From: Branchiostoma floridae
Lineage: Eukaryota > Chordata > Leptocardii > Amphioxiformes > Branchiostomatidae
Length of the DNA: 64,000 nucleotides
Assembly: GCF_000003815.2 (NCBI RefSeq)
Contig: NC_049979.1
Coordinates: 10,634,471-10,698,470 of the forward strand
Reading direction: 5' to 3'
The notes beneath the pieces are model-generated. The model was not told the origin of the DNA and made no database searches. It saw only the letters and a program-made list of their open reading frames with translations. This document shows, in pieces, positions 1 to 64,000 of this stretch. A program made the translations under genes and the position numbers. The stretch's first letter is position 1; the number at the start of each line of letters is the position of its first letter.

Positions 1-828
1 TCATCACAAAAGCCCATGGATTACTTTGTTGAATTGTTCGTTCAGGTACAGGTAGTACAGGTCCAGATCTGTGCTTGTTCCTCTGTACAGTTACTCGTAC
101 TAAGTACTTGTACCTGATGTTTTCTTAAGGTACACAGTCCAAGGCCTGGGCCAAGGAAAGCTGTTAGGAGGTCCATGATTGACCTTGACCTTCAACTTCC
201 TAAAGCCTAACCCATATATAAATATCATCACAATCTATCTAAAGGTTTTAAGTTTTGCTGACTACAATTATCCAGAAAAAGAGATAGACAAACAGACAGG
301 CACCCCCAACAACAATAACTCAATTTTTTAAGGAGGTAACAAGTAGTAAATAGTAAGCAGTCTTTTCACGTGATGGTTGGTTGGCATCTCCGTTGACATC
401 CCAGTTTGGCTGACATTTCTATAAACCACATCAATGCCAGATAAAGGTTAGTAACCCTAACAAGTTAGATGTGAAAATTTGCGCCAGGCGTGGTTAGGCT
501 GGTTACACCTGTCGGCCATGTCATGGTTTGGCGAAGTTGACCCACTGCTGTCAAACTGCCACACAATTTTCAAATTAAAGCAAAAGATCGTCATTGGATA
601 ACCTTGTAATTCACATGTTTCTTGTGAGAGGTAGGTCTCTAATCATCTGTGGATGAGGTGGGTCCCCCCCAACCTTACCACCCAAGCATAAGCCAAAGTA
701 CTGTAAATCGACATAAGTTTTCGGGGTCTTGAATTTGCAGTAGATGGTGGTGAGAAGTCTGTAGACAACTTTGTTCCAACACAGTAAGTAAGTGCAACTA
801 ACTCATCTAATTACCTATGTCAACAAAA

Positions 829-1135
829 GGTTTTTTTTTTTGTGTGTGTGTGTGTGTTGTGTCTATAAATGCAAGAAAGCCTTGTGTGTGTGTGTGTGTG
901 TGTGTTGTGTGTGTCTGTAAACGCAAGAAAGCCTGGGTGGAATGTTTTCAAATTTGGTATGTGGGTAGGTCTAAAAAAGACCTCGAAATTATTAGATTTT
1001 GGGCCCCTTAGCAACTTTTTATGGTACTGCAGTGGAGACAGCCGATCTTGTGTTCTGGAGCCCTCGGAACAGCCATTAAGTAGTAAACTTTTGTGGCCAC
1101 TGGTGGCTTTTTCGGGAACTGCAGGGGCTAATTTT
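829..1135 (-). repeat. Interspersed repeat copy with a (TG)n microsatellite tail
   Basis: The + strand shows a T-run, then two GT-rich runs to about 915, then a body up to 1135. Read on the minus strand, the head (CCCCTGCAGTTCC...) resembles the heads of the repeat copies at 16410 and 17023, and the body ends in a CA microsatellite. This looks like a non-autonomous element with a simple-repeat 3' end. The 118-residue frame across it is not a gene. Confidence 0.55.
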
Positions 1136-3534
1136 TTTTGAGAACTTGAAAACAACCTTAGATTTCCAAAACTCAATGAGATTATTTTATTTTGGGGTCA
1201 CTTCCCTCTGTCGTAGATGCTTTGTAAGCACACCAAGCAAACACTGCCCTCCTTAAAGTGAATTAGATTACCTTTTGTCAACAATGCCCTTGGTAGGAAT
1301 CCTGCTATTTGATTGGTCAATAACATGTTAACCTGTTACTTTGGGGATTCTACCAGTAATTTGGCTTATATGTATACAGCAGCACAGAGGATGTACATGT
1401 ATAGAAATCTCCAGTGCCTTGTTATAAAAGTGTATAGGGGATTAAGTCTCCAATTGCCTTGTTTGGGGTCCTACGCAGCCCTTTTCCGTAAGGCGTAGGC
1501 AAGCTATTTTGGGTTACCGTAATTTGTAAGGAGGCTTAGTTAATGCTGCTTAGTGCAACTTCTCCCTTGTCTAAGTTCAATATCACTTGGCTGATACAAT
1601 GACGTTTTGGAGTACAGTATGGCTTTAATGTTAGGTTAACAAATTGCTTTGCCTGGAAAAAAAAAAACAATAAGAAAACATGATGAAAGTTTATCCAACA
1701 TCTATTCGGAGATAAGATCTTTCAAGCTAAGAAGAAAACTACATTGATTACATCCTTCAAGCCAAGAATAAAGTTATATTGAAAGTTTCAAGACGAGATG
1801 CTCTGTGCCAGAGAGGTCAACAGCCACCGACGGAATGCTGCACCTGACCTTTTCCTTACTTCCTGGTCTTCTGCACCAGGAGAAATCTCCTGGGATACAC
1901 ACCAACCCCGGGGCTGATAATGAACAGGAACCTCCCTGCTACTGACAGAAGCCAGGGATAAGCCCTTGACCACGCTCCGCGCCCCACTCTGTTGCCATGC
2001 AGAACTAACAACATCCACCAACATCAAAATCATCCTGTTTGGATTAATCTCTGCTTCCTAGAGACAACATTCGGTGTGAATCTTCAACCACAGATGAATG
2101 GTAAAAGACTGTTTTAGACTGAACATGGATGAGGGCAGTGATGGAGTCTGGCAAGCTGTAGAATGCACCCCCACAGTACATCTAGATATGGTGCAAACAA
2201 AAACAGATAGCACCTCACATCAACTATGCGAAAATAAACAATGACAGGAAAGATGGGAAGCAGAGTGACTGGCATTTCCCAACAATTGCTTCATTTGGTT
2301 TGCATCTGTTTGTGCTAAGCTTGTCTCCATCAAAAGTGTCAAGGGGTGGGTACCAGTGACGAACATCCAGGTCATAGGGTCCAGAGGCTTTCATTCTCTA
2401 CCAGAACTTCCATCCAATTAAAAAAGAAATCAACCAACACATAGATACTCAAAATGAAGACAGAGCCTTTCTTGGAGAACCTATTTGAATATTGTGCACT
2501 GTTTCGCTGTTTTCGCAGTGACTCTAAACCACAGCGAAAATTTTACTTCTGTGTTCTGACCGCCACCTTTTTATGTCCCTTGACCACAGAAAATTCCTCG
2601 AAAATACGCGTAAAACACTGACCCCACCCCTACATTGCTTGGAAATTAAGCGTAACAAGACATACTGGTAGTTAAACTTCCTGTATGTCCCTCCGGTTGC
2701 TAGGCTGAGAAAAATTTGGTCAGTTAAAGCCAAGAACCAATGCCGGCACGGCACAACACAAAGGTCTGGCAGGAGGGATTTTTGGATCACTGCACAAGCC
2801 TCCACCTAATGGGAGGCTGAATGGAAAGGTTCAAACTTTTCATTTGTGATTCAATCTTCTGTGATCAGCTCCAAACCCGAGGGGTTAACACGCTGTCTTC
2901 ACAATGACAAGGGGGTTTGGGAGCGCCTCTACTCAGATCAAAACCACCATCATGAGATCTTGTAAAAAAGCGGACGACGTAATCGTCTCCTTATTACCGG
3001 GACCTTTCAGGCCTCACCGGGCACGTCCGGGCAACGCCATCTTATATCTAACTAGGAGACGAAAAAAGAATTCAGCACACTAATGGCTGAAGAAGACCAG
3101 GCCATTGCGGGGTAATGGGTGGTGACAGCGACTTCCGACAGCTAATGGTGATGTATAATGTTTACAATGCCATATCCCAAAATGGTGAAAGTTCATTTTC
3201 TCTCCACTAGTAAATAGCATATAAAGGTGACGTGTCGGAATGGCCCGCATCTTGGACAATACGGAGAAGTCGAGGGGAAGCCAAGCAAAAATATACCACC
3301 TAGACACCAGTAGGGTGGCTGTAGTCTCTTACCCCAACCTTCGATCTGTGGGTTTGGAAAATAGCAGGCATTGGCCAAAAAGGTAAAATAACTTGCCACA
3401 AAGCTCAAAACATAACAGCAGGCCAAGTGAACTAGTACAACATAAAATTATTTCACAGGGAGGCCAATTGAACTACCATGGTCAGCTTTACTCCATGGCA
3501 AATCATTCTCCCTTTTGCAATTCCCGCTATTTTC

Positions 3535-3942
3535 TCAGCCCGCAGATCGAAGGGTCTTACGGAGGCTGGGACGGCAGACTGGATGGTAGGTAGACTGTGA
3601 ATAAAATATTATGTCTGCTTTAGCACTCCCTCCTGTGAGGATAAGTTGTTGAATGAGACCTGTCACATTCCATGTTCCCACTGCCGGACAGGGTGGGACC
3701 TTCCCCCATTGTGCACTATTCAAACTCATATAACAACCCCAAGTCTTGTCCTTTATGCCACTCCTGCCATAGGGGAGACCATTATTGTTGTCTCGGTTTA
3801 GAGGACATCCGATTTCAGACGACCACCACATAAATCCCGCTGGTCCCACTTTAAAGCATGTCATTTGAACACCCACATCCAATAAATAGCGGTTTCTACG
3901 ACACCTTTGAATGTGGTGTAGGAGAGGCCAATCGCATGACAA
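3535..3942 (-). other. Unrecognised 135-codon open frame
   Basis: This minus-strand frame is open for 135 codons and contains Trp/Cys/Gly-rich text (for example CFKVGPAG, WWSSEIG, GTWNVTG) that reads less like random translation than its neighbours. I cannot assign a family. It could be a transposon-derived remnant or a lone exon. No convincing flanking exon was found. Confidence 0.2.
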
Positions 3943-4924
3943 CTGACATCTGGACAGTCCTCAACAAATACAGCTGATGTCTGCTGCGCTTTGTGTTGCA
4001 CTTAGCTGTTAGGTGTCAGCTGTGGTTACGCGTGACTTCACATCAACATTTTGTTGTTGATTTTTATTTATGTCAAAATCTAATACATTACAAAAAAATT
4101 TTTTCAAATAATGATTCTAAAACAAGACCATCTGACAATGTGCATCTGATTTGCCATCTTTGTGTCATAGTTCAGAGCTAAGAATTTGTTCCAATGCAAA
4201 AGAATTACATTGTATGTGTTGGAACAAAGTTAGCTATACAAAATGTACTATGTTGACTACCGATCCAGATGAATCTTTAATAATGTTAATTTTCATGTCA
4301 TCTTTAGATATTAGTGATGGTGATTTTAGAAGATGACAGAAAGATTATCATTTGCAGATCAAATTGTGCTATCCATACCTATGATAATATCATTTCACAA
4401 ATACCACCCTTGAAACATTCGGTAGCCTACTCGTCTTTATAAGTGCGCTGGTTTCCTTTAGATGTAGGAGTTAAGTTGGATCAACTTCACTAGCCTGACT
4501 GTCCAGGGCAAGTAAAAATGCTGATCAGGCAAACATAAGTCCTACCCCACTTGACCGATAAGATTTACCATGATTTTGGTATATTTGCCACTTTTTCACA
4601 GTCATGGCATCAAGCATTGGTCTACATAGAAAAATTGAGCCAATACTTAATTCAAAGAATTCCATTGCTGGAAGTGATAATACATAGAAAATGTGAATTT
4701 AGATTTTGTGCATGTGCAAAGTTGTTTTGGGCAAGTAAAACTTTTAGGGCAAGTGAATATTAGAAAACTTGTTAACCCCTGGGGTTTGATGCCTGAGGCT
4801 AGAGCCCGAAGCTACACAACAAAACAGGTTAAGACTATTCTAACTTTTCACCAAAGGAACGTCATGGCCATACACCTTGGTTAACTGCTTTGTCCCATTG
4901 TAAACCTTCTCTTTTGTACCTGTA

Positions 4925-5736
4925 TTTATTTTGGAAATCAGGGAAACCAGTCAACTGTACACAGGAGCCTTTTGTGAGTGTGTAAGCACTGATTAATGTA
5001 GCATTCACATGAAATGTTCGTTCCTTAATTTGTAGTTCCATCCTTGTTATTTTGTCTTGTCAAAGGACCATGTAAATTTTGTAAACATCAAAGACCACTG
5101 TTCCACATCAATAGAGTACTTGTAATGTCTGGGACATCAAACAGATCAGCCAAACCTGAGGTGCATGTAAACACATGACTAATTTCTTCCCTTGTCCTGG
5201 CAGTGTTAACAAATGTTTACTCCTAATTTCCAAGCAGATGTTGGGTTCTCATCTGTGTTTTACGCCATGCTTTTGAGGCTTTTTATATGTCTTTCTAGGG
5301 GTCCATGTTTGTCTCTTTTCCCCTCAACACGGACCACTAGGAAGACATGATCATAAACCTCTGAGCTGCCCACATATCTGCTTGGACTTGGAGATTCACT
5401 ATCTCGTTGATCAGAAAATGGTGACGTCTGACTCAGTACCTTTGTACCAATTTCTTTAAGTTTAACCAGCCTTGTGGGGTCCAAAAAAGGAACATCTTTT
5501 GAAATAATGCAAAGCAGACTTTTCATGGAATGTTTGCACCAAAACACAGTCCGGCCCATCATTTTCATAGGTAGCTTGTGTACAAGATGAGCAATGCTGG
5601 TTCTGTTCTTCTGTGGTATGATCTGTTCAGTTGTCATTTCATATTTTTGTAATGTCTCATGACAGAACAGATCAGAATAGCAGGTTGTCTGGAGCCAAAC
5701 CTCTTTAGCTTTCAAGTACAGGGCTTGAATTTTTTC
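4925..5736 (-). CDS. Possible terminal coding exon of an unrecognised gene
   Basis: A minus-strand frame stays open from about 5736 to a stop at 5260 (about 158 codons). At its 5' edge is a plausible acceptor (...CATATGTAG before GAAAAAATT) that would open the exon in phase 0, and an AATAAA-type signal (minus strand, 4925-4930) lies about 330 bp past the stop. The translated text is rich in Lys, His, Cys and Leu and looks coding (for example LVHKLPMKMMGRTVFW, then FLDPTRLVKLKEIG, then a Ser/Pro-rich stretch), but I do not recognise the family. It has no kinase features. It lies downstream of the receptor kinase exons on the same strand and would be phase-compatible with them, so it could be a tail exon of that gene or belong to another one. 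There is no in-frame ATG near the start of the open frame, so it is not a stand-alone gene as it appears. Confidence 0.35.
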
Positions 5737-6312
5737 CTACATATGCAGGTTTGTGCAGGAAAAATTACAGTAGCGCAAGTATAATGTATTTGTTATGTCA
5801 ACCCGCACCAGCCTTGTACTGGATATATATAAGTGTATGTGGAAGTTTGTTTACTGTTCTGACAGGTTGTGAAATGCTTGAAATGAAGGATTAAAGAAAT
5901 GTTTTCCTAACACAGTTTGCAAATTGACATGTATGAATATCTAGTTTTTTTAGCAGAATTATGCTTGTCAGGTTCAGGTAACAAAAATATGTTGATAGAA
6001 GTACTTTGAGCAATGCCAATGAGTGTAAGAATGACAAATTGTACCCTGCCTGTTTCCTTACCTTGCATCTAACTTATGTTTTTTTAAGTACCTCTGCCCA
6101 TGTAATCATATAGAGACTGTAGGAGGCTAGCTATAGGATCTGGGGCCAAGTTTATACTCATGGACATACATAGACAGGCTGGTGGGTGGCAGATTCTTCC
6201 CCTCGATTCCTGGGATGCTTGTTTTGCATCAACAGGAGAATTCATTTGCAGCTAATTGCTATCATGTGGGGCTGGTGACCCGAAGACAGGTGCAAGGATG
6301 CTGCGGACTCAC

Positions 6313-9300
6313 CTGGGAACGCTTGCTCCGCAAAAATCCGAGGAGGTCGCCCTGTGGCATGTGCTCCACCACCAGGCAGATAGGACTCCCAGCAGTACAG
6401 CAGGCCAGCAGGCTCACCACGTTGGGATGATAACCAACCCTCTTCATCAGCTGGATCTCTTCTAGGAAGGCCTGAACTTGGCACTCTCCTGCCAACTCTG
6501 CAAGACATGTCCGAGGGTGCAGCACGTCAACATGTGGCTCTAGGGCGGGCTTGTAAGGGTTAATCTCCCCATGTGTTTCCCAATTAGGCGATCTCCTAGC
6601 AACCAAACAGTTCGGGGTAGCATCTTCTGAGGTGCCACAAAATCAGAAAATCATGTCCCAAGTTCCAGAAGGAAGTAGATGGTAGGCTGCATTTTTTGGG
6701 GTTTGCCTGTGCTGGCATTCCTGGATGCCAGACAACTATTTCATCTGCAAATCAAGAGAATGCAACGGCCACATTTATCTAGCCTGGACCTGCTGATCAC
6801 CATCAAAGTACAGACAGATTCTAGTTTGAAATCTACATTTTTGACCTGGCATCCCATGCCGCAGGGCCTGGCAATCAAGAATACGAATTTGTCAATGAGA
6901 ACCAGGGAATTGAGATAGTGTTGCCTAAACTCTTAACTACCTAAAAGGTCATAATATTAAAGTCTTTTGAAAGACATTGCTTAGAAACTTTGCTTTTTCT
7001 TAAATAATAGATTACAAGATATGAAAATCAAAAAGCAAAAAAGGAACAACAGCAAATTTACCTATGATACTAAGGTGGCACTGAGCAAGGTGTGGTTATC
7101 ATTTTTACAAGACTAAATATGTACTGAGCTTCCTCAGATATTGAAAATATGCGTAACTAGTTTGAACAGGCTTCTCCAAAACACAAATGGGATGTTTCTA
7201 TGCAAATTGCTACACATCAAATTTTCTGACATTGTTTTAGCTCTTTTGGATGAAGATGAACTCTGAAAGTGAACTTGAAGAATAGTGGTACAAGGTACAA
7301 AGTATGGCAACATTTTTGTAATACATTTTATCATATGTCCGTTACCATGGAGCATCTTAACAGCCACAGTCACGTTGAAGCTCTTGGCCTTCTCTGTTGC
7401 GATCGGGGAGGAGGCCTTCCTGTGTGTTGGTACACTGCCCATCAGGACTCCTCGCACAACCTTGCCAAAGGCACCTCGTCCAAGTGTCTCGTAAAGCGTG
7501 AGGCGCGAGAAGGGGATTTCCCAGCGATCACACGGGTCTGGTTTTACAACATCCAAGCTGTAAATGCAAATGAAACATAAGAACAATAGTAGTACAACAA
7601 AAATGTGAACATCAACAGTGTACTGTAAAACTCAACTTCACTTACAAGTAATGTAAACTGGACACTTACAATAGTTACAAAGTTGGTAAAAGTTGTTGCT
7701 CGTAGTACCTCAGTATGTATGTTATGTACATGTACAAGTAAAGGAGAATTTTGAGGAGGGAAAAAGGGCTGTAATTCAAATTAGTAGATTGTCTATTGAA
7801 TATCGTACACATATAGTTGATTCATCTGAAGCACTTTTTCAGCTATTTCCAAGTACAGGAAAGCTTCAGGGGTCGGTAAGGTTATCGCTGGGATGCAAGT
7901 CTTGTCAGGTGCCTAAGGGAACAATGGTGGAAAATTTCAGGCATGCCAAAGACACATTTCGAAATGCGCTGGGATTTTAAACTGGTGATAATGGTAACAG
8001 ATACCATGGCACGGGCAGGTGCATGGAAACCACAAGCATGAGGTGGTTGCCATGTCAGGAGAACTGCCATCTGTCCTCACCCATAACGTGCCACTTTAGA
8101 TATTGATGACAATTATATGCTTAAGATTTTTTTATTTGGATGTTTCTTTTTATCAAAAAAAGGATTGAGGTAGTAATGAAAGTCAACTGTTCAATGATTA
8201 TAAATATGTGGTAGAGAAAATGTTACATGTAACATGTGACATGTCACAGGAATGTTGCATAATTGTCACGTGAAGTTGGTGAGTGGAGTATGAAAGGGCA
8301 TTGACCGATAGGGCCTACATTTTCTTAAACACCAATGAGAAAATATGCGCTTCTAATGAACTCTTACAGGAAATGTACCTATTTGATATATCTATTTTGT
8401 GCAAAGCTCATTAAATCTAAATTGTGAAAAGAAATTCTTACGTCAAAATTCTAAACAAAAAACACACAACTTCATCAAGAAAATCTACACACACAATACC
8501 CTTAACTACCTGTAAGAGGCATTCTTCTGCAGCTAGCTTGCAGATACATTTGTAGCTTCTAACAGTAGCACTCCAAACGTAGGACAGTAATCCTGCTATG
8601 TAATGTTCAGTTGACAACATCAACATTCTAATTTATTCAGTTGGACACCTGTTGAACATATAGTTTGAGGAGAGCTACACCTCAAGCCTGTTAAAATATG
8701 CAACACACTGTGAGAAAGACATACATGTACATATTTTGTAACCCACCTATCAGCAGGCTGATGATGACCTGCGATGTAGATGTTCTTCTTCCAAGTCCCC
8801 CCGTCATCATCGACAGTTTTAGTCAGGCTGGAGAACTTGTAGTGGCGATAGTAGCAGTAGGATACAGCCAGCAGGAGGAGCGTGACGGCTACAGAGGCTG
8901 GGATGTAGATATGCAGGGGCAGGGGCCTGGTGTCTGCACTGGGAGGGATGGTTTCACCAACTGGGAGACCTGTTGAAGATGACAGCCAGATCATAACTAC
9001 AACCTGGAGTTATGAAAAACTTACCAACCAACCAACAATAGAGAAGTTGGGATTTACCCAAATACTTGGCTGGCTCCATCATCCTAGTTCATGTAATGGA
9101 CCTAACTTCTTTACTGTTGATTAGGTAAAGTTTACCTTTTTTCATAATGTCATTTACCCACACAGATGAACTTTCATGCAAGTAAAAACGGATAAACTTG
9201 ATGATGAGAAAACGATAAAGCAAAACAATCAAAGTTAATCTGCACATCAAGGAAAGTATCATCTTACCATAGGGCAGAGTGCTCTCCAGTATGGCTGTCC

Positions 9301-12300
9301 TCATCTTGGAAACAGTTACTTTTGTAGTACCATAAACTTGAAGATCCCCTAACATGGAATAGACCAGGAATTTGGATCATCCAGCACACAATAATATCTT
9401 AAGATACAAGGGATAGCATCACTTTTATCATAGATTATCATTAGCATATCTTACAATATAAGATAAACAATGTTATAACAAGGAGTAATTAAGTCACACC
9501 TTAGTAATCAGTTTTATCAATAGGATATCAACACCCTTTGTTCAAAATGAATATCAAATGCACTCGCTGGATTGCGGAGGCTGTATGGATCAGAAAATCT
9601 AATGCTGTAACAGTCATAAACTGACGAGGGGGGATACAAGTTCAGTCAAGTTTGGGACTGCAGTCTACCCAATGCAGTGCTGTAAGGGAAGTAGAACCAG
9701 TCACCTTGCCGTGAGGGAGGTAGCAGAGGGACTACCGAAACTTGGCAGGTAAACTGTAGCACAAAGAACCTTAAAACAGCTACCTGATGACACTATTCAG
9801 TGTCATCAATAGCAATGTTTTCCAAGCCATTGCTTGGCTAAAAGCAAGTTGAAGCTAACTGCTTACCTGTCTCAAAACAGGTGACATGAGCTATGTTGAT
9901 GTTCAGGTCATTCTCTGTATGATAAGGTGTCATGGCAAGCACCTGTTTGATATAAAAAAAGCTGTAATGCAGCAGTCTGCAAAATATCCAAGACCTTTGT
10001 CCAAACAAATATATTTATGACACTGCAATACTCATGACATATGAAATTACAATGTCTTTAGAAACTAAGGTACATAAAGGTAAAGCTGGTCATACTCAAT
10101 GGCACATGATTCAAAGCTATCAGTGCAATGCAGCTTTGCTATATGACACAGGTTTATCATAGCCAACCACATTGGGCAATCCTTTCTCTTCTGGATAAGT
10201 GTGTTGGGTTCTCTAACCACTGAGGCTCTCACAAACACAGGGCCGTGTCCTTACATCATCCCCTGAAATGATGAGAAACTTACCTGCACTCCATAGCGGC
10301 TATTTGGTCTGAGGTCACTCAGCAGGTAGTGTTGTAGGTTCTGAGAAATAGCAAGGATGAATTTTTTTTTCATTGGTTTAGAAATACCACGGTATGGGAA
10401 ATATTCATTGTAAATTCAGTTTGCTGTACTAAAAATTTTGTGGTATGGTGAAATCAAGAGTTTGTCATCTCTTTGTGTTTGCAGATGAACCAACAGTAAA
10501 TCAATTTACCTTAAGACAGACTATGCAGTGTGATGGCTTTGTAGTTGGATTGTAATGGCATTGTAGATGTAAATGTACAGTAGTGTTTAGTTGTGACTGT
10601 GGAAATAAAAGAAATGATCAAGCAAATGGCTTTCTCACCCCTGGTACTACAGTAGAGTTTGCAGTAGTTTCCTGGATCCAGCTGAGAATACTGACAGTAA
10701 CACACTGTCCCCATCTAACCAGAAAGCTGGTGATTTGGCCTGTCCTGTTGTCAGGCCTGTCCCAGGTGAGGTTAGCAGAGATCCCATGGGGGGTGGAGGT
10801 GACTGAGGCTTGGATGTTCTGCACTGGGCCTGGTGCTGAAGCTGGGGAGGTTGTAAAGACAAACATTCCTTTCACTTCAGACAGTCTTAATTTTCTGGTA
10901 GGGGAATAATGAGGTGTTTGCTGTATCTAATGCTGGCAGTGGGCATGCAGAGTGCATGTTTTCACTGTGTGATGATTTCATTGTGGAGAGTTTGCTGCTA
11001 AAACTTCAAACAGAAATCACTAAATTTACAAATTGAAAGGCTCAGACTTATCAAGCTGATGTTGCATGTAGGTCCTCTCCCTGTGCATGTTCCATCGTCT
11101 GCTGAGTCATTCAATACTTTTTACCCCGTCTCCCAAATAAGATGCAGATCTTGTATGTCATGAAGAAGTGGAAGAAGTTAATCTTTTGTACAGATTGTAT
11201 ACTAGCATAAACACATTGTATGACCCTACTACAACTACAAGTACCACTACAATAAACACACTTCCTAATGGTAAAGTACACTTAATCACTCACCTTCAGG
11301 TATACAGGTGTAATTCTTGATCTGGGAACAATCTGCAGATTTGTAAGTACAGGAAATACACGTCATTTTTCTGTTTTTCTTTCAGTTTTTTTTCTGGTCC
11401 AGAGTGCAAAATAGTAAGCTACAGCTTTTAAAAGGAACATTTGTCAGTTAGCAGGACACCTGCTAACATCAGCTGATGTATGAGAGACGTAATCTCACCG
11501 GTGAGGTCTAACACAATAGAGGTTCCCTTGGCTGGTCCACACGTTGTATAAGGTTGGAGCTGTATGGAAGATAATGATGATGATGACACATTAAGGACAA
11601 TTCTTCTACTGTCAATGTCATCAAAACTACAGTGCATCTGGAGTACTTTCATTTGATATGCAAAAACAGATACAAGAAAAATGAAACTGTCTGGTGAATA
11701 AAGTGAATGGCGCAAATTAAGGGTGTTGTTAAGTTTGATCAGACCTTGAAGTAGATGATACACCCAATTCCACCCTTTGGTACATCCAGTAGAACATGTC
11801 TTTCTTATTCTGAAGAAAAAGAATGAGTTAAAGACTTCCATATCAATATGATCATACAAGCCTTGGCAATACCAAAACCATGAGATTCTGAATTATGATA
11901 TTGTAAAAACAAGACAATCATAGGATTATCAACCAGTAAATTACAAAATGCAGAACTCGAATTGCCTTTGAATGTGCAGTAATACTTACAACTTACTGAA
12001 TGAGTTATCATTTCAAACAAACAGGATCAGAGATGTGTGGTATATTTTACTACCTTATAACCAGAGGCAAAGTGTGTTGAACTTTATGACCTCAGAAGAC
12101 GCCATGAAAAACTTGTTGTGTGTGTTAAAAGATGTATGCACAGGATCTCTCTTGTACATGTTTTCCTTACAAAACTGTACCTAGACAGACAGAAATCATA
12201 TGAAGCACTCACTCTAAGATGGCGTTCATAATTAAAAGGAAAGATCTTGTCTTGACAGTAAGGGGATCTGTCTGCAGAGATGCTGTAGTGTGTGAGCTGC

Positions 12301-15300
12301 CCTGCCTCTCCCCACCCTGCAGAACATGGTCAGGACCAGGTGTAAAAAATCTCATCTAAATTTGTCCGCTGGTACAACCACTATTTGGCATAATGGCACA
12401 GTCACATTTGGCATGTGATTTCGAGGCAGTTTTTATTCAAGTAGGCTATGACAGAAATAACAAAGACAGGAACAGACACGTGCGACATATCTTGTCATGG
12501 TAATGACAGGGCTCCCTTGGAAATCAGTCTGCTGACTGAAGGGACCACCCTATAAGATCAATAAATAAATAAATAAATGGTAGTGATGTCACTTGACCCT
12601 TGCCCTACCCATAGTGCCTTATATATAGGATCCATAAAAATGCGCAATCAGATATTGTGGTGGAAGATCGTAACTTTGTCTATGCCGGGCTTCTCTGACA
12701 GTTAGTTCATCTGTATTGGCAAATGACATTATGGAGGAAACTAACCAACACAGCAAACACACCAAAATAGCTGGAACATATTCAAATTTTAGTCTGAAGA
12801 AACATCAGATCCCTAAAGCTGTTACGCAGTGGTAGATGGGTCCATTCTGTGAAAATGAAAATTTGGTTAAGTCAAAACTATTTTACCAGTGTTGGTTAGT
12901 TAAAGTTTTTTTCTCCATAAGTCAGAAAACTTAACGATCTTCCTCCAAAAGCATACACCTGGAGACTCTTTTCTGCCAGTGCTCACAGAAAACGTGGAGT
13001 GACTGGAACTCACAGGCAGGATGTTCCCACGTGATGTCAGCCTGGAAGCGGGAGCCATCAAACATCACCGTTCCAACAGTCAGGTTGCTGACAGTGCCGT
13101 CTGAGTGTGTGTGTGAGAGAGAGAACAAAGGTGGTTATACACATATCTATACACCTCCACACCGGGAATATTTGGGTCACTAATGGACAACACGGTTGTT
13201 TGGAAATAGACTAAGGAAAGCATTATCACAAGCCATTGCATGGTCCAGGGAGCCCAATGTATGGGGTATGAGTGTATGTAGTATGAAACACAACCCATTC
13301 ATAATCAATCGGTGATGAAATGTTGGTATTTTCCAACATGCAGGTGCACTTTCAGACAGTTACAGTGAGGTTGTACATGTCCACAAAGGGAAAGGAAACA
13401 TCAGACACCAAATATCTAATTACATTGTAACTGCTTGGCCTTATAAAAACTCAAAACTTCACTCTGGAGTTGACAACTACCACCTGTTAATATATGTATA
13501 CCAAACAATATGTACTCTTTTATTTCATTCAAGCAGGTCCCTCTTTTCAACCTCCTTGTTTCATTCACCTATCAAATGGACAAACTCAAATGACATTTTG
13601 AAACTCTGGTCAAGAAACATCATTGGTACATTTTAGTAGTATCAACTGACATTGATTTTTGACTATGACTTCCTTCCTACTCTGGGCTTTTGGAGTTAAT
13701 AGAAAAGCATGGAAAACTTCCATAAACTCGAGGGCCAAAAATAATTGGCCGACAACAGCTCACGCAATGAATAAAGCCTTTTTGCTCAGATGTGAGCCAC
13801 TAGTGGCTCATTACCAAATGCATGTGGCTTTGTAAAAGTATCATCCAAGGGATGAAGGCACATCACAGGGTTGAGGGATATTCAGATATAGTGGCAGTGT
13901 TGTTGTTTCCTGATGAAAGTCTGATTAGATGTACCAGAGGACACACATCTTACCAGTCTCTATATCCCAAGAGTTCTGGAGGACTGCAAAGCAGGTACCT
14001 TGAAAAGGAGACCCTCATACTAGTACAGTAGCCATATGCAAATACTTTGTGATCCTAAGGGTCAAGGGTGACCATAATGCAAAATAAAATAATTACCAAT
14101 ATACACTGGTGGAGAGAGCCTCTGGAGACCACGCCAGCCGACTGCTGCGACCTGAATGCGGTACCTGTTGCATGCTGGGAGCCCCGCAGCTGTGAGAAAT
14201 AATGTCGTAGTCTGGAAAATAATTGGTTTGTTGGTTGTAGTGATTGGTGTGATCATTGATTGTTCACAAGAAAGTCAAGACCATCTAACTCCACATCCAT
14301 AATCTAATTATAACATTTCAAACAAAGTACAAAACCATCATCTATTTATTACATTCCTGGATGTCTAATCTTCACAAACGTATCAAAGTACAAAAGGGTT
14401 GCTGTAAGTTGCGAGAACTGTAAAAGCATTTATTCTTGTGGAGGTTTAACAATTCCCAAGTTATAGTAGTCATAGAAGGGAGACATATTCGCTGTGTCTA
14501 CAATTTGTAGTGGAAAGGTCACAAGAAAAAAAATCTGACAGTTTCAAGATTAACAGTGCCCTCCCACCTACATGTAGAAGAGTTATGTCAGAAATAAAGA
14601 GAGGTGCAGTAGTTTATGTAGCTCATTTAATGCAATAGGTATCCAGCATTTGTCTTTTAAATCTAACCCATTTACAATCATGGCACAGATTTTCCTTCTT
14701 TGAAGGCCAAGGACTTGTCTTTGAAGGCCAAGGACTTGTCGAAATCTGGCAATGTGCATCTGCAAAAAATGCATCTTCACTAACAGTGACGACTTTTAGA
14801 CCTGATAAGAGCAATCAATAGAGTAAAAAGAAGGTAGGAAGAATTTGGACCTGTACCTATGGTACAATCTCCTATGTTACATACAACTATTGTAGTTTTT
14901 GGACAAAGGACTTCAATGTCAAATGGCAAAATGACAGGTCTACAAGTTTTGTCATCCAGGTCTCTTAAGAATAAGACCAATAACCCACATCAACATTCAT
15001 CCTCTGGGCTACATGCATCTACAACTTTGAAAAATTGTGTGCTGGCAAGATTTCTATCACAGCCCACACAGGTATGCACAGTTTAGATATACTCGAGTGC
15101 ATATACCATACTGGGGAACATTGCCATGCATATACTGGGTCTAACGTTAATAATTCCCTGCAAACTATGACTTTCCACTCAGTATCTGAATTCATGTTTA
15201 TATTCCAATTCAGCATCAGTCTTTTAAATATGAGGATCAACAGATCATATTGAAAGACTAAGCTGAAGAAAGTTTACTAAGATGAACTTTATGGAAACCA

Positions 15301-18300
15301 ACAGATCAACATTGGTGTGGCCTTAGTGCACCCATCCTTTGGTTAGGAAGTCTGACAAGTTTTCACTTTCCACAACCACATGTTCCTCATGTCACAGAAA
15401 ACCAAATGTAGTCTGCAGGGGTGAAAGGACAGGTTTACAGTTTTCTTTTCCCAACACATCCAATTAAATAGGGTCAGAAGGAGCCCAGCAGAGTGAACTG
15501 AAGTGAATAACTCATGAATCACAGTGTAGCATAGCATTTCTCTGGCAACAGTAGCTGGTGATCAGTACCAGGTTTTCATGCTAGTGCAGTTGTTCACATC
15601 CTTCAGTCTAAAGAAATGCAACTGCCACCTATCAAATGGGCCGAATTATTGTAGAATGGCTGTTGTAAATTTGACGTACTTCTGTAACATTCCAAGAACA
15701 GCTTTGCCTGATTACTTAAAATCCCTCGGTGAAGCTACGGTACATTGGCATCTTCGCTGTGTCCTAGATTGGATTTGTGTTACCCTTGACTTAACAATGG
15801 GAATATGCGTGTATCGAACAAAACAAACATTCAAGTATAACTAGAAAGACAACAAAACACACAAAGCATTTTTGTTGATGAAATTTGTTGAGCGCTCTGT
15901 CAAATCGCTCAGACACAGCCATGACACCAACATACAGCAGCTTCAGTGACATACTTAAGAAAGGGCTTGGAGAAATTTGAAGGCCAAAAGATTTAGGATT
16001 CTAAGTGATTTTATCAATACACCTCTATCACCATCAAGAGGATTACTTTCAATCAAGTAGGCATCAATCTCTATATAGATATAATGTATATCATATACTA
16101 TTCGCCTCTTGTGTTTCACATGGCTGCTTTAAGCTCACAAGAATATCAAGCAAGACCAGATCATTCTGGGAAAACAGAGAACAACTGGAATGTCTCAGGC
16201 TTCCCTATGAAAAACTGTTATTATATTACATACGAGTAGAAGAAATATGTCATGCCAATCCAAGTGTGTCACATAAGATTTGTCTGCACTGTTGCCTTGG
16301 AAAGCTCACAGTCCAACTTGACTTACTGGAGGAAGCTGCCTTTCAGCAAAACCTGTCATTCAGAATGTTGAGTGACTTGAGTCAATGGGAAAAAATGTGG
16401 GTAAGAACTAGTCTCAGTGAAATTTAGCAAAAAAGGGAGAAAAATATCATGCTAATGAATTGTTCCAATGTTCCGTTATGCTCCTTGGAAGATTTTCACA
16501 AAAATGCCCCTGCAGTTCCAGAGCAGAGAAATGGTAAAAAAGCCTAAAATAAAGCAAGGTGGAGGGAGCTACACTTCTAGTAATGTTTCAAAACATGCAC
16601 ATTGTTGTTGTCTTGTAGTTGTCTAAACATGAAACAAAGAAATTGTCTAAACATGATTTACATAAGATTGGTATTTGCATACAATCCTTTTGAGTTAGTG
16701 ACTTTGACTTGTACAACTGGTTTTCCCTGATTTCTTCTACCAGTTCTCAGTGATTTTTATAATTTGCAGTAGGCAATTCACAAGTTTATAGAGACAATGA
16801 CAGTGTAAATGCAGGTTATTTCATGCAAAATAACCTGGGGAAAACATCATAAATTTGAATTTATCCAGTTAAAGGTCTGTTCAAAATTGGTGGAGAAGGG
16901 GTGCGTACTTTATTTGAGTTTTTCCATTTTACCTTTCAGTCCCAAAGATCTGTCTAAGACTTGTCCAAAATCAGGAGTGCGTACTTTAATTGGGGTGCGT
17001 ACTTTATTCGAGAATATACGGTAGTCTCAGTGAAATTTAGCAAAAAAGGGAGAAAAATATCATGGAAATGAATTGTTCCAATGTTCCGTTATGCTCCTTG
17101 GAAGATTTTCACAAAAATGCCCCTGCAGTTCCAGAGCAAGCTGCTACTGGGCCCAAACAAACATACATTACTTCTTCCTTACATCACAAGCTATCTGCCA
17201 CCAAACAGGCCATAGCATGTTTATGTCAGGTTCTTGATTTATGCTGACCACAAATATGCAGAAACACAAACAAACAGACAGACACAAAGATATACCAAAA
17301 GCTATACCTCCATCTTTCATGGAGGTAATAATGATTTGCCAAGGGACTTTGGCCAACATTGGGTAGCATTTGCCTGTGGTTCGAAGGGAAAATGTTACCT
17401 CACTGCTGGCTCACTATCCTGGTAACAAATTACCTATCGTTGCCAAATTTTACTATTAACTATCCATAACCCCTTAGGAATGCCTGGTGGAGGCAAGGAG
17501 ACAACTTCAGCGGCAGATTGCTTGTGGCACCGAGGTGGTTTGAATGAAGAGTTGCCATTACTTCTAGCACAACAGAGCCCTGGGTGGTAGGGAAGGGTCA
17601 CACACCCCTGTTGCAGGGGCCACCTCTGCAGGTGCGTAGCTCAATAACCCAAAAATTCCCCTTGGGCATAGCTCGCCACTAATTTGACAGTACACAACCC
17701 ACTGATTGCAAACAATTTTCAGGACTGTCACACTGGCAGTTGTTACAAGGAAACCTCAGCAGGGATTTGCTGCCAGCACAACTCACTTCTGGAAGCTGAC
17801 CAAGAATATGCTTGGTTTTAATTTATAGGAAAGAGTCGAACGTGCAATCAGGGCCTATTTCATTTCAGTTCACATACCAGGGTAGCGTATAGCTTAATCA
17901 TTGTACCTTTCATTAACAGTCATAAATTAGTAGCCAGGTGGGAGCATGCTTTCAAAAGGAAGCTGTTTAACAAACCGCTAAATTGCTGTAAATCTTCCTC
18001 CTTGGAGACAGCCTATTTGTGAGAGGAAGATGTGACGCACTATGCATGTCATAAAAACATGTGACTCAAACTTGAAACATTTTAACACAAAAGATTGGAT
18101 GTTTGTGAGATTTTCTTTGACAAAGGAATGACAAATACGTCGATGATCACAGTGAATACCACATGGTGGTAGTCTCATTACGTTATCCATGATGTATGTT
18201 AATTGACTTGTTGCTAAATGAGTTTACACCTTTTGTGTGTTTCCTGGTAAATGTAGTCTTAGCCTACCACAAACTGTATCTTATTCTGATAACCACATCA

Positions 18301-21300
18301 CTGTAAAAAGTAATGTGTCTAAAAAAATCTGTCAGATTTCCCATGATTTGGAAAAAGCTCCAGTTGCCTGTGAATGACATTCTCCACATTGCCAGTGGAA
18401 TCCTCTCCTTTGCTTTATAAAGAGGTGGGTATCTTTCCCAGACAACTGAAGGAAATGAAGCGGAATGATGGAACTTAAACACATGTTGTTGGAGAGATTC
18501 AAAATGTGTGTCCTGTGCCCAAACATCAGCGATCCATTTCCTTACTGTACAGACTCTCCCAGTCCCGATGTGCTCATAATCTCTAAGCAGATGTGAGGAT
18601 TTATCTCATTCTCAGCATTTATGTCTGCTTTTGAAACTTCCTGGGAGGAGAAGAACCTTTAAAGATATAATTTAAGAGCACTAGGTGTACAATACATGAT
18701 AGAACCTCCTTAGTACTTGTAATGTACATGTACTAAAAAGTAGGTGTTGTACACTTTCAACACACTTGCATATCCTTACGTCTGCTTTGAGATAGGTGCT
18801 CCTAATGTAATGTACTTGAACTATACATGTATGTATGGAACCTCCTTGGTACTTGTGGAGATAAGTGCTCACAATGTAATGTACTCCTTCTAACATCCAG
18901 GCAAGTTGCTTTTCAATGCTCAAGGACATCTTCAGATGAGACTTAATTTCACTTAGATGTGCTCTGTCTGTCTCACCGGTAAATCATGACGGAAAAGAGC
19001 AACAACTCAGGCAGCTCACTGCTAAGAACATCACAAAGGACCACTAGATCCACCCTACTGAAGTAAGGCTGGAAATTGGTTTTCCTCTTCTCTCCATCCA
19101 ACCACAACAGGATAATTGCTCCTCAGACATCCCCTCCTCACAAATAGACCTATTACTTGTAATTACCGGGTCATCTGAAAAGCAGGCATTTCCATGCCGT
19201 CCAGTTTGTCTGGTAAGGCACGGCCTTTCCTTCTTGTTTCACCTGGGATGAACGAGGACAATAAGTTGTGATGAGTTTACTTCAGCCGCAAAGCTCGTGC
19301 AATATTTCCGCCTTGTTGGCTTTTGTTCTTTATAGCTCTTTTGACAACAGAATGTTGAAGACGGTTCAAATAGAGCTTACTTTCTTCATGCATCACTTCT
19401 CATGTCACATCCCTCATGTTGTGGGTCAGAGGGCAAAAACTCAATATCACAAGATTGGTTTGTGTCAAGGAGATTCTTTTGGGTTAGCCAAATCTTGGAT
19501 TGAGACTCCAAGCAGACGCACATTGTATGGCTCTGGCTCATTCTGCATTTCTTTTTACCACATCCTTTTACTTTTAGCCTTATATGAATACAGATATGCA
19601 ACATGCCACAAAAGACATGCAAAAAGTTAGTTGGAACCAAACATTCCTAGATAAGGAAAACTTCAGCTACATATTTATCTCAGAGCATGTTATTTTTAAT
19701 GACCCTTTGCTGCTTTTCCACCCATTCTAGCAAATACAGAAAACCATACTGTGAATTGCTTTATGATCTTCTGTGGTGCCCGATGGTCAAGCAGTTAGAC
19801 TAAGGAATAGAGGGAACAAGGTATTCAGGAATTGGGAGGGAAAATGAGGCATTCACGGTTAAGTTAGTATTTTGAATGCAAGACAGATCACATATTCACA
19901 GCGATGCGATGAATTCGTAATGAGAGCTCACCGCAAAAACCACAACATTAAACAGGTGCAAATATTGTACAGTAATAAGACACAAAGAGATGAAGAGATG
20001 TTAGATTGGCTATTCAGCTGTGACACCCTTACGTGACCTCTCTAATAAGCACTTCTTATTTCTGACATATTGGTCAATACAGCGCACTCTAATTACCATC
20101 CCATGCCATCAAAAGGTGGAAACAAGTGAAAGGAACCCCCGCTGTTCTTCTCTGCACACCTGTGTCTCACCTGGCGGGAACAAGTCCCTATTGTCTCAAC
20201 AATCATACATATTGCTAATTAGATTGGACAGATGTAAAGCTGCCTGTGATAAATACAGTCTAACATCACATTACATTCAGTAGATGGTCAAAGGTGGGAT
20301 ATTGTGATATCTTTCACCAAGAAGGTTACAGTTTGGTAGTGTTTGTGGTTTTCACTATGGGAGAGGGTAACCTCCAATGACAATTTGATGATTAGTGCAG
20401 CATTTATACTTGAAAGGATGTGAATGCTTTTACAAAGACTTTTTTCTCTTACTGAGATTCACATTTGTGGAAGGATTGACAGATTAACAGGACTGCTGAC
20501 TGTCGACTTTTCCACTCAAACTGGGAAGGACCCATGCTCTTTTCGATAAGTGTGGTGGGTTCTTTAACATGCTCGAGGTGTGGCTCTCCATAAACACGAG
20601 ACCTTCATTTAACATCATATCTAAGGGATGGCCCAAAATGAAGCTAGGCACTCATTTCATAACAGCAGTTATGAGGTTTTTGATGTTTGAGTTGAAGTGC
20701 AGCCATTTTGGATGGATAGGTTGGAAGTGTGCAAGGGAGTGAATCACAAATTGAGAAGCACAAATCAGAATCAATCCCATGCCTGGGTCAATTCAGATTT
20801 GCAAATCCTGGCATGAAAAGGCTCTCGGAGACCTTATCTGGTTGTTTGACTTATGTTGTACAACTGATGCAATCACATTATACAACATAAATCAAAAACT
20901 GGATATGGTCTATGTCCAACCCAATAAGTGTAAACACCCTACACTGCTACACATGTTACATGTAGTCCATCCTTGCAGCTCAGAGACCTAACAAAGTTAA
21001 GGGCTTCTTCTACATTGCTTAATACATAACTATAGCTCTATATCAAGGCCGTCTCCAACTTGAAATGTCTTTTCTGTCCCACTCATTGTTTGGGAGCCCA
21101 TGTTGTTGATTTTCCTGGTTAAATATGTCATTTCAAGCTTATGACAGTACATTTTCAACAGTTATTTTGTTATTTTGGGGATGGATAGCAAATTTCCGTC
21201 CCAGGATGGCAAGTCGGGTCCTGGAGACAGCACTGCTTTATATAAAACTTCATAACAGACTTTTATTGAGGGTAAAGGGAGATGAGCTTACCTGATTGAT

Positions 21301-24300
21301 CTGGTACCACTCTCCATCACCCTCCTGTACAAAGACCACATACACAGTGGATGAACGGACAGATGGGTCCATCCCAGCATCTTCAGCAGACCAGGACACA
21401 AGAACAGAGTCTGATGTACTGCGATGGGCTGTCACCACAAAACTGGGGTCTTCTGGAACTGGAATGTAGAGACAAATCCAAGCTCATGCCACACCTTGTC
21501 CAATGATTTGTTGGTTCTTAGAACTAAGACACAAATCCAGATAGTAGAACTGGAAAATTGATGTGAAAACACTGTCTGAGGGCAAAGTCTGCAACTTAGT
21601 ACAAACAGGTAGTCTATGGGGAGTGAATGCAGTCATTTTTAAGTATTCTTCTAAGCCCACTGTTTTCATATACCTTCTTCTTGCTAGAATTCAACATAAA
21701 ATGTCTAAGGGAAAAATAGTTACGGCCTTGTCTGAAAGTGTCATTTGTAACAATATACATTATAGGGGTCATTATCATTTGTTTGAAGAACCACTGAAGA
21801 AGCAATGTCTTCAGCTTCCAAAGCAAGTGCTGTGTTGACCTTCTAGTAATTGGTCCTAAGCACTAACAGCACCACCTGTCAGTAGTCTACAGAACTACAC
21901 AGAACCATATGTCCAACTGCGTCAACTTTTTACTACGGTATAGTCTATTCTCGCAGCTCAAGGACCGCCCCAAGAATTGCATTACTGTGGCTTACTATGG
22001 TTAACAATGTAAGTCATGTATAACGTACATGTACATCTGCATCTGCTGAAACCGTCTCACATGTGTCATACAGTTCTGTCCCTGTGAGACTTAGTGCTCC
22101 AGTAGACAAGGGGGTGGAGAAGGAATTGAACACCCCTTCTTCACCATAAAAAGTCATGTGCAGGTCAGGCAAACAGGTAAATGCCTGTCTGCCTGCTCAT
22201 CTGTCGAATCGACAGGAGAACCATAACATGTAGAATGAAGAAATAAGACTTACCAGTACCATTTCCAACTGGAAAGCACTGCAGATCCCCTGAACAGTTT
22301 GACACAACCTAAAGAAAAGAAGCGAAATGTGGTCACAGGCAAACAAATCAGCTGAATATCTGAGGTATCATCAAGATGGTCGGAGGTGGAGTTACCTGGG
22401 AAGACTGCTAGCTGCCATTTTGTCATTTTGTGTAAATAGTCATTCAAGGCCTGTAAACTCATCATAGTCCTGTAGCCTCCGTTAAAGAAACTCCTGCTGA
22501 AAACTACTGAGTAAGCAAGACTGGCAAAACAAGTCTGCGTGTTGGTTCAATAAAGTTTCTAAACGGGAAACATGCGGCTACAGCATCATTACTAAAGATG
22601 TGGCACAAGTGTGTAGGGCTGACTTAAGGTTGTTTACTCCCATTTAATACCCTTCTGATTTCCGATAAGGTACCATTTTTATTAAGTTTTTCTTTACCAA
22701 GGTATATGATAAGAAAAAAATGTAATAAGAAAACAGCAGGAGTCTGTAATGGAAGCTCTTGTCCTAAAACTGCAGACCACATTAAAGAGTTACTCTTCCT
22801 ATAAGTTACATAGTATTACACAAATACAGCAGATGGTCTTTGAAAGCAAATTGGTAGATTGTGATGATGAAAGTGACACACTTTTTTGTCCTGCATACAG
22901 ACAGGACAGAACCAGCCTGATTTGTACTTCATCCTTCCCACACCTTTCAGTGTATAGGGGTAGTGCACATCTCCATTTCTACAATACTTTGGCCACAACA
23001 CACTACACCCTAGGCCATTTCACCTGTCATTGTATTATTGTATATGCCCACTCTTTATAAACATGATGTCATCAGTCCGTCACACCATCACAACAAGGCA
23101 GAGTTTACAAGGCACTGTAAACTTGCCTTAATTGCTGTGTAACCACAGCCTATGTCTGGGGCAGCTTGAAATGATGGGTGCTCTCCCACAGGACATTCTG
23201 CTTACACCAACACACTTCCCCCTTCCTGACCACTTCTTAGTCAGAATTGGTCAACGTATACAGAGACATCAATTCCAGTGATGGAGATAGGGGACTGCTT
23301 ATATACATGCTAAAAGTCTCTGGTATTTTGTTTTGTACCACTTCCATACACAGGAAGTTCCAAGATCTATATCATACATCTCATTCTGGAATTGAAACTT
23401 TCTGACCAACTATTTATCAATCAATGTCTTTTTTATACAATGGAATTTGGTTTGTTTATTTGACAAACATTTTATAGTATAATCTAATGACGAATATGTT
23501 GCTGTAAGCAGTCTGGAAAAAAAGTGACTGTAAACATTTTATACATAGTTTATTTACCAGTAGGCAGTAGCTTATCTAAGTTCAGATGGAGTTTTTTTCA
23601 GCAATGCTCTTCATGTCAAAGAGTCATCTAACGTTACAGAGACAACTCTAAGGGCCTCACACTTGTAACATGTTTGTAAGCAACTGACCACCCAGACATT
23701 GCCAGACTTCCACCGTCATGTTATGACCAGTAGACTTGTGGCTAGAAGCAAGGAAGTCGGATGGTGTTTTCACATGGATATTATTGTTTTCCACATATGC
23801 GATAACGGTCAGTCTCTGGAAATTAATTTCCTGGCCATTTCCAAAGTTTTTTGTGGACCACACAACGGTAACACACAGTAGACAATGGGCAAACAGATCT
23901 GATGACAGTGGTCTGAGCGAGTCGCCAGTCACATCCTGCTGACCTAGACATTGCAAAATAATCTCCAAGCAGATGTTGGGAGGTAAAATCAGTAATTTTG
24001 TTTTCCTACCTGCCCGTTTCTGTCACAAGCTGCTGGTAGGGGAGCAATTTGTAACAAAAACAGGAAAGCTAGGAAAACGTAATGATTTTGCCCCTACCAT
24101 CTGCTTGGAAATTGTTGAGAGGGCACAGTCCGCACAAAAACTTCTACCTGGTGAACTTTGCCAACATTGCTGAACTATGCCGGACACAATCCTGGTTATT
24201 TTCAGCTTTGCTTTGTTAGTAGGTCCCCCAACAGTCTGGGACTTATGATACATTTGTATATAGTGGCATGATGATTAGGGTTGTTGAATCTAAAGGTTCA

Positions 24301-27300
24301 AATCCAAGCAGGTTCCAATGTTGTACCCTTGAGAATAGGACGCAAACTAGCGGCAAAGCCTCAGCTCTTTGTTTGAGGAGACACTTTTATCACTAACAGT
24401 AGGCATCCTTCCCCATTAGACTGGACCAAACTTCTCAGTCTAGTTACATTCAGCTTTAACATATATGTACATGTACAAAACCAGTGCACTACTCTATAAG
24501 GTAACAAGATATCTAAGGTCTCAAACAGTTCTTCTCGGCCAACCAACGCCTCTGGTGTGTTTTCTGTCCATTTGGCCAATTTCTACTATTTTTCCAGCGG
24601 CCTGGGGAGACTGGTAGAGGCTAAACCAGATACACAAACAAAAATCATCTCATCTATATACATTCATCCAGATTTTGTGAGAAGAAATATCAAACTAGAT
24701 ATGAATCCAGCAAAGGATGTCATTAAGGGTAACACTTACAAACTGACATCTTAAAAGGGTTAACATTTACGGAGAGTAAATGTACTTGATACTTAATATT
24801 AGGCATGAAAGCTGTAGACAAACTTACACAGTCATCTGTAGCCAATGTGACGTCATCACAGTCAGCAGGGCAGTTCACGGGCTGAAAGGGAATGAGGAAA
24901 AAATTCACAAAAATAGTAGTATAAAAAAAATGTTTTTATGTAAACAAACTAATATTATTGAAACTCTATCACACAATGTGCAGAACTTAGAAAAATGCAC
25001 GAGTATCATTAGCAAACATGATGTAATGACGTAAGATTGCTGCTTTAATGTGTGATTTTACGTCATTAAAATAATATCAGATGTTTCAAATAAAGGCACA
25101 CTATCTTAATATCAGGTAACATTAACTCTTGTTGTGATGCATCACTAAACAGTTCTTTGCATCCTAAGTATTTTATGTATCTAATGTTATTAGGCTGTGA
25201 AATGGAAGAAAAATTTCTCTCCCTGTCTCATATTTCAGGAACTAATTCCTCAACGATCTAGAATTTACTACAACATACACTGCATTAGACTTTACAAAGA
25301 GATATCTTAATCCTGAGGATTACATGCAGGAATGCAAGTATGGTTCCCACACCTGGCTCTCTTTTAAATCAAACCCCCTTTTGGCTACAAATATCAAGTT
25401 CTTTGTGTCTGTGTCACTAAACTCAGAATGAACAGATCTGGGCTTTTGAGTTTGGTTCATGCTGTCCTGAGCATTCAAGTGACTCTCCTGTCTATTCCTG
25501 TTCTTTTGGGGACAATGCACCTTCCAATGTCCTAATGTACATTTTATTTGAGTGACAATTTTCTTTCCATTTTCTGAGTTAAATTTGATCGTTTTGAACG
25601 AGGTACATGAAGGGGAATCAAGGGGGTACGTGCCATGTCCTACATGTAGTACCAAATCTGACAGCAGGTGCTCTGCTGATCTGGGGGTCTTGCACCCTTA
25701 GTCGTTTCTTTTCAGGTGAAGACAGGTCAGACAGTACTAGTGATGCTGACGTTGCAACTTATGTGGCTGACACTGCGGCCCAGCCAAGGAACAACAATGG
25801 TGAATGATGCCTGAAATCACTGAGACAACAGGCATCCCTGGAGAAATGACAGGCCAGCTTGACTCTGAACAGGTAGTGTTGCAGCAACAGGTGCCTAAAT
25901 GCTAGTGGATGAGAGGACACAGCAAGCAAAGGATCCTCAACCTAACTCTGCTGAGGTGTCCAACAGTGACTGTGAGGATGACAACAGACCAGGACCATGC
26001 CACTCTACCAAACCCCCTCTCCCCTGACAGTTACAGTTCTATGTTAATGTAGGGTAGACTGAATGATGATGGGCTTACTGATGGAAATGTGAACAGCAAA
26101 TGATATAAATGAGGTGAAAATTTCCCCTTGCTTACTTCCTTGCATACTTGTCAACTGTGCAGTCCTGTACTGTACTTCTGTCAATATCACATACCTCTTT
26201 TCAAGGATTGGCCATTGGGGTCAAGGGAACAAACGACCTTGAGACAAAGGTGCAGACGGGCACTTAGGAAAAACATTCTGTGCCCGATAGAATTTCGGAT
26301 TTATCGGTATGAGGTTTTACACCAAACATTTCTAATGAATCATTGCAAGAAAATTAAGTTTGCCTCTCTTTACTGCAGGAAACTGCTGATAACAGTTTAT
26401 GACAGTGAAATAATAACTGGTTCTGTCCTCTAGTGATTCTTAACATGACAAAAGCCTTGGTTCCGAGAGTAAATGGAATTCTCAAGTAAGGATGACCAAC
26501 ACAAAGGTTTCTTGCAACAGCTTGTGCTGAGGCACATTGCAGGCAACTTTCCACATGTTTCTGAACAAACATCAAGGAAGTTTTAAAGAGAAAGACAAAT
26601 AAGAAAGAGTTGTAATGGACACAATGCCCTCCTTGTCTACAATGCTTTTAATCATTTCATAAAAGAAGTATAAAAGAGGTCCCTTTGCCCATTCTTGCCG
26701 AACAAATGTTCATTATTTCTGTTAATCCTGCTAAAAAGGAATCTGATAACATTGTCCTTACTCAAGTACGAATGTAGTGTACTTGAAAAAACACCAGCTA
26801 TCACGACTTCACTTGTTCACTGAGGATTCCAACACCAAAAGCCAGCCAACAGGGAGCCACTACATTTGTTCAGTACCTCTCATAGAAGTCCAGGGACATA
26901 AAGGCCCCATGACACTGATGAATGGTAGGTATGTTCTCAGAAATGTTGGTTGTGCATTTTCAACATTATATCAAGCTCCCAATGGTTGCTTGGTGCTAAA
27001 AGACTCTTCATCCTCAAGGACAGAGGGCAGGGTTTTTTTTTCATCAAAGAAAAGTCTTAAATTCTCTGTCACTATGAGAAGGGAAGTTACATCATGGGCG
27101 GGAAATAATGTTCACCATGGTTGTCATGAATGTGAAGAAAGGGCAGCAAGGTTTGCGGTCTACACCCTAAGAATGGCTTTAGCACTGGTTCCCCTTTACG
27201 GCCTCCATTGTCAAACAACAGGGCTCACATAGGCAGCAACTCTTTTGGTTTTGCTGGTCAAAACACATAAAACTCATATAAAGAACATTTTGTTTGGTCA

Positions 27301-27807
27301 GAATCATAAAATTGGGTCTTTTTTCTAAAACAACCTTCTTGGACTAACGGGTCAACTTAATGGGTTGGGTGTTGAATTTAATTTTTCACAAATCACTTTT
27401 TTATGAATAAAAAGTCTGTTTTTCTACATGTACATGTACATACATCATTATACAAAGCAGCCAATCAAATACTATCATCAGTTTGCACTTATATCTTGTT
27501 CATAGTTACCCTCATTTTTAATTGAATCACAAGGTGAAAGTAGACATATGTACATAAATCTTTGATGAATCAATTACAGTACAAAGTAAAAAGCTTCCAG
27601 GTACAGGTGAGGTTCTCAATAGGTGGGAAGCACTTGTACTGGGAAAAGGCTCACCTGTGGCAGTTCTGTCTCACAAAGAGTTCTGCACTGTGCCTTGCAG
27701 ACTGCCCTTCCCAGCACCGACAGGGGCACACAGTCCACCATCGTCCATCCCAGCATCCCGGCAACCGCAACAAGCAAGCAAAACTTCTCACTACTGAGCA
27801 CCACCAT
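6313..27807 (-). CDS. Receptor tyrosine kinase, anosmin-like ectodomain (5' sixteen exons)
   Basis: Exons (minus order): 27807-27655, 24881-24828, 22308-22254, 21458-21292, 14211-14097, 13100-12957, 12316-12213, 11559-11499, 11332-11294, 10841-10639, 10340-10284, 9942-9867, 9348-9268, 8969-8747, 7557-7346, 6497-6313. All junctions are GT-AG and all phases agree, giving 643 residues. Domains: signal peptide about 1-25; Cys-rich segment 26-87; FN3-like domains about 90-180, 183-285 and 300-410; several N-glycosylation sequons; membrane span about 456-477 followed by YRHYK; kinase N-lobe from about 530 with glycine loop GRGAFGKV (537-544), beta3 Lys578 (VAVKML), alphaC Glu595, and hinge VVEHMPQGDLL. 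The Cys-rich plus FN3 order and text recall anosmin-1. The kinase lobe resembles the FGFR/VEGFR/RET-like group. It should act at the plasma membrane in ligand-dependent phosphotyrosine signalling. The catalytic loop, DFG and C-lobe are not in the window, so the gene either continues beyond position 1 or is truncated. The start ATG at 27807 is chosen because a hydrophobic signal sequence follows it directly. Confidence 0.85.
10185..10275 (-). repeat. SINE 3'-region fragment
   Basis: This short stretch (GGATAAGTGTGTTGGGTTCT...) matches 20525-20640 and the reverse complement of the tail of the tRNA-like SINE at 32772-33040. It sits in the intron between kinase-receptor exons 11 and 10. Confidence 0.55.
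12559..12578. repeat. (AAAT)n microsatellite
   Basis: Five consecutive AATA-type tetranucleotide units lie in the intron between kinase-receptor exons 7 and 8. Confidence 0.9.
13101..13124 (-). promoter_or_regulatory. Acceptor of RTK exon 6 built from a (CT)n(CA)n microsatellite
   Basis: Read on the minus strand, the polypyrimidine tract just before exon 6 is a CT run followed by a CA run ending in CAG. The tract is therefore a simple repeat whose length may vary between alleles. Confidence 0.6.
14699..14740. repeat. Perfect 21 bp tandem duplication
   Basis: Two identical adjacent copies of a 21 bp unit that begins TTTGAAGGCC. It is intronic. Confidence 0.95.
16410..16525 (+). repeat. 116 bp direct repeat, copy 1
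   Basis: Nearly identical (about two mismatches) to 17023-17138, running from AGTCTCAGTGAAATTTAGC to CCAGAGCA. It is the head of an interspersed repeat family that is also present, diverged and inverted, at 829-1135. Confidence 0.9.
17023..17335 (+). repeat. 116 bp direct repeat copy 2, with the rest of the element
   Basis: The first 116 bp duplicate 16410-16525. The element then continues through an ACAAACAGACAGACAC run and ends near a short palindrome (TCCATCTTTCATGGA) typical of a non-autonomous element tail. Just upstream (about 16900-17022) are repeated GTGCGTACTTTA motifs, suggesting that another element was inserted between the two copies. Confidence 0.65.
18700..18886. repeat. Imperfect local duplication
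   Basis: GAACCTCCTT(A/G)GTACTTG occurs near 18703 and again near 18838. A second motif (GAGATA(G/A)GTGCTC...TAATGTACT) occurs near 18789 and 18859. Together they form an interleaved degenerate tandem array in an intron. Confidence 0.7.
20525..20640 (-). repeat. SINE 3'-region fragment
   Basis: Contains TTCGATAAGTGTGGTGGGTT and downstream text matching, in reverse orientation, the tail of the SINE at 32772-33040. Confidence 0.6.
24262..24350 (+). repeat. tRNA-derived SINE head fragment
   Basis: GATTAGGGTTGTTGAATC followed by AGGTTCAAATCC (a good pol III B box) and GGTTCCAATGTTGTACC parallels the head of the element at 32772. It lies in the intron between receptor exons 2 and 3. Confidence 0.5.
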
Positions 27808-29909
27808 TCTCAGGACCCTGTCTCCAAAAGGCAGACTTACTTGTGTTGGGGACAGCCGTGAAGGCCACACTACTACTGTTGTCAACCGCTGCCTATAAAC
27901 TCACTTGACTCGAATGACTGCTGTGTGCTCTCAGGCCTTTCAGATGGGAAAATATTTGCATGAGGTATTGGAGGCCCTAATGCATTCAGGAAGTATGCAA
28001 GGTAGCCCAGAAAATTAATGCGAATGACTTGAGCGAATGCCTCACATGTGTGACAAATCAGAGCTTAGGGACTGTCCACCCTGAGATTCTGGTGAAAAGA
28101 AAAGGGGTGGTCCGGAAAAGTTGCTGAAAATGAGGGTCATTTCTTAATACGTTTGGGGAAATTAGTATTATAGTTTTCAATCAGTAAGGCCGAGTACATG
28201 TTTAAGTCCTTCAGACTGTCGCTGGTCTATTTCCTCGTCTGTCTGTTATCCTTTGGTCCATCATTAATCAATAATTACATCCTCCAACATCTTGGTGTTA
28301 CAGATGGTTAGCACTATCCCTAAAATGCTTTATAATAGACTAAATTGGGAAACATTGCAGGATTGTACTGGGGCAGCCAGGCATGACTCTTCATTTGATT
28401 TTTAAAAAAATGCCGAACAGGAAGTGTTTTCAGTCCAATGAAAAGCTGTGAAAAGAACTGATTGTGACATTACTCACCTAACCACACTTGTGGGTGGGCT
28501 CCTTCAGATTAGCTTCATGGTTATGAACGTCACTTTGTTCATGTTTGCAGACAAGGAAGTGGGCCTACATGTACTGTCTCTCCAGGCAGGGTTGGATGGA
28601 AAGACTGTGAATTTTTCTGACTTGCCCCAATTTCTAACACCTGTAATAGTCTACCCATCCAAAACCAGTAGTTTTGAATAGAATTAAAGAAAAAAACATG
28701 AAAAGATATAACAAAATCTACATCTGTATGCATCCTATATCTGCATGAAGATAAGACATAATCTATTTACTAGTAGGTTTTCCCCGTTTTCTCAAAATTC
28801 ACCTTGTATCTTGTTAGTCATGACTAATACTAATTATAAACTAAATAGACGTAATTTAGATTACCCATGTATTCATCAGAAGTCACTTTTGTTATGCAAA
28901 CACCAATAAATACCTATTTATTAACATGATAAGTAAATATGAATAAACCAATCAGCCAGATATTACTTAACAAATCATTAACTGCTTTGAGATCAAATTT
29001 AATGAAAACATCAAATCCCTTTGAAAAACTTCTTTATATTTCTGAAAGACATTGTTGATTTATGATTTACATGAGAAAGTTACAGCCATTAATCTGTTAC
29101 ATTTCAATCAACCTGGTTAAGATAAATGTGTATTGCAAATGTGTATTGCAAATTTATGGTGACCTACTGTATTATACTACATTGTATATTAATTCCAGTA
29201 GGAAAAAATATTAGTTTCTTTGAAATTTCATTATGCATGAAATCATTTCATGCAACTTACTGACATGTGTATAACTAAAATACATTCAAAAAGAGTAATC
29301 AAAATGTTAAGAAAATATTTCTTCATTGCACTGCTCCTATTGGCCTACACTTTTCATAGTTACAATTTAGACTTGGATAATTCATTTTCTTTTAAGTCCT
29401 ATATTGATTCATGATGACACTGTCATGTGTTTGAGCAAAAGATTATCTCTGTATCTCTTAGTTAGCAGATACAGTTTTTCTGCCAGTGTATTACTTTACT
29501 ACATTTTTGATGGGTCTTTTTTTGATAGGCCTTCTTTCTAAAAAGATTTTTTATGTGATCGAGGGCATGGTATGGGAAGGTGGAGACAATCCCTCTTCTT
29601 CCCACACCTTTACCTTGTGACATCACATGTCATGTTGTGTAGCTACTGTTTGCAATTATAACCTGAGTAAAGTCCCATGATAGAATTGATTCCATTTAAA
29701 TTGTTAGGTACAAGAAGAGTACAGTTTGGTCTGGCCATACTGAACAGTGCAGCCCAGTTTACCAGTAGTGTCCTGTTGCATCACTGGATCCAACGTAATG
29801 TTACTTGAACATTCTCTCATCCCACAAGTTAACTCATGATTGCACTTACAAATACATTATAGACTAAAATGTTGGCACCTGATGCCATACTCTCTAAACA
29901 TTGCCCTCT
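27808..29909. other. Intergenic region between oxidase 3' end and receptor 5' end
   Basis: The two genes are co-oriented on the minus strand. This 2.1 kb must hold the oxidase 3' UTR and the receptor kinase promoter and 5' UTR. It is AT-rich, with no open frame I would call a gene. The nearest canonical minus-strand AATAAA I noticed is near 28917-28922, about 1 kb past the oxidase stop, so the true poly(A) site is uncertain. Confidence 0.5.
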
Positions 29910-32900
29910 TCACAGTTTCGACTGTTGCTTGGTTGAAGCATGGCCAAGGCTGGACTGGTAGTAACTCTCATGAACCACCAAGGCTGGGGTGATGGCAGAC
30001 ACACGGCTACAGCCTTGACAGACAGACAAGAACACACACTATACAAAACATGTACATCATATATTATTAAACTATTTCTCCTATTAGCGCACCACCAAGT
30101 AATTACCCTTTCTCTGTATAGAGAGTTTTTACAGGTTATGTGCAGACATGTACCTGTACTTATATTTTTGCACAAAAATAACATTGTGATGACTGACCTT
30201 GATTTAACTTGTTTGATCATTTAGTATGGAAAGCATTATAATGCATTTTGCATTCCACAGAAGATCATGATTGAGTAGAAACTTTATTTCATGTTCAGGT
30301 TAATCATAAAAAATACATCTTGATTGGTCAATTGGCACAACAACAACTATATAACTACCAATAAGAAGTGGGAACACATACAGAATTGTTTCTACTAACC
30401 TGACAATGCCATGCTGAGACTGAACTCTTCCTTCAGCATTTGAAGCATCTCCTGCACACCTTCTTGTCCCTTCAAGTTAACACAAAAGTGTCAAATCACA
30501 TCACAACACTAAAAAAATTAACACTGACTCAAGTTGTGCTCAGGACTTGTCATATTACCTCCTAAAACTTAAAGCCTCTGTCATGCATAGCCAACCATGG
30601 CCTTCCAACCTTCTCCAGACCATGGCTGGGAGTTAGTCAGCGAGCTTGTCTACTATTCTTTAAAAAGTCATTTGCGCGTGCACTAGCTATGAATCTTGAC
30701 AAATCAAATACAGGAAAGTCATGTCTTTTCAGACGTGTTAAGAGGAGAAAACAGGAGCTAGAGTACAATGAATTCCTGGCTACTTCCAATGCTGCCCTTG
30801 GTTAGGTCATTATATGGTTCTGAATATGTGACAGGGGTTTAAGATAAATCACAGATAGGACACACTGATGGCATCATTACCTTGTATGCAAGACCCCAGA
30901 GAACAGGCCTGCCCACAAACACACACCTCGCACCTAGGGCAAGGGCCTTGAGCACATCAGTTCCAGTTCTGACACCACCATCCAAGTACACTTCAACCTG
31001 TCCATTCACTGCTGATGCCACTTCTCTAAGGGCATCTATCTGCAATTGAAAGTAATTAAGGATTTACCACAGTTACCAAAACAAGTATTTGATACAACAT
31101 TTACCAACATTCATAATACATACTGGTGGTCTAATGGCATAAAAGCTCTGCCCCTTTCCTTTTGTCTTCAAGGTTCCATAGAAACAGTCAGTTAATTGAA
31201 ATAGAGAAAAATATCAATGAAACAGAAATTTGTAGAAATTATGCAAAGTTCAAGAAATTAGGAGCATATAAATTAAAAATTGAATCATGTGGCAATGTAA
31301 ATGTTTTGGATATCAAAAGGTAAGTTTTGTGATAATCAGATTGAATTGAATTAATGATGAATGACAAGAAGCAAAGGTTGGGAGGGAATGACAATTCTCA
31401 CTGTAGCAGGAACTCCATCCAGTTGCCTTGCTCCATGGTTAGAGACTAGGATCCCATCTACACCATGTTCAACAGCTTCCCTGGCAACTTCAGCTGAAGA
31501 GACAAGAGATTATAGTTTAAATACTGACTTTCTGCACCCCTACAGCTAAGAAACTACAGTCTAACAATAATGAGTGACTGGTTCTTCTTCTTTCATGGTT
31601 ATCGTCGTGAAAAACAGATTACTAGCACCTTGCCTGTGGCTATCATTCATTGCAAGAACATGAATGAAAGTAACCACATAACATTTAGCTCACAATATCT
31701 CTGCTTACATTATCTCTGCTGGGTAAACAGTAAATGACCAAAGTATAGATATCTAAGATAAGGAGGGGTACAGTATTAGGCACAGCATCAATGGACGAAG
31801 ACATTGAAAATTCATCCCTCATATGGTTGGAATATGCAGAAAGGGTGGAGGACAGCAGAATCCATCAAATGGCTTTAAAATACAATCCAATTGCCCACTG
31901 GGAAAACTAAGGAAAAGATAGGGAGACTGCATAAAAGAGACACTACCACAGTATAGATCAGGCAGACTTGACAGGTTTGAGGAGGAGTAGGGTTCCATGA
32001 CCAAGAAGACTTAAGGAAACAAAGCTCTCAATTGACAGGCCCTAGGGCCTACATGTACCTGGGGAAGATGTATGAGGTATAACTGTAAGAAGATAGACAC
32101 TGTTTCACCAAACACACCTGTTAGAACCCCTTTGAGAATGATGGGCAGTTTGGTGACACTTCTCAGCCAGTCGACATGCTCCCAGCTGAGACTGGGGTCG
32201 ATCAGGGAAGCTACGTACGCCGCAAGTCCGGAGTCGCTGTCGCTCTGCACACGGGAGGATCGCACGTCGCCCTCAGAGAAGTTTGCAAGCCTGAAACCAC
32301 AACAATGTTAGCTTTCTTTATATGGCAAAAGACCAAGACTTGCCATAGTGACCAGTCACTAACCACTTAAGTGACTTGATGAAAGTAGTCACAGTAGGGT
32401 TAGAGGTTAGTTTTGTTTCTTACAGGTCACAGGAAATTTTGTGGGATTATCATTGCTTGGGTCAATGGGAAAAATAAATCTAAGGGCCCAGCAAAAAGCG
32501 GACACAATGACTCGCTGGTCCTTATATATATATATATGTAGAGGAGGTTCATAGTCATACAGAATTAATTGTATTAGTACTGTCTCTGCAAAAATTTAGG
32601 GACTGCTGCATCTCAGCATTCAAAAGCTTCCATTCCTTACCTGAGATGTGCTGGAAGCTTGAACTTGTTTCTGGTATCCTCCAGACGTTTGCCCAGGATG
32701 GGTGTATCTATAGTGAGGAAGATGGCTTTGTACCCAGCCTTCTCAGCTCTCTCCACAAGGTTCCTGGTTACCTGAGGTGGTATGGTGGTCTTGTGGTTAG
32801 GGTAACGTTGTTGACTTAAAATCTAGGTTCTGGGTTTAAATTCCTTGCAGGCCCCAATGTTCTACCAAAGGAAAAGGAACTTTACACCTGTTTCTCTACT

Positions 32901-34306
32901 AGTACTCAAACTCGACAGGTGAAAATGAGAACCTAGTTCCGTCTAGGAATGCCATTTTGGATGGAACATAGAGCGACACCTTGTGCATGATAAAGAACAC
33001 ACCACACCTATCGAAAGAGTGGAGTACATTCCGATGTAAGTGCATTAAAGCTTACAGTCCAGCTCTATGCAGTATACAAAACTGGGAGTTATGTCTGAAG
33101 GCATTTTTCTAGCCATGCAACACAAACAAACAAACCAACAAACCTGCCTGTCCTTGTACACATACAGCTGGAACCACCTCAGCCCACGTGGCGCGGCCTC
33201 AGCCACTTCCTCGATGGTAGAGGTGGCCCAGGAGCTCAGGATCATCCCAGTGTTCATGGAGGCAGCGGCTAAGGATGTTGGGCAACACAGATTCAGACCA
33301 GAGTCATGAAATACCACAATCCCATCACACCACACACGCTCTGTCTTGCACTGCTTTACTGTAAGCATTCAACCACAAATCTAAAAAAAACACAAATGAT
33401 CTCTTCCCCCTTTGACTCTCCAGAAGCCAATTAAGGAGCATGCTGGTCTACAGGATGATGATTTCTTATTCTGGATCTTGTGAAGAAACTTGTGTCACTT
33501 CATGAAGTTCATGGAGGATGAACCAAATTGACCAGAACAGTACACTTAAGTCCTTTAAAACTGTAACACAGACAGACATACCTTTGGCACTTGCCACTTC
33601 TCCATCTGGATGGGCCATCCTCTGCATGGCAGTGGGAGCCAAGGCAACGGGGAAATCCAGCAGCTCCCCCAACACGGTTGTTGTTGTGTCTCTCCTGGAC
33701 ACATCTCTCAGGAACCGAGGCCTCAGGCGATAACTGGAGCATTGACAGCAGATTATTTTTTTTACAAAGCATTGCATTGTTACATGTAATATACAATCTC
33801 CACACCCTGGTGGGATGAAGGAGGGGGGTGCACATGTATGCCTCCCTCCTATAAAGGCACCATTTCAATTTCCCACAATTCAAAGCAGGGTGACCAAATT
33901 TTTGATCATCTGTCATCTGCCATATTTCAAGGAGAGTCATGATGAGGTTAAGTTTTACTTTTCCATGTGCTCAATTGGCTGCAATACCTTAACTGTGTGC
34001 TACATAGTCTTCTTTCTGTGAGTGAGATACGAGTAACTACCGTAGGAGAACAGTCATTTTCTTGATGACAGTTTCTGAAGAAAGGCCATAGGTCAAAAAC
34101 TTTTTGAAAGGACATATTTCCACACGTGAAGTAAACGTTGATAACAGCAAAAAGTCGTTTGGATTTTACCTTCTAAATGCGTCCACGTTGTCTCGAAGCG
34201 TTTGTTCATTGTTTGCACCGCTGTTGTAGTAATTCGATGCATTTGTGTCAAGCGATTCGCGAGCAAAATTCTCGAAATCCGCCAAGCACACAAACTTGCC
34301 CGCCAT
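29910..34306 (-). CDS. HAO1: (S)-2-hydroxyacid (glycolate) oxidase, peroxisomal
   Basis: Exons (minus): 34306-34170, 33733-33582, 33268-33144, 32771-32641, 32290-32118, 31493-31402, 31039-30881, 30469-30400, 30013-29910. All junctions are GT-AG with consistent phase, giving 380 residues (human HAO1 is 370). This FMN-dependent TIM-barrel enzyme oxidises glycolate and other 2-hydroxyacids to 2-oxoacids with release of H2O2. Visible family landmarks are YYNSGAN (Tyr26), [33 protein letters not shown] (Tyr132), IDTPILGKR (Asp160, Arg167), KGVL (Lys235), [10 protein letters not shown] (His259, Arg262) and [18 protein letters not shown]. The protein ends in Ser-Lys-Leu before the stop at 29910, a type 1 peroxisomal targeting signal. 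No catalytic residue is missing. One difference is DTPILGKR where human has DTPYLGNR. It could equally be ortholog of both vertebrate HAO1 and HAO2; the symbol follows the closer overall text. Confidence 0.95.
32772..33040 (+). repeat. tRNA-derived SINE in oxidase intron 3
   Basis: TGGTCTTGTGGTTAGGGTAACG resembles a pol III A box and GGTTTAAATTCC resembles a B box, followed by a non-tRNA body (GGCCCCAATGTTCTACC...) and a tail containing ATAAAGAACACACCACACC. The tail matches, in reverse complement, fragments at 10185 and 20525. It lies directly next to the exon 4 acceptor. Confidence 0.7.
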
Positions 34307-35492
34307 GATGCCTTGGTTTTTGGACTAAACCAAAAGACTTGAGGGGCGCCTGGGCTTCACCTGGCTCTCCGGATTCTTTCTGAGCTCCATATTCACATAG
34401 CGTATGAGCATTTCTTTTTTCCTCTACTTAATCTTTCGTATGAGTCGGCCATTTTACACGTGTCAAACCTTGCTAGCTTTTCCTCATCTCTCTCTGCTTA
34501 CCATCTGCTCGCGACTTATGGTTTCATCCACCAACTTCTATCTATCTGCAGTTCAATACTTTGTCGCTAAAAGTCGCTTGCGTACATTTGACTCCACCAA
34601 TGCTAATACTAGTAAACTGGCGCGTGCGGGAACAAAATTTTCGGAATACAAAATATTTTCACAAAAGATCAAAATGCACGATTGCCATACATAGTACGCA
34701 CACATCGTCATCAGTATGTAGCTCCCACCCTTGGCATTTTCACGTTATTTAGACTGTGTATCAGTTACCTCCTTGATAACGTTAACTTGTTCTATTCTAT
34801 TCAGTAATGAATTGTACAAAAGTAGTAAAAGGTACGGAAATCCCTACCTACCGACACTATTTTATAAGTACCCTAACGTAACCGGAAACACACTATTTTT
34901 TGCTCGGCCTAATGAACATATAAACATACATTAGTAGTAACGTTAGTACACATACCGGCATGGTAAAAAATCACTGCAAATATCCTTAATGTATTCTAAT
35001 CATTGCAGTGTTTGATTTCCAATAACGAAATAATAAAGGTCCAAATAATGTAGTTAATTCAAATTGAGATTTACAGTCCTTTCATATCCCAAGTGCTAGT
35101 TAGACATCCTGCTAACTTCCAACTGTACCCATCATTCAAATTCGCCATTGAATATATTCTGTTATGGTTGCTAAAAAAATGTAGTTTCTCCGTCCCAAAA
35201 AAGGGTAAGATCATCTTCTTGGTGTGCTGACCATTCGCACAAGTACCTTTGGCATATCATTTCATTCTTTCATATGCAATGTCTCTCTATTCCACGTATA
35301 GGCAGGTTACTGCAGGTCATTCATAGACAGGTTTTTTAGGTCATCCTATCTCATCGACCAATCAAAGAATGGGTCATAGGTTATGTTTGACGCTCCAGGT
35401 GACGCTTTACCTGGCTAGATCTTGTCAGCTCCCTAACGTTGTACAGGACAACTTCCTCTTTTGTGGCAACAGTCAATATCCCGCTCGCCAAC
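34307..35492. other. Divergent intergenic region, oxidase and ependymin copy 1
   Basis: The oxidase starts leftward and the first ependymin-like gene rightward, so both promoters lie in this 1.2 kb. No open frame of note. A tract near 35280-35420 with GGTCATCC and GGTCATAGG repeats precedes ependymin copy 1, but it does not clearly match the conserved block upstream of copies 2-5. Confidence 0.45.
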
Positions 35493-38136
35493 ATGAAGGT
35501 TCTCCTTTTCCTGGTAGCAGCCATCGCTGTCGTCTACGGACAAGCACCCCAACCATGCAGTAAGCCATGTTGTAATATTATACTTTACCTGTAGGCAGGT
35601 GTGAGGCTGAAAGTAAAAGAACGAAAACAATATTGTTGGTCTATGATCTATAGGACGTGGCGTAATATATCTCTGATTACAGCTAGCAGTGATAGACTTA
35701 TGGTAGCTTTAGCCAGTAGCCCATGCAAAGATACTGTATTCTCAGTGAACGTTGAATATAAAGTCAATCAAACCGTACCATATATCAAATCTAACTCAGT
35801 GTCTAACGTTACCTGCGACATGTAACCCTTGCTAAACATGTGACATAAACTCAGATCTAGAGAAACGGCTCGAGATTTAATTGTTTATAAATGCATGCTA
35901 ACGCTACCCTATGTGAAACCGACATACAGTCTTCTCATTCTCTCTATTCCCCTTTTTGTTGATTTCTAGTTGCACCGAAGCTCTGGGAAGCCAGAATGTC
36001 ACGGGTGAGTTGTTCTGTATGCAAATCGCGTAGGTAGAAGTTGTATAACCTGTGCCATTGCGTCACACCAGCAGTGACAATGCAGAAAACTGTATTTGTA
36101 TTATGGCAGTCTACACAGAACATGATACTCTTATTTATCCTGTATCAATTTTGAACCACCTGTTGGATAATAAAAAAATCAAGCGAAATGATTGATACAA
36201 AACCTAATACCTGATGGTACCTAATAACATCTGACATTTTTTTTGCAAAGTTATACACTTCCTGTTCCAACAAGCATGTTTTCGTCTTTAAATTTAGATC
36301 GACCCCTCTAAAAGGTTCTTCGAGCGTGCGCGCATTTCGTACGACGCTATCAACCAACGTGTCCGCGTCATCGAGGAGGTGAACATAAAGGAACAGAGGG
36401 ACTTCTTCGATGTGCTCTACCTCCACCAAGTCGTAAGTTATCTCGGCACTAAAATCCAAACAGACTCATCTGTGGCAATGGCAGTCATGATCCAAAGGGC
36501 CAAAGCAATTCAATCAAATTTCTTTTTGCCCTGGATACTGTCGTCATTATCATCGATAAATCTGCTTGAATATCATCTTGTCATCACATGTCGGTGTTGT
36601 ATAACATTCGGAGAGCCAGTCATTATAAAAACTGTCATTACAGATATTGCAGTATATTGTATATGATTTTACAGACGGTTGCCACTATCCACCAAGTGCA
36701 AGAATGTGAGGGTAATTTCATAATGGTTCCAATTTTTCCAGCGGTTCAACAATGACTGTCGGTCCGCTCTGAATCCTACTACATTTTGTATATACCAACC
36801 TAGGCTTTGTCATAATGGCATTTACATATTGGATTTGGAGCAGACATGGCCCCAGGTTGGAAAGGTTACTTGCGATAGCGTGAATGTTTTTCTGTTGTCA
36901 CAAATGGTTATAAGACACACATTTAGTCTCCTTTATGTTATTGTCATACATTTCTGAGTACATAAAAATCAATACATTACTATTCATGTCAGGGCAAGGA
37001 GTATAGGTATAACTTGAAGACCAAGGAGTGTGAAGTGAAGCAACTGGCTGAGCAGTTCCGCCCCTTTGAAGTGCCCGCCAACGCCACCAACTTCGGCGAG
37101 TCGTACATAGGCACCTCTGCCTTCCCCGCAGATGGCGTGCTGATCACACTGTGGGGAGGAGAGTTCAGGGGAGGTGGGTTCATGTGCAAAAGCGCAAGTT
37201 TATTAATACACTTTGCAATTTTGTGAGTATACGCAAAGACTTAAAACTACTAAGTATGTCCGGACAATTGATAAGAAATATAGTATGAAATTGTGCTGTA
37301 TACATATTAATTAACATTGCAACATATTCGTTAGAATTGTCATCAAACTAATAAGATCGAAGTGTTTTCGCTATTCAGCAAAATTGCTAATTATACTTGA
37401 AACCATGAAAACTCATGACGCAGTATGACCGAGAACTATTGACAAAAATATGATTGTTTGATACCTTCTTGTTTGTTTGACAAATTGGTGTGTGCACGTT
37501 TGGAGCTACCTGTTACGATTGTTACGATTGCCATATATGTTGGCACATCCGTGCATTTCATATCACAGATTCAACAGGTGGCAACACAGACTAACTTTGG
37601 AATATTGGTTAATTTGTCCAGACAGCCAAAAATCCAACAACATAATTCTATTCTTGACCACCCCGATTATTGATATGTACCCTGACAGGTAGGTACATGG
37701 CTACCTTCACCAACAGCGGCTGTGTACCGGTGGAGGACGGTTTCTGTACGGAGCGCATCGGATGTGTCCACACATCGTGAGTACAACCGTCCGTATCATG
37801 GCGTAACATATTCCAAATGAGACTGGTGTAATAGCCTGCTTGGTAGAGTACTCCTCGCAGTGTTTTCGGTTTGATACTTGACGCGATCAAATCTAATGCT
37901 TTGGTGCTACTACTACTAGTGATTTCATTCCTTCAGAATAGTCAGAAAAAATCATGCAGATAAAATTATAACCGTTACGGTAAGTACACGACGTGGGATT
38001 TTGACAGCTCCCATCAGAGCTGATCGCGAAGTGCTGTGTTTCACAAGTCTCACCACTTGTCCCTTGCAGGTTCTATGACGTAGTTGCAGGGATCTCCGAC
38101 CCAGATGTCTTCATTCCTCCAAAGGCGTGCGAGTAG
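35493..38136 (+). CDS. Ependymin-related protein 1 (divergent copy, extra cysteines)
   Basis: Exons: 35493-35559, 35970-36004, 36298-36432, 36993-37173, 37689-37776, 38070-38136; 190 residues. Phases are 1,0,0,1,2 as in the other copies. A signal peptide (MKVLLFLVAAIAVVYG) precedes Gln-Ala. Family landmarks are LWEAR, the basic segment RVRVIEEV, YRYNLKTKEC, FGESYIGTS, FYDVVAGISDP and VFIPP. Ependymin-related (MERP/EPDR1-type) proteins are secreted or lysosomal glycoproteins with a hydrophobic ligand pocket; the specific role here is unknown. It differs from copies 2-5 in exons 3-5: two additional cysteines in exon 5 (GFCTERIGC) where the others have EEFYSNRTG, loss of the NRT glycosylation sequon there, HQV in place of NTEP, and one to two codons fewer in exons 3 and 4. 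It ends in Cys-Glu. It is separated from the other copies by four heat-shock genes. Confidence 0.9.
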
Positions 38137-39373
38137 GAAGAATCCGATAGATGCGAAATTCGTGACATAAGTTTTATTTCCGAATGTGTTTCATTTATCT
38201 CACAAGATGTCAGTCAACCAAATGCAACCAAAATATACACATAAATATTGATTGATTTTAAGAAGTTGTTGACCGATGACAGACAAATACATATTCAACT
38301 TTAATATTTTTATTTCGTATATGAGAAATGACTATTAGAAATTGGGTGCAAGGAATTGATATATGTCCCCCAAACAATAAGATACTGATAAACTATGCAT
38401 GCCGGCAGCCGGATGATTACCCTAATCTCTATTAATGATTATATTGCACTAGCGAACACACTATCTAGACGTGTCACCTTTACGTTTTTCCGCACTGTTA
38501 CCATGATAATTATTTTATGTTACGGTGTCGGCTTGAAACAGCGACTGTATGACGAGTGATTGCCATCTTGGTGTAATCAAGTTGAAACTATTGAATACAG
38601 AAAGCAATACGTCGTTTTTTTTATGTCTCATATCATTAAGTATTTTATGACGGGCTTTCTCTGCCCAAAGAAATTAGAGAGTGATGTACACTTGTCACAT
38701 TATAAATTCTTCTGTAAGTTGTCAGGCGCTTAGCAACACTGACTGTTGAATAGTTTAGCTAAGGTCTCCTCTGTCATCAACCTTCCCACGGAAAACACTA
38801 ATTACACCCATTGCTGACTGTTAGGCCCCGTCTCATCTGTGGTAGATAGGGTGGCGTTATATCTTTTTAATCCTATCCTAGGAAGACTAAAGTTTTGCAC
38901 TTGTATGTCATTGATGACTAAAGCTGACTGTCACGTGCTTCCTTGACTGTGCATTTAGCCTGAGTACCATCCTCCGTAGTGACCGCTGGTTACTGACTAT
39001 TTGCATATTGTATCAAAATCTCAGAAAGGATTGACACAAACAAACAAATACAGTAAAATACACTTTATTCCGTATCTATACTTTCTCAGCTGCAGTATTA
39101 TTAAGACATTTATGTACCATCTTGCAGGTGATAAATGATTAACACAAAGAAACCTCATATCTACACATGTATGTAAGTATCTGAATTTCTGCGGCAACTG
39201 GCAATTTCACGTCTTGCAATGCAGGACATAACATACCTAGGGTACGATATACTTTTTCTGAACAAATGATACATTAAGTTAGATCACAGATTTTACTACG
39301 CTGTTGTACGTAGGCAAAGATTATTGATCTACATAAACAAACAAACAAGGAAGCTACTGTGCTACACATTGTC
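38137..39373. other. Intergenic, 3' ends of ependymin 1 and sHSP A
   Basis: Convergent 3' ends. From about 38530 the sequence is homologous to 43785 onward (shared GACTGTATGACGAGTGAT), marking the left part of the segmental duplication. A minus-strand AATAAA for sHSP A lies at 39064-39069. No canonical AATAAA was seen for ependymin 1. Confidence 0.6.
39064..39069 (-). other. Poly(A) signal of sHSP A
   Basis: AATAAA on the minus strand, about 305 bp past the stop, in a context (GGAATAAAGTGTATTTT) shared with the signals of genes B and D. Confidence 0.75.
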
Positions 39374-40439
39374 TCACTCTGCCATCTCATCGTCGCCCTC
39401 TGCACTACCGGTGCCCTCGGTACCATTCTCTACTGCCGGAACATCGGCAGACTGGACAGGTACAACCTTCTCGGCAGGTGCCGCCTCGATGGCCATCCTC
39501 GGTGCCTGGATACTCAGCACTCCGTCCTTGGATAGCACGGACGTCACGGTGGCGGGGTCCACCCCCTCGGGCAGCACAAACTCCCTCCTCAGCTCCTGAT
39601 AGCGGAAGCTGTGGCCGGTCTGGTCGGCGTGGCGCGCTTCGTGCTTGCCCTGGACTCGGACTTTGTTGCCGACCGTTTTGACGCTGATCTCGTCAGGAGA
39701 GAACCCTGTCACGTCGAGCGACACCTCGTACTTCTCGGGCGGAGTGGCTTCGTTCTTCTTTTCCTTCTTTCCTTCGTCGGCCGTCTTCTCAGCGTCCTTG
39801 TTCTGCTGTGTCGGTGGCCGACATGGGCATTGTGAAGGGCTGAGGAGCTGGTTGAGGAAGAGCAGTCCATCTTGGAGGGCGGCGTCCATCTGGTGTTCCA
39901 TGACGGAGAGTGGGACGTCTGCGAGTAGGAGAAAAATGCATCGTCAGTATTAGAAAGCATAACGTTACATAGCATTTTGATACATTACAACAGTTTAAGG
40001 AGAATAAACTTTGAATACAAAAACGATGTAACGTAAGATAATACAAAATGTTATATTACTCGCAAGTAATAATAGTAAGGGCATTTAATGCCTTCGCTAC
40101 AGTCACAGTCTTCTCAAACCGTTTCGTATGCACAGTTTTATATCAGGCTAGGGATACAGGGATGTGTCTGACACAGAGAAATCAATTCGGCAAGTCATAA
40201 CTCTGTCGCGCTACGGGCTTACACTGTATTAATTAGCGTGAACGCACAGCACTTGTATTAAACTGCTTAAAACGTCGACTTTTTAGGCTGCAAAAAACGT
40301 ACTACTACTAGCTACAAAACGGATATTTTGTAGAAAGAACGTCATAGGACTTACCATGAGCCAGTCCCGGGAAGCCGCGAGGCCGCACGACTCGGCAGCA
40401 GTGCCTGCTCGGGTGGAACGGGGAGAACACGAGAGCCAT
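39374..40439 (-). CDS. Small heat-shock protein A (alpha-crystallin family)
   Basis: Two exons: 40439-40355 and 39918-39374, phase-1 GT-AG intron, 209 residues. sHSPs are ATP-independent holdase chaperones that form oligomers in the cytosol and bind unfolding proteins under stress. Visible parts: a short N-terminal arm (MALVFSPFHPSRHC, then RPRGFPGLAH), a charged linker rich in Lys and Glu, the alpha-crystallin domain at about residues 91-169 (from KYEVSLDVTGF to DGVLSIQAPR, with the conserved REFVLPEGVDP), a C-terminal VPV motif of I-x-I type at 181-183, and an acidic flexible tail (GDDEMAE). It is transcribed divergently from gene B; start codons are 632 bp apart. In the linker it has TADEGKKEKKN where B and D have TVDEGKKETKN, so it groups with C. 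Confidence 0.95.
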
Positions 40440-41071
40440 TCTGTCTGCTGTCGGCTGGGTCGTCTTTGTCGCTGGAAAGTTGATGCTGATATTTCCGTGG
40501 ATTGGAAGAGTCTGATGAACCCAGCAGTGTCACCCAGTTTTTATATTACAACAAGGAACGAGCTAGGTGGTTCCTGAATTTTCTAATATGTCGCAGTTGG
40601 TGAGTAATGTAATATAACGTTACATACCCTTAAGGGGTTACAGCGCGAATGTTTCAATGACTTGCAGTCATTCTTGTTCCTAGCAGACGACGCGAATGTT
40701 CTAGGGTGACCCAGAAAACCTTTGTCTCTGACCAATCATAGACGTGATCACAAACACTCCGACAAACAACAATAATGGCACACGCTATCTGATTGGTTTA
40801 CAATTTCGCGCAGGCGCTTTGACCCCTTGTAGCAAACCCGGAAGTCACTGGAAGCTTCCAGATGTTTCGAGCATTTTCTCGACCAAAAACTGTATTTTTA
40901 GACTCTGATCACCGACTACATCATATTAGAAAATTCAGGAACCACCTAGCTCATTCCCTGTTGTGGTATAAAAATGGGTGACACTGGTGGGTTCATCAGA
41001 CTCTTCCGATCCACGGAAATATCAGCATCAACTTCCCAGCGACAAAGACGACCCAACCGACAGCAGACAGA
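40440..41071. promoter_or_regulatory. Bidirectional heat-shock promoter of sHSP A/B
   Basis: The two ends are inverted copies of one another, each containing a TATA box (40538-40545 for A on minus, 40967-40974 for B on plus) and a three-unit heat-shock element (40570-40584, gTTCctGAAttTTCt; 40928-40942, its mirror). A central run of 5 bp units at 40850-40884 alternates GAA/TTC-type blocks (GAA, TTC, GAt, TTC, GcA, TTC, GAc). A further GAAtgTTC core is at 40693-40702. CCAAT occurs at 40732-40736 and, inverted, at 40792-40796. This layout predicts joint HSF-driven induction of both genes. Confidence 0.85.
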
Positions 41072-42121
41072 ATGGCTCTCGTGTTCTCCCCGTTTCACCC
41101 GAGCAGGCACTGCAGCCGAGCCGTTCGGCCTCGCGGCTTCCCGGGACTGGCTCATGGTAAGTCCTGTGACGTTCTTTCTACAGAATATCTGTTTTCTGGC
41201 TAATGCGTTTTTGAGGCCTAAATCGACCTTAATTTCGGACCGATCAAATTGCTGTGCGTTGTCGCTAATGACAGCATTAACCCACATCAGAATGTCAGAC
41301 GCATTCCTGAATCCCTAGATATAGGACAGTATACGTACAAGAAACTGAGAAAATACTGTATTTATAACAAATATTATATGTTGTTGTTTGCATAGTTTGC
41401 ATAGTTTTTGTATTCATAGTTTAGTAGTCTCCTAAAATATTATTTGATAAAGGGTGCTACTTACACAATAAAATTATTTTCCTGTTGTAAATTGTGGATG
41501 TCACAAACATATAGCAAACCGTATATGATTTGGATCCCGGAGCATGTTAACTGACGATGCGTTTTTGTTCTCACAGACGTTCCACTCTCCGTCATGGAAC
41601 ACCAGATGGACGCCGCTCTCCAAGATGGACTGCTCTTCCTCAACCAGCTCCTCAGCCCTTCACAGTGCCCATGTCGGCCACCGACACAGCAGAACAAGGA
41701 CGCTGAGAAGACGGTCGATGAAGGAAAGAAGGAAACGAAGAACGAAGCAACTCCGCCCGAGAAGTACGAGGTGTCGCTCGACGTGACAGGATTCTCCCCT
41801 GACGAGATCAGCGTCAAAACGGTCGGCAACAAAGTCCGAGTCCAGGGCAAGCACGAAGCGCGCCACGCCGACCAGACCGGCCATAGCTTCCGCTATCAGG
41901 AGCTGAGGAGGGAGTTTGTGCTGCCCGAGGGGGTGGACCCCGCCACCGTGACGTCCATGCTGTCCAAGGACGGAGTGCTGAGTATCCAGGCACCGAGGAT
42001 GGCCATCGAGGCGGCGCCTGCCGAGAAGGTTGTACCTGTCCAGTCTGCAGAGGTGCCGGCAGTAGAGAATGGTACCGAGGACACTGGTAGTGCAGAGGGC
42101 GATGATGAGATGGCACAGTGA
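41072..42121 (+). CDS. Small heat-shock protein B (alpha-crystallin family)
   Basis: Two exons: 41072-41156 and 41577-42121, phase-1 intron, 209 residues. Domain plan as in gene A: 34-residue N-terminal arm plus helix-like MEHQMDAALQDGL, charged linker, alpha-crystallin domain about 91-169 with DGVLSIQAP, VPV motif, acidic tail. Start chosen at the first ATG downstream of the TATA box at 40967 because it gives the arm shared by all copies. It ends in Ala-Gln where A, C and D end in Ala-Glu, and has SMLSKDG where the others have SVLSKDG. The linker groups it with D, as expected if D is its duplicate. Confidence 0.95.
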
Positions 42122-42431
42122 GACAATGCGTCGTTCTGAAATTGTAGGACTCTGAAGCACCACGGCTTCCATATTTAGTCGCTAATATTCTATAATATTT
42201 ATCAACGTACAACATCGATGTTTACTAAAAATGGGTACATGTATCAATTTGATTATATCATGTTATTCAGTAAAACTATATTATACATGCCATAATAGCG
42301 GCGTCTTTAAATGAAATGTAATGCAGGACATTGCAAGACGCGAATTGTCATTTGCTGCAGAAATTTAGAGGGACGTTTCCCTGTGCTAACGGTGGACAAA
42401 TATATCTTATGTATTAGAAGTATGGATGCGG

Positions 42432-42437
42432 AATAAA
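42432..42437 (+). other. Poly(A) signal of sHSP B
   Basis: AATAAA about 310 bp past the stop in the same context as the signals of A and D. Confidence 0.75.
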
Positions 42438-44290
42438 GTGTATTTTTCTGTCAATTGCACTGATTCGTTTGAGTTTATCTGAGATTCTGTTATATGCATA
42501 AGGAAGGTCAAGGAAGCTTAACTTAATATGGAAGCTAACGAAAGTCCTAGGATTGAACGCCATCTTGTTTGTAGTCGTTTATTAATGTCTGACTTCTTTG
42601 GGTGGAGAAAGCCAGTCATCAAATACTAAAAAATTAAGACACACTAAGGCCAGGCGATGTATTGCTTAGTCGTTTTTATTCGAGTCAGCTTGATTATTAT
42701 GTAGATGCCAATCACCCGACATATACAATTGTTGTTTTACGTCGACACGGTAAATGCATAGTCACAATCATAGTAACGGTGTTAGCAGCAGTAGGAATAA
42801 AAGGAGACTCCTCTAGATCGTGGTTCTAGAATAATGGCGTTGTAGTACATACATAGCAAACTATATTGATATTTCTCCATCTTTTCAAGGCTTTCGCTAC
42901 AGTAGACCACTCGCCATACTTTGGCTAAAAGGCTATTTCACAGAAAGAAAACAGTTTTTCTCTCGTCGAGATACCAATAATAAAAGTGATTGAATTATAA
43001 TTAAGACATTTTACGTCAAAAGGTACAATTCAATACTATAAAACTAAAACGTAAACGTTAGTATCAAATGCAAGACAGTTCACTAACAATATGAGCATTT
43101 ACTGTTTTGACATGGCTATGAGAAGTCAGATAAAACGGGTACGATGATGAGTGGCCTCTAATTTGAAAATAACATACATAATGTTTTTTTTTTGCTTTTC
43201 AGCTGGCTGATTATCCTAATCTCTCTCCAGAGCTTCATCATATGTACTGGAAACATAGATGGTGACCGTATTGGTATCCCACGATTATGATTTGCTACCA
43301 AACTTAACGGTGCACACCCCAGTTTATTTGGGGTCTCAAATCGAGGCTGCGCACCCTCAAGTCGAGAGGCCGTCTCTTCAAGAAAATAAATCAAAAGCAG
43401 AAAAGCCGTATATGAAAATGAAGGGTATCACTCCAGCTTTAAGAACAGCCGGGTTTCAGTTTCTTCACTCTCTCTACTTTTCGTAATATTTGGGGGAGAA
43501 AAGTTTTTTTCACGTAAAAAAGTATGCAAAAAAAAAGGGAATTTTGACGTGGAAATAAACCCATCACCTATATTCTAGTCATGAAAATGACTGATATTGT
43601 CGGAAAGAGAATACACTTAAGATTAATCAAGCGTCACATTTTTGTCGCGCACTATCTCGGACCCCTGTCGCGGAAGAATTGGTGTGTGCACCGTTAAATA
43701 ATTCTAGATGAGTCATTGTGTTTTACTCATACCGCTGCTACGTCCCATGATTGTGACTTTGTTGCAGTCTCGACTTGATCACTTGAAGTATTGACTGTAT
43801 GACGAGTGATCGCGATCTAGCTGTAATCAAGCTGAAACTTTTCAAAGGAGAAGTTTCTTTGTTTTTTTTTGTGCGTCTTTTATTCTTGCGTCTTTTATTT
43901 AGTAAGAGGGGCTTTGCCTACCCAATGAAGTTAGAAAGTGAGGTACATTGGTAACTTAATCTACATTTACATGTATGCTGTACGTTGTCTGTGTAATTTG
44001 CAACATTGACTGTTAAATGATTCATCTTAGGTCTGCTCTGATCAACCGTCCTACAGAAAACACTGAATACACTCATTACTGGCTATTAGGCTAATCTTCT
44101 CTGTGGTAGGCAAAATGACATTGTAGTCTCCTATCTAGGAAGACCAGGGTTTTACACCTTAGCTAGCTTTCATTGACTAAAGCCGTAAAAGTTGACTGCC
44201 ACGAGCTTTCTTGGATCTCCATCTACATATCCTATCACAATCTCAGCCGAAAAAACTGACACAAACTATAACCAATACAGCAAAGTACAC

Positions 44291-44296
44291 TTTATT
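44291..44296 (-). other. Poly(A) signal of sHSP C
   Basis: Minus-strand AATAAA, at a homologous position to the signal of gene A but about 520 bp past the stop because of an internal insertion/duplication. Confidence 0.65.
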
Positions 44297-44534
44297 ACGT
44301 ACTCATAATCTTTATTACATAGAGCGGATGTACCATCTTGCAACAGATAAATGGTTAGAACAAAGAAACTTTATTATATCAGCATCTGAATTTCTACAGA
44401 AAATAGTAATTTCACGTGTTATCATGCCCAATGTGTGTACTTTTGCTAAACACATGATCATTCAATTAGATCACGGAGTTTACCACGCCTTGCTGCTGTA
44501 CATGTGCGTTGGTAAAGGCTACAGGATTATTAGC

Positions 44535-44625
44535 TACTAAATACGTAATACGAGTCCTACAACTTCAGAGCAAGACATTGTCTCACTCTGCCATATCACG
44601 CCTCGCATGCCCTGCATGTCATCAC
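44535..44625 (-). pseudogene. Truncated duplicate of the sHSP C 3' end
   Basis: The stretch GAGTCCTACAACTTCAG..., then CAAGACATTGTCTCACTCTG followed by CCAT, repeats 44780-44830, which holds the stop codon and last codons of gene C. In the copy only about three final codons plus the start of the 3' UTR are recognisable before similarity fades. It is a local duplication of the gene end. Confidence 0.65.
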
Positions 44626-44812
44626 ATATATAAGCTACAATTGTACATGTGTATACTCTTGCTTAACGCAGAATATATTCAATACGATCACAGATTTTAT
44701 CATGCATCAATGCTGTACGGTTGTACGTGGACAAAGATTATATAATTGTTAGCGGTTAAAGACGAAAGCTGCGGAACTACAGAGTCCTACAGTTTCAGAC
44801 CAGGACATTGTC

Positions 44813-45922
44813 TCACTCTGCCATCTCATGATCGCCCTCTGCACTACCAGTGTCCTTGGTACCATTGTCTACTGCTGGCACCTCGGCAGACTGGACAGGT
44901 ACAACCTTCTCGGCAGGCGCCGCCTCGATGGCCATCCTCGGTGCCTGGATACTCAGCACTCCGTCCTTGGACAGCACGGACGTCACGGTGGCGGGGTCCA
45001 CCCCATCGGGCAGCACGAACTCCCTCCATAGTTCCTGATAGCGGAAGCTGTGGCCGGTCTCGTCGGCGTGGCGCGCTTCGTGCTTGCCCTGGACTCGGAC
45101 TTTGTTGCCGACCGTTTTGACGCTGATCTCGTCAGGGGCGAAGCCTGTCACGTCGAGCGACACCTCGTACTTCTCGGGCGAGGTGGTTTCGTTCTTCTTT
45201 TCCTTCTCTCCTTCGTCGGCTGTCTTCTCAGCGTCCTTGTCCTGTTGTGTCGGTGGGTGACATGGGCACTGTGAAGGGCTGAGGAGCTGATTGAGGAAGA
45301 GCAGTCCATCTTGGAGAGCGGCGTCCATCTGGTGTTCCATGACGGAGAGTGGAACGTCTGTGAGGAGGAGAAAAATGAATGGTCAGTAAACGTGTCTCGG
45401 GATGCAAATCATATACGGTTTGCTATTTTTGTGGCATGTAAAAATTACTGCAGGAAATTATATAATACATATAGAAAGTATACATTATATTTCAATACAT
45501 TGCAACAGCATAAGGAGACTAAAACTATGCAACGTGAGATAATACAAAATGTTATATTACTTAACGTTAACTATTACTCACAAGAAAACACATTTAATGC
45601 CTTTGCTACATACACAGTCTTCTCAGACCGTTTCGTACGCACAGTCTTAAATCTGGCTAGGGATACAGGAATGTGTCTGGCACGGACAAATCAATACGGC
45701 AAAACATGACTCTCTGACGTTATGATATGGGCTAACATTGTATTAGTTAGCTTCAACGTACAGCACTTGTATTAAACGACTGAAAAGGTCGACGTTTTAA
45801 GCTCCAAAAACGTACCGTTACGTGGACAGAAGGTCACGAAACTTACCATGAGCCAGTCCTGGAAAGCCGCGAGGCCGCACGACTCGGTAGCTGTGTTTGC
45901 TCGGGAAGAACACGAGAGCCAT
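44813..45922 (-). CDS. Small heat-shock protein C (alpha-crystallin family)
   Basis: Two exons: 45922-45847 and 45357-44813, phase-1 intron, 206 residues. It is the most divergent of the four: the N-terminal arm is three codons shorter (MALVFFPSKHSYRVV) and the linker reads TADEGEKEKKNETTSPEK. The alpha-crystallin domain is intact (KYEVSLDVTGFAPDE to DGVLSIQAP), with QELWREFVLPDGVDP where the others have QELRREFVLPEGVDP. That replaces the first Arg of the beta7 pair and keeps the second. The VPV motif and acidic tail (GDHEMAE) are present. It is the tandem counterpart of gene A and is transcribed divergently from D. Confidence 0.95.
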
Positions 45923-46535
45923 TCTGTCTGCTGTCGGTTGGGTCGTCGTCGTCTCTGGGAAGTTGATACTGATATTTCCGTGGATCGGAAGAATCTGATG
46001 AACCCACCAGCGTCACCCATTTTTATTTCACAACAAGGAACGGGCTAGGTAGTTCCTGAATTTTCCAATAAGATGCAGTTAATGTAAACATTCCTAAGCG
46101 ATAAAGCGCGAATGTTCCAATGACTAGTCCCTTGTCCCTAGCAGACGACGCGAATGTTCCAGGGTGACCCAGAAAACCTGTGTCTCCGACCAATCATAGA
46201 CGTGAGCACAATCCCTCCGATAGACAGCAATAATGTCACACGCTATCTGATTGGTTTACAATTTCGCGCAGGCGCTTTGACCCCTTGTGGCCAAACCTGG
46301 AAGTCAATGGAAGCTTCCAGATGTTTCGAGCAATTTCTCGACCAAAGTATGTATTTTTGGACTCTGCTCAACAACTACATCATATTAGAAAATTCAGGAA
46401 CCACCTAGCTCGTTCCCTGCTGTGATATAAAATGGGCGGCACTGCTGGGTTTATCAGACTCTTCCGATCCACGGAAATATTACTATTAGCATCAACTTTC
46501 CAGCGACGACGACGACCCAACCGACAGCAGACAGA
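45923..46535. promoter_or_regulatory. Bidirectional heat-shock promoter of sHSP C/D
   Basis: Homologous to the A/B promoter. Three-unit heat-shock elements lie at 46052-46066 (C side) and 46387-46401 (D side). The central seven-block GAA/TTC-type array is at 46309-46343. Two GAAtgTTCc cores lie at about 46108-46120 and 46150-46162. The D side has TATAAAA at 46426-46432; on the C side the equivalent site has decayed to AATAAAAA (46020-46028). CCAAT (about 46190) and inverted CCAAT (about 46250) are kept. Confidence 0.85.
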
Positions 46536-47638
46536 ATGGCTCTCGTGTTCTCCCCGTTCTACCCAAGCAGGCACTGCTGCCGAGCCGTTCGGCCTCGCGG
46601 CTTCCCGGGACTGGCTCATGGTAAGTTATTTGACGTTATTTCCACAAAATGGTTATTTGAAGTTCTTTCCACAAAATATCCGTTTGCTGGCTAATGCATT
46701 TTTGAGGACTAAGTCGACCTTACTTTCAGGCCGATAAAAAATTGCATTGCGCTGTCGCTAGTAACAGTAATAGTCCGTATTATAATGTCAGGCGCATTCC
46801 TGCATCCCTAGATATAGGACAGTACGAGAAACTGAAAAAATACTTGTAGTAAATACTCATACATTATGTCTTCTTGCTTTATGGTCCTCGCATAGTTTTT
46901 GTATTCATAGATTAGTAGTCTCAAACTGTTCTTTGATAAAAGGTATTCATTGTAACCTACACAACGGTTGTGCAATAAAGTAAATTACCTACAGTAATTT
47001 GCCCATGTCACGAACATATAGCAAACCGTATATGATTTGCAACCCATGCATATGGCATGTTTACTGACCATTAATTTTTTCTACTCCTCACAGACGTTCC
47101 ACTCTCCGTCATGGAACACCAGATGGACGCCGCTCTCCAAGATGGACTGCTCTTCCTAAACCAGCTCCTCAGCCCTTCACAATGCCCATGTCGGCCACCG
47201 ACACAGCAGAACAAGGACGCTGAGAAGACGGTCGACGAAGGAAAGAAGGAAACGAAAAACGAAGCCACTCCGCCCGAGAAGTACGAGGTGTCACTCGACG
47301 TGACAGGCTTCGCCCCTGACGAGATCAGCGTCAAAACGGTCGGCAACAAAGTCCGAGTCCAGGGCAAGCACGAAGCGCGCCACGCCGACCAGACCGGCCA
47401 CAGCTTCCGCTATCAGGAGCTGAGGAGGGAGTTTGTGCTGCCCGAGGGGGTGGACCCCGCCACCGTGACGTCCGTGCTATCCAAGGACGGAGTGCTGAGT
47501 ATCCAGGCACCGAGGATGGCCATCGAGGCGGCGCCTGCCGAGAAGGTTGTACCTGTCCAGTCTGCCGAGGTGCCAGCAGTAGAGAATGGTACCGAGGACA
47601 CTGGTAGTGCAGAGGGCGATGATGAGATGGCAGAGTGA
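46536..47638 (+). CDS. Small heat-shock protein D (alpha-crystallin family)
   Basis: Two exons: 46536-46620 and 47094-47638, phase-1 intron, 209 residues. Nearly identical to gene B in the linker (TVDEGKKETKNEATPPEK) and through the alpha-crystallin domain, with GFAPDE (as in C) where A and B have GFSPDE, and an Ala-Glu terminus. The domain plan and expected function are as for gene A. It is the tandem counterpart of B; the offset B to D is about 5.5 kb. Confidence 0.95.
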
Positions 47639-47961
47639 GAAAACGTCGTCCTGTTCTGAAACTGTAGGACTCTGAAGCACCACGGCTTTCATATTTAATC
47701 GCTAATATAATGTTTATCAACATACAACGTCAACGTTTACTAAAACTTGGTAAAAAAATGGGTACATGTATCTTTTTCATTATATCATGTCATTCAGGAA
47801 AACTGTATTATACATAATTGTAACTTAGATGTCCTTAAATAAAACGTAATGCAGGACATTCAGGATACGTCAAATCGTCATTTGCTGCAGAAATTTAGAG
47901 GAACGTTGTCTTGTGCTAACCGTTGATGGAAAAATATTATGTATTGTAAGAATGAATGCGG

Positions 47962-47967
47962 AATAAA
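47962..47967 (+). other. Poly(A) signal of sHSP D
   Basis: AATAAA about 325 bp past the stop, in the context shared with genes A and B. Confidence 0.75.
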
Positions 47968-48673
47968 GTGTATTTTTCTGCCAGTTGCACTGGTTTGTTT
48001 GAGTTTATCTGAGATTGCGTTATATGCATATGGAAGGTCAATATAGCTTAACTTAATATGAAAGATAACGAAAGTCCTAGGATTGAAGAATATAACGCCA
48101 TCTTGTTTCTAGTCGTACATTTATGTCTGAATTGTTTGGGTCGAGAAAGCTAGTCATCAAATACTAAAAAATAACACACACTACAACCAGGTGATGTATT
48201 GCTTAGTCGTTTTATCAGAGTCATCTTTATCAAATCTAGATGCCAATCACCCGACACATACAATTACTGTTTCACGTCGACACTAGAAAGAAGAATAAGG
48301 AGGCTCCTGTAGATCGATGTAGGCTTGCCAATAAAGAGCAATCGTAGAATATAAAGTAGATCACAATCTGTGTTTCCAGTATGATCACAGAGACGGATTA
48401 GGATAATGACTTTCAAGAGAACAATCACATCGCCTGCTAAGAATGACTGGGGAATAAAGTTTTTAGCGGTTGTAGTTTTTAGCTATGGATGAATGTTGAT
48501 GAGTTTTCCTAGAAAATGTAGATCACAGCGCTGAATCAAGTGCATAAATGGCAGCTTTGGGCGGTGTCTAAAACTAAATTAATTATGGCGGCCATTCAGA
48601 CTGTCACAGAAACTAGGACAGGCTGAAGGAAGTGCATGTTGGGGCGTTCTTGGGGATGTAGGTTTTCTCCGCT

Positions 48674-48780
48674 GTCATTGGTTGCCTCTAATAGCAACGT
48701 AAATATTCTACCTTGATCATCAGAGCCAAAGGGTCCAAGGTCAACATTTGCACAATCCTTGTGACGCCTCCATTGTAGAA
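48674..48780 (+). promoter_or_regulatory. Conserved ependymin promoter block, copy 2
   Basis: Contains an inverted CCAAT (CATTGGTTG), then AGCAACGTAAAT, then GGGTCCAAGGTCAAC followed by ATTTGCACAATCC and CATTGTAGA. The same order is found ahead of copies 3, 4 and 5 while surrounding sequence has diverged. CCAAGGTCA resembles a nuclear-receptor extended half-site. Confidence 0.7.
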
Positions 48781-48794
48781 CTGGACCTCGCAGC

Positions 48795-51114
48795 ATGAAG
48801 ACCCTCCTACTTTTCGCCGCCGTCTGCGTAGCTGTGACCTACAGCCAAGTGCTGGAGCCATGCAGTAAGTTGTTTTCTTAGTTTTAAGTACGACTAGGAT
48901 CCCATTTAAAGAGTTGTTTTTACTATGCAGGTGTACGGAGCCTACAAGTATTGAAGTCTCATACCTGGCCATTCTGCATGAGTAGGTGATTTTTGCAAGA
49001 ATCTAGAGACGTGGCAATCTTTGTAGTGTACTTGAAGATGACTTGTATTAATGTACGATGTTCTTTTACCATGCACAGTGGCACCGGATCTCTGGGAGGC
49101 CCGCGTCTCAAGGGTAAGTCAGGGAGGCCTTGTTTAACATGTGACCGTCTCATGCTAACACGTAGCCTGTCGTTCCAAGGTATCAATGTTGACCATACTG
49201 TTAATTACAGTGCTAATACAGTACTAATTAGCACAAATATACCAAAAGACACGACATTAAGTGTACGTTAGCACACGATGAATGCCCGCAAAATGTCATA
49301 TTCTAGATCTGATGATTTAATCTTAACCTGAAGGCAGAAGTAGATTTTATGATGACTCGCACAACTCGTGACTACTACAGCTAACACAATGATGTCACCT
49401 TAAGTCGTCGACCTTTGGTATGCAACGTTACAGCAAACAATGGCACTTTTAATGCATTGTGCGTCGGTTTAACTGCCCATAGGAGGACGTGTTTATAATA
49501 AACGTAACAAAGGATTTACTCGTAACTTATATTTCTCTTCATCTTTTTTTCATCTGAAAAATCCACATGACCAAACTGTGCTGCAGATTGACCCAGAAAA
49601 GCGCTTCTCCGAGCGCGCTAGGATGTCCTACGACGCCACCAACAGGCGCGTGCGCAGGATCGAGGAAGTCAACCTACTTGAGGACAAAGAGTTCTACGAT
49701 GTGCTGTACATTCACAACACCGAGCCTGTACGTGTGATAAAGCTAAAATAAAAATGGGCCTGAATATAATAGACACTGAAAGTAACATGTTCCGGTGGCC
49801 GAAATATTTTATTGCCTTGTTGCGATATCATTAAGTACCTAATACTAGATGAACGGGGACTGATCGTATGCGCACTCTTAAGTGCTTATTAAGGGTATGA
49901 ATTACAATCATATTTCTCCTTTGTTAGTTACTAGTCAGTAGCATCTTTGTTACTTTTTTGTGGGAGGCACAAGGTATAATGATAGTACCAAAGTATTTCT
50001 ATTGTCAATTAATGACCTGAATGGTCCAATGTAGGTATGTATTGCCTTCAGGCGAAACTCCTCAGGACCAACTTTCAAATTCGAATGGATATCAACCTTC
50101 ATGTCGATCTGTCAGCCTTGGTGTCAAACGTAATTCCTTAACCCTGGCTACGACATTTCTATTACAGGGCACTGAGTACCGTCTTAACCTGAAGACGAAG
50201 GAGTGTCAGAAGAGGGAGATGTCCAACGCCTGGCGTCCCTTCCAAGTCCCTCCGAACTCCACCTTCCTGGGTGAGAGCTACATCGGGACCGGCGCGGTGC
50301 CAGGGGCAGGCGTGCTGACGGAGCTTTGGTCCAATACCTTTGAGGACGGAGGTTAGACTTTGTTCTTCGTGAACACACTTACAACGTTTCTGTCCGCTCT
50401 CTATTTCCATCATTTCTATTTACCCACATGATGTCAGTACAACACATTTACAACGGATCCTATCTCGGCCGTCTTGAGATACCAGTTTGCGCTTACTATA
50501 TATAACCTGCTCCTTTCTTTGTTTTGAACATCTAGACAAGTACTTTGGTGTCTACACCGTGGAGGGGTGCATTCCCATCCAAGAGGAATTCTACAGCAAC
50601 CGCACTGGCCTTGTCTCTACATTGTAAGTAGTGTGTATATCAAGCTGAAGTGTCCACATTGCTCACATGACAATTAAATTGTCAAACAACCATGCGGCCA
50701 TTAAATACCTTGAACCCGCCTTCTACTCCTATCATGTTGTAAGAGCTCAGCTGGGCTAGGAACAACCGATGGAATTATCATCAATGATAAACACTATGTA
50801 ATCCATTGGACAGGCAACTGGGGACGCTCAAAGGTTAAACGTAGCAAGGGCATTGTGCTCGTAGTATTGTTTTCTGTAATAGATCTTTTTCCAGTGTTTA
50901 TCATGTTTTACCACGGAAAGCATGGAAGCCATGGCCTTGTCCTAGCTGTAGTTATAACCTAAGTACAGTGACTGAATGGCGGTGAGAATATGTCAGAGTA
51001 ATGCAAATGCTGATGAAGTATGACTTACGCATTTTGTTCATTTTCAGCTTCTTTGACGTGACAGCCGGCATCTCCGACCCAAACGTCTTCATCCCACCGA
51101 GAGAATGCATGTAG
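48795..51114 (+). CDS. Ependymin-related protein 2
   Basis: Exons: 48795-48864, 49079-49113, 49587-49727, 50168-50351, 50536-50623, 51048-51114; 194 residues. Signal peptide MKTLLLFAAVCVAVTYS, mature start near Gln-Val-Leu-Glu-Pro-Cys. Four conserved cysteines (EPC, TKEC, EGC, REC) would form the family disulfides. Two N-glycosylation sequons are visible (PPNSTF, YSNRTG). Other landmarks: RRVRRIEEVNLLEDKEFYDV, FLGESYIGTGAVPGAGV, DKYFGVYT, DVTAGISDPNVFIPPREC. The product is expected to be a secreted or lysosomal lipid-binding-type glycoprotein. Exon plan and text pair it most closely with copy 5 (both have NLLEDKEF and STFFFDVT). Confidence 0.93.
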
Positions 51115-52119
51115 TTAGTTACTACCCGCGTTAGCTTGTCGTGAAGTCTACACAGATTCCATTACATAACAGAATCAGTTTCATTGTAAATTCTGCTGTT
51201 TTTACGTTCATGAACATCAACGTGATGTAATTTTACGTTCGATGTGGATTGTTCTGTAAACGTTTCATGCTTCTATAAATGATTGTTCTTTCCCTTGCTG
51301 GCAAATATAAAATATTTTCACTCTATCTCTTTCGTTTTACTACTGCGACAGTAATCTCAGGATAGCTGAAAATTATTTGGACCTTATACAATAAAATGGT
51401 TGTGAATTAAATTTTTTATGGCACGACATTGCTGTGGTGTGAAATGAATTGTTGTCTCTCTGTCACAGTATGGGTTAGGCCGGTCTTAATAATGCTTTGG
51501 GCCTGACTGGTTCCAAAAGCCTCAACATCCCTATGCACTAATTCCGAGCCATAGGTGGTGGATGACTAGAGACTCAGCTAAAGCGAACAAGTGTGTAGCG
51601 TAGGAAACTCCAGATGCTGGCTCATGAATGAATGAAGACCTGTATCGCAACTTCTTGCCCATTACAATACAATGCTCACTGCAAATCGTCCAAACCTACA
51701 TACCCACCTCTAACACATAACTAAACATAATCCCCAAGCAGATCTTTCGTTGGCAATACAGTATTCATGGACCGAAACTGTCATCTGTTGGTCAATGGAT
51801 ACTATTTCTGCCTAGAGAGATCTGCTTGGAGAGAAAAATAAACACAACTAGAGTTCCACGAACACATCCCTTCCCCAAATAACCATGCCTTTATACAAGA
51901 CGTAAACTCTTATTCATGTATTACCAAAGAGTACCTACCCCAATAGCAAACGACTGCATGAACGTGTGTTCCTCACAAACCCACGAACGCTACCAACAAC
52001 ATCTTAACCTTCTTGGCGAAGGTAACAATAAAATTATGTACTCTGTTGTAATACTTTCCAGAGCAACTTTTATATTGCATCGTCAAAATCATGGCTGGGC
52101 TGGTCGAATATATAGTGAA

Positions 52120-52435
52120 TTATCGGATAGGGGGCTTTGGCCAAGCTAGGAATAAAAGCTTACTAGGGCTCCGTAACTCGCCGCTAGAAGGCCCATTATC
52201 GAAATTGACCTTCCTTTTCCCAACCCCTACCTATCCACCAAATATCATGCAAAACGATCAGCAACGTCTCAAGTTATGCTGTCCGCAAACAAACGGACAC
52301 ACACACTCGGCCCGCTACCGTGCTGATACCGTGCTACGCCAACCATTTTCGACCTCGACCTTCCTTTCCGCAACCGCTACTCAAATACCCAAATATCATG
52401 AAAATCCATACTCAGCTTCTCGAGTTATGTAGTTT
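52120..52435 (+). repeat. Interspersed repeat with two internal subunits
   Basis: Two ~80-90 bp subunits follow each other: each has a GACCTTCCTTT(T/C)C motif, then CAAATATCATG, then a (C)TC(A/G)AGTTATG end. The first is followed by CAAACAAACGGACACACACAC. This is a non-autonomous, probably dimeric, element. Confidence 0.6.
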
Positions 52436-52527
52436 TAAGCTACTTTAAGACTCACACACCAATTACATGACCGAAAATATAACCTTCTTGGTCAAGATAA
52501 AATACCCATACTCGCATGTCTTCGCAT

Positions 52528-52650
52528 CTGCTATTGGCTACTCCTCATGACAACGCAAATATTGCAGCTTGACCAGTGGAGATAGACGTATATAACGTCC
52601 AGGTCAACCTTTGCACAGCCCTCCCCCTCTTCATTGTAGACTGAGCTCCC
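52528..52650 (+). promoter_or_regulatory. Conserved ependymin promoter block, copy 3
   Basis: Inverted CCAAT (CTATTGGCTAC), CAACGCAAAT, then TCCAGGTCAACCTTTGCACA and TCATTGTAGACTGAGCTCCC. Very close to the block of copy 4 and recognisably homologous to those of copies 2 and 5. Confidence 0.75.
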
Positions 52651-52689
52651 TGCTAGATACACACGTTAGTCTCTACAGGACCTCACACA

Positions 52690-55037
52690 ATGAAGACTCT
52701 CCTACTTTTCTCCGCTGTCTGCGTAGCTGTCGCCTACAGCCAAGTGATGGAGCCCTGCTGCAAGTAGTAGTTTGGTTACATCCACAGGTGTTAAGGTCCT
52801 CCAACCTTTTTTTACGTTAAGTGCTAAAGCGCTTCAGGGAAGAACATTTTCCAGAAATTTTCAACTTTTTCAGAAGTGCGTCAATCATTGCAAAGCATTT
52901 TCAGTAACATAAGCTGGGTGTCATTGATGTTAACACGTGATGTTTTACCGTGCACAGCGCCACCATCGCTCTGGGAAGCCAGGATCTCCAGGGTGAGTTA
53001 CCTGCTACATGAACAAACTTCGTCGTTACAATAAACTCCAACTGCTCCAATGTATCGGCGGTTGATCTAGACAGTTAGGTAGTAGAGGGTAAATGATTTG
53101 TTAGATTGAAAACGTCGTCGCAAACTTTTGTTCTCAATACAGCCTGCTTCGTTCGTTATATTTACTATAAGAAACGCATCACTCGGAAATTTTATTGCCC
53201 CAAACTCGTGACTCCTACTGCTTATATAAAGCCATTCAAACCCGTCGACCTTTGATACACCAGGAGGCTCATGCATGCTGTATAGAATGCTCTAAGTTAG
53301 AAAGTTTCTGTTTTCTGAAACCTGATTGTTATATATGTCACAGTAGAGATTGGAATCCAAGAGAACTCTGAATTCAACAATGGTTTTATCTTTTGTTTCT
53401 GACACTTACATGTTAAGGATATGCTGTATGCTACCCACTAGTGTAGAACAGTACATTAGTCTTGGGCTAACTTTGAAGTGTCAGATCTTATATAACAAAG
53501 GCTTCAGCATTTTCATGTAATAACAATCTCTCCTAAAAAGATTCCAGATTGTACTGGATTCCAATCTATACTGATCTCGCTGATACAATGTCTAAGATAC
53601 TTTTTTATTCAATTCCAGTCTGAATGTTGTCCGGTACAAACGTCCATAGCACAGACGGGGTATAGTCAAGGAGAAGTCAAGGGGCTATTTGACCCTTTTT
53701 TAGTTCATCGATTCAAATTGTATAACGGTAATTATTTACTACTAATTTCTAACATGTCAACCTACGTTGCCTGATAGGTTGACCCAGAAAAGCGCTTCTC
53801 CGAGCGTGCAAGAATTTCTTATGATGCCACCAACAGGCGCATCCGCATCATCGAGGAAGTAAACATCCTTGTAGCGAGAGAGTACTATGATGTGCTGTTC
53901 ATCCACAACACCGAGCCCGTGAGTATACCATCTCACTTTGAACTCAGAAAAATCAGTTCAAGAAAGTCGACCCTGCCATTCTTGGTGTGAAAACCTATTC
54001 CTGGTCATCCTTACACCAATATCTTTTCACAGGGAACTGAATACCGCCTCAACCTGAAAACGAAGGAGTGCCAGAAGAGGGATATCGTTGATGCCTGGCG
54101 TCCCTTCCAAGTCCCTCCAAACTCCACCTTCCTGGGTGAGAGCTACATCGGGACCGGCTCGATTCAAGGCGCAGGCGTCCAGACGCAACTTTGGGAAAAT
54201 GTTTTTGAGAACGAAGGTTAGATTGTCCCAGCACGTTTCTGTTGTCTCAATGGTTTTTTTTTTCCATCTCTTGTCAATATGGTGTAGTGATGCAAATACA
54301 GACCTTGGCATGAGGTGAATGCTTGTCAAGGAGACCAGCTTCTGTATTTATAATTCAATAACCTGAATTTTTCTTTCTGTTCAACATTCAGACAAGTATT
54401 TCGGTGTCTACACCGCTGTGGGCTGCATTCCAATCCAAGAGGAATTCTACAGCAGGCGCACTGGCCTTGTCACTACCACGTAAGTAGAGCGCACACATGT
54501 ACTTATATATATATATATGTATATATAGGACTATATAGTCTATACTGTAAGAAGGTGTCAAATGAAAAGTAATACCTGGGCTACGATGGATCTTTATTAG
54601 ACTCCATGTATTGCTGGATAAATACTAGTAGACCGTGATTGGCCGGAAGAATTATCTGTCCACAGGGTTACAAGTTGCAAGCACATCTGACCTGCCAAGT
54701 GCTTCAAATGGTAAACGACGAAAATGTAATGTTTGGAAAAAAAAGACAGAAAAGGGGGTCTTTTTGATACTTGGTTGTTTACATCAGAGTAAATGCGTCG
54801 GTTAGTTGTCGCCAACTTTATTGTTACATAACACAAAAACGACGGACAGTGGTACAGTAACACAATAAAATGTAATAGCATTTACTGTTCTGGCTACTAC
54901 GAGGAATCCAGTCATCGATTCCACGTTATGATTATGTAAGTGATAAAACATTGTTGTTGTTTTCCCCCAGATTCTTTGACGTGACAGGCGGCATCTCCGA
55001 CCCTAATGTCTTCATCCCACCGAGGGAGTGCATGTAG
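52690..55037 (+). CDS. Ependymin-related protein 3 (GC-AG first intron)
   Basis: Exons: 52690-52759, 52958-52992, 53778-53918, 54033-54216, 54392-54479, 54971-55037; 194 residues. Signal peptide MKTLLLFSAVCVAVAYS. All four family cysteines are present (EPC, TKEC, VGC, REC) and the PPNSTF sequon is kept; the exon 5 sequon is lost (YSRRTG). The first donor reads T/GCAAGTAG where copies 4 and 5 have T/GTAAGT. If this GC donor were not used, translation would stop after Cys-Lys, 25 codons in; with it, the phase matches every other copy. Exon 2 (PPSLWEAR) and ILVAREYYDVLFIHNTEP pair it with copy 4. Intron 2 carries a MITE. Splicing through the GC donor is inferred from the intact downstream exons. 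Confidence 0.88.
52758..52765 (+). promoter_or_regulatory. Non-canonical GC splice donor of ependymin 3 intron 1
   Basis: Exon end ...CTGCT followed by GCAAGT. All remaining positions fit the strong consensus found for GC-AG introns. The paralogues have GT at this position, so it is a single T-to-C change. Confidence 0.7.
53341..53573. mobile_element. MITE with 19 bp terminal inverted repeats
   Basis: CAGTAGAGATTGGAATCCA at the left and its near-perfect inverse TGGATTCCAATCTATACTG at the right (one mismatch in 19) bound a 233 bp AT-rich stretch without coding capacity in intron 2 of ependymin 3. The CAGTA-type ends resemble hAT termini, but no clear 8 bp target duplication is visible. Confidence 0.75.
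54504..54530. repeat. (TA)n microsatellite
   Basis: TA dinucleotide run interrupted by GTATATA, in intron 5 of ependymin 3. Confidence 0.85.
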
Positions 55038-55875
55038 TCTCTGTCGGTGTTATCTACGCAGATACCATTTGAAGATTTGCAATGAAAGCTTTCTTAAGAA
55101 AGTGGCCCGACAGGGCGTTCTGCAATTTTGTTTCCTTCCTTGAACATCCAAGTGAAGTAATTTTATTTATGGTGTCGTTTTTTCTATAAACGTCTATTCT
55201 GACTCCATTTAACGCATATTCTGTATGATTGGTCTTTCTCTCGTCACAATGATGACACATGTTGGTATAATATCATGTACTGCTGCACAATCATCTTTGT
55301 CTCGGAAATGATTGCGAAATAAAGGTCTTATGACACGACGCTTCTATGGTGTGAAATTTTAAAGTGTTGTCCCTACATGTGCATACACTGTACAATATGA
55401 TTTAGGTCTCTCTCAGCAAATGTTAGACGTTCTCTGATTCCAGAAGTCAACCCTGTATCCCTGTGATGATAAATATAGAGTCAAATGGGTGGCCAGTGAC
55501 TAGAGAATCCGCTGAACCATGCCGTATATAGCGCAAGAACATCTAGATTTCAAAGTTTATGAACGAACTTCATCATAACGACATGTCCCAATTGCAGGTC
55601 GTCCAACCGTACGACATTCCCCTGACACGTGAATACACACATATAGCCATACCGATGCATTGGCCTAGATATGAATACACGATATGGGTGTTATCAAATG
55701 GAGATAATCACTCTTGCTATTGGCTGCTTCTCCTGACAACACAAACATCACAGGTTGACCACCAGAGACGGGCGTACAGCGTCCAGGTCAACCTTTGCAC
55801 AGCCCTCGTGACCTCTTCATTGTAGACTGAGCTCCCACCTAGATACACCCACTGACCTCTACAGGAGCTCGCATC
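55038..55875. other. Intergenic between ependymin copies 3 and 4
   Basis: AATAAA for copy 3 at 55318-55323. Homologous to the copy 2-3 spacer. The conserved promoter block of copy 4 is at 55713-55835. Confidence 0.65.
55713..55835 (+). promoter_or_regulatory. Conserved ependymin promoter block, copy 4
   Basis: Inverted CCAAT (CTATTGGCTGC), GACAACACAAAC, TCCAGGTCAACCTTTGCACA, TCATTGTAGACTGAGCTCCC; near-identical to copy 3 over the right half. Confidence 0.75.
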
Positions 55876-58178
55876 ATGAAGACTCTCCTACTTTTCTCCG
55901 CTGTCTGTGTAGCTGTGTCCTACAGCCAAGTGCTCCAGCCATGTTGTAAGTCTTTGGTTATAGTTTTTGGTTAAATGCTTGTTAAAGTACATACATGTAT
56001 CTGTCTCTTAATTATAAATCTTAGTCACAGGCGAAGATAAAGGATGCTACCTGAAACGTCTTAACGTTTCGTCATGTAAATCTATCCAGTTGCTTGAGTA
56101 ACTTTGTTACTTTGGGTATCATATTACCTGGGTGTATAGCCTTCATCGACGCATGTTGTAAGTCGTTCAATACCTTCTTATACTTCCAGGTGTTACGGTA
56201 GTCAATTGCATGTACATGACGCGCTCTTGATAGAGGTTCTAAAAAGAATGTTTTCGCGATACTTTCAGAAATGCTTCAATCATTTCAAGGCACGGTATAT
56301 AACAATTGAGTGTTATCAACTCAACACGTGATGTTTTACCTTACACAGCGCCACCATCGCTCTGGGAAGCCAGAGTCTCCAGGGTGAGTCGCCTGTTATA
56401 TGGACATTCTTTATCTATGGTACCAGGTAACACGGGGCTCTAATCTGAAAGTAAAACATCACCTTTAGGATAAATATTTCCACTCCAAGATATCAATGGC
56501 TGATTTAGATAATAAGGGTGGCTCAATTGCATCCTCACTATTCTTACACATGTATACATTTTTACTAGATAGCTTTGAAGAACGCTTGCAACTAGAATGT
56601 CCAAAAGATAAATGTAACAGGTTGTTCACTGTGATATAACAAGCTGCTGCCGCGCAGTGTGCTGGCAGAACGGGTGTGTTTCGGGCAATAATGGCAGAGA
56701 TCAAGTGACCTTATTGATTAGAAGTGTCGTCGAAAGTACTAAGTGTCGTACTGAGTGTTTTGTCCTTCATGTTAGCTATCAAAATGCAGCAATATCAGTT
56801 TTATGGCTCCAAAGAACCCGTGACTACCGCTGCTTATGTAAAGCTATTAAAAACTTCGACCTTTGGCGCGTGGCAAACAAAGCCCATGCGTGTTAAACAA
56901 ATATTGTAGTCTGTTTGTTAAGACCTGATTGTTATATATAATGCCTTGGATGGTGTCTTCGATTCTAGTCCAGCTGCTGAACGACACAAATGTCTACAAC
57001 AATAAAGAGACCGATTTTGAATTTCACAATGTGTCCAAAATGAGGCGAAAGGTTCGACTTCTACTGTTTGATCTTTTATCAACTTCAATGATTTATTTAG
57101 ATTGTATATTGTTAACTATTAATTTCTAAGAGAAGTAATTGTGCTTTACCTGATAGATTGACCCAGAAAAGCGCTTCGCCGAGCGTGCGAGGATTTCCTA
57201 CGATGCCACCAATAGGCGCATCCGCCTCATCGAGGAAGTCTTGATTCGTGACGACAAAGACTACTTTGATGTGCTGTTCATCCACAACACCGAGCCCGTG
57301 AGTATAGCAACTACAGCAATTTTGATTTCAACTAAACTGAAAAACGTAGTAAAATTGATAATGTCATCCTAGTTGAAAAAAAAAAACTGGCGCATTTAGC
57401 CATTCATCAATATCTTCTAATAGGGTACGGAATACCGCTTCAACCTGAAGACCAAGGAGTGCCAGAAGAGGGAGATCGCTGATGCCTGGCGTCCCTTCCA
57501 AGTCCCCCCAAACTCCACCTTCCTGGGTGAGGGCTACATCGGAACCGGCGCTGTACCAGGGGCAGGCGTGCTGACGCAACTCTGGTCAAATACGTTTGAG
57601 AACGAAGGTTAGATTTTGTCAATGCGTTTCTACCTTCTCACTGTTGCCTGTTATTTTTCATCTCCAATCAATGGTATCTTACCATGCAAAGCAAGGACCT
57701 TGAGATAAATCATTGGCTTAAAGACAAGCTTGCCTGTATACAACCTGACCATTACTGTTGTCAACATGCAGACAAGTACTTCGGTGTCTACACGGCGGAG
57801 GGCTGCATTCCTATCCAAGAGGAATTCTACAGCAGGCGCACTGGCCTTGTCTCTTCTACGTAAGTAGAGCACACTGGTACTTATGCGAGGATACAAATGG
57901 AAAGTGATTTTTGGTTTATATATTGATTTACCATGTAACTGTAATGAACGCCGGAACTTCAGTCGAATACTTTCGCAAAAATAAATGAATTTACGATGCA
58001 TCGTTGAAAATTAACGATGGACATAGTTCCAGATAATTAACGGAGCAATAAAGTTCTGACTTTAACGTTATGAGCATGTAAGTAATAAAGTACTGTTATT
58101 ATTCATTCCAGCTTCTTTGATGTGACAGCCGGTATCTCGGATCCTAATGTCTTCATCCCACCGAGGGAGTGCGAGTAA
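55876..58178 (+). CDS. Ependymin-related protein 4
   Basis: Exons: 55876-55945, 56349-56383, 57157-57297, 57424-57607, 57772-57859, 58112-58178; 194 residues, all GT-AG. Signal peptide MKTLLLFSAVCVAVSYS, then Gln-Val-Leu-Gln-Pro-Cys. Family landmarks PPSLWEARVSR, RRIRLIEEV, FNLKTKEC, FLGEGYIGTG (Gly where others have Ser), DKYFGVYTAEGC, DVTAGISDPNVFIPPREC. The PPNSTF sequon is kept; exon 5 has YSRRTG. It ends in Cys-Glu as copy 1 does. Closest to copy 3. A canonical ATTAAA signal lies at 58537-58542. Confidence 0.93.
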
Positions 58179-59198
58179 CCCGCAATGCCGGTAGTTACAT
58201 GTATTACGGCGAGAAGATCCTTATTAGAGTGGTGATAGATTGAAGAAAGAACCCACAACACAGCAAGTCTCTCATTGTACTTAATTTGCGAGATCTATAT
58301 TATGACGATGTTTGTTTATTTTTAATGTCAGTTTGTCTTGTAAGCGTCAATACTTATTTCAGTTAACACACACAGTTTACAAAAACACACTATTGGTCCT
58401 TCCTTGTCATGTGTGCACGATGGCAACATGTTGTCAAGCACACGGTTGGTAGTCACCTTTGGTTTAGTACAACCACAATATCGTATGAGACACCTCGTTC
58501 CTCCCCTACATTGTAAGGAAACGATCGTGAACGTGGATTAAAACTTTCTATCTACTCATGTTGAAGTGTCATCACTCCCCCTACCTGTATTCCAAGGTAT
58601 TACATGAGGAGTCACTCGACCCTGTTGGGTCTCGAGTCAATCAAATCAATTTATTAATAGCATGAAGTACAATACAGTAAAGTTCAAGGGGTTGAACTCT
58701 CTCATGGTTAGCTGAAGGAGCTAGAAGTACCCATTCTGTCACTACTTTACGCCCCGTTTTCACTAGACGGCGAGAGACCACAGTGCGACCAAACTTGGAT
58801 TTTCGAGACCCATGATTTTATCATTGGGATGTGATGCACGATGTAGAGTATGATATAAAAGACATCGAAACACATAAAACCGTATAAAGATATTTTTGTG
58901 TAGTAATTCGTTGAGCGATCAAAAATGTTTGTTCGTTCATCGGTCGCGCAGCAATCGCAGTCTCTAGTGGCAAGGGGTTGTTATGGATCGCAAATCAGTT
59001 CTCCAATGCATCGTCGGGCTTGCAGGAATTAGAATGATGGGCGTTCCCGGCTTTTGGTTCTGCAATTGGCTACATCTCACGGCAACGCAAACACCGCACA
59101 TTGGTTATCCGAGACACAGGGTCCAAGGTCTACCTTTGTGCAATCCTCGTGACTGCCTCATTCCCGACCTGACCTCACGTCCAGTCAGACCAAGCACC
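58179..59198. other. Intergenic between ependymin copies 4 and 5
   Basis: Nothing coding seen. The right end (59060-59175) is the conserved promoter block of copy 5. The middle segment (about 58600-58980) does not match the other spacers and may be an insertion. Confidence 0.5.
59060..59175 (+). promoter_or_regulatory. Conserved ependymin promoter block, copy 5
   Basis: Inverted CCAAT (CAATTGGCTAC), GGCAACGCAAAC, GGGTCCAAGGTCTACCTTTG, then TGCAATCCTCGTGACTGCCTC. The half-site reads AAGGTCT here, one base off the other copies. Confidence 0.65.
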
Positions 59199-61979
59199 AT
59201 GAAGACTCTCCTACTTTTCTCCGCCGTCTGCCTGGCTGTAGCGCACAGCCAAATCCTGGAGCCATGCTGTAAGTAGGACACTTAGTTTGCACTGAGTCGT
59301 ACAGTGAAAAGTTTTAAGAATTTAGCTTGGTGTTTGTCATAGAGGTGCATAGGGGTTAGCGGGTACCAATGTCGTTATCTTTTTTGCTTACTCATGGTAA
59401 CGATACGATAAGCATTTACAGGTACCGTTAGACGGTTATTTTTGTGGATTTGTCAGAATTGCGCCTATCATTATATTGTTACAGATTTGGTGTGGACGAA
59501 TTTCCGTAACACACAATGTTTTACCATGCACAGCGCCACCGCCACTATGGGAGGCCAGGGTGTCCAGGGTGAGTCAGCTATTTCAGAGATACCATTTATC
59601 TACCAGCTGTTAACACGTGGCTCTATTTCTATACATATTCCATTGTCTCAAAGTATCAAAGGTTGCTTTAGAGTTAGACAATAATTGGCTAAAAATTGAT
59701 GAATCAACAGCAGAGGTATAGCGAAAGGGTTCGACCGAGTATCTTCCATGCGATTTAATAGATTCCGGAAAATGTTACATGATAATATTCTAGATGCAGT
59801 CTGGTATTTTTGTTATTGGTACTGAACATTGTTGGTGCAACAGTCTTTATATGGCTACTAGAGCCCGTGGCCATTGATACAATGGTACCATTTATTAAAG
59901 TAATCGACCTTCGGCACGGACGACAAACAAAGCTGTTCTGCTCTGTCACAAAGCCAGGGGGCGAGGCCCATGCAGCACAAACGCTTAGCCGCCCATAAAT
60001 ACTGTTTTCACAAGACTAACAACACAAGACTGAATAATACTCGTTTTTTCACTACCTTCATTTTGAATAAGATAATCGTCGTTGTTAACGACCAATGACA
60101 TCAAAGACACAAAAACTTTAATGTCAGCGAGGTATTCTTGGATAAGTAAAAGTGTTGACCATGGCAATATAACGTTAGAGAAAATGTAAAAATCAAGGTG
60201 TTTGAGAGAGATTTTCATTTAACTAACGTTAACACTCTGGATTTAGAAAAATCACAAAACAAGATATGCTTTGTAATTTTGAAAGATACACATTTCCTAC
60301 ACGAAGATTACACTGAAAGACAGAATGCATGTACAGAGAAAATATATCCTTTACAAATCGACGTAAACTATTCCGTAGATTGACCCAACGAAGCGCTTCT
60401 CCGAGCGAGCGAAGCTGTCCTATGACGGCGCCAACCGCCGTGTCCGCAGGATCGAGGAAGTCAACCTCCTTGAGGACAAGGAGTTCTTTGATGTGCTGTA
60501 CCTCCACAACACCGAGCCTGTGAGTATTAACGTTAAAATAAAACGAAGATTCTAAAGAAATGGGGATGAAATCGTTGTTTCTGGTCACACAAGTTAGATA
60601 CTTTAGGTAGGATATATTCTCAAATCCCCATCCCATGTCAGCAAAACTGTGGCACAAAATCATAGCTAGTATACGTAAGGTACATTTTAGCGGAAGGACT
60701 AATAGACCTAATAGCGTTCACATTCCAATGATGATGGTTATCAGACGTTCACATTTCTTCGTCTTGGTTCTCCCGTCGTCAATACGGATGAGCGTCTCTT
60801 CTTTCACGCTCTTTCAAATGTGTGTAAAGTCCAGGTGTTGAGAATCTACTTAATCTTTCCATCATCAGGGCACCGAGTACCGCCTTAACTTGAAGTCCAA
60901 GGAGTGTGAGAAGAGGGAGCTTTCCGAACCCTGGCGTCCCTTCGAAGTCCCGTCCAACTCCACCTACCTGGGCGAGAGTTACATCGGAACCGGCGCGGTA
61001 CCAGGGGCAGGCGTGCTGACGGAGCTTTGGGAACGTACATTTGAGACCGGAGGTTAGAGTTTATGAACGCACTTCTACAAATATGTCTATCTCCTATCAA
61101 TTATGTTATCATGCAAAACAAGGTCTAGGGAATACGATGAAAAACAAAAATGAGGAGTGTGCAAATTACACCATACCTAATCTGACATGTTCGCTGTTTC
61201 CGCAATCTAGACAAGTACTTCGGCGTCTACACTGTGGAGGGCTGCATTCCTATCCAAGAGGAATTCTACAGCAACCGCACTGGCCTTGTCTCTACATTGT
61301 AAGTAGTGAACATTTCGAAGGAAATGGACCATAATCTAAGCTAAAATGAGCACATATTGCAAATAGAGATCTTTATCTGCACTACATAGTCTGCATTAGA
61401 TTACCGTGTTACTGTATTGGGAGCAGTTTCTTCTCTTAGTTAGCTGCAGTGTGCGTAAGTGAGGAGATGAGATCCCCATTGTTCTAGGGGTTGTTTATAT
61501 ATTAAGAAAGAATGGGAAATTTTGGTGTATAACCTTTCAGTCTACTACACAGAGCCTCGTCCGCGGCCTACACAACATATTTCGGGGAGACTCTGCTAGA
61601 CCGGGTTGGGGTTTCTACTTCCGTGGGCGTCACCTATAGCCAACTGTCAGACAATCTGAGAAGCGGCTCTACCTAAAGAAAACATTGAGGAAATTCTCTG
61701 GCTGAAACCTGATTAGTGGCCACGCCCAAAAAATAGAAACCTCAGCCCGGTTTACAAGAGCCTTCCATGGTATATTGTAAAGGCCGCGTGCGAGGCTCTT
61801 GATAGGAGAACGAATACACCACTCTCTGGAAAAAGAAATGCTTAATGTTGAGTATAAATATATACCATCAAATGCGATGCGATTGCTAAAATGATCACAT
61901 GGCTTTTTCCAGCTTCTTTGACGTGACAGGTGGCATCTCCGACCCTAACATCTTCATCCCACCGAGGGAGTGCATGTAA
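59199..61979 (+). CDS. Ependymin-related protein 5
   Basis: Exons: 59199-59268, 59534-59568, 60379-60519, 60869-61052, 61211-61298, 61913-61979; 194 residues, all GT-AG, same phases as its neighbours. Signal peptide MKTLLLFSAVCLAVAHS followed by Gln-Ile-Leu-Glu-Pro-Cys. Four family cysteines; sequons at SNSTYL and YSNRTG. Landmarks PPPLWEARVSR, RRVRRIEEVNLLEDKEFFDVLYLHNTEP (as in copy 2), YLGESYIGTGAVPGAGV, DVTGGISDPNIFIPPREC. Intron 5 contains a hairpin MITE. An ATTAAA signal lies at 62279-62284. Confidence 0.93.
61551..61799. mobile_element. Hairpin MITE in ependymin 5 intron 5
   Basis: AGAGCCTCGTCCGCGGCCT at the left is matched by the inverse of AGGCCGCGTGCGAGGCTCT at the right (17 of 19). 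Inner segments also pair (CCGGGTTGGGGTTTCTA with TAGAAACCTCAGCCCGG), so the 249 bp element could fold into a long imperfect hairpin. It is GC-rich compared with the surrounding intron. Confidence 0.75.
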
Positions 61980-63568
61980 CTGCAGGCAGCCCTGCTCAAA
62001 TGTAGTTACTGCACAAACATCACTAGAGGATAGATGAGACCTGCATGTTTATTGAGCGTGTTTATTCATTCGGCGTCATGTTATCTTGTTTACGTTTTAT
62101 ATTGCATTTAAGTTACATATTTCTGAGCCTAATAAGTCTTTATCCTGTCACCAGGATAACACGTAGGAAACTACTTTATGCGACATATGGTATACACGTT
62201 TGTTTTGCAACATCGTCTTTGTCATTGTCTACTTTATTGCTTGTCTCTCTGACCTTGTATGGAAATGGTTGTCAATGAATTAAAACTTTTTTTATGACAT
62301 AACGACATTATGATATTGTTTTCACTGGTAGTTTAGAAACAGATTTGATAATGCCGTGCTGTCTTTTATCACACATGATTTTTAAAAATATGTATGTTCC
62401 TCTTATGTATTAATTATTTCAGAGGCATCTCATGATAGTCAGCATGGTGACCATATGTCAATCAGAGAAAAGCATCGTCCGGCAACACAAAAGCACAATG
62501 ACCCGACTAGGATGTCCCTTTATTTTGATGGCCATCCCTGTAAAGTATATCTACATCGATAATCGTTAAGTAAATAAAGTCCAAGTGGACAAACAGACCC
62601 TCGGTTGACCACTACTCCCAGTTCAATCACGGCGAATAGACATTGTCTATGATGGTATTCATATTCATTTATTCATCTATTTATTTATGGTATTCACATA
62701 CTCTTTAGATAAGAGTCTCTAGAACAAATAAAGGTTCACATTCCTCTACATTAGGTACAAATTATGTGCCAAACACCAGGACACACGCGCCCACGTGATT
62801 GAACTGTAAACGTGTCAGCACCAAAGGTGCATCCGCGGGCGATGTCCTTGGTGCTGAAATGGGGGTCTGTCACTGTCAGTCCGCCGTTCGGCGTGAGGCC
62901 GTCTCGAGGAGTGTGTCCGCTGGGGCGCGCGAACTCAAGGAGGAGAGTGGGATGTGTCTTGGGGTGGTTTAGCAGCCTGGGCTTGCTCCGATGTAAGGGT
63001 GAAGATTGTAAACGGCCGATAAATGTGCCGAGGAGGCCGGGTCCAAAGAAACGCCCCCAGTAGTACTAACCCACTGCGAAGTGCGGTCAAAGTTGGGAGG
63101 CCGCTACGGTAACAGGTTTACATGAGGTGAACCACCATTGCCCTCATTTGGAGTTAAAGAAACCAACACAAATATTAAGAAGACAAGGGGTGATCCTGTG
63201 CGCTTGACTGAAAAAGGCGAGAAGTGCCGAGGACGCATGTCACTACCAACCGGTTACGCTTCGCCTCATTCAAACGGACGCTTGACGTTTACCTTATTGT
63301 TTGCGTATCGGGTGTTTACCTGATTTTGATTGACGGTGATTTAAATAAACGCGCATGGACGTCGCCCTTAACCTGCCATACACCTCGGCATCCAGCATGG
63401 CGTGATTGAACAATATTTGTCTCACAGTCTTGGTAGTCCCAAGTACCCAAGTACAAAGTTCGGACCCCTCGTGACTTGTCCTCTGACTTGAGCGAGTGTG
63501 CGCACGGTACCGCCCACTAGTCTCTCCTGAGCCTCTGTTCGACTAGACGTGTAAAATCGAGCTCTGAA
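61980..63568. other. Intergenic between ependymin copies 5 and 6
   Basis: Contains the poly(A) signal of copy 5 and an unusual GC- and CpG-rich segment at about 62,780-63,070 with open frames on both strands (see the separate entry). The conserved promoter block of copies 2-5 is not recognisable ahead of copy 6. Confidence 0.5.
62751..63065 (-). other. Unrecognised 104-codon open frame in a GC-rich segment
   Basis: From 63065 down to a stop at 62751 the minus strand is open in a frame reading like real protein (YYWGRFFGPGLLGTFIGRL..., FARPSGHTPRDGL, DPHFSTKDIARGCTFGADTF) with no ATG. The opposite strand is also open (62812-63063). Sharp rise in GC against AT-rich neighbours. It could be an exon of an overlapping gene, part of a mobile element or a CpG-rich non-coding feature. 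I do not recognise it. Confidence 0.3.
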
Positions 63569-64000
63569 ATGAAGGCCTTGCTTCTACTTCTCCTGGCCGC
63601 AGCTGCCTATGGGCAGGTACCGGAACCATGCAGTAAGTCCGTACATGCTTTCTACAGCAGATATCTATCTTATTTGTTGTCCGGTTTTGAGATGTAAATT
63701 TTCATATGGTGTAAACTCGATGTTCATGGGCTCATGGGTACCCCTTAAATGAGTGTCGCAGACGGAAACGTGCTACAAAGCCTCATCCATATTGGACTTC
63801 ATATGCTGTTGTCCCTTTTCAAACCTCAGGGACGCCGAGTGTCTTTGAGTCGAACATTGGAGTGGTAAGTGAAATCGAATTTACAACGTAAAAGTAGGAT
63901 TTCAAACATGTTAACTCAAGAGTATCGCATAACGATCAGATCGCATGCACCAGAGCTCGCCTCTTGCCTTGTACAAGTCAGCTGACTATAGGTCATCGGG
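63569..64000 (+). CDS. Ependymin-related protein 6 (5' end only)
   Basis: Exons 63569-63632 and 63830-63864 are visible, both with canonical donors; the gene runs off the right edge. Exon 1 encodes MKALLLLLLAAAAYG then Gln-Val-Pro-Glu-Pro-Cys and ends in phase 1; exon 2 is 35 bp as in every other copy, but encodes TPSVFESNIGV in place of PPSLWEARVSR. The family call rests on exon sizes, phases, the EPC motif and the position in the array, so it is less certain than for copies 1-5. Confidence 0.7.

Follow-up and report, generated by a model that had tools for sequence, protein, structure and literature searches.

A predicted lancelet receptor tyrosine kinase with an anosmin-like ectodomain

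A gene on the minus strand of a Branchiostoma floridae sequence probably encodes a single-pass receptor tyrosine kinase (RTK) in which an ectodomain descended from an anosmin gene precedes a membrane span and a kinase. The analysis covered a window of 64,000 nt (GCF_000003815.2, NC_049979.1:10,634,471-10,698,470), and exon coordinates are given as window positions. The chain of exons with anosmin-like ectodomain, membrane span and kinase was confirmed as a real observation, in the form of a predicted gene model, and the kinase is, judged by its sequence, of the wide RET/FGFR/KIT/VEGFR-like kind.

Reading of splice sites and frame gave 13 exons between positions 27807 and 6313 with coherent phase throughout; all 12 introns between them are GT-AG and the joined frame is open. 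Of the bounds given earlier for this gene, 27807 is the start codon and 8747 the donor of the membrane-span exon. E1 (27655..27807) contains the start codon, the signal peptide and VPLSVLGRAVCKAQCRTLCETELPQ and ends at the donor CAG/gtgagc in phase 0. It is followed by E2 (24828..24881; phase 0 to 0) with PVNCPADCDDVTLATDDC, and by E3 (22254..22308; phase 0 to 1) with VVSNCSGDLQCFPVGNGT, which aligns with the anosmin WAP core. The first part of FN3-1 lies in E4 (21292..21458; phase 1 to 0), which is recognised by Pfam fn3 and ends in EWYQINQ, and its second part, TTTLFL...RYRIQVAAVGWRG, in E5 (14097..14211; phase 0 to 1). FN3-2 is encoded by E6 (12959..13100), whose closest anosmin domain is FN3-2 in both species by a narrow margin, by the tentative E7 (11543..11608; alternatives 11608-11499 and 11559-11499) and by the start of E8 (10639..10894). 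The remainder of E8, recognised by Pfam fn3, begins FN3-3, which continues with its E and F strands in E9 (10284..10340; phase 0 to 0) and its last part in E10 (9867..9942), the latter deduced from its splice sites and phase. Phase fit decided the choice of E7, of E10 and of the start of E8, and the splice sites of E7 are weaker. E11 (8747..8969) encodes the stalk, the membrane span, found by hydropathy, and the juxtamembrane segment; Pfam and the splice table place the kinase glycine loop and VAVK lysine in E12 (7346..7557) and the C-helix to hinge in E13 (6313..6497).

From its N-terminus the resulting protein has a signal peptide, a Cys-rich segment, three FN3-like domains, a membrane span and the kinase N-lobe. 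The GT-AG exon chain with its coherent phase bears out the earlier note in its reading of a signal peptide, a three-exon Cys-rich segment and three FN3-like domains. E1-E3 encode the signal peptide, which contains C10, followed by nine cysteines starting at residue 26 (C26, C37, C41, C45, C55, C59, C69, C74 and C80). Signal peptide and membrane span were called by hydropathy and eye only; windows above 1.5 coincide with the signal peptide and with residues 396-421, with four more at 550-571, inside the kinase. In Pfam, FN3-1 scored 25 bits with the fn3 model, exactly the cut-off, and FN3-3 scored 30.9 bits, while FN3-2 was not recognised in any of three splice variants of its second half.

An improbable alternative is an ordinary lineage-specific RTK whose head is short and Cys-rich and whose FN3 domains are generic; the anosmin likeness would then reflect the common FN3 pattern and chance cysteine spacing. 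Standard libraries favour this reading. The earlier note had proposed a profile search against anosmin, WAP and FN3 families and had held that purely generic FN3 similarity would speak against the anosmin relation; Pfam and PDB sequence searches of the ectodomain indeed returned generic FN3 only. Pfam detected neither Cys_box (PF17869) nor WAP in the RTK, and no complete eight-cysteine WAP domain, whereas human anosmin as control scored both (Cys_box: 143 bits). Beyond FN3 and the FN3-like Pur_ac_phosph_N, no Pfam family exceeded its own cut-off in the ectodomain. A PDB phmmer search with the RTK listed titin, PTPRD, DCC and others, with anosmin 1zlg not among them. Whole-genome tblastn likewise left the RTK and anosmin genes unconnected: the ectodomain query found no exon of the anosmin gene on C12 among 18 matches with E up to 10, and the human anosmin query found no RTK exon among 34 matches.

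The B. floridae genome contains a true anosmin gene, on C12, whose WAP-bearing stretch is 60% identical to the human sequence. Its first exon encodes a signal peptide and FVRARCASKCLSLH and ends in a phase-0 donor; this exon (locus L015) is one of four sub-threshold matches to the Pfam Cys_box in a whole-genome profile search. As candidate anosmin exons, L013 was ruled out as a thyroglobulin-type repeat, and L014 and L016 were rejected, no anosmin-like exon being present there. Cys-box exons of amphioxus anosmin were not found between its first exon and its WAP exon, and the comparisons take the protein from the WAP exon onward (557 aa).

BLASTP of the RTK ectodomain with amphioxus anosmin gave a collinear match of 58.9 bits. 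Alignment with a profile of human and amphioxus anosmin by hhalign scored 76.5 (probability 96.5%, columns 74-486), a value reached by none of 60 FN3 controls (highest 48.3), which argues against an ordinary RTK. The Cys-rich segment scored 71 with the amphioxus anosmin WAP exon and about four of the eight anosmin WAP cysteines align; no Cys-fixed shuffle matched this score (0/3000), and repeat tests gave 1/1000 and, with the anosmin first exon added, 1/3000. Among 18 WAP exons compared, that of anosmin fitted best, the next scoring 54 (18 of 20 loci cut from 34 tblastn matches, the two dropped being anosmin FN3 exons). Both results for the whole segment speak against chance cysteine spacing, but its pieces taken singly are weak, as an ordinary RTK would have it: E1 alone showed no significant similarity to anosmin exon 1 (472/3000 shuffles), and the similarity of E2 and E3 to the WAP exon was modest (42/3000). 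Comparison of the segment with the human CR and WAP parts was unremarkable (243/3000).

The FN3 part scored 113 with anosmin, a score that random four-FN3 decoys attained in 16 of 1000 cases, again against a merely common pattern. The score of the whole ectodomain (166) was reached by 10/1000 decoys combining the real WAP exon with random FN3s and by 4/1000 combining a shuffled WAP exon with the real FN3s. On the side of an ordinary RTK, the order of the FN3 domains gave no backing to anosmin, the native order ranking 4 of 24 permutations for amphioxus and 6 of 24 for human; the best single-domain matches are FN1 to FN1 and, narrowly, FN2 to FN2 in both species. RTK FN3-1 is also matched better by other FN3 domains of the genome: in a bank of 40, hand-picked for spread out of 150 listed from 1249 candidates in all, two outrank human anosmin FN3-1 and four the amphioxus domain. 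Human anosmin N267 is N in amphioxus anosmin and G in the RTK.

Intron places common to the two genes, which fall in mid-domain, are a further point against an ordinary RTK. A phase-0 intron within FN3-1 lies at the same place in the RTK (EWYQINQ/TTT) and in anosmin (DWELVEQ/TTS), as does one in phase 0 before the E strand of FN3-3 (RTK VVPG/NLQ, anosmin ATTH/NLD), and in both genes a first exon ending in phase 0 encodes the signal peptide together with a CxxxC pair. The 150 genome FN3 matches listed, a list biased toward uninterrupted domains, extend unbroken to profile position 72 or further and are thus without a mid-domain intron. Anosmin has no intron at the places equivalent to RTK introns E2/E3, E6/E7, E7/E8 and E9/E10 and only a loose counterpart of E1/E2, and its introns in FN3-2 and early FN3-3 are absent from the RTK. 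The collinear likeness of Cys-rich segment and FN3s to anosmin exceeds generic FN3, although the pieces are weaker singly, and an anosmin-like nature of the ectodomain is supported at the sequence level. The anosmin relation, previously recognised by eye, thus stands on aligning the RTK directly with the genome's own anosmin gene and on common intron places, but not on the standard profile libraries.

The kinase C-lobe with its catalytic motifs and the stop codon lie about 9-14 kb past the window edge, beyond a 100-N gap, in four further exons (about C1:10,620,618-10,625,130). With these exons included, the kinase scored 314 bits in Pfam and contains the HRD, DFG and WMSPE motifs; with a signal peptide, one membrane span and a tyrosine-kinase domain with catalytic motifs, the predicted protein is a receptor tyrosine kinase. 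The position of the C-lobe across the gap would suit two adjoining genes, one for a secreted anosmin-like protein and one for a separate kinase, joined on paper only, but this is very unlikely: E10 lies about 900 bases from the membrane-span exon with agreeing phases (1 to 1), and the joined frame is open. Also very unlikely is an FGFR kinase whose Ig domains gave way to an anosmin ectodomain, thereby fusing two known partners. N-lobe and full kinase score near FGFR and RET in the PDB, but the best single-domain match is RET (271 bits; FGFR3: 263 bits) and the kinase does not group with FGFR1 in a tree of 17 rows, human rows included, in which its placement is weak (support 77/91).

RET and FGFR resemble the RTK in their kinases and differ outside the membrane. 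The RET ectodomain has cadherin-like domains and that of FGFR is made of Ig domains, whereas in the RTK ectodomain Pfam listed no cadherin family at E up to 1 and no Ig family above its cut-off. InsR and Sev have FN3 domains outside and a tyrosine kinase inside (PMC8662651). Eph, Tie and TAM receptors are built in this way too. The lancelet RTK shares this arrangement of outer FN3s and inner kinase and differs from these receptors by its anosmin-type head, no ectodomain family beyond FN3 and the FN3-like Pur_ac_phosph_N exceeding its cut-off.

Kallmann syndrome affects anosmin-1, a matrix protein proposed to act as a co-ligand on growth-factor receptors. Anosmin-1/KAL-1 and the RTK have in common a Cys-rich head, a WAP-derived segment, successive FN3s and phase-0 introns placed alike in FN3-1 and FN3-3. 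The RTK adds a membrane span and kinase, whereas anosmin is secreted or GPI-anchored and without kinase. In the RTK, one FN3, the bulk of the Cys box and about half of the eight WAP cysteines are missing. According to PMC3580776, anosmin is a secreted protein, for which a GPI site is predicted in C. elegans, and binding of FGFR1 by human anosmin requires the WAP part. The comparisons do not establish the earlier suggestion of a co-ligand joined with its signalling partner in one chain: this WAP part is degenerate in the RTK, and the kinase did not join FGFR1 in the weakly resolved tree and has its best single-domain PDB match in RET.

For a receptor with an anosmin-derived ectodomain, the simplest history would be copying or exon shuffling out of the anosmin gene, after which one FN3, half of the WAP cysteines and the greater part of the Cys box were lost. 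The ectodomain would then comprise a Cys box remnant, a WAP unit in decay, FN3-1 and FN3-2, and a further FN3 (FN3-3 or FN3-4). It may still bind partners in the matrix, either heparan sulphate or secreted factors; such binding would cluster receptors, and the clustered kinases would phosphorylate each other and downstream partners. It is possible, if on balance doubtful, that this is a natural fusion tying anosmin to receptor-kinase signalling, in which head and FN3-1, helpers of growth-factor receptors in vertebrates, would let the receptor itself sense a ligand or heparan sulphate, and that it may answer to the partners of the genome's free anosmin.

An anosmin-derived ectodomain on an RTK would, if true, supply an independent line of evolutionary evidence for action of the module at a receptor kinase. 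The RTK would also be a ready tool for seeking the binding partners of head and FN3-1, in an animal that has retained a free anosmin gene. What is known as a helper module of growth-factor signalling may here have a receptor to itself.

The receptor tyrosine kinase gene is real. In the 513 Mb genome (431 contigs), with the window at C1:10,634,471-10,698,470, it occupies the minus strand, and the window contains 13 of its exons (E1-E13), which run from the start codon (27807) to a donor at 6313. All 12 introns between these exons are GT-AG, phase is kept throughout and the 587 encoded residues contain no stop; E7, E10 and the start of E8 were chosen for fit, so that phase coherence there is not fully independent evidence. 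On this strand, E1-E3 encode the signal peptide and the Cys-rich segment, E4 and E5 FN3-1, E6, E7 and part of E8 FN3-2, E8-E10 FN3-3, E11 the membrane span, and E12 and E13 the kinase N-lobe. This open, in-phase assembly bears out the single chain of ectodomain, membrane span and kinase claimed in the earlier note. The window also holds four small heat-shock protein genes that lack introns and resemble one another (39377-47635, two per strand), one of which was tested and belongs to the HSP20 family (77 bits), and an ependymin-family exon at 50021-50353 of the plus strand (Pfam, 55.9 bits).

The kinase is complete, though it extends past the window. A tblastn search of the 40 kb below the window with a generic C-lobe revealed three C-lobe exons with EFLWQKGFVHRDLAARN, IGDFGLTR, KLPIKWMSPEA and WSFGVVLWE; the stop codon and a fourth exon, whose product ends in SFARQIAVGM, were also located. 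The C-lobe exons lie at about C1:10,620,618-10,625,130, some 9-14 kb past the window edge. Together with the window exons they predict a protein of ~870 residues. The joined kinase halves match PF07714 positions 1-258 with 314 bits in Pfam; their join rests on the assembly, because the intervening intron contains a 100-N gap.

A PDB search with the kinase gave 263 sequences at E <=1e-60. Among the best 60 of these, a double EGFR chain ranks first because the scores of its two copies add up, and RET leads the single-domain matches with 271 bits, ahead of FGFR3 (263 bits) and other FGFRs; the N-lobe alone is closest to KIT. A 17-row tree placed the kinase outside the part holding RET, TEK, FGFR1, KIT and KDR, with weak support (77/91). 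The kinase is of this wide RET/TEK/FGFR1/KIT/KDR kind; the tree, a phylogeny of the type proposed in the earlier note, does not group it with FGFR1. Arrays of tyrosine-kinase genes, each a long uninterrupted open frame, occur on C7, C8, C12, C1, C18 and other contigs; many of these genes span about 900-1000 codons and stand in tandem.

Standard libraries revealed only generic FN3 similarity in the ectodomain, and the profile search proposed in the earlier note fails at this level. Pfam detected fn3 twice in the receptor and neither Cys_box nor WAP, likewise with an improved gene model, while the human anosmin control gave Cys_box with 143 bits and WAP with 41 bits. Phmmer searches of PDB returned 5 sequences at E <=1 with a partial ectodomain and 31 at E <=10 with a fuller query; anosmin (1zlg) was absent from both, and the matches include titin, PTPRD and DCC. 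Pairwise BLASTP against human anosmin yielded 33.5 bits. None of the 18 whole-genome tblastn matches of the ectodomain (E <=10) falls in amphioxus anosmin, 10 being exons of the receptor locus and 8 generic third-FN3 matches, and none of the 34 matches of human anosmin falls in the receptor gene.

The decisive test of anosmin likeness compares the receptor with the genome's own anosmin gene, which human anosmin located by tblastn on C12 near 8.31 Mb. It shows 60% identity to human anosmin across the Cys box end and the WAP domain, after which FN3 exons follow; from the WAP exon onward Pfam detects WAP and four fn3 stretches. Its first exon, encoding a signal peptide and RARCASKCLSLH (MPRIGTG...FVRARCASKCLSLH), lies on the minus strand of locus L015 (C12 about 8,358,100), some 45 kb upstream of the WAP exon. 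Downstream of the last FN3 there is a candidate exon with a hydrophobic run (SLRLCWLTVLLCSFTIVALTTTGFS) at L055:7019-7185 minus (C12 about 8,302,019-8,302,185); the run may be a GPI-anchor signal like the one reported for KAL-1 of C. elegans.

The ectodomain aligned with the assembled part of amphioxus anosmin (WAP exon onward) at 58.9 bits, and the match keeps the same order all the way from the Cys-rich segment through FN3-3 (with an earlier FN3-2 variant). Hhalign against a joint profile of human and amphioxus anosmin gave a score of 76.5 and a probability of 96.5%, with columns 74-486 of the profile matched to query residues 11-337. The 60 controls, profiles of randomly combined FN3 quartets with no Cys-rich part, reached at most 48.3 (median 28.0). 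The ectodomain alignment score of 166 was reached by 10/1000 decoys in which the WAP exon was kept and the FN3s were drawn at random, and by 4/1000 in which the FN3s were kept and the WAP exon was shuffled. Although Pfam and PDB show generic FN3, direct comparison sustains the anosmin-like ectodomain, and the anosmin reading is probably right, as ectodomain homology and not as anosmin family membership.

The Cys-rich segment scored 71 against the amphioxus anosmin WAP exon, which none of 3000 Cys-fixed shuffles reached (1/1000 with the longer open frame, 1/3000 with the first exon added). This exon was the best of 18 genome WAP exons (71, then 54, 51 and 50); clusters of WAP-domain exons were seen at C3 21.17-21.22 Mb and C17 18.2 Mb. 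Against the human Cys box and WAP the segment was unremarkable (243/3000), and its parts were weaker than the whole: E1 against anosmin exon 1 gave 472/3000, E2+E3 against the WAP exon 42/3000. The best alignment pairs C37 and C41 with the CxxxC pair opening the WAP exon, and C55, C69, C74 and C80 with four of the eight cysteines of the WAP domain. In another reading, E1 may be the counterpart of anosmin exon 1, both having a signal peptide, RAxCxxxC and a phase 0 end. WAP disulphides connect cysteines 1-6, 2-7, 3-5 and 4-8; in the best alignment each would miss one partner, so the predicted fold must differ from WAP.

The FN3 part alone scored 113, reached by 16/1000 random quartets drawn from 40 genome FN3 domains. 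Among 48 domains, anosmin FN3-1 ranked third (human) and sixth (amphioxus) for FN3-1. For FN3-2, amphioxus anosmin FN3-2 ranked first with the first half and first or second with longer variants; for FN3-3, human anosmin FN3-4 was first and amphioxus anosmin FN3-3 second. When only the four anosmin FN3s are compared, FN3-1 matches its namesake best in both species, and so, by a narrow margin, does FN3-2; permutation of the anosmin FN3s did not favour the native order (rank 4/24 and 6/24). At the site of human N267 the receptor has G (AAVGWRG) and amphioxus anosmin N (AAVNENG), and thus the FN3-1 surface has changed; N267K of human anosmin has been found in patients (PMC3580776).

The receptor and amphioxus anosmin genes share phase-0 introns at two places (slash): within FN3-1 (receptor EWYQINQ/TTTLFL, anosmin DWELVEQ/TTSQAT) and before the E strand (receptor VVPG/NLQHYLL; anosmin FN3-3 ATTH/NLDFDI, FN3-4 MLPK/DQFTHL). 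Phase-1 introns at domain borders also match, before FN3-1 and at VYI/DG with LRK/DP, but introns of this sort are common in shuffled modules. The positions of introns E2/E3, E6/E7, E7/E8 and E9/E10 are not common to the anosmin gene, and anosmin introns after SYFVQ (FN3-2) and WDLPE (FN3-3) are missing from the receptor gene.

We found no paper joining anosmin, receptor tyrosine kinase and amphioxus, nor one that treats receptor tyrosine kinases together with WAP domains, fibronectin type III and domain architecture. Two papers on anosmin and amphioxus concern other subjects, judging by title and opening of the abstract. Two lancelet domain-combination papers discuss the receptor kinase RYK, and their main text nowhere mentions anosmin; by its title, one of them holds that apparent protein novelty in lancelets may stem from errors in gene prediction, and proof by transcripts is therefore important for the receptor. 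The receptor may bind matrix or heparan-sulphate-bound factors and would be activated through clustering. The finding is of clear interest for anosmin research and receptor evolution.
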